This document shows, one piece after another, positions 1-64,000 of a DNA stretch of 64,000 nt. Under the pieces are notes generated by a model, which saw nothing but the letters and a program-made list of their open reading frames with translations, was not told the DNA's origin and did not search any database. The position numbers and the translations under genes are program-made. Each line of letters starts with the position of its first letter. Positions within the stretch are counted from its first letter, which is position 1. The stretch is from the NCBI RefSeq assembly GCF_009827295.1, contig NZ_WTYD01000004.1:13779-77778 (forward strand), read 5' to 3'. Source of the stretch: Qipengyuania pelagi. GTDB taxonomy: Bacteria > Pseudomonadota > Alphaproteobacteria > Sphingomonadales > Sphingomonadaceae.

Positions 1-353
1 TATTCGGGGATGTCGGATTGTCGGCAGGTCACGGCATCGTACGCCGAAGTTATGATGCCTCGTTCTGTGACCAGACCCTGCCGCAAACTTTTCTTGTCGT
101 TCTGGAGATCCGTCAATCTCAAGACGATATCGCCGGGCTCGACGATCTGGTAGCCCTCATAGGATTCTGGGACGAGCCCTTCGCTGCTTTCGATGTCGCG
201 CCGCACTATCCGCCCATAGCTGAGCGACAACAGGTTCTTTTCTACCATGCCAGCGTTGAGGTTGCCCTTCTTCAGCCGGAGGACATGCTTGACCTTGGTG
301 ACTTCCCAATGAGACGGCGGTGCCTCCCCAAATACGGTTTCTTGCAACGTCAT
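1..353 (-). CDS. hsdS: Type I restriction-modification specificity subunit HsdS (partial, C-terminus outside window)
   Basis: About 117 codons are visible before the window edge. The product would recognise the target DNA sequence for the HsdM/HsdR complex. The start ATG at 353 overlaps the hsdM stop as ATGA, the normal arrangement for hsdM-hsdS. The protein opens MTLQETVFGEAPPSHWEVTK and continues through a stretch with the sequence NAGMVEKNLLSLSYG and then VEPGDIVLRLTDLQNDK, the pattern of the first target-recognition domain of HsdS (PxxW..., then PGDIV). The second recognition domain and hsdR, if present, lie to the left of the window. Confidence 0.85.
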   Translation of the reverse strand, partial: MTLQETVFGEAPPSHWEVTKVKHVLRLKKGNLNAGMVEKNLLSLSYGRIVRRDIESSEGLVPESYEGYQIVEPGDIVLRLTDLQNDKKSLRQGLVTERGIITSAYDAVTCRQSDIPE

Positions 354-2362
354 TTCGAGATCACCTTCGTCAGAAGTTCTGCGAGATTGTCTTCCATGGC
401 TGCTATGTTGGCATTCACGTCGGACAGGGTCGGCGGGCGTTCGAATTTGGCGAACAAGGTGTTGTAGGGAACGGAGTAGCCGAGGCGGCCGACTTTTTTG
501 TCGGTCCGATCGATGTATTTCGTGTCAACCCACGCGCCCGGAGCGAATGGCTCAACCTCTTCAGCAAAAAATTCTTCCCACTTCCTGTCGATCGGCACGC
601 GCTCGAAGTATTGCAGTAGCTTGTCGGGTTCGGGGTTCCCATTGCCGTTACGAATGACTTCCGCGCCAGGATCTAGCTCGCCGAAAGACTCTTCGATAGC
701 TGACCTGAGGGGGGCTGAAATCTTGAATCCTTTTTCGGACATCGTGCTTGCCACCTTGGCATGAAATGCGTTGCCGTCTGACCAGGTTTCGCCGAAGCTC
801 GGATCACCTAGGATGCTGAGCAACAGGTCTTTGACAGGCTGCTGCATGAGATTGAACGGCTTTGATTCGGAAAGACGAGTGATTCCACCCTCATCGACGC
901 GGAAACGCCGTCTCTTCGGTTGTTGAATTTTGATCAGCCGGTAGGCGAAGGACTTGACTGGAAATACCTCTGCGAAATGACTCCCTTCGGCAGAGAAGCC
1001 ATCGACGAACGCGTTGATAATCTTCGCTCGGGCATCATCTGTGATGAAGTTGGCTTTGTCACCTAGACTTTTTCTTAGAGGCTCGCAGAATTCTTCCGAA
1101 GATGCGTCGATGATCAGCACTTTATTGCGTTGAATGGTCGGCTTACGGTTGTTTAGTATCCAAATGAATGTCTGGATGCCGGTATTATAGAAAAGATCGG
1201 GCGGAAGAGCTATTATTGCGGTGACATAGTCTTTTTCGAACAGCCAGCGTCTGATTTCACTTTCACCAGAGCCGGCATCACCAGTCCCCATTGGAGCGCC
1301 GTTCATGACGATGCCGATCTGCGAGCCCTGCTCGTCGTCGCGCATCTTGGCGACCATGTGTTGCAGGAATAGCAACTGCCCGTCGGAGATGCGCGGAAGG
1401 CCAGCGCCGAAGCGTCCGTCGTCGCCCAATTCCTTCCACTCCTCCTTAACGGCGCCGGCCGACGCCTTCCAGTCGACGCCGTAGGGCGGATTGGACATCA
1501 TCCAGTGAAACTTCTGGCCGCGGTGCTGGTCATTGGCGAGCGTGTCGCCAAAGGCGATCTGCTCCGGGTCGTGACCGGTGATCAACATGTCCGAGCGGCA
1601 GATCGCGTAGGATTCCTTGTTCTGCTCCTGCCCGTAGAGTTCGACGCGCACGCCCTCGTTCATCGCCTTGATCTCGGCTTCGGCGATCGCGAGGATGCCG
1701 CCCGTGCCACACGCCGGATCGTAGACGGTGCGGATGAGACCGCGACCGGTGAGCGCCTTGTCGTTGGCGATGAGCAGGTCGACGATCAGATGGACGACCT
1801 CGCGCGGCGTGAAGTGTTCGCCGGCCGTCTCGTTCGACTGCTCCGAGAAGCGACGGATCAGCTCCTCGAAGACGTATCCCATCTCGAGGTTGGACACCTC
1901 GGACGGGCTCAGGTCGACGTCGGTGAACTGCTCGAACACGTCCCACAGGATGTCGTGGTCCTTCAGTTCCTTAAGCTGCTCGAGGAACTTGAACTTGTCG
2001 ATGAAGATGTCGCGCATGTTGGCCGAGAAGCCCGTGATGTAGGCGACGAGGTTGTCGTGCAGATCAGCCGGGTTCTGACCCTTGATCTTGGCGAACGTGA
2101 GGGGTGACAGGTTGTAGACCTTCCCCGCCTTGGCGACGTCGAAGAGCAGCAGATCGCGTGTGTCCTCGTCGATGCCTTCGGGCAGGGAGTCCGCCATCTC
2201 GATGGTCGCGTCCTGCGTCGCCGAGAGCAGACAGTCGAGGCGGCGCAGGACAAAGAACGGCAGGATGACCTTGCCGTAGTCATGCGCCTTGAACTTCCCC
2301 CTGAGCGTGTCTGCGGTGCCCCAGATGAAGTTCGCGAGTTCGCGGACCTTGTTGTTCTGCAT
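350..2362 (-). CDS. hsdM: Type I restriction-modification DNA methyltransferase subunit HsdM (N6-adenine)
   Basis: A 670-residue protein that methylates adenine in the site chosen by HsdS. The N-terminal HsdM helical domain (MQNNKVRELANFIWGTADTL) is followed by the N6-methyltransferase fold with the S-adenosylmethionine motif DPACGTGG at about residues 215-222 and the catalytic NPPYG at about 291-295. The frame is open further upstream, but the start at 2362 is preferred because the family begins with this helical domain and GGGAAAG lies just ahead of it. The C-terminal extension of roughly 200 residues is longer than in the classic 520-residue EcoKI-type subunit and fits the longer M-subunit class. 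Coupled to hsdS by ATGA. Confidence 0.9.
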   Translation of the reverse strand: MQNNKVRELANFIWGTADTLRGKFKAHDYGKVILPFFVLRRLDCLLSATQDATIEMADSLPEGIDEDTRDLLLFDVAKAGKVYNLSPLTFAKIKGQNPADLHDNLVAYITGFSANMRDIFIDKFKFLEQLKELKDHDILWDVFEQFTDVDLSPSEVSNLEMGYVFEELIRRFSEQSNETAGEHFTPREVVHLIVDLLIANDKALTGRGLIRTVYDPACGTGGILAIAEAEIKAMNEGVRVELYGQEQNKESYAICRSDMLITGHDPEQIAFGDTLANDQHRGQKFHWMMSNPPYGVDWKASAGAVKEEWKELGDDGRFGAGLPRISDGQLLFLQHMVAKMRDDEQGSQIGIVMNGAPMGTGDAGSGESEIRRWLFEKDYVTAIIALPPDLFYNTGIQTFIWILNNRKPTIQRNKVLIIDASSEEFCEPLRKSLGDKANFITDDARAKIINAFVDGFSAEGSHFAEVFPVKSFAYRLIKIQQPKRRRFRVDEGGITRLSESKPFNLMQQPVKDLLLSILGDPSFGETWSDGNAFHAKVASTMSEKGFKISAPLRSAIEESFGELDPGAEVIRNGNGNPEPDKLLQYFERVPIDRKWEEFFAEEVEPFAPGAWVDTKYIDRTDKKVGRLGYSVPYNTLFAKFERPPTLSDVNANIAAMEDNLAELLTKVISK

Positions 2363-2681
2363 CGAAGTCTTTCCCTGATTTGGGGAGCTTATAGGATGCG
2401 TGGTGCGTGACAGCCAAGCACGGCTTTCGGCGCCGCGCTCGCGGCGTCCGGAGGCTTTCTCCGACATTAGGTTCTCCGATTATCATTAAGATGGTGACGG
2501 CTGCTATCGTCAGAGCCGATCGTGCCTGCTTCCGAGGGTGCAGGTTCAGATCATCGCGGGTGCGTCTTTCTCACCCGATGAAGACCAATGGACGATTTGG
2601 AGACCATGCGGTGTCTGACCATTTCGTATTCGACATGAGCGATTAACACGATGTTAGCTATGTTGGCTCAAGGCATGACGA
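2363..2681. other. Intergenic region between divergent hsdM and the two-TM protein gene
   Basis: About 320 bases with no convincing gene. Besides the hsdM promoter candidate it holds a small hairpin (CGGGTG at 2557-2562 pairing with CACCCG at 2572-2577) without a T-run. Short open frames here have no ribosome binding site or recognisable product. Confidence 0.4.
2388..2417 (-). promoter_or_regulatory. Possible sigma-70 promoter of hsdM
   Basis: On the minus strand TTGGCT (2417-2412) and TATAAG (2393-2388) are separated by 18 bases, placing the transcript start about 20 bases ahead of the hsdM ATG at 2362. Assigned by eye. Confidence 0.35.
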
Positions 2682-3563
2682 ATGCCGAAGATGCTCAGCG
2701 AAGATATGAAATGGATGCGTGATCACCCGCTGGTCACGGGACTGATCATCCTGTTCGTCATCGTGTCCGCATGGCTTTTCTGGGGTGCGACTTCCTCGAC
2801 CGATCAAGCGTATGATAGGATGGCAGCTTCCAGGCACACCGCCTTGGATGAGCCGTCACAGGTTCTGGAAGCCGACGACGCCGAACGCCAGATCAAAGAA
2901 CGCCGCAAGGCCTACGTTCGTTATGACGCCTCCCAAGATCGCGTCATACTCCCACCGTCGCGTGAGGAGCGCCTCGCGACCGATAGTAGCCCATCCGAAC
3001 AGGAATGGGCCGATCGTCAGTCCGAATATGAAGGCCGCACTTGTCAGGACGCTCCACTGGATGCGGAATATTCCGATCTTTGTGCGCAATGGGCGAGTGT
3101 CTCCGCCACCCGATATGGAAATAGGATCGGAGCCGAGAACTACCGTGTATCCTCCTTCGCCGCGATCGTCAGTGGCCTGGCGCTCATCGCTACCGTGCTG
3201 GCCGTGGCTATCGCGGCTCTGGCCGCCCGGGACGCGAGCAAGGCCGTCAAGTTGATGAAGGAGGGAATGGTTCCGTTCCTTACCGTGCGCCCTGGTGGTA
3301 TATCTGGTGTCGGTAAGATGAAGCTGATCAACGCCGGCACGGGAGTCGCGACCGGAGCTTTCGTCAAGGTTGGGAATGCGGAACTGCCCTTGCGCCGCCG
3401 CGTCCTGCAGGCTGGGGAAGAATTCCAGATTACTCACTCGGCGATAGCCGCCACGAACGGGGAACTGCAGGTCGTTCTGCGATACAATGACGGATCCGGC
3501 GAGGGCATCGAGCGCCGAGAACGCTTTCGGCACGCTTCTGGAAAATGGGTCCAGATCGATTGA
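2682..3563 (+). CDS. Hypothetical protein with two transmembrane segments
   Basis: A 293-residue protein I do not recognise. The first hydrophobic helix spans about residues 16-35, a charged region of about 120 residues follows with two cysteines (121, 134), and a second, longer hydrophobic segment lies at about 157-183. The remaining about 110 residues (from DASKAVKLMKEGMVPFLTV) look like a beta-rich domain. The first helix being so close to the N-terminus suggests both soluble parts are either outside or inside depending on topology, which cannot be decided here. The start at 2682 has AAGG eight bases upstream; ATGs at 2691 and 2706 are alternatives. It is an island passenger between hsdM and a transposase, so a defence or island-maintenance role is possible but unsupported. 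Confidence 0.6.
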   Translation: MPKMLSEDMKWMRDHPLVTGLIILFVIVSAWLFWGATSSTDQAYDRMAASRHTALDEPSQVLEADDAERQIKERRKAYVRYDASQDRVILPPSREERLATDSSPSEQEWADRQSEYEGRTCQDAPLDAEYSDLCAQWASVSATRYGNRIGAENYRVSSFAAIVSGLALIATVLAVAIAALAARDASKAVKLMKEGMVPFLTVRPGGISGVGKMKLINAGTGVATGAFVKVGNAELPLRRRVLQAGEEFQITHSAIAATNGELQVVLRYNDGSGEGIERRERFRHASGKWVQID

Positions 3564-3623
3564 TGCGTTTGCCGAAATAGCGGGCGTCAATGTAAGCAGC
3601 AGAGCAACAATTAACTTTTCCAT
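3564..3623 (-). pseudogene. 5' remnant of a gene for an exported protein (signal peptide only)
   Basis: On the minus strand an ATG at 3623 is preceded by a perfect AAGGAG and followed by a textbook signal peptide, MEKLIVALLLTLTPAISANA. Beyond about residue 28 the frame simply runs antisense through the two-TM protein gene and its composition stops looking like protein. The likeliest reading is the front end of a gene whose body was lost when island fragments were joined near 3560. Confidence 0.3.
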
Positions 3624-3685
3624 ATCTCTTCTCCTTCCGGTGGTCGCCCACCGTCGGGATCCAGAAATGTGGCCCTAGTGGGCTG

Positions 3686-4759
3686 TCAGTCGTCGTTGTC
3701 GTTAATGCCGAGAGCTCTCAGCACGTCGTGATTGCGATCGTTCTCGCGCCGTGGCCCCGATGCCTGCCAATAGCCGGCGAAGGTTCGCGAGGGCGGCAGG
3801 CCCATTGCGGCGCGGATCAGCTTCTGTACCTTGGAGCGGTCGTCCAGCCGCCTGTTTTCTTCCCGCCAGGCACCGTCGGCGGCGTAGAAATCGAGATAGT
3901 CGCCGGCGATATGATGATGGACACCGATCTCGGCCCGTCTCATCCGGGAGAATGCGCTCTCGGCACCATTGGTGTGGAAACCCTCGTCGGTGCAGAATTC
4001 CTTCTTGTGGTTTACACGCTGCAGGCTGTGGCTGGCGTAGAGCGGCTCCCATCCCGATCCCTCGTCGGCGAGGATAGTCGCGCTGCGATCGACGCTTTCG
4101 GTGATCCAGGACACGGCCTGCCTTTCGCTCTTGAACGTGCGCGTCAGGAGGCGTCCCTGACCGCCGCGTTCGCGTAGCAGCACGACGCATTGGCGCTTGC
4201 GTCCATTGACGGGGATCCGCCGACGGTCGATGCGCTCGTCCTTCTTGTTGGCCTGCTTGAGATAGCCGCCGAAGTAGGCACCGTCGATCTCGACCTCGCC
4301 CACGAGGTGAACGTCCTCCTGATCGAGGAACATGACCTCCCGGAGCTTGTCGGTCAGCACCCAGACGGTCTTGTAGTCATGATCGTAGTCGTGGGACAGC
4401 CAGATCGAGGCCGCGCCCTTGGCGTGGACCGCCATGGCTCGCACGATGAACATGAGTTCCAGATAGGTGATCCGCTTGTGGGCGAACATCGTCCCGCTCG
4501 TGATCGAGAAGAACTTGTGACACTCCGGGTTGGCGCATTTGTATCGCTTCTGCGACTTGATGTTGTAGATCCGCTGGGAACCGCAGTCGGGGCAGGTCGG
4601 ATTTCCATCAGGCCATCGCGCGCGAAGAAAGAACTCCCGGCAACCATCTTCGCCCATCTTGAAGACGTCGTGGATGCTCAGCGTGCGGCTCGCAGGGTTT
4701 TTCAGCCAATGGAGGCCCTGCTTCTTGCGCTTGAATGATTTGGTTGCACGAGTGGCCAT
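3686..4759 (-). CDS. IS1595-family (ISXO2-like) transposase
   Basis: A 357-residue protein with an N-terminal zinc ribbon (Cys56, Cys59, Cys75, Cys80) and an ISXO2-type catalytic domain. Candidate catalytic residues are Asp159 in VEIDGAYFGG, Asp232 in ILADEG and the Asn264/Glu267 pair in HTNGAESAFSRMRR, the usual NG.ES signature after the second Asp; the GVHHHIAGDYLDFYAADGAWREENRR segment, with its R..N/E-N-R end, also fits the family. The frame appears intact. I found no inverted repeats immediately outside it, so it may be an immobile or domesticated copy. It is divergent from the DUF6471 gene and shares a palindrome-bearing control region with it. Confidence 0.85.
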   Translation of the reverse strand: MATRATKSFKRKKQGLHWLKNPASRTLSIHDVFKMGEDGCREFFLRARWPDGNPTCPDCGSQRIYNIKSQKRYKCANPECHKFFSITSGTMFAHKRITYLELMFIVRAMAVHAKGAASIWLSHDYDHDYKTVWVLTDKLREVMFLDQEDVHLVGEVEIDGAYFGGYLKQANKKDERIDRRRIPVNGRKRQCVVLLRERGGQGRLLTRTFKSERQAVSWITESVDRSATILADEGSGWEPLYASHSLQRVNHKKEFCTDEGFHTNGAESAFSRMRRAEIGVHHHIAGDYLDFYAADGAWREENRRLDDRSKVQKLIRAAMGLPPSRTFAGYWQASGPRRENDRNHDVLRALGINDNDD

Positions 4760-4760
4760 T

Positions 4761-4821
4761 GAGGTGTCATATACGACACCTCACACGACTATTCAATCTT
4801 AAAGTGCCGTATGCGACACCT
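4761..4821. promoter_or_regulatory. Paired palindromic operators between transposase and DUF6471 genes
   Basis: Site 1 is a perfect inverted repeat, GAGGTGTC (4761-4768) and GACACCTC (4775-4782) around ATATAC. Site 2 at 4803-4820, AGTGCCGTATGCGACACC, is a diverged copy of GGTGTCATATACGACACC at 4763-4780. The copies are exactly 40 bp apart, about four helical turns. Site 1 lies directly against the transposase start codon, so a bound protein would block its expression; the DUF6471 protein is the obvious candidate binder, by inference. Confidence 0.6.
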
Positions 4822-4859
4822 GAGTTGCCGAATTCGCCTCCAGATCCTATAACCGACTC

Positions 4860-5171
4860 ATGACACAGGCATGTGATGATGAATGGGAGCAGCTGGCGCG
4901 TAATCTGATTCGTGGCCAGTTGATGACGCGCGGGATGTCCTATGCCGCGCTCAGGGACGCTCTAGCCGGGATCGGCGTCGAGGACACCGAGGGTGCCATC
5001 AAGAGCAAGATGAGCCGCGGCAGGTTCAGCGCCGTGTTCTTCCTGCAGTGCATGACAGCGATCGGCGTGGATTGGCTTCAGTTGCCGGGTGCTCCGGATG
5101 GTCCCGGCGCGTTCGCGATTGGCAAGCATGGCGCACAGGCATTGGCGAAAAAATCACCAGGAGAAAATTAA
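4860..5171 (+). CDS. DUF6471 domain protein, probable small DNA-binding regulator
   Basis: A 103-residue protein nearly filled by a DUF6471 domain: LARNLIRGQLMTRGMSYAAL, then the IGVEDTEGAIKSKMSRGRFS core and FFLQCMTAIGVDWLQLP. The helix pattern (LxxxLxxxG...xKxSRGxFSxxFLLQCLxAIG) resembles a lambda-repressor-like helix-turn-helix, which is my reading rather than an established function. It is divergent from the transposase gene with two matching palindromes between them, which suggests it represses the transposase or itself. The start at 4860 is the first ATG after the operators. Confidence 0.65.
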   Translation: MTQACDDEWEQLARNLIRGQLMTRGMSYAALRDALAGIGVEDTEGAIKSKMSRGRFSAVFFLQCMTAIGVDWLQLPGAPDGPGAFAIGKHGAQALAKKSPGEN

Positions 5172-5321
5172 GAAGCGGGAATGCCCGCGAGAATCTACAG
5201 GGGTCGGGTCGCCCACGCTCGTAAATGTGCTCCCAATAGGTCGATCTATATCTGATTCGGAAGGCACATTCCTGATAGAAATCAGACTCCTACCTCAGAT
5301 TTGGTGCAATAACTCCGCCAT
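5172..5321. other. Island end sequence before the comM junction
   Basis: About 150 bases of lower GC without a gene. CTGAT recurs: at 5252-5256 and in the small palindrome CTGAT-AGAA-ATCAG (5272-5285), with a related TCAGAT near 5295. These could be parts of a transposon end, but no clear terminal repeat was found. Confidence 0.3.
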
Positions 5322-5925
5322 ACCGGAATTCCAGCGGCCCGTGCTCGATTCGCTCAGGCAGCCGCTCGAGACGGGCAAGGTCGATGTCGCGCGCGCCAAT
5401 GCGCATGTCAGCTTTCCCGCGCGCGTTCAGCTGGTCGCGGCGATGAATCCGTGCCGCTGCGGCCATCTCGGCGATCCGGCGCTCGCCTGTTCGCGCGCGC
5501 CGCGCTGCGCCGCCGATTACCAGTCGCGCGTGTCCGGGCCGATGCTCGACCGGATCGATCTGCATGTCGAGGTCGATCCGGTCAGCGCGGCCGATCTCGC
5601 CCTTCCCCCGCCCGCCGAAGGCAGCGCTGAGGTCGCCGCACGCGTGCGCCGCGCGCGCGAACGCCAGACGGCGCGGTTCGCCGAGAGCGGCGCGCGCAGC
5701 AATGCCGAGCTGGATGGCGATGCCCTCGACCGCTTCGCGGAACCGGACGAGGCGGGGCGCAAGCTGCTGATGCAGGCGGCGGACGCGATGCGGCTGTCGG
5801 CGCGCGGCTATGTCAGGATGTTGCGCGTGGCGCGCACGGTCGCCGATCTGGCCGGAGCGGACGAGGTGGGCCGCATCCATATCGCCGAAGCGCTCAGCTA
5901 TCGCCGACAGGCCCCCCGCGCCTAG
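5322..5925 (+). pseudogene. comM: comM (YifB-type Mg-chelatase-like AAA+ helicase), 5'-truncated
   Basis: ComM is a hexameric helicase that helps integrate DNA taken up by transformation; the family is about 500 residues. Here only about the last 200 codons survive. Homology starts abruptly at PEFQRPVLDSLRQPLETGKV, where an intact protein would have the preceding Walker B segment FLDEL. The retained part includes VAAMNPCRCGHLGDP with the cysteine cluster, RVSGPMLDRIDLHVEV and the C-terminal lid domain ending RIHIAEALSYRR. The Walker A half is missing, so it cannot be functional as it stands. The frame is open upstream into island DNA, but that part (5089-5321) is not ComM. Confidence 0.85.
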
Positions 5926-5941
5926 CCTGCCCTTCGCTTCG

Positions 5942-6199
5942 TTATTGCGCGTAGGGCGTATTCTCGACCAGTTTGCGCGTGTAATCGGGCGCGCCGTCGT
6001 TCCACCAGACGGGGCCGCGTTCGCCCAGAGCGACCTTGGCTTCATGGACTGCGGCACGTGCCGTCTTCTCGGCCTCAGCATCGTCGGCGCGCTTGGCGGC
6101 AGCGACGGCGCGGCGGGCATCCATCAGGGCGTCGACCCAGCGTTGGCGCTCTTCCTCGCCCAGGGACGGGTCGGTGGCGCGCCACAATCGCCCGCGCAC
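5942..6199 (-). CDS. Conserved hypothetical protein of Sphingomonadales
   Basis: A small soluble helical protein that opens VRGRLWRATDP and ends GPVWWNDGAPDYTRKLVENTPYAQ, a pattern I have seen conserved in small proteins of this order; its function is unknown. The listed start is the GTG at 6199. The in-frame sequence upstream (ERTSDGRYIIV) also looks family-like, but no ATG, GTG or TTG precedes it before the HxlR stop, so the true start is unclear. It lies about 70 bases downstream of the HxlR regulator on the same strand. Confidence 0.6.
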   Translation of the reverse strand: MRGRLWRATDPSLGEEERQRWVDALMDARRAVAAAKRADDAEAEKTARAAVHEAKVALGERGPVWWNDGAPDYTRKLVENTPYAQ

Positions 6200-6267
6200 G
6201 ATGATGTAGCGGCCATCGGACGTTCGCTCCGGGCCATCTGACGGCGTGTCGGATGGCGTTTCCCGCC

Positions 6268-6813
6268 TCAGGCCGCGCCTTTCAGATCTTCGAAATGGGC
6301 CCTATCGCCCCGCGCCACCGTCCCCTTGGATTTCGCCTGCGAGCCATCGGCGCGCTTGCCGACATTCGCCCGCTCGACCAGAGCCAGATCCTCCGGCCCG
6401 AGAATGCGGCCCTCCTGCGAAAGGATCGAGACCGGACCGATCGGCAGGCGATCCCGCTCGTCGACGAGGACCGGGTTCTCGACCACTTCGGCCCCGTATT
6501 TCTGGCCCCATTGGCGCAGCGCGATCATCGCCGGCAGCAGGTCCATACCCTTTTCGGTCAACCGATATTCGATCTTGCGCCGGTCTTCCGCCATCGGCTG
6601 ACGTTCGAGGATGCCGTGTTCGACCAACCTGCCGAGCCGGTTGGACAGGATGTTGCGGGCGATACCCAGCTCGCTCAGGAATTCCTCGAAATGATGCAGG
6701 CCGTTGAAGCTCGCGCGCAGGATCATGAAGCTCCATCGCTCGCCCATGACTTCCAGCGCCATGGGCAGGCCGCATTCGGTCAGTTCGCGCAAGGGTTCCC
6801 GAATTTCGCCCAT
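6268..6813 (-). CDS. HxlR-family winged-helix transcriptional regulator
   Basis: A 181-residue regulator. The HxlR DNA-binding domain fills the first about 105 residues, including LPMALEVMGERWSFMILRA and the recognition region FEEFLSELGIARNILSNRLG followed by the wing RRKIEYRLTEKG. About 70 C-terminal residues extend beyond it with no domain I can name. The start at 6813 is preferred over upstream ATGs because GAGG lies six bases before it and the family starts just ahead of this helix. It is divergent from the CC_3452-type gene; the operator cluster between them probably mediates autoregulation and control of that gene. Confidence 0.85.
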   Translation of the reverse strand: MGEIREPLRELTECGLPMALEVMGERWSFMILRASFNGLHHFEEFLSELGIARNILSNRLGRLVEHGILERQPMAEDRRKIEYRLTEKGMDLLPAMIALRQWGQKYGAEVVENPVLVDERDRLPIGPVSILSQEGRILGPEDLALVERANVGKRADGSQAKSKGTVARGDRAHFEDLKGAA

Positions 6814-6883
6814 AGTGTCCTCGATCCGCTTGACAGCAAACACCTGTCCTAGCCCCGTTTCGCGCCGACGCAAAACGATCACA

Positions 6884-6958
6884 TATTTCCAGTTGCAATT
6901 CGCAACCTTTCATTTTAGGTAGCGATTCGCAACTAGTTGCATATTGCAACTGGAAATA
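6884..6958. promoter_or_regulatory. Operator cluster for the HxlR regulator
   Basis: Three GTTGC-type palindromes are stacked in 60 bases: GTTGC-AATTC-GCAAC (6892-6906), GCAACTAGTTGC (6929-6940) and TTGCA-TAT-TGCAA (6937-6949). In addition TATTTCCAGTTGCAAT (6884-6899) is repeated in perfect inversion as ATTGCAACTGGAAATA (6943-6958). HxlR proteins bind palindromes as dimers, so the sites fit the adjacent regulator; assignment is by position. Confidence 0.65.
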
Positions 6959-6971
6959 AAGGACCACTCTC

Positions 6972-7334
6972 ATGGCTCAGATCGCTTCCCGCTCGAATCG
7001 GTTCGGCTTCGACACCGGTGCTCGTCTCACCGCCGCCACGCTGGCGCTCGGTTACACCTTCGCTGCTTTCGGTGCCGTGCTCTCGCCCGCGCCTGCCGCT
7101 GCCCAGTCTGGCGGCTTCTACGTCGCCGAGCTGGTCCAGCCGACCGAGGAAACGCGCACAGTCGCGAGCGGGGTTGCCTGGCGCTGTGCCGGATCGACCT
7201 GCGCGGCGCCCAAGGCGGCAAGCCGCCCTCTACGCGTCTGCCGCGAATTGCAGCGCAAGGTCGGCCCGGTCGCCAGCTTCACCGCCCATGGCGAAGCGCT
7301 CGATGCCGAGGATCTCGCCCGCTGCAACGGCTGA
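6972..7334 (+). CDS. CC_3452-family secreted protein
   Basis: A 120-residue exported protein. A long signal sequence ends near residue 44 (APAAAQS), and the mature part of about 75 residues has the family pattern FYVAEL, SGVAWRCAGSTCAAP, RPLRVCRELQRKVG and a final ARCNG, with four cysteines that probably form two disulfides outside the cytoplasm. The function of the family is unknown. It is divergent from the HxlR gene across the operator cluster, and AAAGGA precedes the start; its expression probably responds to whatever the HxlR protein senses. Confidence 0.7.
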   Translation: MAQIASRSNRFGFDTGARLTAATLALGYTFAAFGAVLSPAPAAAQSGGFYVAELVQPTEETRTVASGVAWRCAGSTCAAPKAASRPLRVCRELQRKVGPVASFTAHGEALDAEDLARCNG

Positions 7335-7385
7335 TCCGCCACGCTTTACGAAACCCGCCCCCTCTCCATCGGGCGCGAAACCTGG

Positions 7386-7422
7386 CCCCGGCACTCCTCT
7401 CGTGAGGCGCCGGGGTCTCTTT
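7386..7422 (+). terminator. Rho-independent terminator of the CC_3452-type gene
   Basis: CCCCGGC (7386-7392) pairs with GCCGGGG (7409-7415), with extra CTC/GAG pairing inside, followed by TCTCTTTA. It abuts the stop of the convergent HAD gene. Confidence 0.65.
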
Positions 7423-8056
7423 ATCTGCGCTTGAGCAGTCCGCGGGCCTCGAGATCGTGACGCAGCGCGCTCGCACCCGCGAAATGGTGCACCTGCCAGC
7501 CCAGCGCGCGCGCCGCCGCGACGTTCGCGGCATTGTCGTCGATGAAGAGCAGTTTTTCGGGATCGTGCCCGAATCGCCGCGCCGCAAGCGCGAAGATCGC
7601 GTCAGCGGGTTTGGCGATCCTTTCCTTGCCCGACACGACGATATCGCGGAACAGGTCGAAGATCGGGGCGGTGGGGCGAAATCCGTCCCAGAATTCCGCG
7701 CCGAAATTGGTGATGGCATAGAGCGGGATAGCGCGTTCGTGCAGCTCGCGCACGATCTCGAGGCTGCCGGGAACGGGCCCGGGAATGGTCTCGTTGAAGC
7801 GAGTCGCGTAGGCGTCGATCGCCCCGGCATAGTCGGGAAACTGCGCCTGCCGCTCGGGCACCATGTCGGCGAGCGGGCGGCCGGCATCGTGCTGAAAATG
7901 CCATTCTTCGGTCACGACCTCGGAGAGCAGGAAATTCAGCCGCTCTTCGTCATCGATCAGTTTTTCGAACAGGATGCGCAGGTCCCAGCGATAGAGGACC
8001 CGGCCCACATCGAACACGACCGCTTCAACCGCGCGGCCCATCTGCGATTCGCTCAT
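7421..8056 (-). CDS. HAD-superfamily hydrolase (YihX-like phosphatase)
   Basis: A 211-residue cytosolic hydrolase. The HAD motifs are all visible: motif I VVFDVGRVLYRWD with the nucleophile Asp, motif II around YAITNFG, the motif III lysine in AKPADAIF, and motif IV LLFIDDNAANVAAARALG. The FDxGxVL form of motif I groups it with YihX/epoxide-hydrolase-like HADs acting on small phosphoesters; the substrate cannot be read. The start at 8056 (MSESQMG) is chosen because GGAGG lies six bases upstream, whereas the earlier ATG at 8077 has none. Confidence 0.85.
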   Translation of the reverse strand: MSESQMGRAVEAVVFDVGRVLYRWDLRILFEKLIDDEERLNFLLSEVVTEEWHFQHDAGRPLADMVPERQAQFPDYAGAIDAYATRFNETIPGPVPGSLEIVRELHERAIPLYAITNFGAEFWDGFRPTAPIFDLFRDIVVSGKERIAKPADAIFALAARRFGHDPEKLLFIDDNAANVAAARALGWQVHHFAGASALRHDLEARGLLKRR

Positions 8057-8089
8057 TCCGCCCTCCAGACATGGCATCCAAATGCGAAC

Positions 8090-8117
8090 GGCCCGCGCTC
8101 CACGAAGGAGGCGGGCC
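8090..8117 (-). terminator. Hairpin terminator between rpmJ and the HAD gene
   Basis: GGCCCGC (8090-8096) and CTCC (8098-8101) pair with GGAG (8107-8110) and GCGGGCC (8111-8117) around a five-base loop. The T-rich tail is weak on either strand. Confidence 0.5.
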
Positions 8118-8158
8118 GGTCAATTATCGCAAGCGAGCCCGAAGGCTCACCGATTCGC

Positions 8159-8284
8159 TCAGCCCTGGCGGGCCTTGAAGCGGCGATTGGTCTTGTTGAT
8201 GACGTAGGTACGACCGCGACGACGGATCACGCGGCAATCGCGGTGGCGGTTCTTCAGCGACTTGAGGCTGTTGCGGATCTTCAT
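8159..8284 (-). CDS. rpmJ: 50S ribosomal protein L36 (YkgO-type)
   Basis: A 41-residue basic protein, [20 protein letters not shown] at the N-terminus and RRFKARQG at the C-terminus, matching the zinc-free paralogous class of L36. It binds 23S rRNA in the large subunit. The full set of four zinc ligands of the C+ class is absent; a single cysteine at position 17 sits where Asn or Lys is common. It is monocistronic, followed by a hairpin. Confidence 0.9.
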
Positions 8285-8321
8285 CGGTTCTCTCGAAATT
8301 GTGCGGCGCGCGGGCCGCTCT

Positions 8322-8360
8322 CAAAAACAAGCGCGCGCCGGAGATGGGCTCCGACGCGCG
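8322..8360 (-). terminator. Rho-independent terminator of galE
   Basis: CGCGCG (8332-8337) and CGGAG (8339-8343) pair with CTCCG (8349-8353) and CGCGCG (8355-8360). Read on the minus strand the stem is followed by CTTGTTTTTG, downstream of the galE stop. Confidence 0.55.
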
Positions 8361-8399
8361 GATTTCAAGCGGGGCAGTTAGCGGGGCGAGCCCGCCGCG

Positions 8400-9443
8400 T
8401 CAATCGTTTAGCGCCGCCGCCTGATCCATGAGGCGGCGTTCCCACGCAAGCGCATGGCGCACGATCGTGTCGAGCTCGTCATGGCGCGGCTGCCAGGGAA
8501 GCGTCGCGCGCAGGCGCGAGGGATCGGAGATGAGCTTGGCCGGATCGCCGGCCCGTCGCGGCTCCATCCGCCGCTCGATCCGAATCCCGCTCACACGGTC
8601 GACCGCATCGAGCACGTCGAGCACGGAAAATCCGTGACCATACCCGCAATTCATCGTCAGCGAACGCCCCGGCTCCGCCATCAGGGCCTCCAAAGCCAAG
8701 ACATGCGCGGCGGCGAGATCGCTGACATGGATGTAATCGCGCACGCCCGTGCCATCCTGCGTGTCGAAATCGGTCCCGAACACGCCGACCGCATCGCGCT
8801 GGCCGATGACCGCCTCGCACGCCACCTTGATAAGATGGGTCGCCCCTGCGGTCGATTGCCCGGCGCGCCCCTCCGGGTCCGCCCCCGCGACGTTGAAATA
8901 GCGCAGGACGCAATAATCAAAGCCATGCGCCGCGCTCGCATCGGCGAGCATCCGTTCGGTCATCAGCTTCGACCATCCGTAGGGATTGATCGGGATCTGC
9001 GGCGTATCCTCGGTCACCGCGTCCACATCGGGTGTCCCATAGGTCGCGGCGGTGGAACTGAAGAGGAACCGCGGCACGCCTGCCTTGAGCGCCGAAGCGA
9101 TCAAAGCGCGGCTCTTGCCGGTGTTGTTGTCGTAATATTTGAGCGGATCGGACACCGATTCGGGCACCACCACCGAACCGGCGAAATGCATGATCGCGCC
9201 CCGGCCTCCGCCGATCCCCTGTTCGGCGCAAATCCGCGCCACCAAATCTCCATCGGCGATATCGCCTTCGTAGAACGGCACGCCCTCGGGCACGGCAGCG
9301 CGAAATCCGGTCACGAGATTGTCGATCACCGCAACCGGCCAGCCTGCATCCTGCAGAGCGAGCACGGCGTGACTGCCGATATAGCCTGCGCCGCCGGTCA
9401 CCAGCACGGGCTCACGAGACGGATCGAGTCGCTCTGCGTTCAT
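8400..9443 (-). CDS. galE: UDP-glucose 4-epimerase
   Basis: A 347-residue short-chain-dehydrogenase-type enzyme interconverting UDP-glucose and UDP-galactose with bound NAD. The Rossmann motif TGGAGYIGSH lies near residue 16, the catalytic serine region is FLFSSTAATYG and the catalytic pair is the Tyr and Lys of YGWSK; VRDYIHVSDLAAAHV is the usual GalE substrate-side segment. The start at 9443 (MNAERLDPS) matches family length; the frame stays open upstream without family sequence. It supplies galactose units for surface polysaccharide, as inferred from the family. Divergent from the DUF4136 lipoprotein gene. Confidence 0.92.
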   Translation of the reverse strand: MNAERLDPSREPVLVTGGAGYIGSHAVLALQDAGWPVAVIDNLVTGFRAAVPEGVPFYEGDIADGDLVARICAEQGIGGGRGAIMHFAGSVVVPESVSDPLKYYDNNTGKSRALIASALKAGVPRFLFSSTAATYGTPDVDAVTEDTPQIPINPYGWSKLMTERMLADASAAHGFDYCVLRYFNVAGADPEGRAGQSTAGATHLIKVACEAVIGQRDAVGVFGTDFDTQDGTGVRDYIHVSDLAAAHVLALEALMAEPGRSLTMNCGYGHGFSVLDVLDAVDRVSGIRIERRMEPRRAGDPAKLISDPSRLRATLPWQPRHDELDTIVRHALAWERRLMDQAAALND

Positions 9444-9602
9444 CGCCGCTTTGCTAGCACCATAAGCTCTGCAGAAACATCCCCGCAATTGGCCTGGCAG
9501 AAGCCTCCAGGACCCGCCGAACGCAGTGCGCGGGACATTGTAGCGCGCTCGGACGTTCTCCTCCCATATCCCCTATCTCGTTCTCCCCATTCGAAGGATC
9601 GC

Positions 9603-10220
9603 ATGATGAAACGCCCCGCCGCCAAACCCCTGCTCACTGCCGCCATCCTCGGGTCCGCGCTCGCCCTGTCCGCCTGCGCCTCGACCCGCGTCAGCCCTGT
9701 CGAAGTCACCCGCTTCCTCGATCCCGCATCGCGCGCGCAGCTTGGCCAGGGCTCGATCTTCGTGACCGGGGTCGGCGGAGAGGACAGTCTCGAACTCGCG
9801 CCCTACAAGGCTGCGGTGGCGCGCGAACTCGCCCGTGTCGGCTATGGCGAGACGGCGCGCGCTGCGGCTGGCCAGATCGCCGAAGTCCGCGTGAGCCGCT
9901 ACCAGCTCGGCCAGAACGGGCGGCGCAGCCCCGTCAATGTCGGCGTGGGAGGCTCGACCGGGACCTATGGCTCGGGCCTTGGCCTGGGCATCGGGATCAA
10001 TCTTGGCGGCGGCGGCGGGCCGGAGATCGGCACCGAAATGGCCGTCGTCATCCGCGAAGCGCGCAGCGGCCGCGTGTTGTGGGAAGGCCGCGCCGACTTC
10101 ACGGCATCGGAAAACTCGCCCCTTGCGGAACGCGCTGCCAGCGCCCAGACGGTCGCTGCCGCGCTGTTCAGTGATTTTCCCGGCAATAATGGTGAAACGA
10201 GAGAGGTCGAGGTTCCATAA
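9603..10220 (+). CDS. DUF4136 lipoprotein
   Basis: A 205-residue exported lipoprotein. The signal peptide ends in the lipobox LSAC with Cys25; the next residues (AS) do not give an inner-membrane retention signal, so outer-membrane sorting is likely. The body fits DUF4136: a beta strand-rich domain with a glycine-rich loop ([19 protein letters not shown], about residues 120-138) and the late segment [17 protein letters not shown]. Its role is unknown. Start preceded by AAGGA. It ends one base before the GTG of the M14 peptidase gene, so the two are co-transcribed. Confidence 0.8.
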
Positions 10221-10221
10221 C

Positions 10222-11358
10222 GTGAGCGATATTCGCATCGATTCCGCATTCGACAGTGGCAATATCGAGGTTCTCTCGATCGATGGGGCGAGCGCCAAGC
10301 TGGCCATCCCGCTGGATGACCAGTCCGAATTCAAGCAGTGGTTCCACTTCCGCGTATCGGGCGCCGAAGGTCGCGAGCTGGAACTGAACATCACCGGCCT
10401 CAACGACAGCGCCTATCCCGGCGGCTGGCCCGAATACGACGCGGTGGTCTCGGAGGATCGCGATTATTGGGGTCGTGCGAAGTCGAGCTTCGACAAGGAC
10501 GCCGATAACGGCACGCTGACGATCCGCTACACACCCGCCAGCGACGTCGCCTGGTTCGCCTATTTCGCGCCATATTCGATGGAGCGGCACCACGACCTCG
10601 TATCGGAAGCCGCGGCGAGCGAGGGGGTCTCCCACCGCACGCTCGGCTCCTCGCTCGATGGCCAGCCGATCGACTGCCTCAGCATGGGCGATGGCAAAAC
10701 GCAGGTCTGGCTCTATGCGCGTCAGCATCCGGGCGAGACGATGGCCGAATGGTGGATGGAAGGCGCGCTCGAAGTCCTCACCGACCCCGCCGACAGCGTC
10801 GGCCGCAATCTTCGGCAAAAATGCCGTTTCCACATCGTGCCGAACTGCAACCCCGACGGATCGCGCAACGGCAATCTGCGCGTCAACGGCGTGGGCGCGA
10901 ACCTGAACCGCGAATGGGCCGAGCCGACCGCAGAACGCTCGCCCGAAGTGCTGGCGATCCGCAACGCGATGGACGAAACCGGCGTCGATTTCGCCATGGA
11001 CGTTCACGGGGACGAAGCCATCCCGGTCGCGTTTCTGGCCGGGTTCGAAGGCATTCCGAGCTGGACCGACGAGCAGGGCGAGAAATATTATCGCTACGAG
11101 AGAATCCTCGACCGGCGCAGCCCCGATTTCCAGACCGAGCAGGGCTACGTCAAATCGAAACCAGGCACCGCGAACCTCTCGATGAGCACCAATCAGGTGG
11201 CCGAACGCTTCGGCGCATGCGCGATGACGCTGGAAATGCCGTACAAGGACAATCCCGCCAATCCCGAACCCGATCAAGGCTGGAGCCCGGAACGCTCGAA
11301 AATGCTGGCGCGCGATTGCCTCGCAAGCCTGCTCGAATGGTTGGAAACCGACGCCTGA
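10222..11358 (+). CDS. M14-family zinc carboxypeptidase (cytosolic carboxypeptidase-like)
   Basis: A 378-residue peptidase without a signal peptide. The first about 125 residues form the N-terminal beta domain typical of the cytosolic carboxypeptidase (Nna1/CCP) branch, ending in [10 protein letters not shown]. The catalytic domain has the zinc ligands His169 and Glu172 in QHPGE and His262 in MDVHGDE, the substrate-binding [13 protein letters not shown] and NLNREW, and the catalytic Glu338 in MTLEMPYK. Bacterial members probably trim acidic C-terminal residues; the natural substrate is unknown. GTG start, one base after the lipoprotein stop. Confidence 0.9.
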
Positions 11359-11365
11359 GGGGCGC

Positions 11366-12385
11366 CTAGCCCACCATCGGTTCCAGCAGGTGGATCGTGC
11401 GGGCGGCGGCGTCGATTTCGACCTCGCCCCCGTGCGGCAGGCTGAGCTGGTTGGCCAGATGGCCGATATTCGCACCCACGAAAGCGGGAATGTTTAGCGG
11501 CGCGAGATGCGTGTCGAGCACCTCGTCGAGCGAGAAGCCGGCGTAATCGGGGTCGCTTGTCGCGCAGGAAGTGCACCGCCCGAATATTACGCCCGAAAGC
11601 CGCCCGAGCACGCCTGCGAGCGACAATTGCTGGAGCATCCGGTCGATCCGGTACTCCGCTTCGCCGATGTCTTCGAGGAAGAGCACCGCGCCGTCGAAAT
11701 CGGGCATCCATGGCGTGCCCATCAGCGCGGTCAACACCGTGAGATTGCCGCCAAGCAGACGGCCGCGCGCACGCCCCTGTGTGATCGTGCGGCCGAGCGG
11801 TGCGGGCCGACCCGGTTCTTCGGCTGCCCCACCCAGCACCGGCGTCTCTCCGGTGAAAGCCAGCCGCCACAGGCTGTTCCAGCTATGCTCGGGCCACGAA
11901 CTGGACGCATTGGGCGCATGCAGCGTCATGAAGCCCGCCCGTTCGGCGATGGCCAGATGCAGCGCCGTGATGTCGCTATACCCGATCACCAGTTTGGGAT
12001 TGCGGCGGATCATGGTCCAGTCGAGCAGCGGCAGGATGCGCGCCGAGCCCCACCCGCCGCGAATCGCGAAGATCGCGCGGATGTCCGGGTCAGCGAACAT
12101 CGTATTGAGGTCGCTCGCCCGCGCCGCATCGTCCCCGGCGAGATAGCCGGAGGTATCGGCGATATGCTTGCCGAGGCGGGGCACCAGACCCATTCCGCGA
12201 ATTGTGAACAGCGAATCCGCGATCTGGCGCTCCGACACCGCACTCGCTGGCGCGACCAGCCCCACCGTGTCGCCCAGGCGCAGGCGTGGCGGCTTCCTGA
12301 GGCCCCGCGCCAAAGAAGGCGCGGGCAGGAGCGGGCTGGCCGCAAATGCCGCCAATCCGGCCAGCGCGGCGCGGCGCGTGGTCAC
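11366..12385 (-). CDS. ldcA: Murein LD-carboxypeptidase (peptidase family S66)
   Basis: A 339-residue serine peptidase that removes D-Ala from murein tetrapeptides during cell-wall recycling. The S66 triad is visible: Ser137 in GYSDI, Glu238 in FLEDIGEAEYRIDRML and His309 in IGHLANQLSLPHG. The N-terminus TTRRAALAGLAAFAASPLLP looks like a twin-arginine-type export signal, unlike the cytosolic E. coli enzyme, so this copy probably acts in the periplasm. The GTG start at 12385 overlaps the cdd stop as GTGA; open frame upstream of it is only the shadow of cdd. Confidence 0.85.
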   Translation of the reverse strand: MTTRRAALAGLAAFAASPLLPAPSLARGLRKPPRLRLGDTVGLVAPASAVSERQIADSLFTIRGMGLVPRLGKHIADTSGYLAGDDAARASDLNTMFADPDIRAIFAIRGGWGSARILPLLDWTMIRRNPKLVIGYSDITALHLAIAERAGFMTLHAPNASSSWPEHSWNSLWRLAFTGETPVLGGAAEEPGRPAPLGRTITQGRARGRLLGGNLTVLTALMGTPWMPDFDGAVLFLEDIGEAEYRIDRMLQQLSLAGVLGRLSGVIFGRCTSCATSDPDYAGFSLDEVLDTHLAPLNIPAFVGANIGHLANQLSLPHGGEVEIDAAARTIHLLEPMVG

Positions 12386-12786
12386 GTCAGGCTCGCGGGC
12401 CCGAAAGCGTGGGGGAGCAGGTCGGACAGTTTCACGCGCTGAACCGTGTCCGGCCCCACACAGAGCACATCGGGATCGGTGCCCCCCAACTGGGCCAGTT
12501 CGTTCAGGACCTGGCGGCAGCGCCCGCACGGCGTGATCGGCATATCGCCCGGCCCCGTCACCGCCACGGCCTCCAACCCGCCACGCACGCCCTCCGCCAT
12601 GGCCTTGGCCACAGCGACCGTTTCGGCACACAGGGCGAGGCCATAGCTCGCATTCTCGATATTGGTGCCGGTCGTCACGCTACCATCGGCAAAACGCAGG
12701 GCGGCGCCGACCGGGAACCGCGAATAGGGCGAATAGGACTGCTCCGCGGCCTCGCGGGCGGCGGAGATGAGATCGTCGTCTGTCAT
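12382..12786 (-). CDS. cdd: Cytidine deaminase
   Basis: A 134-residue homotetrameric-type enzyme converting cytidine and deoxycytidine to uridines in pyrimidine salvage. The zinc site is complete: Cys53 with Glu55 in CAE and Cys87/Cys90 in PCGRC. Length is that of the short Bacillus-type Cdd. It overlaps the LD-carboxypeptidase start by four bases. Confidence 0.93.
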   Translation of the reverse strand: MTDDDLISAAREAAEQSYSPYSRFPVGAALRFADGSVTTGTNIENASYGLALCAETVAVAKAMAEGVRGGLEAVAVTGPGDMPITPCGRCRQVLNELAQLGGTDPDVLCVGPDTVQRVKLSDLLPHAFGPASLT

Positions 12787-12844
12787 GGATCGGCTCGTAT
12801 CGCGTCCCGCGCGGCTTGTCGAAGGTCTACGGCCTTATCGGTCT

Positions 12845-13597
12845 TCAGGGGCGCACGACCACCCAGCGCAGCGGACCTTCCGCCGCCTCGGTCTGCAATT
12901 CGCCATTGGCGGTCCATAACAGCCAGGGCCGACCGCCATAATCGGGTTCGAACCAGTCCCGCTCCAGCCACAGATTGCGCTCGATCCGCGCGGCGATTCC
13001 GTATCGCTCCTCGAATTGCGGCGAAATCTTCAGGATCAGGGGCTGTCCCGCATGAGCCTCGATCTGGTTGACCAGCGTCATCAGCTCGCTCTGGATCGCG
13101 GCGCGGCTGACGCGTTCGGGGCAATCTTCCGAGGTCCGCTCCAATGCGAGCACAGGGGGCAGCATGTCGGCATCGCGCGGCACCATGGTGACGAAATTGG
13201 CCGATTGCCCGTCGGCTGCCACGCAGGGGTCGAATATGTGGACTGCCCCCACCTGCAGGCCGGCCTGCCGTGCCGCATCGACATTGTCGGGAAAGGCGCG
13301 ATCCTGGGTGCGGGCGCCCTCGCTCGCTTCGAGATAGACGAAATTCGCGCCCAGCCCGCTCAACGTCGCGAAGGCAACTGCCCCGTCCCGCGCGCCGACC
13401 AAGGCGCCCTGGTCGGGCCATTCCGCCTCGTCCGGGCGCCAGCTGCGCGCTTCCCACCAGCCCCACGCTCCGGCGATTACCGCCAGCAGCACAAGCACCG
13501 CGAGCGCGTGGGCGAAGCGGCTCGTGCCCCCCTTGCGGCTGGAGCGAGTGCGTCTGGCCCCGGTACGGCCGGGCCGCCTGCGAGATGCGCGCGCCAT
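12845..13597 (-). CDS. GH25-like (lysozyme-fold) membrane-anchored protein, probably catalytically impaired
   Basis: A 250-residue protein with a basic N-terminus, one transmembrane anchor at about 29-48 and an extracytoplasmic GH25 fold (FVYLEASEGA at 86-95, GAVHIFDPC, QSANFVTMVPRDADMLPPVLALE, and a C-terminal DWFEPDYGGRPWLLWTANGE region). GH25 lysozymes cut the murein glycan with Asp residues in an early DxS and a central DxE motif. Here the first is replaced by QGALVGARDG (63-72) and the second reads ALE (151-153), so both key aspartates appear lost. It may be a murein-binding pseudoenzyme. Its start is four bases after the UPF0262 stop, so the two are one transcript. Confidence 0.7.
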   Translation of the reverse strand: MARASRRRPGRTGARRTRSSRKGGTSRFAHALAVLVLLAVIAGAWGWWEARSWRPDEAEWPDQGALVGARDGAVAFATLSGLGANFVYLEASEGARTQDRAFPDNVDAARQAGLQVGAVHIFDPCVAADGQSANFVTMVPRDADMLPPVLALERTSEDCPERVSRAAIQSELMTLVNQIEAHAGQPLILKISPQFEERYGIAARIERNLWLERDWFEPDYGGRPWLLWTANGELQTEAAEGPLRWVVVRP

Positions 13598-13601
13598 CCG
13601 C

Positions 13602-14120
13602 TCAGCCCTTGATGTGGAGGACGCAGATGAGCGTGAAGAGCCGCCGCGCGGTGGCGAAATCGGTGTCTATCTTGCCTTCCAGCCGCTCCATCAAAAGCTC
13701 GGCGGCACGATTGTGTACGCCGCGCCGGGCCATGTCGATGGTCTCGATCTCGGCAGCGGTGGCCTTGCGGATCGCTTGGTAATAGCTGTCGCAAATCGCG
13801 AAATAATCGCGGATCGGCCGACGGAAGCGCGCCAGGCCGAGGACCAATTGTTCGCTGACCTCACCGCCCTCCTGCGCGATGGTCAGCGCCAGCCGCCCGT
13901 CCTGCACGGCGAGCGTCAGATCGTAGGGGCCCAGCGCCCCACGCTCCGCCGCGCGCAGCGGTTTGAAGGTGTTTTCCTCGATCAGGTCGAAGATCGCGAC
14001 ACGGCGCTCCTGCTCGATATCGGCATTGCGCCAGATAATCGTATCCTCGTCCAGTTCGATCGAGGCGATCCTGAAGTCCGCGCCGGGCGGGGTCGGGGGA
14101 GGAGGCATTGAGTCGGCCAT
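13602..14120 (-). CDS. UPF0262 family protein
   Basis: A 172-residue soluble protein of the alphaproteobacterial family UPF0262, recognised by FRIASIELDEDTIIWRNADIEQ near the start, ERRVAIFDLIEENTFKP, the FRRPIRDYFAICDSYYQAIR core and the C-terminal DFATARRLFTLICVLH. Function unknown; a proline-rich N-terminus precedes the domain. The start at 14120 is a choice, as the ribosome binding site is weak and an in-frame ATG at 14108 is equally possible. Confidence 0.8.
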   Translation of the reverse strand: MADSMPPPPTPPGADFRIASIELDEDTIIWRNADIEQERRVAIFDLIEENTFKPLRAAERGALGPYDLTLAVQDGRLALTIAQEGGEVSEQLVLGLARFRRPIRDYFAICDSYYQAIRKATAAEIETIDMARRGVHNRAAELLMERLEGKIDTDFATARRLFTLICVLHIKG

Positions 14121-14287
14121 GATGCTGGCTTCGCCATCGCAGACACAGCGGGTCGGGGACAAGGCTTGATCGCGCGTCGAGGAATTTTGCGTCCCCGAGA
14201 GACCTATCCACATCAACCCACAGGGGAATTCGGGAGGCCCTGAAACGCGCCCTTTCACCCCGCCGCCACTTCCCGCATGATGGCCGG

Positions 14288-15817
14288 ATGCCCGATAATA
14301 CTGTCCTCCTGCGCCCCTCCGATTCGAACGAGTCCGCGTCCCCGGAAAGGGAGCAGACCCGCGCTTTGCCGTCGAATCTCGAAGCCGAAGCCGCATTTCT
14401 CGGCGCGGTCCTGATCGACAACAAGGTGATTGAGGAATTGCAGACCCCGATCAGTCCGGGCCATTTCCACGAGCCCGTCCACCAGCGCATCTACGAACGC
14501 GTGCTGAAATTGATCGAGCGCAACTCGATCGCCACTCCGGTGACGCTGAAACCCTATTTCGAACAGGACGAGGCGCTGAAGGCGCTGGGCGGGACGGTCT
14601 ATCTCGCCAAGCTGACCGCCGATGGCCAGGGCCTGCTCGCCCCGCGCGAACTGGCAGGGCAGATCTACGATCTCGCGCTGCTGCGCGAACTGGTCAGCGT
14701 GGGGCGCAACCTCGTCGAAGGCGCGCTCGACACGTCGGACGAGGTCGCGCCGATGGAGCAGATCGCCAAGGCGGAAGCGAGCCTGTTCCAGGTCGCCGAA
14801 GGCGCCACCACGGGCAGCCAGGCCGAGGATTTCCGCACCGCCTCGATCGCGGCGCTGAAAATGGCCGAGGCGGCGATGAATTCGGGCGGCGGCCTGTCGG
14901 GCAAGACCACCGGGCTCGAAGTGATCGACGACAAGACGGCGGGCCTCCACGGGTCCGACCTCATCATCCTCGCCGGACGACCGGGCATGGGCAAGACCTC
15001 GCTCGCCACCAATATCGCCTTCAACTGCGCCGAGGCGCATATGGAATGGCAGCGCGAAGGCGGCGCCTATAATTACGGTGGTCCGGTCGCCTTCTTCAGC
15101 CTCGAAATGAGCGCCGACCAGCTCGCCACGCGTATCCTCGCCGAACAGGCCGAGATCACCAGCGAGGCTCTGCGATCGGGCAAGATCACCCGCGACGAAT
15201 TCCAGAAACTGAGCTTCGCCAGCCAGCGCCTCGCGGAACTCCCGCTCTATATCGACGACACGCCTGCGCTGACGATCGCGGCGCTGCGCACGCGCGCCAG
15301 ACGGCTGAAGCGGCGCCACGATATCGGCCTGATCGTGGTCGACTATCTCCAGCTGTTGCAGGGCGCAGGCCGCGCGAGCGACAACCGCGTCAACGAGATT
15401 TCGGAGATCAGCCGCGGATTGAAGACGCTCGCCAAGGAGCTGAACGTGCCGGTGATCGCCCTATCGCAGCTGTCGCGTGCCGTCGAACAGCGCGAGGACA
15501 AGCGGCCAATGCTGTCCGATCTGCGCGAATCGGGCTCGATCGAACAGGACGCCGACATGGTGTGGTTCATCTATCGCGGCGATTATTATCACGAGGCGCT
15601 GCGCCCCGACATGCCCGGCCCCGAAAGCTCGCCCGACGTGCTGGAGAAATACCGGATCTGGGAAGAACGCTATCTCGAACTGCGCAACCGGGCGACGCTG
15701 ATCGTGGCGAAGCAGCGCCACGGTTCGACCGGCAACGTGCCGCTCCATTTCCACAGCGAGATCACCAAGTTCACCTCGCCCGCCAAGCGCGATTATTCGG
15801 ACTGGGGCGAAGGATAG
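14288..15817 (+). CDS. dnaB: Replicative DNA helicase DnaB
   Basis: A 509-residue hexameric helicase that unwinds the chromosome at the fork. The DnaB N-terminal domain starts at NLEAEAAFLGAVLIDN (30-45) and covers about the first 130 residues; the RecA-like ATPase follows with Walker A GRPGMGKT (230-237), Walker B GLIVVDYLQLL near 350 and the arginine-finger region QREDKRPMLSDLRESGSIEQ. Full family length with no intein. Divergent from UPF0262 and convergent with the phospholipase D-like gene. Confidence 0.95.
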   Translation: MPDNTVLLRPSDSNESASPEREQTRALPSNLEAEAAFLGAVLIDNKVIEELQTPISPGHFHEPVHQRIYERVLKLIERNSIATPVTLKPYFEQDEALKALGGTVYLAKLTADGQGLLAPRELAGQIYDLALLRELVSVGRNLVEGALDTSDEVAPMEQIAKAEASLFQVAEGATTGSQAEDFRTASIAALKMAEAAMNSGGGLSGKTTGLEVIDDKTAGLHGSDLIILAGRPGMGKTSLATNIAFNCAEAHMEWQREGGAYNYGGPVAFFSLEMSADQLATRILAEQAEITSEALRSGKITRDEFQKLSFASQRLAELPLYIDDTPALTIAALRTRARRLKRRHDIGLIVVDYLQLLQGAGRASDNRVNEISEISRGLKTLAKELNVPVIALSQLSRAVEQREDKRPMLSDLRESGSIEQDADMVWFIYRGDYYHEALRPDMPGPESSPDVLEKYRIWEERYLELRNRATLIVAKQRHGSTGNVPLHFHSEITKFTSPAKRDYSDWGEG

Positions 15818-15829
15818 GGCGCGTTCGGG

Positions 15830-17041
15830 TCAAAGCCCCAGATTGAGCCCGCGCGACACGTTGTAATCCATTACCGTCACCAGGAACCAGCTGACATTCC
15901 AGCGTATCCGGTTCCAAAGGCTCGCCTCGCGCCTGTGCTGGTCTGACGTGATCCGGTTCGAGGCGTCTTCATGCGCGGCGATGAAGTCGCGCATCGTGTC
16001 CGCCAGCCCCCTGTCCTCGATCCGCAGCATCAGTTCGAGATTGATATAGAGGCTGCGCATGTCGAAATTCGCGCTGCCGAGATAGACCGCATCGTCGAGC
16101 ACGACGATCTTCATATGCAGCTTGCAGGGTGCGAATTCGAAGATGTGCGCCCGTTTCCTGAGCAGGTAGTCATAGAGCGAGCGCGTCGCCCCGATGGTGG
16201 CGCCATTGTCGCTCTTCGCCGCCATGATCAGCCGGGTCTCGCCCTTCTGGGCGATCCGCCCGATCCGGCGCAGCAGCTTCATCGGCGGCGAGAAATAGGC
16301 CATCACCATGTCCAGCCGCCGCCCTTCTTCGAGGTCGCGCTGGACACATTGCGCCCAGCTGGACAGGTGCCGGCTCGGCCCCCCGATCAGCAATCGCACC
16401 GCGCCTTCGCCGCCATCCCATTGGCTGACCGTGCGCTTGATGGCGCGGAACTGCGCTTCGGAATCGGCGATCCAGGTATCGAGTTTGTCCAGCCAGCGAT
16501 CGAGCAGGTCGACGGCCGAGCCTTCGACGGTCAAGCCTAGATCGTGCCAGCCATTCTGGTCCGGCGGGGCGAAATAGCCTTTCTCGACATTGAAGCCGCC
16601 GATCATCGCGCGCGCGCGGTCGGCGATGGCAAGCTTCTGGTGGTTGCGGATCAGATAACGGCGGCTCCATTTGGCCTGGAAGCGGGTGAAGCGCCCGCCC
16701 GCCTCGACGAGCGGCGCGAAGAAGTCGTCATCGACCTTGTCCGATCCGAAGCCGTCGATCGCGAGCGAGACGGCGACGCCGCGCTGCGCCGCGCGGACCA
16801 GGGCATCGCGCACGCGCTCCCCGCACGCATCGTCCCCATACATGTAATAGAAGGCGCGGAAACTCGTCTCCGCGCCGTCGATCAAAGCGACCAGAGCATC
16901 CAGCCGGTCCTGGCCGGCGGGGTAGAAGGTAAGCGACTGCCCCTGCGCTTCGACGGTGAAAGGCTCGGCATCCTGCCATGCCGCCGCCCTTTCGCTGGAA
17001 GCCTGACTATCGCGGTCCGGGAGGGGGGCTGGTTGCGCCAT
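15830..17041 (-). CDS. Phospholipase D-like / cardiolipin synthase-type protein
   Basis: A 403-residue protein with two PLD catalytic motifs, HQKLAIAD (His134, Lys136, Asp141) followed by GGFN, and HMKIVVLD (His309, Lys311, Asp316) followed by GSANFD. That combination is characteristic of cardiolipin synthases, which join two phosphatidylglycerols. Unlike ClsA there is no N-terminal pair of membrane helices, so it resembles ClsB/ClsC-type or a general PLD-like enzyme; the tail has one amphipathic or weakly hydrophobic segment (WNVSWFLVTVMDY). The specific reaction is inference. Confidence 0.8.
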   Translation of the reverse strand: MAQPAPLPDRDSQASSERAAAWQDAEPFTVEAQGQSLTFYPAGQDRLDALVALIDGAETSFRAFYYMYGDDACGERVRDALVRAAQRGVAVSLAIDGFGSDKVDDDFFAPLVEAGGRFTRFQAKWSRRYLIRNHQKLAIADRARAMIGGFNVEKGYFAPPDQNGWHDLGLTVEGSAVDLLDRWLDKLDTWIADSEAQFRAIKRTVSQWDGGEGAVRLLIGGPSRHLSSWAQCVQRDLEEGRRLDMVMAYFSPPMKLLRRIGRIAQKGETRLIMAAKSDNGATIGATRSLYDYLLRKRAHIFEFAPCKLHMKIVVLDDAVYLGSANFDMRSLYINLELMLRIEDRGLADTMRDFIAAHEDASNRITSDQHRREASLWNRIRWNVSWFLVTVMDYNVSRGLNLGL

Positions 17042-17082
17042 CTTCCGCCTTCTAGGCGAAGCGACAGGCTGGGCGCAATTCC

Positions 17083-17111
17083 TTGACTCATCGGCAGTGA
17101 CGCTCTAACTC
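17083..17111 (+). promoter_or_regulatory. Possible sigma-70 promoter of rpoZ
   Basis: TTGACT (17083-17088) and TAACTC (17106-17111) are 17 bases apart, 40 bases ahead of the rpoZ start. The -10 element is poor. Confidence 0.3.
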
Positions 17112-17150
17112 GCGCGCTTCCCTGGAATTCCTGACTTTCTCGAGTGCTGC

Positions 17151-17495
17151 ATGGCGCGCGTCACCGTCGAAGATTGCGTAGACAAGGTTCCCAACCGGTT
17201 CGATCTGGTCCTGCTCGCCGCCCAGCGCGCGCGCGAGATCTCGGGCGGCGCGGAACTGACCATCGAGCGCGATCGCGACAAGAACCCGGTCGTGGCCCTG
17301 CGCGAAATCGCGGAACAGACCGTCAAGCCGAAGGATCTGATGGAAGCCTCGGTCGTCAATCTGCAGAAGATCCTGCCCGATGACGAGGACGATGCGGACG
17401 AGGTCGGCTCGCTCAGCCAGTCGGCCGAAGCGCTGCGGATCACCGCATCCGCCCCGACCCGTTCGACCTCGATCGGCGCCGATTACGAGGGTTGA
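17151..17495 (+). CDS. rpoZ: DNA-directed RNA polymerase omega subunit
   Basis: A 114-residue protein with the omega core [29 protein letters not shown] and VVALREIAE, which assists assembly of the beta' subunit. The acidic low-complexity tail is typical of alphaproteobacterial omegas. Monocistronic, with a strong terminator behind it. In many relatives spoT/rel follows; here DUF3072 lies convergently instead. Confidence 0.95.
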
Positions 17496-17526
17496 TCTCG
17501 GGGGCTGATACCCTCGCATCAGACAG

Positions 17527-17560
17527 AAAAAAGGCCGCCCCTGTCCGGGCGGCCTTTTTC
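17527..17560. terminator. Bidirectional terminator between rpoZ and DUF3072
   Basis: AAGGCCGCCC (17531-17540) pairs perfectly with GGGCGGCCTT (17547-17556) around CTGTCC, with runs of A before and T after, so it can serve both convergent genes. Confidence 0.85.
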
Positions 17561-17573
17561 GTTTCTGCTTGGT

Positions 17574-17807
17574 TTATTGGCCGCGCCCGGTCTCGCCCTG
17601 CAATTCGTCGATCATCTTCGATGCGTCCGCCTTGCTCAGTTCGGTGTCGTAGCGCTCGGGGCAGCCCGCTTCCTCGCACAAAGTCTTGAGATAGCTCGCC
17701 TGCGCGCCGGTCATCCGCTCGTCGCCCGTGGTCCAGTCATCCGGGTCCTTTTCGGCGTTGGAGACCGGATCGGATTTGGGATGCTCGTTCGGTCGGGTGG
17801 CAGTCAT
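17574..17807 (-). CDS. DUF3072 domain protein, probable general-stress gene
   Basis: A 77-residue acidic protein whose C-terminal half is DUF3072 (MTGAQASYLKTLCEEAG, then LSKADASKMIDELQ). The fold resembles the small SAP/E3-binding-like helical pairs; function unknown. The start at 17807 is supported by AAGGAG nine bases upstream. A perfect EcfG-type promoter lies directly ahead, placing it in the alphaproteobacterial general stress response. Ends at the shared terminator with rpoZ. Confidence 0.8.
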   Translation of the reverse strand: MTATRPNEHPKSDPVSNAEKDPDDWTTGDERMTGAQASYLKTLCEEAGCPERYDTELSKADASKMIDELQGETGRGQ

Positions 17808-17829
17808 CTATAATCTCCTTTCCTGACCG

Positions 17830-17854
17830 AACGCCGATGTTCGACAAATGTTCC
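17830..17854 (-). promoter_or_regulatory. EcfG-type (general stress sigma) promoter of the DUF3072 gene
   Basis: On the minus strand GGAAC (17854-17850) is followed by exactly 16 bases and CGTT (17833-17830), the alphaproteobacterial EcfG consensus. The distance leaves a leader of about 15 bases to the start at 17807, room for the AAGGAG site. Confidence 0.65.
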
Positions 17855-17905
17855 AACTGGACGCGGGCGGCCCTGCCGCGATAAGGGCATGGGCGGAGGG
17901 CAATC

Positions 17906-18997
17906 ATGAGCGATTTTGGCGATGGCATCGGCACCGCTGTCGAAGGGGGCCTGTTCGCGCGAGCGGTGGGCGCGGGAAGCAAGGCGAATGCCGCGAACGG
18001 CCAGCCGCTCGATCACGGCCATTTCGCCGAGAGCGCCTGCCTCAATTGCGGCACGGCGCTACAGAGACCGCATTGCCACCAATGCGGCCAAGCGGCGCAT
18101 CTTCACCGCACGCTGGGCGCCTTCATGCACGATCTCCTGCACGGGGCGCTGCATTTCGAAGGCAAGACCTGGAAAACCCTGCCCATGCTGGTGGCGAAGC
18201 CGGGCGAATTGACCCGCCGCTATATCGAGGGGGAGCGGGCGCGGTTCGTGTCGCCGATGGCGCTGTTCCTGTTCACCATCTTCCTGATGTTCGCCATCTT
18301 TCAGGCGATCGGGCTGACGACGCCGACCGAGCTTAATCCGGGCGCGAATATGCGCCAGACGCTGGAAACCGCGGAGCAGGCGTTGGAGGCCGAGCGGGTC
18401 GAGGCCCAGGCTGAACTCGCCGCCCTCGCCCCCGACGCGCCCGAGCGGACCGCCGCCGCGGAACGTGTTGCGAAGGCGGATCAGAGCATCGCCGATTTGC
18501 GCCGCAGCGAAGAGGTTCTGGCCGAGCAGGATATCATGGCGGGCGATTTCACCACCGGCACGACCGGGATCGCATTCATCGATCACGGACTGGAGAAATG
18601 GCAGAAGAACCCCGGCCTGATGCTCTACAAATTGCAGGCCAACGGGTACAAGTTCAGCTGGCTGTTGATCCCGATCTCGGTGCCGTTCGTGTGGATGCTG
18701 TTCCTGTGGCGGCCCGGCTTCCGCGCCTACGATCATGCGATTTTCGTGACCTATTCGATCGCCTTCATGTCGCTGTTTTTCATCGTCCTGTCGCTGGCGA
18801 TCAAGGCCGGAGCGCCCGAGTGGTTATACGGCACGCTGCTGTTCTTCGCGCCGCCGATCCATATCTACAAACAGCTGCGCGGCGCCTATTCGCTCAGCCG
18901 GTTTTCGGCCTTCTGGCGATTGAATGCGCTGCTGTTTTTCATCATCGTCGTGGCGGTGGTGTTCTTCAACCTGCTGCTGGTGATCGGCGCGTTCTGA
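17906..18997 (+). CDS. DUF3667 family membrane protein with zinc ribbon
   Basis: A 363-residue inner-membrane protein. A zinc ribbon (Cys45, Cys48, Cys57, Cys60) is followed by the DUF3667 segment HDLLHGALHFEGKTWKTLPM with the typical KPGELTRRYIEGERARFVSP, then a transmembrane helix at about 117-136. A charged coiled-coil loop (about 140-205, rich in Glu and Ala) leads to four further helices in the C-terminal 130 residues. Function unknown in the family. Its promoter region overlaps that of the divergent DUF3072 gene. Confidence 0.8.
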   Translation: MSDFGDGIGTAVEGGLFARAVGAGSKANAANGQPLDHGHFAESACLNCGTALQRPHCHQCGQAAHLHRTLGAFMHDLLHGALHFEGKTWKTLPMLVAKPGELTRRYIEGERARFVSPMALFLFTIFLMFAIFQAIGLTTPTELNPGANMRQTLETAEQALEAERVEAQAELAALAPDAPERTAAAERVAKADQSIADLRRSEEVLAEQDIMAGDFTTGTTGIAFIDHGLEKWQKNPGLMLYKLQANGYKFSWLLIPISVPFVWMLFLWRPGFRAYDHAIFVTYSIAFMSLFFIVLSLAIKAGAPEWLYGTLLFFAPPIHIYKQLRGAYSLSRFSAFWRLNALLFFIIVVAVVFFNLLLVIGAF

Positions 18998-19015
18998 GGG
19001 CGGCTGCGATGCCGG

Positions 19016-19399
19016 TCAGGTGCAGGGGTATTCGCGCACCAGAGCGCTGCGCCATGCCTGGACGAGCGTGACGCGCTTGCGTTGGGCTTCCGGCACCCGG
19101 CCCAGCATGTCGACGACCATCTGCGGCGACATCCCCTTCTTGCGCTGCGCTTCGCTGACGCAATAGATCGGCGCGCCCCGGCTTTTCGCCGCCTCGTTCT
19201 CGTCCCGCACGCGCTCGCCCGCATCCTTCATCGCCGCCATGGCCGGACGGGTGCGCTTGTCGAACATCGCCTTCATACCCTTCGCGCTCAGATCCTTCGC
19301 GTCGAGATAGAAGCTCTGGGCATTGACGTCACCGGGCGCGGCCTGCGCCGCAGCAGGGCCGAGGATCAGCGCGCCGAGGACAAGAATACGGGTAGACAT
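19016..19399 (-). CDS. Hypothetical exported protein
   Basis: A 127-residue protein with a clear signal peptide (MSTRILVLGALILGPAAAQA, cleavage near residue 20). The mature part is helical with two cysteines, in APIYCVSE and at the C-terminal REYPC, spaced as in the Rap1a/Tai immunity-like family of small periplasmic proteins; the resemblance is weak and no toxin gene lies beside it. Located downstream of ftsH after its terminator. Confidence 0.55.
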   Translation of the reverse strand: MSTRILVLGALILGPAAAQAAPGDVNAQSFYLDAKDLSAKGMKAMFDKRTRPAMAAMKDAGERVRDENEAAKSRGAPIYCVSEAQRKKGMSPQMVVDMLGRVPEAQRKRVTLVQAWRSALVREYPCT

Positions 19400-19403
19400 A
19401 CAG

Positions 19404-19439
19404 AAAAGCTCCGGCCGACTTGTGTCGGGCGGAGCTTTT
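19404..19439 (-). terminator. Rho-independent terminator of ftsH
   Basis: AAAAGCTCC and GGCCGAC (19404-19419) pair with GTCGGGC and GGAGCTTTT (19424-19439) with one mismatch; read on the minus strand it ends in a T-run, 46 bases after the ftsH stop. Confidence 0.7.
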
Positions 19440-19485
19440 CCTGTCCTTCGGATGAACGCGGGTTGAAGCGTTCGCGGTAGTGGGA

Positions 19486-21450
<1,965 letters not shown>

Positions 21451-21477
21451 GTCGGGAAGGGTCCTTTCGCCCCATCT

Positions 21478-21505
21478 ATGTAGGCGCGAAGGTATGAATG
21501 GCAAG
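21478..21505 (-). promoter_or_regulatory. Possible heat-shock (RpoH) promoter of ftsH
   Basis: On the minus strand CTTG (21505-21502), 17 bases, then CCTACAT (21484-21478), resembling the alphaproteobacterial RpoH form CTTG-N17-CYTATNT, with a leader of about 20 bases to the start at 21450. ftsH is a known sigma-32 gene in E. coli. Confidence 0.4.
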
Positions 21506-21543
21506 TTGCTGGTGACGATCGCGATCGGCACGCGATCGGGCCG

Positions 21544-22218
21544 TCAGAACGGCAGGAAACTCCCGGTTTCGTCGGAGCCGAGATAGAGATAGACGCCGAT
21601 CGAGGACGCAAGGCCCGCGAAGATCAGCGCGCTCAGCAACAGCGCGCCATCGCGCACCGTCAAGGCGAGGCCGATCATCACGATGGCGAGCATCGGAAGG
21701 GTGCTGGCGAAGGGCAGCAATTCGAGCGGCGGAACCGTGCAGCACAGCGCGATCACGACCACGCCCGCGAAGCGCAGCCAGATACCGGTGGTCAAGGCCT
21801 CCAGCCGGTCCTGGCTATGCTCGTCGAGCCAGGCTCCGAGCTTGCGCAATTTCGCCACCGCCTTGTGCAGCTTGTCGCTGGCGACGGAGCGGTTCTGGAC
21901 GAATTCCGGCATCCAGATATGTTCGCGCCCCAGGACCAGCTGCGCGGCGATCACGGCGATGAAGAGCGCCAGCGCGGTCGGCACGCCGGGGATGCCGCCA
22001 AGGGGGCTGATCTCGATCAGGGCGGGGATCATCATGAACGGGCCGAAGCTGCGGCGCCCGAAATCGTCGAGCACATCGCGCACGCAGACCTGATCGCCCT
22101 TGTCGGCAAGCCCGTCGAGTTCGTCGAGGACGTCCTCTACGCTGGCGGGTTCATGGTCCAGTGTGCCTCTCCTCCTGCGCCCACCAACGAGCGAGGAGGA
22201 AAAGAGGTCCACGGACAA
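21544..22218 (-). CDS. exoD: ExoD-family membrane protein
   Basis: A 224-residue integral membrane protein of the ExoD family, defined in Rhizobium by a role in exopolysaccharide production and alkali tolerance. Recognisable segments are VLDDFGRRSFGPFMMIPALI, the short loop SPLGGIPGVPT and the four hydrophobic stretches from about 90 to the end, including FAGVVVIALCCTVPPLELLP. The biochemical function is unknown. It lies just downstream of the MaoC gene (gap of a few bases) on the same strand, so it is probably the last gene of that transcript. Confidence 0.75.
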   Translation of the reverse strand: MSVDLFSSSLVGGRRRRGTLDHEPASVEDVLDELDGLADKGDQVCVRDVLDDFGRRSFGPFMMIPALIEISPLGGIPGVPTALALFIAVIAAQLVLGREHIWMPEFVQNRSVASDKLHKAVAKLRKLGAWLDEHSQDRLEALTTGIWLRFAGVVVIALCCTVPPLELLPFASTLPMLAIVMIGLALTVRDGALLLSALIFAGLASSIGVYLYLGSDETGSFLPF

Positions 22219-22222
22219 GCGG

Positions 22223-22678
22223 TTATGCCTGGTCGGCCTTCTTGAGGAGCGCCGAACGTTCGCAGCGGCACACGACCTCGCCGCGCTGGTTGATAGCCTC
22301 GTGCAGGAAGGTAACGATCCCGGTATCGGGGCGCGATTTGCTTGGGCGCAAACCGATCACCTCGCTCGTCGCATGGAGCGTATCGCCGATGAAGACCGGC
22401 TTCGGCATCACGAGCTTGTCGTAACCGAGATTGGCGACCAGCGTCCCCAGCGTCGTATCCCCCACGCTCAGCCCCACCATCAGCGAGAAGGTGAAGGTCC
22501 CGTTGACGAGGATCTGGCCGAACTCGCTTGCCCTCGCCGCTTCCGCATCGAGATGGAGCGGCTGGGGGTTGTGGGTCATGGTGGTAAAGAGGAGATTGTC
22601 CGTCTCCGTCACCGTGCGGCGGATCTCGTGCTCGATCCGGTCGCCGACCGCCCATTCGTCGAAATGGCGGCCTGCCAT
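22223..22678 (-). CDS. MaoC-family dehydratase
   Basis: A 151-residue hot-dog-fold enzyme hydrating or dehydrating enoyl-CoA thioesters. The MaoC active-site region is readable: [19 protein letters not shown] with the Asn and His of the catalytic Asp/His-type dyad region, and [20 protein letters not shown]. The start at 22678 overlaps the aldehyde dehydrogenase stop (TGATG), so the two are translationally coupled and probably act in one catabolic route; a specific substrate cannot be named. Confidence 0.85.
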
Positions 22679-24096
22679 CAGCTGTGGCCCATCACGGCTT
22701 TGACTTCGAGGAAGTCGTGGAAGCCGAATTCGCCCCATTCGCGGCCATTGCCCGATTTCTTGTAGCCGCCGAACGCCGCATTCATGTCATAGCCGCCATT
22801 GATGGCGACGCGCCCTGCGCGGATGCGCTTGGCTAGGCTGCGGGCGGTTTCGATATCCTCGCCCGTGATCGCGCTGGCGAGGCCGTATTCGGTGTCGTTG
22901 GCGATGCGGATCGCGTCGTCGTAATCCTCGTAGCCGAGGATGGTCAGAACCGGCCCGAAGATTTCCTCGCGCGCGATCGTCATGTCGTTGGTGACATCGG
23001 CGAAGACGGTCGGCTTGACGTAATGGCCGGTTTCGAGGCCCTCTGGCTTGCCCGGTCCGCCCGCGACCAAAGTCGCGCCTTCCTCGATCCCCTTTTCGAT
23101 CAGGCCCTGGATTTTGTCCCACTGCTGGCGGCTGACCACCGGGCCGATCGCAGCATTGCCCTTGGGATCGCCGGGAATCACGCCCTCGGCGGCTTCCTTC
23201 GCGGCGGCCTTGGCTTCTTCCAAGCGGGCGTGCGGCACGAGCATCCGGCTGGGCGCGGTGCAGGTCTGGCCCGAATTGCCCATCATCGCGGTGGTCCCGC
23301 GCATCACGGACTTGGTGAAGGCGCTGTCGTCGAGCACGATGTTCGGGCTCTTGCCGCCCAGTTCCTGCGCCACGCGCTTGACCGTGTCGGCAGCGTTCTT
23401 GGCGATCAGGACACCGGCGCGGGTCGATCCGGTGAAGCTGACCATGTCGATATCGGGATGGCCGCTGATCGCCTCGCCCACGCCGGGCCCGTCACCATTG
23501 ATGAGGTTGAAGACGCCTGCGGGTACGCCCGCCGCATCCATGATTTCGGCGAAGATATAGGCGTTGAAGGGCGCGATCTCGCTGGGTTTGAGGAGCATGG
23601 TATTGCCCGTAGCCAGCGCGGGGAAGACCTTGCAGGCGATCTGGTTGAGCGGCCAGTTCCAGGGCGTGATCATGCCGACGACGCCGATCGGTTCCCAGAC
23701 ATGGAGGGTCGGCCCGTCCTGGCGTTCGAATTCGAAGCGTTCGAGGATGTCGATCGCAGTCGCGCAGTGGCCGGCGAGGAGGCCGACATGCGGCCCGTTG
23801 GCGAGCGACATCGGCGCGCCCATCTCGTCGCTGACCGCCGTGGCCAGCTCTTCCTTGCGGTTCTCGATCTCGGCCTGGATGGCGCGCAGCAGGGTCAAGC
23901 GTTCCTCGCGGCTCGTCTGGCTGAAGCTTTCGAAGGCGCGGCGCGCGGCCTTTACCGCCTTGTCGACGTCGGCCTTGGTGCCGAAGCTGATATGGCCGAT
24001 CGTTTCTTCGGTGGCCGGGTTCTCGACCGGGCGCGTGTCCTCGCTGACGGGGTCGACCCACTGGCCGTCGATATAGAATTGGGTGCAGTCGCGCAT
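22678..24096 (-). CDS. NAD(P)-dependent aldehyde dehydrogenase
   Basis: A 472-residue member of the ALDH superfamily. Present are [10 protein letters not shown], the cofactor loop [11 protein letters not shown], the general base Glu in [11 protein letters not shown] and the catalytic Cys in [23 protein letters not shown] follows. The start at 24096 is supported by AGAGGAG. It oxidises an aldehyde to an acid; family position suggests a catabolic ALDH, substrate unknown. Coupled to the MaoC gene and divergent from the flavin reductase. Confidence 0.9.
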
Positions 24097-24197
24097 ATCC
24101 GATCTCCTCTTTGCGAGGGACAGGTAGCGATGAGAGAAGGCTCCTGCAACGCGTGCGGGCTTGCCAAGCGGCCCGCAAATCCCCACCGGGTGGCGCG

Positions 24198-24842
24198 ATG
24201 CAGCCTGTCGAGCCAGCCGATCCCGCAAGCCTGCGCCGCGCCTTTCGCGATGCGCTGGGCTCGTTCGCGACCGGGGTGACGATCGCGACCACGCTGGCGG
24301 AAGACGAAGCGCCGGTGGGCGTCACCGCCAGCAGCTTCAATTCGGTCAGCCTCGACCCGCCGCTGGTCCTGTGGTCGCTGGCGAAATCCGCCCAGTCGCG
24401 CGCGGCCTTCACCAGCAGCGGCCATTTCGCCGTCCATGTCCTCGCCGCCAGCCAGCAGGACCTGTCCGACCGCTTCGCCCGCTCGGGCGTGGACAAGTTC
24501 GCCGGGCTCGAATGGGAGGTGGGCGAATTGGGATCGCCCCTGTTCCCCGACTTCGCCGCGCGGTTCGAATGCAAGACCCGGCACGAATACGAAGGCGGCG
24601 ACCACGTCATCCTCGTCGGCGAGGTGGTCGCGTTCGAAGCGAATGACGTGCCGCCGCTGCTCTTCCACGCCGGGTCCTACGCCCGGCGCCGCTTCCAGGC
24701 GCGCGATGCGGCGCAGGACATCTTGAACGAGGTCATCGCGGTCGAACACGCGCTGGAAAAGGTCGCGCGCGGCGATCTGCCGTCCGGGCGCATGGAGGAA
24801 ATGCGGGCGCTGATGCGGCGGATCGTCGATCTTTCGAACTGA
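24198..24842 (+). CDS. Flavin reductase-like FMN-binding protein
   Basis: A 214-residue protein with the flavin reductase fold: FRDALGSFATGVTIATT, VTASSFNSVSLDPPLVLWSL and GHFAVHVLAASQQDLSDRFA are the family signatures that bind FMN. Such proteins supply reduced flavin to two-component monooxygenases; the monooxygenase partner is not adjacent. About 40 extra residues form a helical C-terminus. The start at 24198 is the ATG closest to the family beginning. It and the hydratase downstream are read in the same direction with a 66-base gap. Confidence 0.85.
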   Translation: MQPVEPADPASLRRAFRDALGSFATGVTIATTLAEDEAPVGVTASSFNSVSLDPPLVLWSLAKSAQSRAAFTSSGHFAVHVLAASQQDLSDRFARSGVDKFAGLEWEVGELGSPLFPDFAARFECKTRHEYEGGDHVILVGEVVAFEANDVPPLLFHAGSYARRRFQARDAAQDILNEVIAVEHALEKVARGDLPSGRMEEMRALMRRIVDLSN

Positions 24843-24908
24843 TGCCTTGCGTGGCCGGACCGCGACGATAGGTTGCGGCCTGAAACCGTTCGAGCGGGAG
24901 AGAACAGG

Positions 24909-25691
24909 ATGAGCTTCGAAACGATTACGACGGCGCGCGAGGGCGACGTGCTGACGATCACGCTGAACCGGCCCGAGCGGCTCAATGCCTGCCCGCCCGA
25001 CATGGCGGACGAGATCTTCGCCGCGATCCGCGATTTGGACGGCGCGCGCGCGGTGCTGATCACCGGGGCGGGGCGTGCGTTCTGTTCGGGCGCGGACCTT
25101 GCCGCGCGGGGCGAGCGCTCGGTCGGAGGCGGCGAAGGCGCGTTCACCGCGCTCGGTCGCCATTACAATCCGATGGTCATGGCGCTTGCCAGCCTCCCCG
25201 TGCCGGTGATCGCGGCAGTCAACGGCCCGGCGGCGGGCATCGGCTGCTCGATCGCGCTGGCGGCGGATTTCGTGATCGCCGGATCGAGCGCCTATTTCCT
25301 CCAGGCCTTCGTCAATATCGGCCTCGTGCCCGATGGCGGGTCGAGCTGGATGCTGCCGCGCCTCGTCGGCAAGGCGCAGGCCACGCGGATGATGATGCTG
25401 GGCGAGAAGATCCCCGCCGAAGAGGCCGAACGGATCGGCCTCATCTACAAGACCGTCGCCGACGATGCGCTGATGGACGAGGCGAAGGCGCTGGCGACGA
25501 GGCTCGCGGGCGGACCGACCGTGGCGCTCGGCGCAATGAAACAGGCCATCCGGCGCGGGCTCGAAGCCGATTTTTCAACCACGCTCCAATACGAGGCCGA
25601 AGCGCAGCGCGTGGCGGGCAATTCCAAGGATGCGATGGAAGGCGGCATGGCCTTCCTCCAGAAGCGGAAACCGGAATTCAAGGGGGCGTAG
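24909..25691 (+). CDS. PaaG-like enoyl-CoA hydratase/isomerase
   Basis: A 260-residue crotonase-fold enzyme. The CoA and oxyanion region is ITGAGRAFCSGADL and AAVNGPAAGIGCSIALAADF; the second acidic position lies in IGLVPDGGSSWMLPRLVG, which has Asp rather than the hydratase Glu. This pattern matches the PaaG isomerase group (ring-1,2-epoxyphenylacetyl-CoA isomerase and relatives) better than fatty-acid crotonases. The actual substrate is unknown. The start is preceded by GGGAG. A REP-like hairpin follows. Confidence 0.85.
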   Translation: MSFETITTAREGDVLTITLNRPERLNACPPDMADEIFAAIRDLDGARAVLITGAGRAFCSGADLAARGERSVGGGEGAFTALGRHYNPMVMALASLPVPVIAAVNGPAAGIGCSIALAADFVIAGSSAYFLQAFVNIGLVPDGGSSWMLPRLVGKAQATRMMMLGEKIPAEEAERIGLIYKTVADDALMDEAKALATRLAGGPTVALGAMKQAIRRGLEADFSTTLQYEAEAQRVAGNSKDAMEGGMAFLQKRKPEFKGA

Positions 25692-25699
25692 GCCGCCCC

Positions 25700-25802
25700 C
25701 TTTTCCGCTATTCGTCATTCCCGCGCAGGCGGGAATTCAGGACCAGCGTTGCGCGCTGGATCCCCGCCTACGCGGGGATGACGGTGGATGAGTGCGGAAA
25801 AG
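25700..25802. repeat. REP/MITE-like intergenic palindrome
   Basis: CGTCATTCCCGCG begins at 25713 and the mirrored CGCGGGGATGACG ends at 25783; each arm contains its own small hairpin (TCCCGC/GCGGGA and CCCCGC/GCGGGG). An outer pair, CTTTTCCGC (25700-25708) and GCGGAAAAG (25794-25802), extends it. This CGTCATTCCCGC...ATGACG type is a widespread dispersed repeat in proteobacteria. Here it sits between convergent genes and could also act as a terminator. Confidence 0.75.
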
Positions 25803-25819
25803 GCCGACTTCCGCTCCGC

Positions 25820-27244
25820 CTACACCACCGCGTCGCGCTTGACCGTGATGACCTGCGGATAGGTGAATTCCTTCAACCCATCGATCCCGTATTCCGCGCC
25901 GAAGCCCGATTGCTTGTGCCCGCCAAAGGGCGCGAGGGGCGACAGGTGCATGAATTCGTTGATCCACACCGTCCCGGTTTCGAGCTGTTCGGCGATTTCG
26001 ACCGCCGCGTCGGTATCCTTCGACCAGATCGCGCCCGCCAGCCCGTATTGCGACGCGTTGGCGCGCGCGATCGCCTCGTCCACGCTTGAAAACTTCATCA
26101 GCGGCATGACCGGGCCGAACTGTTCCTCGGCGACGATCCGCGCATCTTCCGGCGGATTGTCGAGGATGGTGATCGGCACGTAATATCCCGTGCCCGAAGG
26201 ATCGGTGTCGCCGCCCGTCAGGAAGCTGTAGCCATTGTCCTTGGCGTCCTGGATCAGGTCGCAGACCCGCTCGAACTGCTTCCGGTTCTGGATCGGCCCG
26301 ACCCCGGTGCCCTGCTGCGATCCGTCGCCGACGGTCACGCCCTTCGCATAATCGGCAATGGCCCTCGACAGATCGTCATAGATGTCTTCGTGGATGTAGA
26401 TGCGCTTGGCCGCGATGCAGACCTGGCCGGCATTGGAGAAGCTCGACCAGAACAGCTGTTCGGCCACTTTCTCGACATCGGCATCGGGGAGGACGATAGA
26501 GGCGTCGTTGCCGCCCAGTTCGAGCGTGATGCGCTTCAGATCGCGCGCCGCGCCTTCCATGATCTTCTTGCCCGTCGCGGTCGATCCGGTGAAGGTGATC
26601 TTGTCGATCCCCGGATGCTCGGTGATGAGCGGGCCGAGGCTGTCTTCGCCGGTGATGATATTGACGGTCCCGGCGGGGACCACGTCCTTGATCAGTTCGG
26701 CGATGCGCAGGGTCGTCAGCGGCGTGAAGGGCGAGGGTTTCAGGACGATGGTGCAGCCAGCGACGAGGGCGGGCACGATCTTCTGGATCGCCATCATGAT
26801 CGGGAAATTCCACGGCACGATCCCGCCGACCACGCCCACCGGCACACGGCGGGTGCGCGACAGGCGGGTGTCGTCGTCCTGATTGATGACATCGTCCAGC
26901 GTCAGCCCCGCCTGCGCCTTGGCGAGGCCCGCCGCGCCGTAGATCTCCTGCTGCGCCTGCGCGTGCGGCTTGCCCTGTTCGCTGGTCAGCAGGCGGAACA
27001 ATTCGTCCGCATTGTCCTTGATCGCTGCCGCGATGCCGAGGACGACCTTCTGCCGCTCCTCCGGCGTGGTCTTGCGCCAGCTTTTGAAGGCGACCCGCGC
27101 CGCATCGACCGCACGATCCAATTCGCCCTTACCGCAGGCGGGGACCCGCGCGATCACCTGTTCGGTCGCCGGATTGACGACATCCAGCGTCGCGTCGGTC
27201 GTCACCATCTCGCCGCCGATCAGATTGGCATAGGTCGCGGTCAT
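25820..27244 (-). CDS. Aldehyde dehydrogenase family protein
   Basis: A 474-residue ALDH with PWNFPIMMAIQKIVPAL, FTGSTATGKKI, the base Glu in TLELGGNDASI and the catalytic Cys in SNAGQVCIAAKR. EFMHLSPLAPFGGHKQSGFG near the end is typical of the betaine/amino-aldehyde and succinate-semialdehyde-like branches. No CoA-acylating features. The start at 27244 has AGGAG nine bases upstream. Monocistronic, ending against the REP-like palindrome. Confidence 0.88.
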   Translation of the reverse strand: MTATYANLIGGEMVTTDATLDVVNPATEQVIARVPACGKGELDRAVDAARVAFKSWRKTTPEERQKVVLGIAAAIKDNADELFRLLTSEQGKPHAQAQQEIYGAAGLAKAQAGLTLDDVINQDDDTRLSRTRRVPVGVVGGIVPWNFPIMMAIQKIVPALVAGCTIVLKPSPFTPLTTLRIAELIKDVVPAGTVNIITGEDSLGPLITEHPGIDKITFTGSTATGKKIMEGAARDLKRITLELGGNDASIVLPDADVEKVAEQLFWSSFSNAGQVCIAAKRIYIHEDIYDDLSRAIADYAKGVTVGDGSQQGTGVGPIQNRKQFERVCDLIQDAKDNGYSFLTGGDTDPSGTGYYVPITILDNPPEDARIVAEEQFGPVMPLMKFSSVDEAIARANASQYGLAGAIWSKDTDAAVEIAEQLETGTVWINEFMHLSPLAPFGGHKQSGFGAEYGIDGLKEFTYPQVITVKRDAVV

Positions 27245-27418
27245 ATCTCTCTCCTGTCGATCGCTCTTTTGTCTAGGACTAGGCCATCAAGGCCGCCGAC
27301 GCCAGCGCATCACGACACTATGGCGCAGCGTAAATCGAGCGGTTAGGAGCGGCGAATGTGGTCGGGCTAGCGAGTTCGCCCGCAGCATTCGTTTCATACA
27401 CTCTCACAGGCTCACGAC

Positions 27419-28369
27419 ATGGCATTCGCTGTATTTCTGGTCGTCATCGGTCTCGCCGCCTTGGTTTTCGGCGGTGAATTGCTGGTGCGCGGCTCCGTCC
27501 TGCTGGCGGTGAAGGCAAGGCTCTCGCCACTCGCCATCGGCGTCGTGGTGGTGGGCTTCGGCACCTCGATGCCCGAACTCGCGACCAGCGTCGAAGCGGT
27601 GCTCGCGGATGCGCCACAGCTCGCCTGGGGCAATATCGTCGGCTCCAATATCGCCAACACGCTGATGATTTTGGGCGGGGCGGCGCTCGTTTCGCCCTTC
27701 GTTCTGGGCGGCAAGGGGACGATCCGCGATCCGCTGGTGGGCGCGCTGGCAGCCTTGCTGTTGCTCGGTGCGACTGCGTTCGCCTGGGCCGGGACGCTGC
27801 TCGGTGCCGCGATGCTGCTGGCGCTGGCGATCTATCTCGTCGTCGCGCTGAAATCGGAACGCACCGCGCCCGTCGATCCCGAACTCGATCCCGAAAGCGC
27901 GGATCTGACCCCATCGGGATGGACCAGGCCCTCGCTGCTGACCATCGCCGGCCTCGCCATCCTGATCGCCGGCGGTCAGGCGCTGGTCAGCGGATCGATC
28001 GATCTTGCCCGCCTCGTCGGCCTCAGCGAGACGGTGATCGGGTTGACGGTCGTCGCCATCGGAACCTCGCTGCCCGAGCTGGTCGCTTCCGTCCTCGCCG
28101 CGCGCAAGGGGGAAAGCGAGCTGGCCTTCGGCAATGTCGCCGGTTCCAACCTCTACAATATTCTCTTCATCGGCGGCGCGACCATGCTGCTTGCGCCCGA
28201 ACCGATCACGCGCGAGATGCTGCCGCTCGATCTGGGCGTGATGACCGGCGCGGCGCTGCTCCTCCTTGTCCTCGCCTGGGTGGCGAAGCGGGTGACGCGC
28301 TGGATGGGCGCGCTGATGGTGCTCGCCTACGCCGCCTATCTCGCGACGCTGGTGGTGCTTGCCTCATGA
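27419..28369 (+). CDS. Calcium/sodium antiporter (CaCA family, YrbG-like)
   Basis: A 316-residue inner-membrane exchanger with ten predicted helices arranged as two inverted halves. Each half carries the ion-binding repeat: GTSMPELATS around residue 50 and GTSLPELVAS around residue 220, with the matching GNIVGSNIANTL and GNVAGSNLYNI. It exchanges Ca2+ for Na+ or H+. The stop overlaps the next start as ATGA, tying it to the YeeE/YedE pair. Confidence 0.9.
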   Translation: MAFAVFLVVIGLAALVFGGELLVRGSVLLAVKARLSPLAIGVVVVGFGTSMPELATSVEAVLADAPQLAWGNIVGSNIANTLMILGGAALVSPFVLGGKGTIRDPLVGALAALLLLGATAFAWAGTLLGAAMLLALAIYLVVALKSERTAPVDPELDPESADLTPSGWTRPSLLTIAGLAILIAGGQALVSGSIDLARLVGLSETVIGLTVVAIGTSLPELVASVLAARKGESELAFGNVAGSNLYNILFIGGATMLLAPEPITREMLPLDLGVMTGAALLLLVLAWVAKRVTRWMGALMVLAYAAYLATLVVLAS

Positions 28370-28812
28370 CCCTGCCCGGCTTTCCTGATGCCGCCCCGCT
28401 CGACGGGTTTCTCGGTGGATTGATGATCGGCCTTGCCGCCGCGATCATGCTGCTCGGCCTGGGCAGGATCGCGGGCGTATCGGGGCTTGCCAGCCGGGCG
28501 ATGCTGATCGAGCGCGGCGGCGCGCCCTGGCCGGTCGCGATTCTGTTCGTGGCGGGGCTGGTACTCGGCGCGATGCTGTTCGGATTGGCGGAACCGATCG
28601 AAGCGGTCTTCCCGCCGCATTGGGGCTGGCTGGTCGCGGGCGGATTGTTGGTCGGTTACGGCACGCGGCTGGGATCGGGCTGCACCAGCGGCCACGGCGT
28701 GTGCGGGATGAGCCGGCTGAGCCCGCGTTCGCTGGTGGCGACCGCGGCCTTCATGGCGAGCGGGATCGCGACGGTCGCGGTGGTCAATGCGCTGGGATAT
28801 GGCTGGCGATGA
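28366..28812 (+). CDS. YeeE/YedE family membrane protein, N-terminal half-type (sulfur transport)
   Basis: A 148-residue protein with four hydrophobic helices and the YeeE/YedE signature GTRLGSGCTSGHGVCGMSR, whose cysteines line the path for thiosulfate or other sulfur species in the related TsuA. It corresponds to half of the full-length TsuA-type transporter; the other half is the next gene. ATGA overlaps on both sides make it part of a three-gene unit with the antiporter. Confidence 0.85.
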   Translation: MTLPGFPDAAPLDGFLGGLMIGLAAAIMLLGLGRIAGVSGLASRAMLIERGGAPWPVAILFVAGLVLGAMLFGLAEPIEAVFPPHWGWLVAGGLLVGYGTRLGSGCTSGHGVCGMSRLSPRSLVATAAFMASGIATVAVVNALGYGWR

Positions 28813-29219
28813 TGCGGGCGATCCTCGCGCTCGTTTCGGGAGCGATCTTCGGCGCGGGCCTCGCATTGTCGGGCATGATGAACCCGGCGCGGGTGCGCGG
28901 TTTCCTCGACCTGTTCGGGGACTGGGACCCGACGCTCGCTTTCGTGATGGGCGGCGCGATGCTGGTGATGGCGATCGCCTGGATGGTACAAAAACGCATG
29001 GCCGCGCCTGCGATCGGGCCGCGCTTCCATCTGCCCGGCACTGCCCTGATCGACCGCAGACTGATCGGCGGCGCGGTCCTGTTCGGGATCGGCTGGGGCC
29101 TTGCGGGCCTGTGCCCCGGCCCCGCCATCGCCTCGCTGGGCACTGCGCTCTTACCCGCCGCGATCTTCGTCGCCGCGATGCTGGCGGGGATGGGGCTGTT
29201 CAGGCTGACCGACCGCTAA
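28809..29219 (+). CDS. YeeE/YedE (DUF6691) family membrane protein, C-terminal half-type
   Basis: A 136-residue, four-helix partner of the preceding protein. The conserved parts are SGMMNPARVRGFLDLFGDWDPTLAF and the cysteine-bearing GIGWGLAGLCPGPAIASL. Together the two genes encode what is a single chain in TsuA, so a heterodimeric sulfur-compound transporter is likely. Starts within the previous stop (ATGA). Confidence 0.85.
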   Translation: MMRAILALVSGAIFGAGLALSGMMNPARVRGFLDLFGDWDPTLAFVMGGAMLVMAIAWMVQKRMAAPAIGPRFHLPGTALIDRRLIGGAVLFGIGWGLAGLCPGPAIASLGTALLPAAIFVAAMLAGMGLFRLTDR

Positions 29220-29273
29220 GGCGCAGCGACTTGGCATTGGGGAACGCGATGGCGCCCCGTCCATTCGATCCGC

Positions 29274-29999
29274 ATGGACATCGAACGCGAGCAACGCCGC
29301 TTCCGCACCGCCAAGCCCTCGCGCCTCGGTCGCGGGATCGAGCGACTGACTCACCCCTTCGGCAAGGCGATCGCCGGAATGATCCCGAAACGCGCGGTGG
29401 AGGCGGTATTGAAAGGTCTCGATCGTGCGGTCGGTATGCCGCAGCTGGTCCGCTTCACGCACGATCCGAACGATCTCCAAGCCGCGCACCAGGCCGCCAA
29501 GAGCGTCGCGCGCACGGCCCGCTCGGTCAGCGCCAGCACCGGCGCTGCCGCCGGTCTTGGCGGCGCGCTGTCGATGAGCGCGGACATCCCCGCCACGATC
29601 GGCATCGCCCTGCGCACGATCCGCGACACTGGTCGCGCTTACGGGTATGACGGCGAAGGTCCGGCGGAAAAGCTGTTCCGCCTTCAGATCCTCGAACTCG
29701 CCGCCCTCGACGATCCCGAGCAGCGCAGCCGCAGCATCGCCGATCTCGAAGCCGCGATCGGCCCGGACGGCACTCTGGTCGATGCCGAACACGAACAGAT
29801 CGTGCCCATGGTCGATCAGGCGGTCGAGCGCATCTCGCGTGCAATCGCCTTCGCCAGCTTCCGCAGCCGGGCGGGCATGATCGTGCCCGTGGTCGGATCG
29901 GTCGTCGGAGGAATCGTCAATTCCTCGTTCCAGAACGATGTCGGCAAGGCGGCGCGCTTCGCCTTCCAGGCCCGCCGCCTCAAGCAGGCTGCTGATTAG
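29274..29999 (+). CDS. EcsC family protein
   Basis: A 241-residue protein with the EcsC fold: the central small-residue-rich stretch SASTGAAAGLGGALSMSADI, then TIGIALRTIRDTGRAYGYD and RAGMIVPVVGSVVGGIVNSS near the end, which are amphipathic membrane-associating segments rather than clear transmembrane helices. EcsC of Bacillus is linked to an ABC exporter, but the function remains unknown. Convergent with the ABC permease, overlapping its stop by a few bases. Confidence 0.8.
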   Translation: MDIEREQRRFRTAKPSRLGRGIERLTHPFGKAIAGMIPKRAVEAVLKGLDRAVGMPQLVRFTHDPNDLQAAHQAAKSVARTARSVSASTGAAAGLGGALSMSADIPATIGIALRTIRDTGRAYGYDGEGPAEKLFRLQILELAALDDPEQRSRSIADLEAAIGPDGTLVDAEHEQIVPMVDQAVERISRAIAFASFRSRAGMIVPVVGSVVGGIVNSSFQNDVGKAARFAFQARRLKQAAD

Positions 30000-30829
30000 T
30001 CGACGGCGAGGGCTCCATGTCTTCCGGTGCGCCGGGTTCGAGCCACGAAAACGACGACGAATATCGCGGTCAGCACCAGCACGATCGTCGGCGCGGGTGC
30101 GCTGTCGAGGAAGAAGCTGAGCCACACGCCCGCAAAAGTGGCCCCCACCGCCACCAGAACCGCAATCGGCAGCATCCGGGCGAACCGGTCGGTTATAAGA
30201 AACGCGATCGCGCCCGGCGCGATCAGCATGGCGATGGTCAGGATGATCCCCGTCGCTCTGAGCGCCCCCACGATGGTCAGGGCAAGGATGCACAAAAGTC
30301 CGTAATGCAAAAGCCGGGTCGAAAGGCCGATCGCCCGCGCCTGCTGAGGATCGAAAGCGTGGAGCAGCAGGTCGCGCCATTTGGCGATCAGGACGCCGCC
30401 GACCAGCAAGGCGATCGCGCCCGCCTCCACCACCTCGCCCCAATCGACGCCGAGCATGTTGCCGAACAGTATATGGTCGAGATGCACGTCGCTTTCGATC
30501 TTGGTGAACAGGACGATGCCGAGGCCGAACATCCCCGAAAAGACGACGCCCAGCAGCGTGTCTTCCTTGATCCGGCTGTTCTCCTTCAGATAGCCGACGC
30601 CGAGCGCGCAGGTCATCCCGGCTATGAAAGCTCCGATCGCCAGCGGCAGTCCGGCGACATAGGCCAGCACTACGCCGGGCAGGACCGCATGGCTGACCGC
30701 ATCGCCCATCAGGGACCAGCCCTTCAGCACCAGAAAACAGGACAAGAGCGCGGCGGGCACCGCTACGCAGAACCCGATCAGGAAAGCCTGCTGCATGAAT
30801 TCGAACGCGAAGGGCGCGACGGGGTCCAT
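29996..30829 (-). CDS. Metal ABC transporter permease (SitD-like)
   Basis: A 277-residue ABC-3 family permease with about eight helices and the family regions KGWSLMGDAVSHAVLPGVVLA and IILTIAMLIAPGAIAFLITDRF. It forms the membrane channel together with the previous gene's product in a Mn/Fe/Zn uptake system. The start at 30829 shares one base with the stop of the upstream permease gene. Last gene of the four-gene operon. Confidence 0.88.
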   Translation of the reverse strand: MDPVAPFAFEFMQQAFLIGFCVAVPAALLSCFLVLKGWSLMGDAVSHAVLPGVVLAYVAGLPLAIGAFIAGMTCALGVGYLKENSRIKEDTLLGVVFSGMFGLGIVLFTKIESDVHLDHILFGNMLGVDWGEVVEAGAIALLVGGVLIAKWRDLLLHAFDPQQARAIGLSTRLLHYGLLCILALTIVGALRATGIILTIAMLIAPGAIAFLITDRFARMLPIAVLVAVGATFAGVWLSFFLDSAPAPTIVLVLTAIFVVVFVARTRRTGRHGALAVD

Positions 30830-31689
30830 CACTGCGGCGCGGATACGAGCAGGCGCCGCCGCCGCGCGGCGAAGAGGCCGTGCTTGGGCGCGAACAGGAA
30901 GGCGATAAGGAACAGGATCGTCTGAAGGACCACGATCACGCCGCCGGTCGCCCCATCGAGAAAATAGCTGAGATAGGCGCCGACAAAGCTCGACAGCGCG
31001 CCGATCATGACGCTGATCGCGATCAAGCGCGGGAAGCGATCGGTGAGGAGATAGGCGGTCGCGCCGGGCGTCACGACGAGCGCGATGACGAGAAACGCGC
31101 CCACGGTCTGCAAGGCCGCCACCGTACAGGCGGCGAGCAGGGTGAAGAACAGGAGCTTGAGCCGCGCCGGATCGAGCCCGACGGCGCGCGCGTGGTTCTC
31201 GTCGAAGAAGGCCAGCATCAGGTCCTTCCATTTCATCGTCAGGATCGCGAGCGAGACGGTCGCGATGATGACGAGCTGGATCGTGTCGCTGGCGGTCACG
31301 GCGAGGATATTGCCCAGCACGATGGTCTGGACGTCGACCGATGTCGGCGAAAGCGACACCATGAACAGGCCCAGTCCGAAGAAGGAGGTGAAGATCAGGC
31401 CGATGATCGCATCCTCCTTCAACTTGGTCCGTCGGTTGAGGAACAGCATCGCTCCGGCGGCGAGGCCGCCCGAAAGGAACGCGCCCAGGGAAAACGGCAG
31501 GCCCAGCATATAGGCGCCCGCCACCCCCGGCACGATCGAATGCGACAGCGCGTCGCCGATCAGCGACCAGCCCTTCAGCATCAGGAAGGCCGACAGGAAA
31601 GCGCAGACCCCGCCCACCAGCGCGCTCACCGCCATGGCGTTGACCATGTAACTATAGGCGAAGGGTTCGATCAGCGCGCCGCCCGTCAT
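30829..31689 (-). CDS. Metal ABC transporter permease (SitC-like)
   Basis: A 286-residue ABC-3 permease paralogous to the next gene: KGWSLIGDALSHSIVPGVAG is the ATPase-coupling loop and VGAFLVIALVVTPGATAYLL the second conserved block. Having two different permeases is the SitABCD/TroABCD arrangement. Overlaps the ATPase gene by four bases. Confidence 0.88.
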   Translation of the reverse strand: MTGGALIEPFAYSYMVNAMAVSALVGGVCAFLSAFLMLKGWSLIGDALSHSIVPGVAGAYMLGLPFSLGAFLSGGLAAGAMLFLNRRTKLKEDAIIGLIFTSFFGLGLFMVSLSPTSVDVQTIVLGNILAVTASDTIQLVIIATVSLAILTMKWKDLMLAFFDENHARAVGLDPARLKLLFFTLLAACTVAALQTVGAFLVIALVVTPGATAYLLTDRFPRLIAISVMIGALSSFVGAYLSYFLDGATGGVIVVLQTILFLIAFLFAPKHGLFAARRRRLLVSAPQ

Positions 31690-32528
31690 GCCGGCCCGTG
31701 GTCATCGTCGTACAGCACCAGCGGATGCTCGTCGTCATAGAGCAGGGTGGAGGCGGCTTCCCCGTCGGGTTTCAGGGAAAAGCGGCGCAGCGTGCCCCCG
31801 AAGGTGCGGCGCAGATTGGCTTCGGTGAAGACCTCACCCGTAGGCCCGGCCGCGAGCACCGTCCGGTCGATCAAGACCGCGCGGTCGCAGAAGCGCGGGA
31901 CCGAGCCGAGATTGTGCGTCGCCACCAGCATCACCCGCCCCTCGTCTCGCAATTCCTTCAAGAGCGCGACGATCGCATCCTCGGTGGTGACGTCGACGCC
32001 GGTGAATGGCTCGTCGAGCAGGATCACCTGCCCGTCCTGCGCCAGCGCCCGGGCGAGGAAGACGCGCTTCTTCTGCCCGCCCGACAATTCGCCGATCTGG
32101 CGCTTCGCGAAGGGCGTCATGCCGACCCGCTCGAGCGCTTCGGCGACCTTGGCCCTGTCGGCGGCACGCGCGATCCTGAACGGCCCCATCCGGCCATAGC
32201 GGCCCATCATCACCACATCCTCGACCAGGACGGGGAAGTTCCAGTCGACATCCTCGCTCTGGGGAACGTAGGCGACCAGCCCTTCCCTGAGCGCGCGGCG
32301 CACCGGGCGGTCGAGCACGCTGACCGATCCGCGCGCCACCGGAACGAAGCCCATGATCGCCTTGAACAGGGTGGACTTGCCCGCCCCGTTGACGCCGACC
32401 AGCGCGGTGATCGACCCCTTGGGAATGGCGAAGCTCGCATCCGACAGCGCCGTGTGCCCGTTGCGATAGGTCACGCTCGCATTGGCGACCCGGATGCCCG
32501 AGCCTTGGTCGGCAGCGTCCTCGCTCAT
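31686..32528 (-). CDS. Metal ABC transporter ATP-binding protein (SitB-like)
   Basis: A 280-residue ABC ATPase: Walker A GVNGAGKST, signature LSGGQKKR, Walker B VILLDEPFTGVD and the switch His in VATHNLG. It energises the two permeases. An acidic, histidine-containing tail (DDEHPLVLYDDDHG) extends past the family end and might sense or bind metal, which is speculative. Overlaps both neighbours by four bases. Confidence 0.9.
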   Translation of the reverse strand: MSEDAADQGSGIRVANASVTYRNGHTALSDASFAIPKGSITALVGVNGAGKSTLFKAIMGFVPVARGSVSVLDRPVRRALREGLVAYVPQSEDVDWNFPVLVEDVVMMGRYGRMGPFRIARAADRAKVAEALERVGMTPFAKRQIGELSGGQKKRVFLARALAQDGQVILLDEPFTGVDVTTEDAIVALLKELRDEGRVMLVATHNLGSVPRFCDRAVLIDRTVLAAGPTGEVFTEANLRRTFGGTLRRFSLKPDGEAASTLLYDDEHPLVLYDDDHGPA

Positions 32529-33472
32529 CCCGTCAGACCGTCCGCGATCCGCTGCGCGGTGACGCGCAGGAGATCGATGTAGGTCGGCACCGGGCCGTCC
32601 GCCTCGCTGAGCGAATCGACATAGAGCACGCCGCCATACCGCGCCCCGGTCTCGCGTGCGACCTGGCGAGCGGGATCGGGCGAGATGGTGCTTTCGCTGA
32701 AGACGGTCGGGATCTGGTTCGCGCGCACCGCGTCGATCACGCGCCGGACCTGTTGCGGCGTGCCCTGCTGATCGGCGTTGATCGGCCAGAGATAAAGTTC
32801 GCGCAGGTCGAGATCGCGCGCCAGATAGCTAAAGGCGCCTTCGCTCGTGACCAGCCAGCGGCGCTCTTCCGGGATCGCGCGGAAGCGGGCTTGGATCGGC
32901 TCCAAGGCCTCGCTTATGCGCTGCTTGTAGGCGGCGGCGTTGCGGGCATAGGTCTGGGCGTTGGCGGGGTCGGCCTGCGCGAAGGCGGCGGCGATGTTGT
33001 CGACATAGATCTCGGCCGCATCGGGCGACATCCAGGCGTGCGGATTGGGCTTGCCGCTATAGGGTCCCTGCCCGATCCCGATCGGCTCGACCCCCTCCGA
33101 CACTACCGCCTCCGGCACGTCACCCAGATTGTCGAGGAATTGCGCGAACCACAATTCGAGATTGAGGCCGTTCCACAGGATCAGGTCCGCATCCTGCGCC
33201 GCCACCAGATCGCGCGGCGTCGGCTGGTAATTGTGGATTTCGGCGCCGGGTTTGGTGATCGAAGTCACGACAGCCGCATCGCCCGCCACATTGCGCGCCA
33301 TGTCGGCGATGATGGTGAAAGTGGTGACGACCTTGAAGCGCGTGTCCGTGCCGGTCTGGCTGCATCCGGGCAAAGTGGCGGCGGCGGCCATGCCCAGCCC
33401 GAGCCCCAGAACCGTGCGCCGCGTCAGCGCATCGGGTGAGCGCGGCCCGAGGTCTTTCGCGGACAGAGTCAT
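32525..33472 (-). CDS. Metal ABC transporter substrate-binding protein (SitA-like, Tat lipoprotein)
   Basis: A 315-residue cluster A-I binding protein for Mn2+, Fe2+ or Zn2+. Metal ligands line up with the family: the His in AEIHNYQPTP, His in PNPHAWMSP, Glu in TSEGAFSYLA and Asp in YVDSLSEADGPVP. No His-rich loop is present, which favours Mn/Fe over Zn. The N-terminus combines twin arginines (LTRRTVLGLG) with a lipobox LPGC, suggesting export by Tat and lipid anchoring. The start at 33472 is the ATG nearest this signal. First gene of the operon. Confidence 0.88.
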   Translation of the reverse strand: MTLSAKDLGPRSPDALTRRTVLGLGLGMAAAATLPGCSQTGTDTRFKVVTTFTIIADMARNVAGDAAVVTSITKPGAEIHNYQPTPRDLVAAQDADLILWNGLNLELWFAQFLDNLGDVPEAVVSEGVEPIGIGQGPYSGKPNPHAWMSPDAAEIYVDNIAAAFAQADPANAQTYARNAAAYKQRISEALEPIQARFRAIPEERRWLVTSEGAFSYLARDLDLRELYLWPINADQQGTPQQVRRVIDAVRANQIPTVFSESTISPDPARQVARETGARYGGVLYVDSLSEADGPVPTYIDLLRVTAQRIADGLTG

Positions 33473-33578
33473 GGTACGATTCCCATCGAAGGGACGGTGA
33501 TGCCCCGAAGCGGGCTCGGCTGGCAAGCCGCCGTACTGGAGCGTACCGAGACCGCCCCTGCGCACCCCCTTGCCGGTC

Positions 33579-34001
33579 TTACTTGCGCGATGTCGCCACC
33601 GGCGTGTCGGGCTGCGGCGCATCATAGGTCGACCATCCGGCCTTGCCATCGGGCTCGGGCGGGACTCCGGCCTGCCCCGGCGAGATCGCGTCGTCGCTCA
33701 GGCGCAGGCGGTGAAGGTGGACTTTCGCCATCATGTTCGCCGCGATCGGCGCGGTGATGAACAGGAAGAGCGAGATCAGCAATTCCTGCCCGCTCCACTC
33801 CCCGCGTTCCAGCCTGAAGAACACCATCGATCCGACCAGCATCGCGCCCACGCCCAGGGTCGTCGCCTTGGTCGGCCCGTGCAGACGCTCCATCAGGGTC
33901 GGCAGGCGCACCAGGCCCCAGCTTCCCACCAGCGCGAACAGCGCGCCGAGCACGATCAGGAACGCGGTCACGAATTCGGCGATGGTCCCGAGCCCGCTCA
34001 T
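33579..34001 (-). CDS. mrpG: Mrp-type Na+(K+)/H+ antiporter subunit G
   Basis: A 140-residue protein with three membrane helices and the MnhG/PhaG core GSWGLVRLPTLMERLHGPTK, TTLGVGAMLVG and SLFLFITAPIAANMMAK. A hydrophilic tail of about 40 residues is longer than usual. The start at 34001 overlaps mrpF by ATGA. Final gene of the Mrp operon. Confidence 0.9.
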   Translation of the reverse strand: MSGLGTIAEFVTAFLIVLGALFALVGSWGLVRLPTLMERLHGPTKATTLGVGAMLVGSMVFFRLERGEWSGQELLISLFLFITAPIAANMMAKVHLHRLRLSDDAISPGQAGVPPEPDGKAGWSTYDAPQPDTPVATSRK

Positions 34002-34267
34002 TCCACGATGTCCCCGCGCAGGATGAACTTGCAATAGGCGACCGTGCCCACGAAGCCGACCATCGCCATCAGCAAGGCGGCCTGGAAATAGGTATCGTCG
34101 GCGAGCGCGATACCGATCAGCACGATCACGGCGATCGCGTTGATCACCATCGTGTCGAGCGAGATGATGCGATCGCCCACCGACGGTCCGCGCAGCAGGC
34201 GCCACAGATTGAGGCAGAGCGCGATCGACAGGCACCCGAAAGCGAACAGGATGGCGTAGTGGATCAT
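33998..34267 (-). CDS. mrpF: Mrp-type antiporter subunit F
   Basis: An 89-residue, three-helix subunit with the MnhF pattern RLLRGPSVGDRIISLDTMVI and the late AALLMAMVGFVGTVAYCKFI. Overlaps both neighbours by four bases, as expected for stoichiometric assembly of the Mrp complex. Confidence 0.92.
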   Translation of the reverse strand: MIHYAILFAFGCLSIALCLNLWRLLRGPSVGDRIISLDTMVINAIAVIVLIGIALADDTYFQAALLMAMVGFVGTVAYCKFILRGDIVE

Positions 34268-34749
34268 CGGAACACCTTTTTCAGGCGTGCTTCATAGCGC
34301 GTCTTGATCTTGCGGATATCGGCCTCGTGGTCCGCGCTGTCGAGCGCGTGGACCAGCAGGAAGCCCCCGCAGGCCGAAACGTCGGAGGTGACCGTCCCCG
34401 GCGTCAGGCTGATCGTTCCGGCAAGGACGGTGATGGCCTCCGGCGTGTCCAGCCCGATCGGAATGACGAGCCAGGCGGGCCTCAAATCGCGATTGCGCCG
34501 GAAGAGGATGATCCAGGCGACTTCGAAATTGGCGACCACGATGTCCCAGATCACGAGCGCGAGATAGGCGAAAGCGTGGAGATACCCGATCCGGGGGCGG
34601 CCCGGCCAGAACGGCGCGGTGAAGATCGGGACAAGGATGCCGATCGCGATGCCGACCACCAGCGCGCCGAAGCTCAGCGAGTTCTGGAGCAGCATCCAGA
34701 CGAGGAGAAGCAGGACAGAGAGGCCGGGATGGGGAATGATGCGGCGCAT
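34264..34749 (-). CDS. mrpE: Mrp-type antiporter subunit E
   Basis: A 161-residue subunit with an N-terminal pair of helices (LSVLLLLVWMLLQNSLSFGA and GALVVGIAIGILVP) and a soluble domain containing TPEAITVLAGTISLTPGTVT, the MnhE signature. Only a three-base gap separates it from mrpD. Confidence 0.92.
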   Translation of the reverse strand: MRRIIPHPGLSVLLLLVWMLLQNSLSFGALVVGIAIGILVPIFTAPFWPGRPRIGYLHAFAYLALVIWDIVVANFEVAWIILFRRNRDLRPAWLVIPIGLDTPEAITVLAGTISLTPGTVTSDVSACGGFLLVHALDSADHEADIRKIKTRYEARLKKVFR

Positions 34750-34752
34750 ATC

Positions 34753-36285
34753 CTATCCCCCGCCCAGCACGGCGCGGGCGGTGGCCGCGCGATCGAGCAA
34801 TTGCGCCGCGGCGGCATCGGCATAGGCCGTGGCCGGGCCCGCCGCCAGCGACAGGCCGACCAGCAGGGTCAGGATCAGGACGGGCGCGATCATGTCCGTA
34901 CGCGCCGGGACGTCCAGCGCCCTCTTCCCCTCATCCTTCGGCGCCTCCTTCCAGAAGATCGAGCTGCCCACGCGCGCGAAGCCGATCACGCCCACCAGCG
35001 TGGTCAGCAGGATCACTGTCCACGACCAGCCCCAGGAGGGCAGATAGGCCACCGAGTCGAGGATCAGCAGTTTCCCGATAAAGCCCGACAGGGGCGGCAA
35101 TCCGGTCACGCCGATCGCGGCGATCATGAACAGGAGCGCCACCATCTGGCGATGCGCGAAGACCGGGCCGGGGGTCGCGTGGTCGACGAAGCCCGCGCGC
35201 CGCCGCGCGACGATATCGGCGACGAGGAACAGCGCGGCCCCCGCCAGCGTCGAATGGACGAGATAATAGAGCGCGGCGCCCACAGTGTCGGCCTGCCAGC
35301 CCGCGACCGCGATCAACAAGGTGCCGGTCGACCCGATGATCGCATAAGCCGCCTGCTCGGACAGGCTGCGTGCCGCGAAGACGCCGATGAAGCCGAGGAC
35401 CGCCGTCACCATCGCGGCGGGCAGCAGATAGGGTGCGGGCGCCCAGGCGGCTGCCCCGGCATCGTCGCCGAATACCAGCGGCGTGACCCGGATGATCGAA
35501 TAGACCCCGATCTTGGTCATGATTGCGAACAGCGCCGCGACGGCGGGCGTGGCGACCGCATAGGTGCGCGGCAACCAGAGATGCAGCGGCACGATCGCCG
35601 CCTTGATCGCGAAGACGACGAACAGCAGCAGCGCGGCGATGCGCAGCAGCCATTGATCCTGCGCGCCGATCGCAGCGATGCGCACGCCCATATCCGCCAT
35701 GTTGAGCGTGCCGGTCAACGCATACAGAAGCCCCAGCGCGAGCAGGAAGATCGACGATCCCATCAGATTGACGACGACATACTGGACCCCAGCCTTCAAC
35801 CGCGCCCTCCCCTGCCCGTGCAGCATCAGGCCATAGGACGCGATCAGCAGCACTTCGAAGAACACGAACAGGTTGAAGAGGTCTCCCGTCAGGAAGGCAC
35901 CGTTCAGACCCATCAGCTGGAACTGGAACAGAGGATGGAAATGCCAGCCGTCCCGATCGACCTTGGTCACCACCGCATGGATCAGCGCGATCAGCGCCAG
36001 CACCGCCGTCAATGTGAGCATGATGGCGGCCAGGCGATCGAGCACGAGGACGATGCCGAAGGGCGCTGGCCAGTCGCCCACCTCGTAGGTCCGCACCGTG
36101 CCATCGGCCGACAGGATCAGCAGCGCGATCGCCACGCCCAGAAGCGCGAAGCAGGAGGCGAAACTGACCACCAGACCGGCAGTGCGGCGGCGGACCAGCA
36201 GCAGCACGGCCAGCGGCGCCGCCAGAGCGGGCAGGACGACCGGCGCGAGCACCAGCTGGGTGATGAGGGACGGCGCCAGGCTCAC
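34753..36285 (-). CDS. mrpD: Mrp-type antiporter subunit D (NADH-quinone oxidoreductase-like)
   Basis: A 510-residue proton-antiporter subunit related to NuoM/N. About 14 helices; conserved transport region around FFEVLLIASYGLML (key Glu) and KAAIVPLHLWLPRTYAVATP with the lysine of the ion pathway. Start overlaps mrpC by ATGA. Confidence 0.93.
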   Translation of the reverse strand: MSLAPSLITQLVLAPVVLPALAAPLAVLLLVRRRTAGLVVSFASCFALLGVAIALLILSADGTVRTYEVGDWPAPFGIVLVLDRLAAIMLTLTAVLALIALIHAVVTKVDRDGWHFHPLFQFQLMGLNGAFLTGDLFNLFVFFEVLLIASYGLMLHGQGRARLKAGVQYVVVNLMGSSIFLLALGLLYALTGTLNMADMGVRIAAIGAQDQWLLRIAALLLFVVFAIKAAIVPLHLWLPRTYAVATPAVAALFAIMTKIGVYSIIRVTPLVFGDDAGAAAWAPAPYLLPAAMVTAVLGFIGVFAARSLSEQAAYAIIGSTGTLLIAVAGWQADTVGAALYYLVHSTLAGAALFLVADIVARRRAGFVDHATPGPVFAHRQMVALLFMIAAIGVTGLPPLSGFIGKLLILDSVAYLPSWGWSWTVILLTTLVGVIGFARVGSSIFWKEAPKDEGKRALDVPARTDMIAPVLILTLLVGLSLAAGPATAYADAAAAQLLDRAATARAVLGGG

Positions 36286-36644
36286 TCGCCGCCTCCCGCC
36301 TGATCGTCGGTCGGCACGTCATGGCCGTCGACATGGTCGCTACCCGTTTCGAGGAAGCTGCGCAGCGCCAGGATCACGACGAAAGCCGTCATCCCGAAGG
36401 TGATGACTATGGCGGTCAGCACGAGCGCCTGGGGCAAGGGATCGGTATAGGTCTCGACGTCATAGGACCAGATCGGCGGCGCGCCTACCACCAGCCTGCC
36501 CGATGCGAACAGGAACAGGTTCACCGCATAGGAAAACAGCGTCAGCCCGAGCACGACCGCGAACAGGCGCGCGCGCAGCGTCAGGTAGATGCCACCGGCG
36601 ACGAGGACGCCGATCGCGCTGGCGACGAGAAATTCGAGCGTCAC
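36282..36644 (-). CDS. mrpC: Mrp-type antiporter subunit C (NuoK-like)
   Basis: A 120-residue, three-helix subunit related to NuoK, with GVLVAGGIYLTLRARLFAVV and the conserved VNLFLF and DPLPQALVLTAIVI segments. Overlaps mrpA by four bases at its start. Confidence 0.92.
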   Translation of the reverse strand: MTLEFLVASAIGVLVAGGIYLTLRARLFAVVLGLTLFSYAVNLFLFASGRLVVGAPPIWSYDVETYTDPLPQALVLTAIVITFGMTAFVVILALRSFLETGSDHVDGHDVPTDDQAGGGE

Positions 36645-39505
36645 AGGCCGTCCTCCTCGGGGTCGCGCACCCCTTCGTCGCTCGCGGTCCGCTCGGCATG
36701 GGCGCGGGCCGCGCGTTTCGCGATATGGCTCAATTGCGCCAGCGCCAGCATGATCGCGCCCAGCACCACGGCGAACACGCCGACATCGAACAGCATGGCG
36801 GTCGCCAGTTCAAATTCGCCGACCAGCGGCAGCGTGAAATAATCGAAGGCGCTGGCGAGGAAACTCGCGCCGAACAGCAGGGCGCCGAGGCCCGTCGCCA
36901 TGGCGACGAGCACACCGAAGGCGATCAGTGTGTGTTCCGAGAACCGGCGCCGCGCGGTCGTCCAGTCATAACCCGAGGCGAGATATTGGAGCATGAAGGC
37001 GATCGCCACGACCAGCGCCGCGATGAAGCCGCCACCAGGAAGGTTGTGGCCGCGCAGGAAGATGAAGATGCCCGCCGTCAGCGTGAGCGGCAGCAGGATG
37101 CGCGTTGCCATCACGAACATCACCGGATGGCTTTCCGGCGAATGGGGCATGTCCTCCTGCCAGGTGCGCAGGCGATCGGCGGCATGGCCGCGCGAGGTGG
37201 TGGAGAGCAGCGCGTAGATCGCGAGGCCCGCGATCCCGAGCACAATGATCTCGCCCAGCGTATCGAAGGCGCGGAAATCCACCAGCGTCACATTGACCAC
37301 ATTGGTGCCGCCACCGCCCGAATAGCTGTTGGCGAGGTGGAATTGCGAGATCGGATCGTTGGGCTCGCGCGTCAGCATGGCCCATGCCGCCGCCCCGATC
37401 GCGGTCCCGCCGAGCGTCGCGATCACCCCGTCGCGCACGCGGCGCTTCGCGCTCGACAGGACGGGCGGCGTCTTGGGCAGGAGGTTGAGCGCGAGCAGCA
37501 GGAGCAGGATCGTCACCACCTCGACCGAAATCTGCGTCAGCGCGAGATCGGGCGCGGAAAAATGGACGAAGGCGAGCGAGATCACGAGGCCGATGACGCT
37601 GATATAGATGAGCGCGCGAAACCGCTGCCGCTGCGCATGGAGTACCGCACAGGTCGCCGCGATCAGCAGCGCCCAGGCGAGGATGGCGACGGGCGATGCC
37701 GGGATCCCTTCGCGCGGGCCGGTGAAGCTGCCCCCCGCGCCCACGGCCTCGATCGCGAAGAGGACGAGCACCGCGACCACCAGCAGCAGCATCCGCTGGA
37801 GCGATGGCGCATGGATCGCCATCGTCACCCGGCGCGCCCCGCGATTGGCCATCAGGAGGGCACGTTCGAACAGCGCCTTAGCATCGAGGTGGCGCACCGC
37901 CTCGTAGCGGCGCAGGATGGGTGCATAGCGCCACAGGATCAGCGCCCCGATCGCCACCGCCACGACGCTCATGCCGAGCGCCGGGTTGATACCATGCCAG
38001 AGGTAGAGCCCGATATAGGGCGCCTCGCCCCCCACCACGGCGGCGCTGACCGAGGCGACGAGCGACCCGGCGATGAGGCCGGGGATCAGGCCCAGCAGGA
38101 CCGCGATCACGACCAGCAGGGCGGCGGGCCACCACATTCCCACGCCCGGATCATGCGCACGGGCATGGGGTTCGGGATCGCGCGGCTTGCCGAAGAACAG
38201 GAACAGGGCGAAGCGCAGCGAATAGGCGACCGAAAGCGTCGCCGCGATCGTCGCGATGATCGGGACCAGCCAGGGGAGGCCAAACAGGCCGACTTCCAGC
38301 GTTTCGCCCAGCATCAGTTCCTTGGAGATGAACCCGCCCAAAGGCGGCAGCCCTGCCATCGCCCCAGCTGCGATCGTCGCCAGCGTGGCGGTGACCGGCA
38401 TCACCTTGGCCAGCCCGCCCAATCGGCGGATGTCGCGCGTGCCGGTCTCGTGGTCGACGATCCCCGCCGACATGAACAGGGCGGCCTTGAAGGCTGCGTG
38501 ATTGAGGATGTGCAGCACGGCGACCGCAGCGGCGGCTTCGAGCGAGAAGCCCAGCAGCATGACCAGCAGGCCGAGCTGGCTGATCGTCGAATAGGCGAGG
38601 ATGCCCTTCAGATCATGCCTGAACAGCGCCACCCACGCGCCGAACGTCATGGTGACGAGGCCCACGCTGGTAACGATCACGGTATAAAGATCGGTGCCCG
38701 ACAGGACCGGCCAGAAGCGCGCGATCAGGAAGACGCCCGCCTTCACCATGGTTGCGGAGTGGAGATAGGCGCTCACCGGCGTGGGCGCGGCCATCGCGTG
38801 GGGCAGCCAGAAATGGAACGGGAACTGCGCCGATTTGGTGAAACAGCCGAGCAGGATCAGAATCAGGATCGCGGGATAGAGCGGCGAGGCGCGCACGACA
38901 TCTCCGCTCGCAAGGATGGTCACAAGGTCGAACGACCCGACCGTCAGTCCCAGCATGACGACGCCCGCAATCAGCAGCAGGCCGCCCCCGCCAGTGATCG
39001 CGAGAGCCATGCGCGCGCCCTGCCGCGCCTCGGCCTTGTGGCGCCAGAAGCCGATCAGGAGGAAGGATGACAGGCTCGTCAATTCCCAGAAGATCAGCAG
39101 AAGCAGGACGTTGCCGGAAATCACGATCCCCAGCATCGCGCCCTGGAACAGCATCAGGCTGGCGAAGAACCGCCCGGTCGCCTCTCCGCTCGCGAGATAG
39201 AAATGGCCGAAGATGACCACCAGCAGACCGATGCCGAGGATCAGCCCGGCGAACATCAGCCCCAAGGGATCGACCATCAGCGAGAGGTCGAGGCCGAGGG
39301 CGGGCACCCAGGCGATCGAAGCGGCCGGTATTTCCCCCGCCAGAACGGCGGGCGCGAGCGTCACGAGCAGAATCAGCCCGATCGCGCTCGCCAATGCGGC
39401 GAGGCCCGAATGCCAGATACGTTCGCGTCCTCCGGCCACTGCGATCGCCAGCGAGGCGACGAACGGGAGCGCAATGAGCAGGAACAATGTCAATGGTATA
39501 CCCAT
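36641..39505 (-). CDS. mrpA: Mrp-type antiporter fused subunits A and B
   Basis: A 954-residue protein. The first about 640 residues are the NuoL-like MrpA part (ELTSLSSFLLIGFW; HFWLPHAMAAPTPVSAYLHSATMVKAG with its antiporter lysine), followed by the MrpA C-terminal DUF4040-type helices and, from about 790, an MrpB domain (RILLPLTLTAGIFIFLRGHN, PGGGFIAALVVAIAFMLQY). A separate mrpB is therefore absent, as in the PhaA/B fusions of alphaproteobacteria. With C-G it exchanges Na+ or K+ for H+ and supports alkaline and salt tolerance. First gene of the operon; the 214 bases ahead hold its promoter, which I could not define. Confidence 0.92.
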   Translation of the reverse strand: MGIPLTLFLLIALPFVASLAIAVAGGRERIWHSGLAALASAIGLILLVTLAPAVLAGEIPAASIAWVPALGLDLSLMVDPLGLMFAGLILGIGLLVVIFGHFYLASGEATGRFFASLMLFQGAMLGIVISGNVLLLLIFWELTSLSSFLLIGFWRHKAEARQGARMALAITGGGGLLLIAGVVMLGLTVGSFDLVTILASGDVVRASPLYPAILILILLGCFTKSAQFPFHFWLPHAMAAPTPVSAYLHSATMVKAGVFLIARFWPVLSGTDLYTVIVTSVGLVTMTFGAWVALFRHDLKGILAYSTISQLGLLVMLLGFSLEAAAAVAVLHILNHAAFKAALFMSAGIVDHETGTRDIRRLGGLAKVMPVTATLATIAAGAMAGLPPLGGFISKELMLGETLEVGLFGLPWLVPIIATIAATLSVAYSLRFALFLFFGKPRDPEPHARAHDPGVGMWWPAALLVVIAVLLGLIPGLIAGSLVASVSAAVVGGEAPYIGLYLWHGINPALGMSVVAVAIGALILWRYAPILRRYEAVRHLDAKALFERALLMANRGARRVTMAIHAPSLQRMLLLVVAVLVLFAIEAVGAGGSFTGPREGIPASPVAILAWALLIAATCAVLHAQRQRFRALIYISVIGLVISLAFVHFSAPDLALTQISVEVVTILLLLLALNLLPKTPPVLSSAKRRVRDGVIATLGGTAIGAAAWAMLTREPNDPISQFHLANSYSGGGGTNVVNVTLVDFRAFDTLGEIIVLGIAGLAIYALLSTTSRGHAADRLRTWQEDMPHSPESHPVMFVMATRILLPLTLTAGIFIFLRGHNLPGGGFIAALVVAIAFMLQYLASGYDWTTARRRFSEHTLIAFGVLVAMATGLGALLFGASFLASAFDYFTLPLVGEFELATAMLFDVGVFAVVLGAIMLALAQLSHIAKRAARAHAERTASDEGVRDPEEDGL

Positions 39506-39719
39506 CGGCAGAATCGATCACCCAGTGCTGGCATCGGTCGGTTAATGCGCCGCCGCCACCGCTCGCCTGTCGAAACAAACGCTGCGGAAAGCGCGAAAGC
39601 GCGTGCGTGCAGGTCCCGTTACACACGCAAATCGCCTCGCGGCAAGAACAACCGAACAAAGACCTGTTTGGGACGGCCCATACGCCCCTTTCCCCAGCGT
39701 CCGAAGCCGATCCGTTCCG

Positions 39720-40316
39720 CTATTGGGCGGGTGCGGTGCGCTCGGCCGCGCTCTGGGCTTCCTTTTTCAGCGTGGGCGTAAGTCTCGTCGTCCGGGCGGC
39801 AATCGGCGTGCCGTCGCCCATCTTGCCGTTCGCCTCGATATCCTCGAGCAGCAGCTTCATCTCGGCGATCTCTTTCACCTGTGCCGCGATGATGGAATCG
39901 GCCAGCTTGCGGACGCGCGGATCGCTGATGTTCGCCCGCGCGCTGGTCATGATCGCGATCGAATGGTGCGGGATCATGGCCGACATATAGTCCTCGTCAT
40001 CCACCGTCGCCTGGCTGCGCACCAACCATAGCGCCCCTGCGAACACCACCGCGCCGACCGCCAGGATGATCACATTCTTCTTCGTGTCGCGATACATGCC
40101 CCACATGAAGAGCAACATGACGATCATCATCATCCCGCCCATCACGAACATCATCCAGAAGCGCGTCTCGCTCCAGAAGACGTGATCGAGTTCGAAGGTG
40201 TTCAGATACATCAGGCCGAACATGATCGCGGTCGAGGTGGCGACCATCGCCATGAAGCGCCAATAGGAGCTGCCGCCGCCCGAGTGGTTGCCTGACTGGT
40301 TGGAAGAGTGGTCCAT
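39720..40316 (-). CDS. DUF305 domain membrane protein
   Basis: A 198-residue protein with three transmembrane helices (about 18-40, 50-75 and 80-103), the middle one very Met-rich (FVMGGMMMIVMLLFMWGM), followed by a four-helix DUF305 domain containing MIPHHSIAIMTS and the KEIAEMKLLLEDI helix. DUF305 proteins are common beside copper and heavy-metal resistance genes and probably bind metal via the His and Met residues. The start at 40316 has GGAGG nine bases ahead. Last gene of the leftward copper transcript. Confidence 0.85.
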   Translation of the reverse strand: MDHSSNQSGNHSGGGSSYWRFMAMVATSTAIMFGLMYLNTFELDHVFWSETRFWMMFVMGGMMMIVMLLFMWGMYRDTKKNVIILAVGAVVFAGALWLVRSQATVDDEDYMSAMIPHHSIAIMTSARANISDPRVRKLADSIIAAQVKEIAEMKLLLEDIEANGKMGDGTPIAARTTRLTPTLKKEAQSAAERTAPAQ

Positions 40317-40336
40317 TCCTGCCTCCGTTTTTTCGA

Positions 40337-41107
40337 TTACAACACGATCCAGCCCAGGGCCTTGGCACCCATCCACAGGCCCATGCCGATCATGAACAGG
40401 TTCTCGGTCAGGGAGACGAAGCCGAGCGGCACATTGCTGCTACCGCCGACGCAGGCGCATTTGAGTTCGCGCTTGTCGATATAGACCGCCTTGAAGACGC
40501 TGACCGCGCCGATCGTGCCGATGAAGAGCGAGATCGGGACCGAGACGACGGGAAGCGCATGGGCCACCATCAATACGCCCGCCAGCGCCTCGCCGAAGGG
40601 GTAGATAAAACCATATCGCACCCAGCGGCGCGCCAGGAGGTCGTAATTGAGGAACATGGTCGAGAAGCTGCGCACGTCCTGCAGTTTCTGAATCGCGAGC
40701 AGCGCCATCGACAGGCTGACGAACCATTCCACCGCCTGCACGGTGAAAATCGTGTCGAAGACGTACCAGCTGATCGCGAGACCCAGCAGGAAAGCGACGC
40801 CGAAAATGGCGATCACCGGCTGGTAACTGGTCTCGTCCTCTTTCCTGACGGACTTGCCGAAATGTTCGCGCAGATCATCGTAGCCGCCGATGCGCTCGCC
40901 ATCGATAAAGGTCTGCGGCGTCGTCTTGACGCCGTGCTTTTCCTTGAACGCGTCGGTCTGCTCGCGCGTTTCGAGATGATGGTCCTCGATCTCGAAGCCT
41001 TCGCGCTTCAGCAGGTCGATCGTCTTGAGGCCGTAGGGACAGACGTGTTCGGGCATCACCATCCGATAGACGGTGGCCTTCCTGGCGGACGGGCTGCGAT
41101 CGCTCAC
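40337..41107 (-). CDS. Glutaredoxin-MauE/DoxX-like membrane fusion protein
   Basis: A 256-residue two-domain protein. Residues about 12-85 form a glutaredoxin fold with a single active-site cysteine in HVCPYGLKT and the TTPQTFIDGERIGGYDDL glutathione-site region. From about 98 on there are five helices of the MauE/MMPL-like redox family ending with the cysteines CACVGGSSNVPLGFVSLTEN. Together it probably passes reducing power across the membrane to cysteine-containing copper proteins such as DUF411. GTG start overlapping the DUF411 stop (GTGA). Confidence 0.8.
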   Translation of the reverse strand: MSDRSPSARKATVYRMVMPEHVCPYGLKTIDLLKREGFEIEDHHLETREQTDAFKEKHGVKTTPQTFIDGERIGGYDDLREHFGKSVRKEDETSYQPVIAIFGVAFLLGLAISWYVFDTIFTVQAVEWFVSLSMALLAIQKLQDVRSFSTMFLNYDLLARRWVRYGFIYPFGEALAGVLMVAHALPVVSVPISLFIGTIGAVSVFKAVYIDKRELKCACVGGSSNVPLGFVSLTENLFMIGMGLWMGAKALGWIVL

Positions 41108-41592
41108 GATGCGCTCCCATGGCTTGCCGGGTAGCTCGCCCAGACGGTGCGGCCCTCCGGTCCGAAGGCGATGACCTGATAGGCCTGGCGGTGGTCGCCA
41201 TGCTCCATCCCCGGCGAGCCCATCGGCATACCGGCGACGGCTAGGCCGGTGACCCCGGCGGGGCGGTCCGCCAGCAGGCGTTCGATATCGGCGGCGGGAA
41301 CGTGGCCTTCGATCACATAGCCTTCGACGATCGCGGTGTGGCACGATCGCAAATCGTTCGGCACGCCGTTCTCGGCCTTGACCGCACCCATGTCGGGATG
41401 ATCGACCGAAGTGACCTCGTGCTTGTCGCCCTGTTCCATATGATCGGCCCAGGCGAGGCAGCAGCCGCAATTGGGGTCGCGATACATGGTGAAGCTGGCG
41501 GCCTGCGCGGCGCAGGCGGTAAGCGCCGTGCCGATGACGAGCGCGCCCGCGAGCGAGCGGCGGGCCATGGCGGATCGTAAGCTGTCGATCAT
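41104..41592 (-). CDS. DUF411 metal-binding protein (exported)
   Basis: A 162-residue protein with the DUF411 pattern: YRDPNCGCCLAWADHM (cysteine cluster CGCC), DMGAVKAENGVPNDLRSCHT, and the C-terminal GLAVAGMPMGSPGMEHG. These Cys, Met and His residues suit Cu(I) chelation. The signal sequence ends LTACAAQ, a possible lipobox. The start at 41592 is decided by AAGGAG nine bases upstream. Confidence 0.88.
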   Translation of the reverse strand: MIDSLRSAMARRSLAGALVIGTALTACAAQAASFTMYRDPNCGCCLAWADHMEQGDKHEVTSVDHPDMGAVKAENGVPNDLRSCHTAIVEGYVIEGHVPAADIERLLADRPAGVTGLAVAGMPMGSPGMEHGDHRQAYQVIAFGPEGRTVWASYPASHGSAS

Positions 41593-41603
41593 CGAAGTTC
41601 TCC

Positions 41604-42230
41604 TTAAATTCCAAGTCCGAGGTGGCCGGGCCCCTGCGCCAATTCCGCGCCCCAATAGCCCTGCGCCACCAACGCCGCTGCAATCAGCACGATGACGATT
41701 CGGAACGCCCCGCGATCGGCGCGAAACGCCAGCAGCGCGGCGAGCGGAGCGGCAAGCGCCAGTCCCGTCCCCGTCCAGCGATGCCAGTGCATCGTGGCAC
41801 CCCCGCCGAACCAGATGCCTGTGTGGATCCAGCCGAACAGGGCAGCGATCACCGCGCCCGCGGCGCCTGCGACCGTCATCACATTGGCGGCCTGCGCCAG
41901 CGGGGCCGACGACCGGGCCACGGCCAGCATCTCTACCAGCGCCGCCACGATGAGGAGCGCGATCGGAAAATGCACCGTGGCGGGGTGCAAGCGCGTCAGG
42001 ACCGAACCGCTGGAGGAGGCGTGCTCGCTATCCGCGCGCGGCACCTCCGGCGTCTCGCTGCCTGGCGAGGCCGGTCCGTCGCTGTCCTGCGCGGATGCGG
42101 CAGGTGCCTCCGTCCCGACCGGCGCCTTTGCCGCGCCGTGCTTCTCGCCGCCATGCGCGACAGCGGGCTGCGCGAGGATCGCCAGGATAAGAACCAGCGT
42201 GGCGGCCATCCTATGGAAGAGGCGCGTCAC
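41604..42230 (-). CDS. DUF2231 membrane protein
   Basis: A 208-residue protein with a signal peptide, a periplasmic low-complexity stretch of about 55 residues and four helices carrying DUF2231 (LHPATVHFPIALLIVAALVE and GWIHTGIWFGGGATMHWHRW), whose conserved histidines suggest haem or metal binding. Found frequently with copper resistance genes. Coupled by ATGA to csoR upstream and 11 bases ahead of DUF411. Confidence 0.85.
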   Translation of the reverse strand: MTRLFHRMAATLVLILAILAQPAVAHGGEKHGAAKAPVGTEAPAASAQDSDGPASPGSETPEVPRADSEHASSSGSVLTRLHPATVHFPIALLIVAALVEMLAVARSSAPLAQAANVMTVAGAAGAVIAALFGWIHTGIWFGGGATMHWHRWTGTGLALAAPLAALLAFRADRGAFRIVIVLIAAALVAQGYWGAELAQGPGHLGLGI

Positions 42231-42505
42231 CGCTTCGCCTTTTCGAACAGATCGATCAACTCGCCGAATTTGCGCCGCTGCTCGCTCTCGTCGCCGCTGG
42301 CGATGGCTTCAGCCACGCAGCATCCGGCATGGCGCTTCAGGATTTCGCTTTCCGCCCGGCCCAAAGCGGCCTTCACCGCCTGCAACTGGGTAAGGATGTC
42401 GATGCAATAACGATCGTCCTCGACCATCTGCGCGACCCCGCGCACCTGGCCTTCGATGCGGCGCAGGCGGTTGAGGACCTTCGTGGTTTCGGGCGTGGCA
42501 GCCAT
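42227..42505 (-). CDS. csoR: CsoR/RcnR-family metal-sensing repressor
   Basis: A 92-residue four-helix repressor of the DUF156 family. The Cu(I) ligand set is present: Cys34 in RYCIDILTQ, His59 and Cys63 in KRHAGCCVAEA, equivalent to C36-H61-C65 of CsoR. Copper binding would release it from DNA. GAAAGG precedes the start. It leads the leftward transcript and is divergent from copA across a GC-rich operator. Confidence 0.9.
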   Translation of the reverse strand: MAATPETTKVLNRLRRIEGQVRGVAQMVEDDRYCIDILTQLQAVKAALGRAESEILKRHAGCCVAEAIASGDESEQRRKFGELIDLFEKAKR

Positions 42506-42545
42506 GATCGGCCTTTCGATCGGAAAGCCTTCGCGGCCTTCTTGC

Positions 42546-42566
42546 AATACTGTAGGGGGGTATATA
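42546..42566. promoter_or_regulatory. CsoR/RcnR-type operator between csoR and copA
   Basis: AATAC-TGTAGGGGGG-TATAT matches the TACT-G-tract-AGTA class of operators recognised by this family: a G6 run flanked by inverted AT-rich half-sites. It lies about 40 bases from csoR and 30 from copA, where it can shut down both. Confidence 0.6.
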
Positions 42567-42595
42567 TGTCGCCTCCCCAAGGAGTTGCAAGCCCG

Positions 42596-44443
42596 ATGTC
42601 CGATCTGATCCTTTCCCGCCGCCGCCTGTTGGGTGCAGGCCTGCTTGGAGCAGGTATGCTGGGCACCATGCCCGCCTGGGCACGCGGGGCCTCGATCCAC
42701 CATGGTGGCGCGATCCGGTCCGGGTTCGACGAGGTTTCGGGCGCGAGCATCGATCTGACCGTGGGCGAAGGAATGCATACGGTTCAGGGGTGGCGCGGCC
42801 ATGCCATCGCCGTCAATGGAAGCGTGCCCGGCCCGCTCGTGCGCCTGAAGGAAGGCACGACGGTACGCCTCAACGTCCACAACACGCTCGACGAGGATAC
42901 CTCGATCCACTGGCACGGGCTGCTGCTCCCCTTCCATCTCGACGGAGTGCCGGGCGTCAGCTTTCCGGGCATCGCGCCGGGCCAGAGCTTCACCGCCGAA
43001 TTCCCGGTGCGGCAGGCGGGCACCTATTGGTGGCACTCGCACTCAAACCTGCAGGAACAGGCCGGTCATTACGGGCCGATCGTGATCGATCCCGCCGGAC
43101 CCGATCCGGTGCAGGCGGATCGCGATTACGTGCTGCTGCTGAGCGAGTTCACCCCGCTCCACCCACACACGATCATGGACAAGCTCAAGAAGGGCGAAGG
43201 GTACTTCAACCACCAGCAGAACACCTGGACCGACGATTATCCGCTGTCTGGCGAGGACCGGCGGATGTGGGCGCGCATGCGCATGATGGCGACCGATATT
43301 CTCGACGTGACCGGTTCGACCTACACCTATCTCGCCAACGGACACGGCCCGGAAGAAGGGCTGGAATATCTCTTCAATCCCGGCGAGCGGGTGCGCATCC
43401 GCGTGATCAATGGCAGCGCAATGAGCTTCTTCAACATCCGCATTCCCGGCGCGACGATGTATGTGGTGGCCGCCGACGGGTTGAACGTGCGCCCGGTCCC
43501 GGTGCAGGAATTCCAGATCGGCACGGCCGAGACCTACGATATCGTGGTGGAACCGACCGGCGAGGCGATGACCATCGTCGCCGAAGCGATGGACCGGTCC
43601 GGCATGGCGGTGGCGACTCTGGCTAGCAGGCCGGGCGCCCGCGCGCCGGTGCCCGCACTGCGCGATCCGCCGCTGCTCACCATGGCCGATATGGGAATGA
43701 ACCATGGAGCCCATGGCGGCGGGATGGACCACGGCAGCATGGATCATTCCAGCATGGACCATTCCGCAATGGACCATTCCGCAATGGGCCATGCCATGCC
43801 CGCCCAGACCTCGGCGACCGAGCCGATGGACATGTCCGGCATGGATATGGGCAGCATGAACATGCGCGATACGTCGAAGCTTCCGCCCACCGTCAAGATC
43901 GGCCCCGGAATCGACATGGTGTCGATGAACCCCGTCGATCGCATGGGCGATCCCGGCCTGGGCCTGGACGACGTGCCGCATAAGGTTCTCACCTACAAGG
44001 ATCTCGTGGCGCTCGAACCGAACGACGATCTGCGCCGCCCGTCACGCCAGATGGAAATCCATCTGACCGGCAATATGGAACGCTATATGTGGTCCTTCGA
44101 CGGCAAGAAGTTCACCGCCGTGAGCGACGATCCGATCCGCTTCGCCTATAACGAACGTGTCCGTGTGAAGCTCGTCAACGACACGATGATGGCACATCCG
44201 ATCCACCTGCACGGCCATTTCTTCGAACTGGTCAATGGCGCGCCTGCCGACCGGCAACCTCAGAAGCACACGGTGATCGTGCAGCCCGGCGGCAGCGCCA
44301 CCTTCGACCTCACCGCCGACGAACAGGGCGACTGGGCCTTCCACTGCCACCTGCTCTATCATATGCATTCGGGCATGTTTCAGATCGTGACGGTCGCCAA
44401 GCCGCCATCTGCCCCCGATGTGAAGCGGGTGGGAGAAGACTGA
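42596..44443 (+). CDS. copA: Copper-resistance multicopper oxidase CopA
   Basis: A 615-residue periplasmic multicopper oxidase of the CopA/PcoA type. A Tat signal (LSRRRLLGAGLLGAGMLG) is followed by three cupredoxin domains with the copper motifs HWHG (105-108), HSHSN (147-151), HPIHLHGHFFEL and HCHLLYHMHSGM. A Met/His-rich insert (about 375-440, units such as MDHS and MDMSG) binds Cu(I). The start at 42596 is chosen for the Tat signal; GGAG lies 11 bases upstream, a little far. An earlier in-frame ATG at 42566 lies in the operator. Overlaps copB. Confidence 0.92.
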   Translation: MSDLILSRRRLLGAGLLGAGMLGTMPAWARGASIHHGGAIRSGFDEVSGASIDLTVGEGMHTVQGWRGHAIAVNGSVPGPLVRLKEGTTVRLNVHNTLDEDTSIHWHGLLLPFHLDGVPGVSFPGIAPGQSFTAEFPVRQAGTYWWHSHSNLQEQAGHYGPIVIDPAGPDPVQADRDYVLLLSEFTPLHPHTIMDKLKKGEGYFNHQQNTWTDDYPLSGEDRRMWARMRMMATDILDVTGSTYTYLANGHGPEEGLEYLFNPGERVRIRVINGSAMSFFNIRIPGATMYVVAADGLNVRPVPVQEFQIGTAETYDIVVEPTGEAMTIVAEAMDRSGMAVATLASRPGARAPVPALRDPPLLTMADMGMNHGAHGGGMDHGSMDHSSMDHSAMDHSAMGHAMPAQTSATEPMDMSGMDMGSMNMRDTSKLPPTVKIGPGIDMVSMNPVDRMGDPGLGLDDVPHKVLTYKDLVALEPNDDLRRPSRQMEIHLTGNMERYMWSFDGKKFTAVSDDPIRFAYNERVRVKLVNDTMMAHPIHLHGHFFELVNGAPADRQPQKHTVIVQPGGSATFDLTADEQGDWAFHCHLLYHMHSGMFQIVTVAKPPSAPDVKRVGED

Positions 44444-45600
44444 TGCGCCTGATCGTCGCCATGCTGCTGGCGGGCACCGCCGCCCCGGCCTTCGCGCAGG
44501 ACCATTCGGGCCATGCAATGCCCGCCGCGCCATCACCTGCCCAATCCGAATGCGAGAAGGAAGCTGCACGCCATCGCGCCATGGGCCACCCGGTGTCCGA
44601 GGGAGCGTGTGCGCCCGCGACGCAACCGGGCGAACCCGTCTCCGCCGATCGGCACGACGGCCATTCCGACATGGATCATTCGCAAATGGACCATGGCCAG
44701 ATGGAGGCAATGGACCATTCTGCGATGGATCATCAGGCGATGGACCACGGAGCCATGGATCATGCAGGGATGCAATCGTCCGGCCAAGCGCCGATGGACC
44801 ATCAGGCGATGGATCACGGAGCCATGGATCATGGCACCGTGGACATGACCCCCATTCCGCTAGGACCGCCCCCGGCTTCGGCCGGATCGGGACCGCCTAG
44901 CGCCGCCGATGCGATCTGGGGCGCCGAAGCGATGCGCGCCTCGCGCGAGGCCCTGCGCGCCGAGAATGGCGGAATGAAAACCTTCTGGTTCCAGGGCGAC
45001 CGCGCCGAATATCGCGCACGGGAAGGTGGCGATGGCTACCTGTGGGACGTGCAGGGCTATTACGGCGGCGATCTCGACAAGGTCTGGTTCAAGAGCGAGG
45101 GCGAAGGCACATTCGGCGAAAGCCCCGAAGCCGCTGAAATCCAGGGATTGTGGAGTCATGCGATCGGCCCTTGGTGGGACTTGCAGGCTGGTGTCCGGCA
45201 GGACCTGACCGGTCCCGAACGCACCCATGCCGTGATCGGTGTGCAGGGCCTCGCGCCTTATATGTTCGAGGTCGACGCGGCCGCTTTCCTGTCGACCAAG
45301 GGCGATCTGACGGCACGTGTCGAAGCCGAATTGGACCAGCGCATTACCCAGCGCCTGATCCTGCAGCCACGCGCCGAGGTGAACCTGGCAGCGCAGGACA
45401 TCCCCGAACTGGGTGTCGGAGCAGGTCTCGATTCGGTCGAGCTCGGTCTGCGTCTGCGCTACGAATTCGCCCGTGAATTCGCGCCCTATATCGGTGTCGA
45501 ACAGGAGTCGAAGGTGGGCCAGAGCGCCGATTACGCCCGCGCGGCCGGCGAGGATCCGAGCTTGACCAATTACGTCCTCGGGATACGCTTCTGGTTCTGA
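44443..45600 (+). CDS. copB: Copper-resistance outer-membrane protein CopB
   Basis: A 385-residue protein: signal peptide (residues 1-19), a long Met/Asp/His-rich region (about 75-135, repeats of MDHSxMDH type, with a nearly exact internal duplication of about 35 bases at 44726 and 44800), then a CopB beta barrel that starts near FQGDRAEYRAREG and ends in LGIRFWF, a terminal aromatic typical of outer-membrane barrels. It works with CopA to sequester copper. ATG overlaps the copA stop (TGATG). Confidence 0.92.
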   Translation: MRLIVAMLLAGTAAPAFAQDHSGHAMPAAPSPAQSECEKEAARHRAMGHPVSEGACAPATQPGEPVSADRHDGHSDMDHSQMDHGQMEAMDHSAMDHQAMDHGAMDHAGMQSSGQAPMDHQAMDHGAMDHGTVDMTPIPLGPPPASAGSGPPSAADAIWGAEAMRASREALRAENGGMKTFWFQGDRAEYRAREGGDGYLWDVQGYYGGDLDKVWFKSEGEGTFGESPEAAEIQGLWSHAIGPWWDLQAGVRQDLTGPERTHAVIGVQGLAPYMFEVDAAAFLSTKGDLTARVEAELDQRITQRLILQPRAEVNLAAQDIPELGVGAGLDSVELGLRLRYEFAREFAPYIGVEQESKVGQSADYARAAGEDPSLTNYVLGIRFWF

Positions 45601-45806
45601 ACGCGGAGGTCCAGAGCCTTTTAGGTCAGGCCGGTATGTACCCGCCACGATCAGCGGTCATCGGATCGATCAGAATGTGAGGTCGGCAGCCAGCAGATCG
45701 TGGGCGGGAACTGGGCCGACGGCGGCCTGTCCGATTTACGGGCATAACCTGGCAGAGCGGACACTGCCCTTGCAGCGCAGCGCAGCTCTCGTAAGTGGCC
45801 GCTGTA

Positions 45807-46925
45807 ATGGACGCGAATTTCTATGAGAATGATCTGGAACGGCTGGAGAACTCGGGGCGTCGCCGCACGCTGACCGAAGCGATTGGCCGCGATTTTTCCT
45901 CCAACGACTATCTCGCCTTGGCTGGATCGACCGCTCTGCGCACTGCCGCTGCCGAAGCGATCGCTCGAGGCGTCGGGATCGGATCAGGGGGATCGCGCCT
46001 CCTGCGCGGCAACTCGCCCGAACATATCGCGCTGGAAGCCGATGCAGCCCGGTTTTTCGGCAGTGAGAGCGCGCTGTTCGTGGGTTCGGGCTATGGCGCC
46101 AACTCCCTCATCCTTTCGACCCTGCCCCAGAGGGACGACCTCGTGCTGCACGACGCGCTGATTCACGCCAGCGCACACGAGGGTATGCGACTGTCACGCG
46201 CCCCATGCCAAAGCTTCGCGCATAACGACGTCGACGCGGCAGCGGATGCTATCAAAAAATGGCGGGCACGCGGTGGACGAGGAACACCGTGGATCGCAAT
46301 CGAAACGCTTTACAGCATGGATGGCGATGTCGCGCCGATTGCCGACTTCGCTGCCCTTGCCGACAGAAACGGGGCGATGCTGCTGATCGACGAGGCCCAT
46401 GCGGCGGGGATTTGCGGACCCAAGGGGCGCGGATTGGCGGCGCAATTGCAGGGGCGGGAAAACATCGTCACGCTGGCGACCTGTGGCAAAGCGCTGGGGT
46501 GCGAAGGCGCGCTGATCCTCGCGCCTGCCATACTGCGCGATTTTCTTGTCAATCGGGGGCGCGGATTTATCTTCTCGACCGCGCCATCCCCGCTGATCGC
46601 CGCGATCGCCCGCGAAAGCCTGGCCATCGTGGCGCTTGCCGATGATCGGCGCGACCGGCTGAATGAACTGATCGCGAAGGCGGGATATCATTTCGGTCCG
46701 CTCGGTATTCCATCCAGCGGCACGCATATCCAGCCCGTGATCGTCGGCGAGGATGCTCGCACGATGCACATCGCGGCGACCCTGCGGGATCGTGGCTTCG
46801 ATGTGCGGGGGATACGTCCGCCCACGGTTCCGGCAGGGACCGCACGCCTGCGCATTTCCATCACACTCAACACCGACGAGACCGAGATCGCCGAACTCGC
46901 CGTTGCGCTGGGAGACTTGCTTTGA
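45807..46925 (+). CDS. bioF: 8-Amino-7-oxononanoate synthase
   Basis: A 372-residue PLP enzyme condensing pimeloyl-ACP/CoA with alanine in biotin synthesis. Visible: [43 protein letters not shown] and the PLP lysine in TCGKALG. The ATG at 45807 (MDANFYEN) is preferred over the GTG at 45795. It is the first of three coupled bio genes. No BioR-like operator (TTATC-type palindrome) was seen in the 200 bases ahead. Confidence 0.92.
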
Positions 46926-47542
46926 AGACCATCGTCGTCACCGGGACCGATACCGATATCGGCAAGACAGTATTCGCTGCCGGTCTCGCCAGGGCTTTGG
47001 GAGGATATTATTGGAAGCCGATCCAGGCCGGACTCGATGACGGTAGCGACAGCGCGCGGGTCGCCGATCTCGGGGTTCCGGCTTCCGCGATCATTCCCGA
47101 AGCCTATCGCCTGACAACGCCATGCTCACCCCACCGCGCCGCCGAGCTGGACGATATCGCGATCGATCCGTCCCGCCTCGCATTGCCGAGCCTCGAAGCG
47201 CCATTGGTGGTCGAAGGTGCGGGTGGCGCGCTGGTCCCGGTTACTCGCAATCTGCTCTACGCTGACCTCTTCGCGCAATGGACGGCGCCGGTCGTGATCG
47301 TCGCCCGCACGATGCTCGGAACCATCAACCATTCGCTTTTGACCATCGAGGCGCTTCGCGCGCGGCGCGTTCCGATACTCGGCATCGCGTTCGTCGGCGA
47401 TCCGCAGGAGGAAAGCGAAGCGACCATCTGCACGATCGGCAATGTCGAGCGTCTGGGACGGCTCGCCAGACTGGACCCGCTCAACGCCGATACGCTTTCC
47501 CGCGCCTTCGCGGCTGGATTTTCGGAAGGGACATGGGGATGA
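46922..47542 (+). CDS. bioD: Dethiobiotin synthetase
   Basis: A 206-residue ATP-dependent carboxylase closing the ureido ring. The P-loop [10 protein letters not shown] and the substrate lysine region YWKPIQAG are intact, as is [11 protein letters not shown]. The start is a TTG that overlaps the bioF stop as TTGA; a TTG start here may keep BioD at a lower level than its neighbours. Confidence 0.92.
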
Positions 47543-48795
47543 GCCAGTCCCCGGTATGGCACCCGTTCACCCAACACGGCTTGCGTGAACCGATACCGCA
47601 CATCGCGCGAGCGCAGGGCGCGGTGCTTCACACGGAGGACGGGCGCGAAATTATCGACGCGATCTCTTCCTGGTGGGTGACGACGCATGGTCATGCCCAC
47701 CCGCGGATTGCGGCGGCGATCGCCGAACAGGCCGCAGTCCTCGACCAGATCATCTTTGCAGGGTGGACCCACGCGCCGGCTGAAAAGCTTGCGAAGAGCC
47801 TGCGCGAGATCATGCCTCAAAGCCTGACGCGCGTGTTCTTCTCCGATAGCGGATCGACCAGCGTCGAAGTCGCGCTGAAAATGGCGCTTGGGTACTGGCT
47901 GCATCGAGGCGAGGCACGGCATCGCATTGTCGTGATGGAAAACGGCTATCATGGCGATACGATCGGAACGATGTCGGTCGGGGCGCGCGGAGCATTCAAC
48001 CAGGCATACGAACCGCTGCTGTTCGACGTGACTTCGATACCGTTTCCGACACAGGGTTCCGAACAAATTTCCCTCGACAGGCTTGAAGAAGCATGTCGGG
48101 CCGATGCGGCAGCATTCATTGTGGAACCCCTGATGCTGGGGGCGGGTGGAATGCTCATGTATTCCGCGCAAACTCTTGCGGAGATGCGCCGGATTTGCGC
48201 GCAATTCGGCACTCTCTTCATCGCCGACGAGGTCATGACCGGTTGGGGGCGAACCGGCACATTGCTCGCGTGCGAACAGGCTGGGATCGAGCCTGACATC
48301 CTGTGTTTATCGAAAGGGCTCACAGGCGGAGCCATTCCGCTGGCAGTGACGATGGCAAGCGAACCGGTGTTCGATGCGCATTGGAGCGATGACCGGGCGC
48401 GGATGTTCTTTCATTCGTCGAGCTACACCGCCAATCCCATCGCCTGCGCTGCCGCGAACGCCAATATCGCGATCTGGCGAGACGAGCCGGTGATGGATCG
48501 GATCGACGAATTGGGGAAGCGGCAAGCCGAGCGCCTCGACAGGCTGGCGTCACACGCACTGGTTCACAACCCCCGCCGGATGGGCACCATCACCGCCTTC
48601 GACGTAGGCGAAGCGACTGGCTACCTCTCCGATCTCGCCCCGCGCATGTTGGCATTGTTTCGCGAACGGAACGTTCTGCTCCGCCCGCTTGGCAATACGG
48701 TCTATGTCATGCCGCCATATTGCGTCGATTCAGGCCAATTGGACCAGATCTATGAAGCCATCGAACACGTCTTGAACGAGATTGCTGTTCGCTAG
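47539..48795 (+). CDS. bioA: Adenosylmethionine-8-amino-7-oxononanoate aminotransferase
   Basis: A 418-residue class III aminotransferase using S-adenosylmethionine as amino donor. HPFTQH at the N-terminus and DAISSWWVTTHGHAHPRI are BioA-specific; the PLP lysine is in LSKGLTGG, and DEVMTGWGRTG precedes it. ATGA overlap with bioD. Ends the operon; bioB is not in the window. Confidence 0.93.
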   Translation: MSQSPVWHPFTQHGLREPIPHIARAQGAVLHTEDGREIIDAISSWWVTTHGHAHPRIAAAIAEQAAVLDQIIFAGWTHAPAEKLAKSLREIMPQSLTRVFFSDSGSTSVEVALKMALGYWLHRGEARHRIVVMENGYHGDTIGTMSVGARGAFNQAYEPLLFDVTSIPFPTQGSEQISLDRLEEACRADAAAFIVEPLMLGAGGMLMYSAQTLAEMRRICAQFGTLFIADEVMTGWGRTGTLLACEQAGIEPDILCLSKGLTGGAIPLAVTMASEPVFDAHWSDDRARMFFHSSSYTANPIACAAANANIAIWRDEPVMDRIDELGKRQAERLDRLASHALVHNPRRMGTITAFDVGEATGYLSDLAPRMLALFRERNVLLRPLGNTVYVMPPYCVDSGQLDQIYEAIEHVLNEIAVR

Positions 48796-49021
48796 CGACC
48801 TTGGAATGTTCTGACGTCGAAACTGGGCCGTAAGCGGACCATCCGCTGATAACCGGAACTCAGGCAAAGGTGCGGCGAACGAAATCACGTCTTCGCGGGC
48901 AGTGTTTGGCGCCACTAACCTTGGGCGGCTGTCGCTTGCCTATTAAAGGTCTCTGCGCGCTGATGCGACGCGCCCCGGCTGATCCTCCTAAAGCGCAGAC
49001 ACACTGCAGCTTTCAGCCAGC

Positions 49022-49037
49022 TCGATTTGCAAATCGA
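49022..49037. promoter_or_regulatory. 16-bp palindrome upstream of the CHAT gene
   Basis: TCGATTTGCAAATCGA is a perfect palindrome 47 bases before the CHAT start. Regulator unknown; the 288-base gap between bioA and this gene shows no other clear element. Confidence 0.35.
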
Positions 49038-49083
49038 ACCTGGAGATTTAAGGTGCCGTGGTCGTGGGCTTGGGGAGGCATCG

Positions 49084-52017
49084 ATGACGCATTTTTCGAA
49101 GCTCGGATGGTTTGCTGCGGCGACAATGGTGGTTCCCATGCCCGTCACGGCGATGGACACCTTGGCAGATGAAAATGACGCCGTCATCGCCGCGCTGGAC
49201 AATGCCATCGATGCCGCGACTGCGCGGGATGTTTTCAATACGCCTGAAACCGAGCTCGCCGTCTGGGAGAGGCTTTATACGAGAGCCAGGGGCGCAGACC
49301 ATCCCGCCGACCTGATGGCGCGCGCGGCCCTCGGATATGGTATCGCGCTCTATTACAGCGAAAGATACGAAGAGGCCGAAGCCAGGGTCGACGAGGCGCG
49401 GACACTGGCGGCAACGCTCGGACAGGCGGCCGATCCCTGGAGGTATCGGCTGCTGAGCTACGCATCGCTCGTCGCCGGGGAGCGCGGCAAGCAGGACCAA
49501 TCGAAAGCCTTCGCCGAGGAAGCGCGCGCTTCGGCCAAAACCCTGTATGGTGAAGACAGTGCGGAAATGGGTCTGGCACTCAACGCCACCGCGCTGACGC
49601 ACTGGATCGCGGGCGACCTTCCCGCGGCGCGCGATGCGATGTGCCACGCCGCCGACCTCGCCGAGGCACACCTCCCTGCATCCGATTACATGGTGTCGAA
49701 CAACATGTTCTCCTGCGCGGTCGCCGAGAGCATGGTCAGCGATGACGACGATAAAGTCATAGAGTATCTCGCGCGGGCATCGGCTTTCGCGCTCGCGAAC
49801 CTTCCGGCGGACCATTCGCGCATGGGCTATATCTTCAACAGCCACACGAACATGATGGGTCGTCTGGGCCGACATGGCGAGGTCGAGGCGCTGTCGCGCA
49901 AGGCAATCAACCTGTATGCCGATGCCGGGCTGGGGGACACGCTGGTGGTCCTCAACGTCCATTCGACGCTGTCGGGCAGCCTGCTGGCACAAGGCAAGCT
50001 CGAACAGGCGCTGGATGTGGCGCTTGCCCTCATCGAGAAAGCCGAGCGGAGATCGGCCCTTTCATCGCCCGGCCTCATCCCGCAAGCGCATGGCAATGCC
50101 GCACAAGCCTATATCGGGATGGGGAAGCTGCGCGAGGCCGCGGACCATCTTCGTGAGGCCATCCGCCTCTATCAGACGGAAAAGTCCGAGATGCTGGGCA
50201 TGGCGACCAGCCAGATGCGCGCCGCGCTCGTGCTTCAGAAGCTCGGAGAGCGGGAGCAGGCGGCGGAATACTTCGCAAGCGCGCTCGAAACGGGCGCGGA
50301 CCCCGGAAAGCTCCCGGATCTGAGGCGTCCATCCTTCGATTTGTTCCGCGCCCAGTATCTCGTGCGCGATGGGCGTCCGCAAGCGGCGTGGGCGGTGGCC
50401 GAGCCGATGGCCAGAGCGCAGGCCGAGCGTTTCCTCAGCCTGTCAGCAAAGCGTAGCGAGCTGGTCGCCCTGCAAGGCACGCTGGCTCCGGCCATGGCGG
50501 AGACCGCCTATATCGCGCTGCTCAACGACAAGCCCGACGAGGCATTTCACTTCGCTCAGCTCGCTTTGCTATCGGAGCTGGCCTTGGCCGATCTGCAGTC
50601 CGGGATGCGCCTGTCGAACGATCGTCCCGAACTGGCCGCGCTGGTCGGCGATTTGCGGCAGGCCGAGCGGAAATCTCTCGGATTCCAGAAACAGCTTCGC
50701 GAAATGGGGGCGCAGGAGCAGCAGGACAGGCTGGCGCAGGAGGAAGAGGCCAATCAGGCGCACATCCAGCAGCTGAAAAGCCGGATCGCGCGCGACTGGC
50801 CGCAATATACTGCTTTGCTGACACCCCGAATCGCAAGTCTGGATGAGGTTACCGCCGCTCTGCGACCGGGCGAAATGATGGCCTTGCCGATCGCGCTCGG
50901 CGACCGCATGGTTTCCGTCCTGATCGATCGCGATGGGCTCGACTGGGCCGAGACGGATATTCCTGCGGCATCGTTGCGCGCAGACGTGCGGTCCTTGCGA
51001 CAGGCCTACGACTTTTCCGCAGCCGATACCGACCTTGCGGACCAATTTCCCATAGAGGCATCGCGGCATCTCCACGATGCCCTGTTCCCACCCGCGCTCG
51101 CACCTAAACATAAGGCTGCGAACCGTGTCTTCATGCCGGCGAGCGGGGCATTCGCGACCATTCCGGTAGCGAGCCTGCTGACGCGAGATTTTGACCGTTC
51201 GCTCGAGCCGCGAGATTGGCCGTGGCTGCTGGCGGACAAGAGCGTTCAGGTGCGCGTGAGCCTGTCTGACAACAAGGAAACACCGCCGGAGAGGCGCGCC
51301 GAAATGCGGTTCTTCGGGATTGGCAATCCCGCGACAGGTGCTGTGAGCGCGCCCGCATTCGCTGATACGGAATCGCGACCGGGCTTGTCCGACCTGTTCC
51401 GCGGGACGCCCGATGCCAGAGCCCTCGCCGACCTACCCGCCCTGCCGGAAACGGGCGAGGAATTGCGCGAGATCGCGCGGGCGCTGGGTGAAGACAGAGG
51501 CATGGTCCTGACCGGCGGTAACGCCACCGAAGCAGCCGTCCGAAAAGCCGACCTCAGCGCATACGATGTCCTCGCCTTCGCGACGCATGGACTGGTCAGC
51601 GGCGAGATCAACGGGCTGATCGAACCAGCGCTGGTTCTGACGCCGATCGAAGGGGATGGGAGCGAGAATGACGGTCTTCTGACAGCGTCGGAGATCGCCG
51701 CGCTTCAGATCGACGCCGATTGGGTGATCTTGTCGGCTTGCAATACCGGCGCAGGCGACAGCGCCTCTTCGCCGTCCTATTCCGGGCTGGCGCGGGCCTT
51801 CCGCCAGGCTGGCGCGCGCTCGCTCCTCCTGTCGCATTGGCGTGTGCGCGACGATGTCGCCTCCCGTCTGACCGTCGCGACCGTTCGGAATGCCGCGCGG
51901 GGAATGGACCGGGCCGAGGCCTTGCGGCAGGCACAGATCGAGCTGATGCGCGATCCCGATCTACCCGAAGCTGCCAATCCGGCGGTCTGGGCACCCTTCG
52001 TCCTGATCGACGACTGA
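49084..52017 (+). CDS. Exported TPR-CHAT domain protein (caspase-like protease)
   Basis: A 977-residue protein. A signal peptide (about residues 1-23, VVPMPVTAMD) is followed by about 480 residues of TPR-type helical repeats, a charged coiled coil near 540-580 (QEQQDRLAQEEEANQAHIQQ) and a C-terminal CHAT domain. The CHAT dyad is His835 in FATHGL and Cys886 in LSACNTGAG, with SHWRVRDD after it, so it should be an active cysteine protease outside the cytoplasm. The start at 49084 has GGGGAGG five bases upstream. It converges on the lipoprotein/kinase operon; partner substrate unknown. Confidence 0.88.
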   Translation: MTHFSKLGWFAAATMVVPMPVTAMDTLADENDAVIAALDNAIDAATARDVFNTPETELAVWERLYTRARGADHPADLMARAALGYGIALYYSERYEEAEARVDEARTLAATLGQAADPWRYRLLSYASLVAGERGKQDQSKAFAEEARASAKTLYGEDSAEMGLALNATALTHWIAGDLPAARDAMCHAADLAEAHLPASDYMVSNNMFSCAVAESMVSDDDDKVIEYLARASAFALANLPADHSRMGYIFNSHTNMMGRLGRHGEVEALSRKAINLYADAGLGDTLVVLNVHSTLSGSLLAQGKLEQALDVALALIEKAERRSALSSPGLIPQAHGNAAQAYIGMGKLREAADHLREAIRLYQTEKSEMLGMATSQMRAALVLQKLGEREQAAEYFASALETGADPGKLPDLRRPSFDLFRAQYLVRDGRPQAAWAVAEPMARAQAERFLSLSAKRSELVALQGTLAPAMAETAYIALLNDKPDEAFHFAQLALLSELALADLQSGMRLSNDRPELAALVGDLRQAERKSLGFQKQLREMGAQEQQDRLAQEEEANQAHIQQLKSRIARDWPQYTALLTPRIASLDEVTAALRPGEMMALPIALGDRMVSVLIDRDGLDWAETDIPAASLRADVRSLRQAYDFSAADTDLADQFPIEASRHLHDALFPPALAPKHKAANRVFMPASGAFATIPVASLLTRDFDRSLEPRDWPWLLADKSVQVRVSLSDNKETPPERRAEMRFFGIGNPATGAVSAPAFADTESRPGLSDLFRGTPDARALADLPALPETGEELREIARALGEDRGMVLTGGNATEAAVRKADLSAYDVLAFATHGLVSGEINGLIEPALVLTPIEGDGSENDGLLTASEIAALQIDADWVILSACNTGAGDSASSPSYSGLARAFRQAGARSLLLSHWRVRDDVASRLTVATVRNAARGMDRAEALRQAQIELMRDPDLPEAANPAVWAPFVLIDD

Positions 52018-52035
52018 CACGCGCCGGACGGCTCG

Positions 52036-52095
52036 CCCAGTAACCTAAAGCCCGGTGACCTAAAGCCCAGTAACCTAAACCCCGGAGACCCAAAC
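52036..52095. repeat. Four 15-bp tandem repeats between convergent genes
   Basis: Units CCCAGTAACCTAAAG, CCCGGTGACCTAAAG, CCCAGTAACCTAAAC and CCCGGAGACCCAAAC run head to tail from 18 bases after the CHAT stop to one base before the lipoprotein stop. Alternating A/G at the fourth base suggests a 30-bp higher-order unit. No terminator hairpin is present. Confidence 0.7.
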
Positions 52096-52096
52096 C

Positions 52097-52684
52097 CTAG
52101 TCGACGACGAGGTAGACCCTTGCCGCCTCCGCCGAACGATTGGCGAGGCGAATGGTGTAGCGCGCCGAATAGGCGGGCAGCCAGCGGCACGTCGCGCTCG
52201 GCGCAATCTGCGTTTGGCAGACCGTATTGCCTTTCTTGTCCAGGATCAGGAAGCTGACCGGCGTTCCGCCTCGGGCCGCAGCAGCGACTTCCGCCGCTTC
52301 CCCGGCGAGGAAGAGCTGTTCCAGCTCGACCGCACGCAGACCTTCGACCACGGCCCGACGATATCCCCGGCCCAGGGCGCGACCGCGCAAGGGCGGCGAG
52401 GCGAAAGAGGATTGCGCGCGCCATTCGGCAAGCGGATCGTCCTTTGTGCCATCGATCGCCTTGACACCACTTCGGTCAAGGGCAGCCACGATGCGGTCGC
52501 GGTGCTCCCCCTGCCCGGCGGCATCGGCCTTGACCAGCATACCGGCGATCCGCTCGGCGTCGCTCGCATTCGCTGAAGGGGCGACAGGAGCTGCCGCAAC
52601 GGAAGCCCGCTCCGGCGCGCAGCCGGAGGCGAGGGCGACGGCACAGGCGAGGATGGGAAAGGGAAACCGGTCAGGAACAATCAT
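52097..52684 (-). CDS. Lipoprotein with PPC-like C-terminal domain
   Basis: A 195-residue exported protein. The lipobox is ASGC (Cys22). A helical region of about 100 residues is followed by a compact beta domain (GTPVSFLILDKKGNTVCQTQ, then ATCRWLPAYSARYTIRLAN) whose D..GN.VC...C.W.P...Y.I.L.N pattern resembles PPC-type beta sandwiches found in CHAT-associated proteins. Start overlaps the kinase stop (ATGA), so it is made with the two-component system. Confidence 0.65.
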   Translation of the reverse strand: MIVPDRFPFPILACAVALASGCAPERASVAAAPVAPSANASDAERIAGMLVKADAAGQGEHRDRIVAALDRSGVKAIDGTKDDPLAEWRAQSSFASPPLRGRALGRGYRRAVVEGLRAVELEQLFLAGEAAEVAAAARGGTPVSFLILDKKGNTVCQTQIAPSATCRWLPAYSARYTIRLANRSAEAARVYLVVD

Positions 52685-54036
52685 ACTTGCCTCCGCTCGT
52701 CCATCGCAACTTCGAAACGAGCCCCCCGGTCCGCGTCGATCAGGCGCAGCTGCCAGCCATGCCGTTCCGCAATGGCACGCGCCAGTGCCAGGCCGAGGCC
52801 CGCTCCGTTCTCGCCGTGCTCGTGCGCGGAGCTGCGATAGAAGCGCTCGAAAATCCGCTCGCGATCCGGCTCTGGAACGCCGGGGCCGTCATCCCGGACG
52901 ACCAGCCGTGGCCCCGGTTCGAGAACGAGCTCGATCGTGCCGCCCGCGGGGACATATTTGAATGCGTTGTCCAGCAGATTGGTGATCAGCCGTGCCAGAT
53001 GTTCCGCTTCGCCATCAACGGTCACGCCCGGTGCGATGTCCCAGTCGAAACGATGCCCCGATTCCTCTGCGCTATCGCAGTAAAGCTCGCAGATACTCTC
53101 GCAAAGCGCGCTCAGATCGACCGGTTTCAGACCGAGCTGATCGCCCTGCCGGGCTTGGCTCGCAGCAATATCGAGCAGGCTTTCGAGCGTGGCGATCAGC
53201 GACCTGATATCCTCGCGCGCCGCCACCAGATGCCGGGCCGTGGCCGGGTCGGGATCGGAACCGAGTGCCTTGACCAGCTTGCCATCGAGATGCGTCAGGG
53301 GCGTGCGGACTTCGTGGGCGATCTGGTCGGAGGCGTTGCGATAGGACACCATCAGGCGCTTCACCCGGTCGAGCACAGCGGCAGAATGCGCAGCCAGCTC
53401 GTCGATTTCATCGAACCTGCGATTATGCATCAGCGGAACGAGCGCACTCGTGTCGGTGGATTCGAAAGCGGCGTTGATGCCAGCGATACGGCGCTGCAGA
53501 CGCCTCGTGGCAAAGCGCGCCGCCAGGCCGACCAGCAAGACGAGCAGCAGGCCGCCGCCCAGAAACGCGAACCCCACCCGGCGTAATAGCGGGCCGGTAT
53601 CCTCGATCTCGTGCGCGACCAGCAAACGCAGATCGGGCCCCAATTGCGTGGCTCGCGCCAGCGCTTGTGTCGTCCTGCCGAGTGTTATGGTGCCGCTCTC
53701 GGAGATCGCCGGATCGAGATCGGGCCAGGCGCGGATATCTCCGGCCAGGCGGGCCCCGTTTTTTCCTGTCAGAAGATAGTGCGGCCGTGCGCCGTCCACG
53801 GGGACCAGCGCCAGCCTGTCCGCAATCCGACTGGTCAGCTCGCCGACCCCTCCGCTGGAATGGATATCCACGAGGCCCGCCAGATCGACATCCACCGCAT
53901 TGCGCCCGGTCTCCTCCAGCGTCGCGCGGATGGTCTGGTCGGTGATGAACCAGAGCCCCGCGACAAGCACGACCGCGACCGCAAGCGCGGTGGCGACAAG
54001 CCGGGAAAAGATGGACGTGCGGTCCTGCAAGATCAC
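52681..54036 (-). CDS. Two-component sensor histidine kinase
   Basis: A 451-residue inner-membrane kinase: helices at about 13-33 and 155-173 enclose a periplasmic sensor of about 120 residues, then HAMP, HisKA with phosphoacceptor His241 in AHEVRTPL, and a HATPase domain (NLLDNAFKYVPAGG, DDGPGVPEPDRERIFERFYR, GAGLGLALARAI). The sensed signal is unknown. Overlaps the response regulator upstream and the lipoprotein downstream by four bases. Confidence 0.92.
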   Translation of the reverse strand: MILQDRTSIFSRLVATALAVAVVLVAGLWFITDQTIRATLEETGRNAVDVDLAGLVDIHSSGGVGELTSRIADRLALVPVDGARPHYLLTGKNGARLAGDIRAWPDLDPAISESGTITLGRTTQALARATQLGPDLRLLVAHEIEDTGPLLRRVGFAFLGGGLLLVLLVGLAARFATRRLQRRIAGINAAFESTDTSALVPLMHNRRFDEIDELAAHSAAVLDRVKRLMVSYRNASDQIAHEVRTPLTHLDGKLVKALGSDPDPATARHLVAAREDIRSLIATLESLLDIAASQARQGDQLGLKPVDLSALCESICELYCDSAEESGHRFDWDIAPGVTVDGEAEHLARLITNLLDNAFKYVPAGGTIELVLEPGPRLVVRDDGPGVPEPDRERIFERFYRSSAHEHGENGAGLGLALARAIAERHGWQLRLIDADRGARFEVAMDERRQV

Positions 54037-54722
54037 CTGCCGTCCAGCAGGCGATAGCCCGATCCCCAGATCGTCTCCAGCGCGGGCGTGTCGAAGCCGT
54101 CTTCGAGCTTGCGCCGCAGACGCCCGATATTGACGTCGACCACGTTCGTCTGCGGATCGAAGGACATGTTCCAGACATCCTTCAAGAGCATCTCGCGCGT
54201 CACCGTCTCGCCGGCGTTTTCGATGAAGTACCGGAACAGTTCGAATTCACGCGGGCTCAGCGCCAGGTGCCGGTCCTGGCGGAAGGCGGTGCGGGCTTTC
54301 ACATGGCATTCGAACGCGCCGTAAAGGATGACCGCGCTGTGTTCGCGGCCCGATGCGCGGCGGTGCAGAGCCTGGACGCGTGCCTGCAATTCGCAGGCTT
54401 CATACGGCTTGGCGAGATAATCGTCGGCGCCCGCCTCAAGCCCTTCGGTGCGGTCGGTCGTCCGGCCCAGCGCCGAAAGCATGAGCACCGGTGTGCCGAC
54501 GCCGCTTTCGCGCAGGCGATGGACGATGGTGAGGCCATCGATATCGCCCAGCATCCGGTCGAGGATGATGATGTCGAAATCTTCCATCCCCGCGCGTAGC
54601 AGTCCGCCGGAACCGGTGGCCTCCCACGTCACACGATCGCCGTTTGCGGAGAAAAGCTCCTGTATTTCGGCGGCCGCGCGTCGGTCGTCTTCGACATACA
54701 GGATCGATAGCGCCCCACTCAT
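54033..54722 (-). CDS. OmpR/PhoB-family response regulator
   Basis: A 229-residue DNA-binding regulator: receiver domain with phosphorylatable Asp55 in IIILDRMLGD and the Lys in YLAKPYE, then a winged helix (ALSPREFELFRYFIENAGE, DVWNMSFDPQTNVVDVNIGR LRRKL region). Partner of the adjacent kinase. Its likely targets are the CTGTCAGA motif sites upstream of the CsgG/SH3 gene and the Slam operon. Confidence 0.92.
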   Translation of the reverse strand: MSGALSILYVEDDRRAAAEIQELFSANGDRVTWEATGSGGLLRAGMEDFDIIILDRMLGDIDGLTIVHRLRESGVGTPVLMLSALGRTTDRTEGLEAGADDYLAKPYEACELQARVQALHRRASGREHSAVILYGAFECHVKARTAFRQDRHLALSPREFELFRYFIENAGETVTREMLLKDVWNMSFDPQTNVVDVNIGRLRRKLEDGFDTPALETIWGSGYRLLDGR

Positions 54723-54826
54723 GCCGAGTAGCCTCCCCTATTGCCCGCCGTCCGCGACGCATGGGAATGTGCCATCGTCGCAGAACGGGGGCAAGCATAC
54801 GGCATGGATCGGATCGGTACCGAGGG

Positions 54827-55705
54827 TCAGCCGAGATCCTCGACCGAAACCCAGCCTGTCGTGCCGTAATCGTCCGCGACCTCGATGAAGAGCCCTTCGC
54901 GCTGTCCGGTCGGAGTCAGGCGGGTGCCGCTGCGCAGCGCCCGAATCTGGTCCGCCCCGGCGGACGGGCCGGCGCGCAGGACGGTATCGACGGCGACGCT
55001 GGCCGCAGCGTTTGCTGGCGCACTCGCCGATTGGGCAGCAGGACGTACGGAAGCCGCGATGGCCGCCTTCTGGCCGACCACTTCGTTGAAGGCCAGGATG
55101 ACCGCTTCGGCCATCATCTTTCCGTTCTTGCTGTTGCCATAACCCGCCGCATTGACTCCGGCCGACCAGGCTGTGGCGCCGCCGAAACTCAGCGAACTCT
55201 TCTTGACCGTGCCCGAACCGACCGCAACGGCCTGTCCGGTGGCCGGGCTGAGCAGTTTGATACCCGCCGCCACGCGCTTCTTCTTGCCGCCGAGGCCACC
55301 GAAAGCACCCAGCAGGGCACCTGCGAACGGCACTTTGCTCGCAACGCTGGTCAGCGCGCCGGAACGAAGCAGGCCTTCGGTCACGGCCGTCTTCGCGATC
55401 GAGATCGACTGGTCGACCTCTTCCGACGATCCGCCGATGACGTTCATGAGGAAATCGGCAGGGACGCCGCTGGCATTGCTGTGCGGGGTAAAGCAGCCCG
55501 ATTCGATCGCCAGCGAATTGACCAGTTCGCGCGGGCTGCCGAGGCCGAATTCGGTCCAGCCCTGCGTGTCGCCATCGACGACCGCGATCGTGCCCAGGCT
55601 GGTCTCGCAACGCGCCAGTTCGACATCACCCTTCTTCGCCATTGCGGGCGAAGCGGCGGGAATGAGCAGGGCGGCGGTTGCGAGCAGTGTGACGGCTTTC
55701 TTCAT
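54827..55705 (-). CDS. Exported CsgG-like/SH3 domain protein
   Basis: A 292-residue protein with a signal peptide (residues 1-23, ending SPAMAK). Residues about 30-205 resemble the CsgG/HfaB fold (LVNSLAIESGCFTP, DFLMNVIGG, GIKLLSPATGQAVAVGSGTVKK, KMMAEAVILAFNEVV), and residues about 232-292 form a bacterial SH3 domain (TVLRAGPSAGADQIRALRSG, GWVSVEDLG). No lipobox, unlike CsgG itself. Role probably in assembling or anchoring surface material at murein. A conserved motif lies 70 bases ahead. Confidence 0.75.
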   Translation of the reverse strand: MKKAVTLLATAALLIPAASPAMAKKGDVELARCETSLGTIAVVDGDTQGWTEFGLGSPRELVNSLAIESGCFTPHSNASGVPADFLMNVIGGSSEEVDQSISIAKTAVTEGLLRSGALTSVASKVPFAGALLGAFGGLGGKKKRVAAGIKLLSPATGQAVAVGSGTVKKSSLSFGGATAWSAGVNAAGYGNSKNGKMMAEAVILAFNEVVGQKAAIAASVRPAAQSASAPANAAASVAVDTVLRAGPSAGADQIRALRSGTRLTPTGQREGLFIEVADDYGTTGWVSVEDLG

Positions 55706-55773
55706 GGCAATTCCCCTCTGTGTGACGATGGCTCCTTATCGCGCGGGCTCGCCGGGCGGCCCACACACCTTGC

Positions 55774-55795
55774 CTGTCAGAAAGATGACAATGTC
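55774..55795 (-). promoter_or_regulatory. Candidate response-regulator site upstream of CsgG/SH3 gene
   Basis: CTGTCAGA-AAG-ATGAC-AATGTC on the plus strand, 69 bases before the start at 55705. Thirteen core bases and spacing match the site before the Slam gene; TGTCA-N6-TGACA symmetry and a further CCGTCAGA copy at 55796-55803 fit an OmpR/PhoB-type binding array. Confidence 0.45.
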
Positions 55796-55816
55796 CGTCA
55801 GATTTGGGGGAGCAGG

Positions 55817-58800
55817 TCAGCGTCGCTCGGTGGACCCGAAGGTGATCCAGGCGCCCAGCGGGTTTGCCGGGATATTTGCGGCAGCGGCCGATCCCGGATC
55901 AAGGGCGACCCTCGCTGGGATCCGCGAGGAGCGATCCTGACCCGCTGAAGACGTCCAGCGCGCCCAGTCGGTCGCGATTTCGGCGGTCGGCGGCGGAGGC
56001 AGTGCGAAATCGCTGCCCTGCGCGGGCGCTGTCATGCCAGCGATCGGGGCCGTGATATTCGCGATCGCAAGCGTCTTCTGCGCGGCGGTGACCGCTCCAA
56101 AGTTAGCGGCGCGAAACGCTGCCGTCCCTTGGATCGTGTTGCTGGAAGCGGTTCTGATTCCATAGGTCAGACCGACATGGCTCCCTCCGCTTCCAGCCAG
56201 GAAGCCCGAGACATAGGCTCCGCGCGAAACGGTCCTGCCACCGCTGTCGACAGCGGTGAGACTGCCGGTGAAGATATTCCCGCGACCAGCACTTGGATCG
56301 GTCGTGATAGCGAGCGATGGCGCGGCGATCCCGCCCGCGCTGGACAATTGATAGCTCTCCGTGACCACATCGACGGTCGCTTCCAGGCCCAGCTTGAGCG
56401 TGGTGAAATCGATCGCCAGCCGCCCGTCGAAGCTCGAACCGGTCAGGTCGCTGGCATTCGTGGCCGTGGGCGTCGTCCAGCCTACGAGGTCGTAATTGAT
56501 CAGGCCGCTTGTCGGCAGGTTCACGCTCGGCGCGCCCCAAATGGAGTGGGCGTAGCGGCTGGCAAAGGGTGTCAGGACGAAGGACTGGCGATTGCCATTC
56601 GTGACCGAGCCGCCGAAATTGCTGATACGCGACCAGCCTAGAACACCATCGCTTCCGCCGCGCTGATATTGTGACGATGCGGTCGGCTGGATGTCTATCT
56701 TTTCCAGATTGAGGTCCGCCTGCAAAAGCACGCCGTCGGTGGTTTTGATCGGGGTCGCGACACCCACTGCCGCAGCTGCGTTCGCAGTCACGAAAGCGAC
56801 CTGATCGCCAGCACTGCCCACGCGAGCATTGCCGTCACCGGCGAGGAAGACGGGATTTTGCTTTCCGCCCCCGCCGCTATCGCCACCATTGGTCGCACCG
56901 GTTGCTGACTTCTGGCTCGGATCGCCCAGTCCCGCGAGCGCGGTTCCTGATCTGCCGAACACCGCCACGCCCTGCAACGCATTGTTCTGGTTGCGATCGA
57001 AGACGTTATACGTGAAGCCCGCATGGCTCGCACCCTTGCCGAAGAGGCCGCCGAAGACCTGTCCGATGCAATAGCCCGTGCAGCCAGTGCCCGCGATGAC
57101 CGTCAGCCCAAGCGATTGATTTTCGAACACGCCGTCCGCGCTGACCCCGAGCCCGCCCGAAGCCGCGCCCTTCGCGCCGCCCGCGGTCTGGACGCGGTAG
57201 CCGGTCCCTTCGGAATAGAGGTCGAAGTTGAATCCCACTCTGGGCGCCGCGCTGCCGAACGCGACCGCCAGATCGCCGGTGAACCAGCCGGTCGATCCGG
57301 GTGCCCCATTGCGGTTGGTCGGGGCCGTGCCGCCGACCAGGGCATATTCGATCAGCCCGGTGGCCGGGAGTTCGAAGGCGGGAGTGCCGACCAGCAAGTG
57401 CTCGGACACGTTCTGCTGCCGATTGGCGCTGCCGACATAATAGCGCGTCCAGGCCACGGCATCGCCGAACCGCCCGAATTCGCGAAGGTCCGCCGTGCGA
57501 TTGGAATAATCGGTCGTCACACCCGATGGGTTATAGACCGTCATTTCCGTGATCCGGCCATCTGCAGCCACCTTGGCATCGACGCGCGCGACACGCAGCC
57601 CGTCACTGGCGAATTGCCAACCGCGCACGCTGCCGAGCTGTGGCGAAGGGTCTCCGGTTCCGCCGCCTCCGCCTCCGCCGGTTCCGCGCCCCGGAAGGCC
57701 CGCAAACCGATCCGGGTCGCCGCCATCGCCGAGATAGGCGAAATACTGGACGAAGAAATCGTTCAGCGCTGCGAAATTCGCAAAACCGCCCCCGGACGTG
57801 TTCGCCAATGCGGCGAGATAGGCCTGGATCTGCGCCTGCGTGAGCGCGGTGTATGCGCTGGGCGTCCCGCCATCGGCGATGAAGGCGTAATAGGCGTTCA
57901 GCGCGGCGACGTATTGCGAATAGATCGGCAGTCCCGCGAAGCGCACCGGATCGTTGCCTGCCGCGACGAAAGCGAAATACGCGGTGAAGAAGCTATCCAG
58001 CGATCCGAATGATGCCAAACCGCCCGCATCGTTCAGCGCGGCAAGATAGGCGCGGATCGTCGCCTGATCGAGCGCGGTATAGGCGGACGGCAGCCCGCCG
58101 CCTTGCAGATAGGCGGAATACGCATTCAGTGCGCTGACGTAAGTGGCATAGACCGGCAGGCCGCTGAACCCGTCCGGCGTGCCACCCGTGGCAAGATAGG
58201 TGAAATAGCCCGTCAGCAGATCGGCATTGGCGCCGAGCAGGTCTGCGAGCTGGCCCGAGGCGACGATGGCTTCGAGATAGGTCTGCAAGAGGTCGGAATC
58301 GACCGCGTCGTAATCGCTCGGCAGGCCGCCTCCCGCAAGGAAGGCCGCGTAGGCGTTGAGGGCCGATGCAAAGGCCGGGAAGTCGGGCGGAACGGGAAGA
58401 CCGGCGAAATTGTCTGGATTCCCGCCCGCGCTGACGAAAGCGAAATAATCGCTGTAGAAGGCCGCCAGATCGGCCAGGAAACCTTCGGTTGCGCCAACTC
58501 TCGCCAGCGCGGCCAGATAGGCCCGGATCGTGTCCTGGTCGAGCGCGGTGTAGGCGCTGGGGATGCCGCCGTTTTCGAGATAGGCGTAATAGCTCGCCAG
58601 TGCTTCGGCATAACCGCCGAAGATGTTGGCATTCAGCCCTGCATATGTGTCGATCGCACCACCGCCCTGAAGGAAGGCGAGATAATCGGCGAAAAACGCG
58701 CTGCGTTCGCCCAGGAAACGGTCGAGCGCACCTGCCGCCGCGAGCTGGGCGAGATAGGAATTGAGCACTTCGGTATCGGCGGCGGAATAACCGCTCGGTA

Positions 58801-60388
58801 CGCCACCCGCATCGAGGAAGGCGAAATAGGCATTCAGCGCCTCTGCATAGCCTGCAAAGATATTGGCATTGAGCTGACCGAAGGCGTCGATCTGGCCCCC
58901 GCCCTGAACGAACGCCGCATAATCCGCGAAGAACTGCGCATTTTCGCCCAGAATGGTGCCAAGCAGGCCGGCCGATTGCAATGTCTGGACGTAACCCAGC
59001 AGCACGCCGATATCCGCCCCATCATAGGCGCTCGGCCGCTGCCCGCTGGCGAGGAAGGCGAAATAGGCGTCGAGCGCGGCGCGATAGTCGCCGAAAAAAC
59101 CGAAGCCGCCATTCGCCAGATAGGCATCGAGCAGAGCGCGGTCGGTAGCGCTCAATTGCCGCTCGAGGCCCGACGCATCGAGAAAAGCGATATAGCTTTC
59201 GACCGTGGCGAGACTGGCAGCAGTGAAATCCTGCGGCCTGCCGCCTGTGCGTAGAAATGCGAAATAGGCTTCGGTCAGATTGGTGAAACTGGCCGCGAAA
59301 AGATCGGCGTTCCCCCCATTCGCGATGAAAGTGAGATAGGCATCGGCAAGCGCCCGATCCTGGTTCGAAAATTCCGCGAAGCCGCGCGTGCGCGCGAGAT
59401 ATGCCGTGAAGGCGTTGATATCCGCGACATTCGCCCGCGCGAACCCTCCGGGCCTGCCGCCGATGCGGATCAGATCGAAATACTGCGCCAGAAAGCCGCT
59501 ATAGGCGGTCAGGAAATCTGCACCGGAACCGCCGCCCGCAAGGAAGCCGAGATAGGTGCGGATAATGTCCGCTTGCGCCGCGGGAAATGGCGTACCGCCG
59601 AACGCACCTTCGATATTCGCGGCGGCGGCCACCAGCGAACGCAGGTCTCCGCCGGGAAAGGTTTCGATCGCCGGATTGGCCACTGCCGCCTCTACCCGGC
59701 GGGCGGCGCCAAGAATATCGCCCGACGCACCGGCCGCGGCAAGCGCGTCTCCAAGGGAGACCGGCAAGCCGTTCTGCGCTGCCGCGACCGGGCCGGCACC
59801 CCCACCCATCGCCACGACCGGATCGTGTGCGATCGCACTGCCTTCAGCAGCGGCGATCGCGTCGGGCGTGGATTGGGCGCCGTTCGATACGACCTGGCGG
59901 ACGGGAGCTCCGCGCGTGGTCGCAAACATGTCTCCGCCATCGAACCTGCGCAGATCGCCAGCGCGCCCGACCCGCAGGCTGCCGCTCAGCGCGTGGCCGC
60001 GCGCCTCGCCATCGGGCCCCACACTGAAGTTCGCCGCCGAACCGATCCCCGCCACCCGGCCTTCCACGCCTTCCGGCATTCTGACCAGCGCTTCCGATCC
60101 ATCCGGGCCGGTCGTGACGGTCACGCCGCCGGCGTAAAGGTCGATGCTGCCATCGGCGTTGACGCGGAAATCCGCGGCGTCGATGAAACTGGCGATTCCG
60201 CCATTGTCGAGGCGGACCTGCGTGACGCCCTCCTGCTGGTTGATCCGCGCGCCTTCGCGCACCTCAATCCTGCTCGAACTGAAGAGCGTATCGGTCGCCG
60301 ATACCGGACTGGCGATGGCGATGCCGGATACGCCGATCATCAACGTGGCGACGGTCTTGGCGGCGACGGTCTGGGTGGTGCGGATCAT
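55817..60388 (-). CDS. Giant exported repeat protein with FecR-like head and TbpB-like barrels, probable type XI cargo
   Basis: A 1523-residue protein I can describe but not name. A signal peptide (to about residue 31, no lipobox) leads to a FecR-like beta domain (about 32-170: TLFSSSRIEVREGARINQQE, SIDLYAGGVTVTTGPDG). Residues about 270-896 hold some eight helical repeats of 75-85 residues built on YFAFLxxGGxPxxY and YLAAL motifs. After a Gly-rich linker come two TbpB-like lipocalin/barrel domains (about 916-1175 and 1235-1430), sharing the pattern ELPATGLIEYALVGGTAPT and NLPTSGLINYDLVGWTTPT. It starts 23 bases after the Slam stop. Slam-type barrels export proteins with TbpB-like domains, so surface display or release is inferred. 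Confidence 0.75.
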   Translation of the reverse strand: MIRTTQTVAAKTVATLMIGVSGIAIASPVSATDTLFSSSRIEVREGARINQQEGVTQVRLDNGGIASFIDAADFRVNADGSIDLYAGGVTVTTGPDGSEALVRMPEGVEGRVAGIGSAANFSVGPDGEARGHALSGSLRVGRAGDLRRFDGGDMFATTRGAPVRQVVSNGAQSTPDAIAAAEGSAIAHDPVVAMGGGAGPVAAAQNGLPVSLGDALAAAGASGDILGAARRVEAAVANPAIETFPGGDLRSLVAAAANIEGAFGGTPFPAAQADIIRTYLGFLAGGGSGADFLTAYSGFLAQYFDLIRIGGRPGGFARANVADINAFTAYLARTRGFAEFSNQDRALADAYLTFIANGGNADLFAASFTNLTEAYFAFLRTGGRPQDFTAASLATVESYIAFLDASGLERQLSATDRALLDAYLANGGFGFFGDYRAALDAYFAFLASGQRPSAYDGADIGVLLGYVQTLQSAGLLGTILGENAQFFADYAAFVQGGGQIDAFGQLNANIFAGYAEALNAYFAFLDAGGVPSGYSAADTEVLNSYLAQLAAAGALDRFLGERSAFFADYLAFLQGGGAIDTYAGLNANIFGGYAEALASYYAYLENGGIPSAYTALDQDTIRAYLAALARVGATEGFLADLAAFYSDYFAFVSAGGNPDNFAGLPVPPDFPAFASALNAYAAFLAGGGLPSDYDAVDSDLLQTYLEAIVASGQLADLLGANADLLTGYFTYLATGGTPDGFSGLPVYATYVSALNAYSAYLQGGGLPSAYTALDQATIRAYLAALNDAGGLASFGSLDSFFTAYFAFVAAGNDPVRFAGLPIYSQYVAALNAYYAFIADGGTPSAYTALTQAQIQAYLAALANTSGGGFANFAALNDFFVQYFAYLGDGGDPDRFAGLPGRGTGGGGGGGTGDPSPQLGSVRGWQFASDGLRVARVDAKVAADGRITEMTVYNPSGVTTDYSNRTADLREFGRFGDAVAWTRYYVGSANRQQNVSEHLLVGTPAFELPATGLIEYALVGGTAPTNRNGAPGSTGWFTGDLAVAFGSAAPRVGFNFDLYSEGTGYRVQTAGGAKGAASGGLGVSADGVFENQSLGLTVIAGTGCTGYCIGQVFGGLFGKGASHAGFTYNVFDRNQNNALQGVAVFGRSGTALAGLGDPSQKSATGATNGGDSGGGGKQNPVFLAGDGNARVGSAGDQVAFVTANAAAAVGVATPIKTTDGVLLQADLNLEKIDIQPTASSQYQRGGSDGVLGWSRISNFGGSVTNGNRQSFVLTPFASRYAHSIWGAPSVNLPTSGLINYDLVGWTTPTATNASDLTGSSFDGRLAIDFTTLKLGLEATVDVVTESYQLSSAGGIAAPSLAITTDPSAGRGNIFTGSLTAVDSGGRTVSRGAYVSGFLAGSGGSHVGLTYGIRTASSNTIQGTAAFRAANFGAVTAAQKTLAIANITAPIAGMTAPAQGSDFALPPPPTAEIATDWARWTSSAGQDRSSRIPARVALDPGSAAAANIPANPLGAWITFGSTERR
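57700..59580 (-). repeat. Coding repeat array in the giant exported protein
   Basis: About eight imperfect units of 75-85 codons. Each has two sub-motifs: one like ALNAYFAFLDAGGVPSGY and one like FFADYLAFLQGGGAID or YFAFVSAGGNPDNFAGLP, separated by YLAALA-type helices. Units toward the C-terminal end of the protein (57.7-58.7 kb) are the most alike, suggesting recent duplication there. Confidence 0.75.
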
Positions 60389-60411
60389 GGCTTTCTCCCG
60401 TGCGGAACTGA

Positions 60412-61701
60412 TCAGAACTCGAAGCGAAGGCCGGCCGAAATCGTCCAGCGTTCGTAATCGTAGAGAGCTATGTTGCTGAAATTGCGCGTGTAGCTGGCTT
60501 GCGGCGTGACGAAGATCGCCTCGGTCAGCGCAAACTTGATTCCCCCAGTCAGATCGATGCGCTCGTCATTCCGCTTGGCCAGGAACAGCGGATCGGCAGC
60601 GTCGTAGCGTCTGAGGTCGAAAGCCGCCCCGGCGAGCACGGCAACCTTGTCAGCGACCGGGAACTCGCCGCCGACATTCGCGCCGAGGAACCAGTTGGAC
60701 TGGGCATCGCCCGCTTGCCTGCGCGTTTCCTCCTTGCCGCCGGTCAGCGCTGCGGAAACCATGCGCGTCACATAACCGAGGCTCGCGGCAAAGCGGTCGG
60801 AATCGCGCAGCGGATCAGTGTCGAAATCCAGCCGGTTCCATTGGGCGGACAGAGTCAGCGCCTCCCCATCGGCAAGGGCGTGGGTGTATTGGCCGATCAG
60901 GCCGTAACTGGCGCGGAACCCGTCGCGCCCCAACCAGAAACGCTGGACCTGACCAGATAGCGAGACGACATCGCGATTGGCGAAGCTGTGCGCATATCCG
61001 GCAGTGCCGGTGATCGCCGCCTGATCGAAGGTGCGACTGTCGAAATTGTCGCGCCAGCTGGCGAGTGCGCTGGCGAACACCCGATCCTGCCTGCCGATCG
61101 CAGCGACGCCGGAAATTCCGCTCTGTATCTCGTAGAATTCGTCGCCCTGCGCGCGCGCTCCGGCACCGAGCGTGCCCGGCCCGAGGAAGCTGAACAGAGG
61201 AATGGTGATCGTGGTCAGATCGGTAGCGGCGTTGATGTTGTCGTCATAGCCGATGCGCGCATCGACAAAGCCGGACACGTCCGATCCGCCGCCCTGGATT
61301 TGACGGTCGAACTGGCGGACGAAGCCCGTAAACCGGTTGCGCACCGGATCGGGCAGTGAGGGATCGTCCACGACCGTCGCGAATTCCGCGCGCGCCGTGT
61401 CGATATCGCCGGCCAGGGCATAGGCCCTCGCAAGTTCCGCCCGCGCCGCCGCATTGTTCGGCTGCATGGCGAGGACGCGCTGCAAGGCGATGATTGCCTC
61501 GCCATACCGCCCTGCATCGATCGCGGCTGTCGCTAGTTCGTAATCGAAAGCCGGATCGCCGGGGCGGTCTTCGACCTGCGCCGCGAGCGAAGCGTAGCGG
61601 CCAGCATTTGCGGTATCGTCCTGCGCGAAAGCTGGCGCCGACGCGATGAAAGTTACTGCCGCGCCGATCGCAAGATAGGCCGTCATTTTGGAGAATGTCA
61701 T
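60412..61701 (-). CDS. Slam-like outer-membrane translocon (type XI secretion)
   Basis: A 429-residue outer-membrane protein. Signal peptide (ending APAFAQ), an N-terminal TPR domain (about 30-125: RPGDPAFDYELATAAIDAGRYGEAI, MQPNNAAARAELARAYALAG) and a C-terminal barrel of about 280 residues ending ISAGLRFEF with the terminal Phe needed for BAM insertion. This two-part layout is that of surface lipoprotein assembly modulators, which move TbpB-type proteins to the cell surface. It heads the operon with the giant exported protein. GGGGG precedes the start. Confidence 0.8.
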   Translation of the reverse strand: MTFSKMTAYLAIGAAVTFIASAPAFAQDDTANAGRYASLAAQVEDRPGDPAFDYELATAAIDAGRYGEAIIALQRVLAMQPNNAAARAELARAYALAGDIDTARAEFATVVDDPSLPDPVRNRFTGFVRQFDRQIQGGGSDVSGFVDARIGYDDNINAATDLTTITIPLFSFLGPGTLGAGARAQGDEFYEIQSGISGVAAIGRQDRVFASALASWRDNFDSRTFDQAAITGTAGYAHSFANRDVVSLSGQVQRFWLGRDGFRASYGLIGQYTHALADGEALTLSAQWNRLDFDTDPLRDSDRFAASLGYVTRMVSAALTGGKEETRRQAGDAQSNWFLGANVGGEFPVADKVAVLAGAAFDLRRYDAADPLFLAKRNDERIDLTGGIKFALTEAIFVTPQASYTRNFSNIALYDYERWTISAGLRFEF

Positions 61702-61775
61702 TCGATCGCCCCCGAAGCAGAGAATGCTTAGGCGGGGTAATGCCCCTTTGACGGCGCGGGAGCTTCTTACAATCC

Positions 61776-61797
61776 CTGTCAGAGTTATGACGAAGAC
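61776..61797 (-). promoter_or_regulatory. Candidate response-regulator site upstream of the Slam operon
   Basis: CTGTCAGA-GTT-ATGAC-GAAGAC on the plus strand, 75 bases before the Slam start; same core and spacing as the site at 55774. Confidence 0.45.
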
Positions 61798-62408
61798 AGG
61801 AGATTTCGGGCGAACCAGTCGGGCCCAGTGCTGGCGACGTGCGACGCAATGCTTTCGAACTGAGTTGAGTCAGTCAGCCAGGAAGCGGCGATTGTCGGCG
61901 GCAACACGCGCCCAGCGATCACCCTAAGGTGGCGGCAGGGGCCCGGCCATATCCCGCTCCGCACCCGACAAGTCTCCGCTGCCTTAGCGCAGCGTTGAGA
62001 AATAACCGCTTCCCGCCCAAAGAACCCGAACAGGAGCCAAGCGCCCTTCTCAGCCGAACGATCGCTCGCCTTAACCGTTTAAATTCGCCTGAAGAGAAAT
62101 GTTGGTGCCCAGAAGAGGCATCGCATTCGATCTTTTTTCCGATGTATTTTCAAATCTTTATCAAATTCGGTACGGCCAAAAAGCCCTCAAAAGGCCCGCA
62201 AATGGCGCTTAATGTATTGGTTTGATGCCTTTTTAGGGACTCAAGATTGCTTCTCTGCCTCCGGGAGACCAGCCAAACCTACGTCCGCTGAGCGCCCTAA
62301 TTTCAGCCTTTCGAGCCGGTGTTATAATCGACTATTACCACGATCCATATCCGTGCGACGTTCAACACGCTGCAGCGTCCTGAGCGTAATGCCCACGCGT
62401 TGAACGAG

Positions 62409-62433
62409 GGAACAAAAATGTAGCTAGCCCGTC
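62409..62433 (+). promoter_or_regulatory. EcfG-like promoter of the receiver gene
   Basis: GGAAC (62409-62413), 16 bases, CGTC (62430-62433); one mismatch to the CGTT consensus. The receiver ATG is 48 bases downstream. Confidence 0.4.
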
Positions 62434-62480
62434 TCTTGAGCTCAGCGCATCAACAGACCTTCGAACCCTAATTGCGATCC

Positions 62481-62885
62481 ATGCCGACCACCATTCTGAT
62501 TGTTGAAGATGAAGTCCTTATAGCTGTCGAAATGGAGGCGGTGATTCACGATCTCGGTCATGAATCCGCAGGGATTGCCGATGACATGCAATCAGCATTG
62601 GCGAAGGCTTCGGACGCCATCGATGTGGCTCTCGTCGACGTCAACTTGGCTGACGGAGCCACGGGCCCCAGAGTGGGCGAAAGACTTGCCTCGGATTTCG
62701 GGATCGAGGTCATCTTCGTGACGGCCAATCCCGCGCAGCTCGGCGAAGGGGTAAGCGGAACGCTGGGTGCGCTTGAAAAACCGGTCGATCTCGGCATTCT
62801 CAAGCAGGTTCTCGACTATGTCATTGCGATCCGGAAGGGCGAAAATATCGATCCGCCTGCCCGCTTGAAGCTGTTTTTCAACTAG
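62481..62885 (+). CDS. Stand-alone response regulator receiver
   Basis: A 134-residue single-domain receiver without output domain: acidic pocket in VEDE, phosphoacceptor Asp53 in ALVDVNLADG, Thr in VTANPAQ and Lys in LEKPVD. Such receivers act as phosphate sinks or pass phosphate to partners, commonly with HWE kinases in general stress signalling. The ATG at 62481 is preferred over the TTG at 62472. Its end overlaps the convergent kinase gene by eight bases. Confidence 0.88.
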   Translation: MPTTILIVEDEVLIAVEMEAVIHDLGHESAGIADDMQSALAKASDAIDVALVDVNLADGATGPRVGERLASDFGIEVIFVTANPAQLGEGVSGTLGALEKPVDLGILKQVLDYVIAIRKGENIDPPARLKLFFN

Positions 62886-63957
62886 GCTCCTGTAACCTGC
62901 TCTTTCGGACATCCATGACGAGCTCAACGCCATCGTCATGCCAGATTCTTTTGTAATCGCCTCCTAGCTGCTGCTTCGCGGCCAACTCGATGAGGCGACT
63001 TCCGAAACCAGTTTGAGGCTCACGCGCCTTGTCGATGTGCGCTCCGTGTTCCCTCCAGCGGAAGCGGACCATCTCGTCCTCGGTTGACAGATCCAGCGAA
63101 ATCCTCCCGTTGGGATTGGACAGAGCTCCGTACTTCATAGCGTTGGTGGCCAGCTCGTGGAACACCAATGCGACCGGCGTGGCGGCGCGGCTTTCGACCG
63201 CCATATCGGAGCCGGAAATCGCAATCCTTCCTTCGGAAAAGGCAGGATAGGTCTCGAAGATCGTCGCAAGCAGCGTGGCGAGGGTCACTTCTTTGCCCTC
63301 GGGCTGGGACTTTTCACTGTGCGGCCGGACGAATTCGTGCGCGCGCCCCAGCGCGGAAATCCGGCCTAGCAAGTCGCGCGACGCTTCGCCGAACGCTTCA
63401 TTTGCGCGCGCAGTCAGGCTGATCAAACCGGAAACAATCGCGAAGATGTTCTTGATGCGATGGCTGAGCTCCTGGCTCAGGATTTCGTTTTGGAGGGCGG
63501 TGCGCTTCTGCTCGTCGATATCCGTGCAAGTGCCGATCCAGCGCTGGATATCACCCTGCTCGTTGAGGATCGGCAGCGCACGACCGATCATCCAGCGATA
63601 ATCACCGCTGTGATGCCGCAGGCGATATTCAACCTCGTACGGTTCGCCGGTAGCGAGGCTGTGATTCCATTTCTTCCATGAGTCGGCCTGGTCATCCTCA
63701 TGGAACATCCCGGCCCATCCTTCGCCGTCGGTTGATCCGACAGGGACACCCGTGAATTCATACCAGCGCGCATTGTAATAATCGTGGGAGCCGTCGGGAA
63801 GAGTCGACCATACCATCTGCGGCATGGTGTCGGCGAGCGCATGGAAAGCGGCTCCGGCGGATTGCAGCGCATGCTCTTTAGCCAGGGGCAAGACATCCGG
63901 CGCCGAAGAGGATTCGCGGCTGCCAAGCTGGAAATTCGTGATGACTTTTGCATTCAT
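62878..63957 (-). CDS. PAS-HWE family sensor histidine kinase
   Basis: A 359-residue soluble kinase: PAS domain (about 36-150: ADTMPQMVWSTLPDGSHDYY, ending GTCTDIDEQKR) and HWE-type kinase core with His166 in LSHRIKNIFAIVSGL, VFHELATNAMKYGALS and FRWREHG. No membrane segment. In alphaproteobacteria such kinases often feed the PhyR-NepR-EcfG pathway; the PAS may bind a flavin or haem but lacks an obvious LOV cysteine motif. GGGAAGG lies upstream of the start. Confidence 0.9.
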   Translation of the reverse strand: MNAKVITNFQLGSRESSSAPDVLPLAKEHALQSAGAAFHALADTMPQMVWSTLPDGSHDYYNARWYEFTGVPVGSTDGEGWAGMFHEDDQADSWKKWNHSLATGEPYEVEYRLRHHSGDYRWMIGRALPILNEQGDIQRWIGTCTDIDEQKRTALQNEILSQELSHRIKNIFAIVSGLISLTARANEAFGEASRDLLGRISALGRAHEFVRPHSEKSQPEGKEVTLATLLATIFETYPAFSEGRIAISGSDMAVESRAATPVALVFHELATNAMKYGALSNPNGRISLDLSTEDEMVRFRWREHGAHIDKAREPQTGFGSRLIELAAKQQLGGDYKRIWHDDGVELVMDVRKSRLQEPS

Positions 63958-64000
63958 AGCCAGCTTGTGACCTTCCCGGGATGAACAGAATCGGACCGAT

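Follow-up and report, generated by a model that had tools for sequence, protein, structure and literature searches.

A Recurring Sphingomonadales Envelope Locus Built of Two Separable Modules: a Predicted Type XI-like Export Pair and a Kinase/CHAT Protease Unit

Gene Content and Organization of the Locus

Seven neighboring genes of Qipengyuania pelagi, located within the 64,000-nucleotide stretch of DNA analyzed in this work (hereafter the window), are a recurring Sphingomonadales set built of two separable modules, as judged from gene content, order, pairing, the CHAT dyad and the separability of the modules, all of which were read from sequence. We propose, with a probability of about 0.55, that the locus couples a T11SS-like export pair to an envelope sensor/CHAT unit that is transplantable. 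The initial annotation described the region as a coherent envelope locus, and all seven genes, as well as the recurrence of the set across Sphingomonadales loci, were confirmed. The genes are as follows:

49084..52017, + strand: candidate exported TPR-CHAT protease (PF12770, E 1.4e-49; TPR_12, E 5.8e-11)
52097..52684, - strand: lipoprotein of the kinase/CHAT unit (family A5), with a lipobox ending in Cys22 and no known domain
52681..54036, - strand: sensor histidine kinase, HisKA/HATPase (PF02518, E 1.1e-22)
54033..54722, - strand: OmpR-type response regulator (PF00072, E 9.9e-21; PF00486, E 6.2e-25)
54827..55705, - strand: exported protein with a predicted CsgG fold (residues ~27-221) and a bacterial SH3 domain (residues ~231-292)
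55817..60388, - strand: exported giant protein of 1523 aa, predicted type XI cargo
60412..61701, - strand: Slam-like outer-membrane protein (signal peptide, TPRs, C-terminal barrel)

Module A is composed of the divergent Slam-like TPR/barrel protein (60412-61701) and the 1523-aa exported protein (55817-60388), while module B (49084-54722) comprises the response regulator, the kinase, the lipoprotein and the exported TPR-CHAT protease, and is often accompanied by the CsgG-fold/SH3 protein. The kinase gene overlaps the neighboring gene by 4 bases at each end. The CHAT gene is convergent with the other module B genes, i.e., it lies on the opposite strand in the window, and it therefore cannot share a transcript with the remaining genes. 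The Rfam scan gave no RNA family match and the tRNA scan found none, the promoter scan indicated 3 promoter-like sites (2.3 expected), the terminator scan returned fewer than expected, and no informative name was obtained from NCBIfam.

The Slam-Like Protein and Its Predicted Cargo

The Slam-like protein (P0007) carries periplasmic TPRs (residues ~47-112) followed by a C-terminal barrel; Slam barrels have 14 strands. TPR_19 (E 3.1e-9), TPR_16 and OMP_b-brl (E 6.8e-8) all exceeded the Pfam cut-off, and TPR_Slam reached 17.5 bits (cut-off 35.2). The SlipAM barrel profile PF04575 did not match P0007 at E<=1, nor was any match to it found in the genome of the strain at E<=0.001. In barrel family A1, 8 of 15 members reach this profile at E<=0.1 (best 3.1e-9); P0152, which is 72% identical to P0007, scored 29.3 bits and P0218 25.6 bits (cut-off 22), and the barrel relative P0142 gave no match. 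The hhalign comparison with a PF04575 protein resulted in 88.6% (E 2.7e-6, 356 columns). Among solved structures searched by sequence there was no relative of the barrel part, the matches of P0007 and family A1 being TPR proteins.

Within the giant protein the following regions (all - strand) were distinguished:

59939..60292 (residues ~33-150): conserved, weakly FecR-like N-terminal domain (alignment A4)
57674..59626 (residues ~255-905): degenerate repeats (best self-match at a lag of 79 residues), followed by a Gly-rich linker
56951..57628 (residues ~921-1146): first predicted TbpB-like handle-barrel lobe (AF2 model and Foldseek)
56099..56809 (residues ~1194-1430): second predicted TbpB-like handle-barrel lobe
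55820..56098: C-terminal tail, modeled with low confidence (pLDDT mostly <50), in which the motifs DWARW and LGAWITF occur

A signal peptide without a lipobox precedes the FecR-like domain. The FecR profile PF04773 was touched weakly by 3 of 20 cargo homologues (best E 7.6e-4) and not by the protein of the window itself. Of 7989 candidates scored against the giant protein, 178 were homologues at E<=0.001. The AF2 model of residues 905-1523 (mean pLDDT 76.7) was compared with known structures by Foldseek, and 48 of the 49 matches at E<=0.001 were TbpB, fHbp or haemophilin/HphA, with the match to intact TbpB (3hol, E 2.4e-12) spanning both lobes. The protein is thus predicted to end in two TbpB-type handle-barrel lobes, which is the type XI (Slam) cargo fold. 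By sequence, none of 38 cargo members matched the Pfam TbpB-barrel families, and no solved structure was related to the cargo.

A double-glycine-like motif occurs in the tail of 16 of 44 cargos, including that of the window. It was considered as a cleavage site, which was not upheld, because the motif does not follow the presence of a linked CHAT gene and is missing from cargos that have one (e.g., L048 and L031).

Components of the Kinase/CHAT Module

The CHAT reading frame is open from TTG 49027, and its product, the sole CHAT protein of the genome at E<=1e-5, has a signal-like N-terminus and scores 169.6 bits against PF12770 (cut-off 24). The predicted catalytic His (codon 51586-51588) and Cys (codon 51739-51741) fall into columns that hold H and C, respectively, in every one of the 85 aligned CHATs. 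These features agree with its earlier designation as an exported TPR-CHAT protease. In a quick CHAT tree with several long branches, among them the CHAT of the window (best identity 36%), the label "locus-linked" changes 9 times, with at least 8 changes forced by supported branches; a CHAT received this label when its retrieved stretch of DNA also held a cargo, barrel or lipoprotein gene, which brings in L125, where just the lipoprotein and regulator are present, and the contig pieces L099 and L100. A single orthologous line of locus-linked CHATs was rejected on this ground. In a sister CHAT lineage, 21 of 27 members have giant exoproteins, a ShlB-type exporter or a CHASE2-cyclase as neighbors. 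Among the papers searched here, none dealt with an envelope function of exported CHAT proteases.

The lipoprotein was originally called PPC-like. Cys22 of the lipobox is conserved in at least 90% of 34 homologues, and the PPC profile matched neither the protein of the window (P0002, E<=1) nor the 34 homologues (E<=0.5). Two C-terminal Cys residues are invariant in these homologues, and no Pfam match of the lipoprotein was above the cut-off. The CATRA-associated profile PF20271 was touched by 10 of the 34, with a best E of 0.015, which is within the range of chance. Concerning the proposed CsgG-like/SH3 protein, SH3 alone was above the cut-off in P0005; CsgG profiles found no match in it or in 29 homologues, the CsgG part is a tentative fold prediction, and no solved structure was related to this protein by sequence.

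Linkage and Separability of the Modules

Two peptide patterns, by which more distant barrels are missed, retrieved 48 barrel loci. The cargo gene lies adjacent to and downstream of the barrel gene in 45 of them, and the contigs of the remaining three end within 444 bases; the suggested coupling of the Slam-like barrel with the giant protein was hence seen in 45/45 testable loci. The same 48 loci contain the response regulator in 36, the kinase in 35, the lipoprotein in 34 and the CsgG/SH3 protein in 26 cases, and in 19 of the 48 genomes a CHAT gene lies no farther than 12 kb from the barrel gene, versus 0.88 expected (a chance figure that ignores relatedness), which bears out the view that these five genes share the locus with the pair. 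Modules A and B meet far above chance. In the order sample of 197 genomes, the lipoprotein gene was present in 6/9 barrel genomes versus 12/188 others and CHAT was weakly enriched (7/9 versus 63/188, p 0.011), relatedness being ignored in both comparisons. No further neighbor beyond the seven families was conserved in more than 8 of the 48 loci, according to crude length/GC3 gene calls.

The initial annotation interpreted the locus as a single system and named unlinked occurrence of its parts in relatives as the refuting observation. Such occurrence was found. The barrel and cargo stand alone in L007, L015, L033, L046, L138 and L140, the regulator-kinase-lipoprotein-CHAT set occurs without barrel or cargo in six genomes (L130-L132 and L148-L150), the CsgG/SH3 protein is alone in L133-L136 and L142, and CHAT is unlinked in 27 of 46 CHAT-bearing genomes (two of the 27 are probably only contig breaks). 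Since modules A and B, CsgG and CHAT are each also found on their own, one indivisible system was rejected. CHAT is linked to the kinase and lipoprotein no less closely than to the cargo; it directly follows the cargo gene in L034, L039 and L040 (gap of 0-81 bases), and in L155 and L156 multiple CHAT ORFs form arrays together with a kinase/regulator and weak relatives of the lipoprotein.

Genes here called bioF, bioD, bioA and copA/copB are named by inspection. The block is missing beside bioA in 4/4 congeners compared and the barrel was not found in 18/18 sampled ones, a soft absence, as the genome search scored part of its first-look candidates. Because of both observations, the block is considered accessory.

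Possible Explanations of the Locus

According to the export pair/sensor reading, the giant protein would leave the cytoplasm via Sec, the Slam-like protein would recognize its C-terminal TbpB-like lobes, and the non-lipidated cargo would cross the outer membrane and stay at the surface or be released, with its N-terminal domain and repeats doing the work outside. Module B would be a self-standing envelope control unit, in which the lipoprotein (of the outer or inner membrane) and the kinase would sense the periplasmic state, the regulator would respond, and the exported TPR-CHAT cysteine protease would act in the periplasm or at the surface. Recruitment of module B beside module A may be explained by its monitoring or processing the traffic of the export pair. 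The direction of export, what module B senses and any cleavage are what we infer here. Several observations weigh against this reading: P0007 itself fails to reach PF04575, module B is fully absent from 4 of the 48 loci, each with at least 9.8 kb on both sides, the enrichment of CHAT in barrel genomes is weak, the linkage tests ignore relatedness, and the CHAT gene of the window lies outside any common transcript.

It is possible, though with clearly lower probability, that all genes constitute one system, with cleavage of the giant cargo by the CHAT protease serving its maturation or release. The recurring neighborhood, the exported CHAT with an intact dyad, its position directly behind the cargo in three loci and the exposed tail motif of some cargos are consistent with such a function; however, most loci of relatives are without CHAT, CHAT accompanies the kinase and lipoprotein where the cargo is missing, locus-linked CHATs are scattered over the tree, the tail motif is absent from cargos with a linked CHAT, and no cleavage site was found. 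We consider it unlikely that two unrelated accessory modules merely adjoin, without interaction, because both lie in a variable hot spot. The accessory character of the block and the separability of the modules would fit this, but this gene set recurs with its order kept in different genera with different flanks, and the linkage of CHAT and the lipoprotein exceeds expectation. Even less probable is that module B serves in conflict or cell fate, as a periplasmic caspase-like killer or a phage/predator alarm, with the giant protein as its guarded antigen or receptor. CHAT proteases are known in Craspase and cell-death systems, and the multi-CHAT arrays as well as the PF20271 contacts point in this direction, yet every part appears extracytoplasmic, the PF20271 signal is in the chance range, and no defence-gene island was noticed.

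Returning to the export pair with its sensor/CHAT unit, a broader generalization may tentatively be put forward. Exported TPR-CHAT proteases might generally serve to control giant surface proteins leaving via one-protein outer-membrane exporters, with the CHAT lineage having the kinase/lipoprotein sensor joining the type XI-like exporter and giant cargo repeatedly and independently, and the sister lineage combining CHASE2-cyclase sensors with two-partner-secretion giants. In both lineages, sensor, protease, exporter and exoprotein would follow a single logic: exoprotein that stalls at the outer membrane or is anchored there would be processed or cleared by the protease, while the sensor would adjust the supply.

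Comparison with Known Systems

Type XI secretion has been studied by experiment mainly in bacteria associated with hosts and with cargo of small to medium size. With these systems (Slam/DUF560, PF04575) the locus shares a TPR and C-terminal barrel outer-membrane protein adjoining an exported protein predicted to end in TbpB handle-barrel lobes. It differs in the divergent barrel, in the cargo (non-lipidated and 1523 aa long, with long repeats behind a FecR-like front) and in the accompanying kinase/CHAT/CsgG unit. Csx29 is the TPR-CHAT protease of Craspase, and the protease of the window likewise has a CHAT domain with the His/Cys dyad behind its TPR array, although it is exported, has no CRISPR context and is accompanied by a kinase, a lipoprotein and an exporter. 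Compared with CsgG (the curli exporter) and related ring lipoproteins such as PelC, the predicted CsgG-fold protein shows no sequence match and carries SH3, and no curli genes were identified. Two-partner-secretion loci with a CHAT gene also place CHAT beside giant exoproteins, but they have another exporter, another sensor and a separate CHAT clade.

Slam subcluster 1C is described as coming largely from environmental Sphingomonadaceae (Grossman 2021, PMC8406197). The "Sphingomonas surface protein" cargo type has two to three handle-barrel pairs and N-terminal proline-threonine repeats (Grossman 2025, PMC12282271). The giant protein of the window is similarly a predicted sphingomonad T11SS cargo with handle-barrel pairs, but instead of proline-threonine repeats it has the FecR-like domain and alanine/glycine/tyrosine-rich repeats. 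Its build (a weakly FecR-like front, repeats and two lobes) fits none of the ten types as outlined in the text of that survey, whose main text makes no mention of FecR or CHAT.

The known cargo range of the Slam route would be widened by a family of non-lipidated cargos, 1.5-2.2 thousand residues long and bearing two TbpB-type lobes, from free-living alphaproteobacteria. The kinase-lipoprotein-CHAT unit, which recurs and is movable, suggests a role for exported CHAT proteases that can be tested directly.

Organization of the locus and identity of the barrel protein

The positions of the seven open reading frames proposed in the initial annotation were borne out by the sequence, and its CHAT, TPR, kinase, regulator and SH3 assignments by Pfam.

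Genes of the block (positions in the window)
49084-52017, plus: CHAT protease candidate, convergent with the other six genes
52097-52684, minus: lipoprotein, last of the minus-strand set, 4-base overlap with kinase
52681-54036, minus: kinase, 4-base overlaps with regulator and lipoprotein
54033-54722, minus: response regulator, 4-base overlap with kinase
54827-55705, minus: P0005, predicted CsgG-type fold plus SH3, between P0006 and regulator
55817-60388, minus: giant protein P0006, starting 23 bases after P0007
60412-61701, minus: TPR/barrel protein P0007, first in minus-strand order

Neither the lipoprotein nor the giant protein matched a Pfam family above cut-off. The genome contains a single CHAT and a single barrel at the thresholds applied. 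A short tandem repeat (52035-52101, 15-base unit, about 3 copies) lies where the CHAT and lipoprotein genes converge. Immediately left of the block (42329-48795), a multicopper oxidase and CopB-like pair was noted by eye, followed by biotin genes, which we take to be bioF, bioD-like and bioA. At the right end (62483-63957), where G+C drops to 0.56, a short receiver-like ORF adjoins an HWE-type PAS kinase.

P0007 gave no match to the Slam profile PF04575; this profile is matched by 8 of 15 members of its family, and the family aligns with a relative's PF04575 protein (hhalign 88.6%, E 2.7e-6, 356 columns). For these reasons, P0007 is read as Slam-like in action and probably as a divergent Slam, short of proven PF04575 membership. 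One of the related genomes (G087, locus L146) also carries a more typical PF04575 protein (E 4.6e-23) on a different contig.

Conservation and accessory nature of the locus

The search with the barrel alignment gave 48 loci, all labelled as Sphingomonadales taxa or unclassified Alphaproteobacteria. A cargo relative directly follows the barrel in 45 of them; in the remaining three, the contig ends 444, 145 and 262 bases downstream of the barrel. Family profiles found the regulator in 36 loci, the kinase in 35, the lipoprotein in 34 and CsgG/SH3 in 26, the commonest order being barrel, cargo, CsgG/SH3, regulator, kinase, lipoprotein, CHAT. In a group centred on Alteraurantiacibacter and Aurantiacibacter (e.g., L009, L011, L021, L028, L029, L041, L043, L045), the kinase unit is inverted and CsgG absent. 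In L039 and L040, the kinase pair upstream is a more distant one, and the cargo is followed by CHAT. Cargo tails beyond the second lobe (55820-56098 and homologues) often bear a W.RW motif; a motif like LMGGLITF occurs near the C-terminus in 16 of 44 cargos, and some other cargos lack the tail.

Within the order-level sample (197 genomes), the barrel (E<=1e-60) was found in nine genomes and in none of 18 congeners; beyond the order, 289 class-level genomes yielded only a single further barrel, which a cargo-like match adjoins. No gene of the block lies beside bioA, its left neighbour, within about 13 kb in any of four congeners fetched out of nine with a bioA match.

Separability and co-occurrence of the two modules

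The initial annotation read the seven genes as one regulated system. Barrel and cargo stand alone in L007, L015, L033 and L046 (at least 9.7 kb of sequence on each side), and they also occur in L138 and L140 without the remaining parts of the six-family set. Reciprocally, the kinase/lipoprotein/CHAT unit exists on its own in barrel-less genomes: with CsgG and regulator (L130, L131), with CsgG and the regulator not called apart (L132), with the regulator in a congener (L148), without either (L149), and with the regulator in L150, whose lipoprotein came from a separate lipoprotein search. L151-L154 hold kinase and lipoprotein without CHAT in the fetched stretch, CHAT lying about 25-35 kb distant in three of these genomes and on other contigs in the fourth. 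CsgG/SH3 occurs by itself in L133-L136 and L142.

The modules nevertheless co-occur. CHAT is present in 70 of the 197 genomes, CsgG/SH3 (E<=1e-30) in 22 (12 strong) and the lipoprotein in 18. With kinship ignored, the lipoprotein occurs in 6/9 barrel genomes versus 12/188 others (p 1.8e-5) and CHAT in 7/9 versus 63/188 (p 0.011); strong CsgG occurs in 5/9 versus 7/188 (p 3.8e-5), in two of the five away from the barrel. Among the 48 barrel genomes, 46 carry CHAT (E<=1e-5). In 19 genomes it is no more than 12 kb from the barrel, versus 0.88 expected by chance (computed from 120 CHATs in all, kinship ignored). In 27 CHAT-bearing genomes it lies farther away or on another contig; these include two apparent linkages across contig ends, where the contig begins with lipoprotein and CHAT (L099) or CHAT adjoins a cargo piece (L100). 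In two genomes (L068, L115) whose barrel locus has neither CsgG/SH3 nor CHAT, a gene of each kind occurs elsewhere, the two about 0.9-1.1 kb apart.

These co-occurrence statistics support a functional link of the parts and are silent on which protein CHAT cuts. In the likeliest mechanism, the barrel/cargo pair would use type XI secretion to export the giant protein; traffic through this pair would be monitored or processed by the kinase/lipoprotein/CHAT unit.

CHAT lineages and comparison with other exporters

His and Cys are retained in all 85 aligned CHATs, which a quick tree divided into groups of 27 and 58. Parts of the barrel locus adjoin 24 of the 58 (one also with a ShlB-type match); locus-linked CHATs are dispersed within the group, their label changing 9 times on the tree (8 or more of these forced) against a mean of 19.7 after shuffling. 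In eight genomes (L052, L054, L069, L075, L077, L080, L082, L087; clusters c14 and c8), genes for the large and small subunits of ribonucleotide reductase flank a CHAT from the locus-related clade (Pfam check: L052 only). In L155 and L156, 3-4 ORFs matching CHAT form arrays, accompanied by weak relatives of the lipoprotein and by a kinase/regulator pair that is more distant.

Searches of literature outside subscription journals found no paper joining Slam with sphingomonads, or CHAT with any of three partners: FecR and Slam, two-partner secretion, or haemagglutinin and FecR. CHAT with Sphingomonas returned only an unrelated cyanobacterial genome.

In the 27-member sister group, no CHAT lies beside parts of the barrel locus, and the neighbours of 21 include a giant protein, a ShlB-type exporter or a CHASE2 protein. 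Exoproteins of 1800-2300 aa, ShlB-type exporters and/or CHASE2-cyclases were observed in L056, L058, L059, L061, L062, L064, L065, L067, L070, L071, L073, L081, L084, L086, L117, L119, L121 and L122. Pfam agrees for the ShlB and CHASE2-cyclase examples tested and gave no match for the giant exoproteins tested. As this sister lineage adjoins two-partner-secretion giants, its arrangement suggests, as a bold reading, that the same logic may operate with a different exporter.
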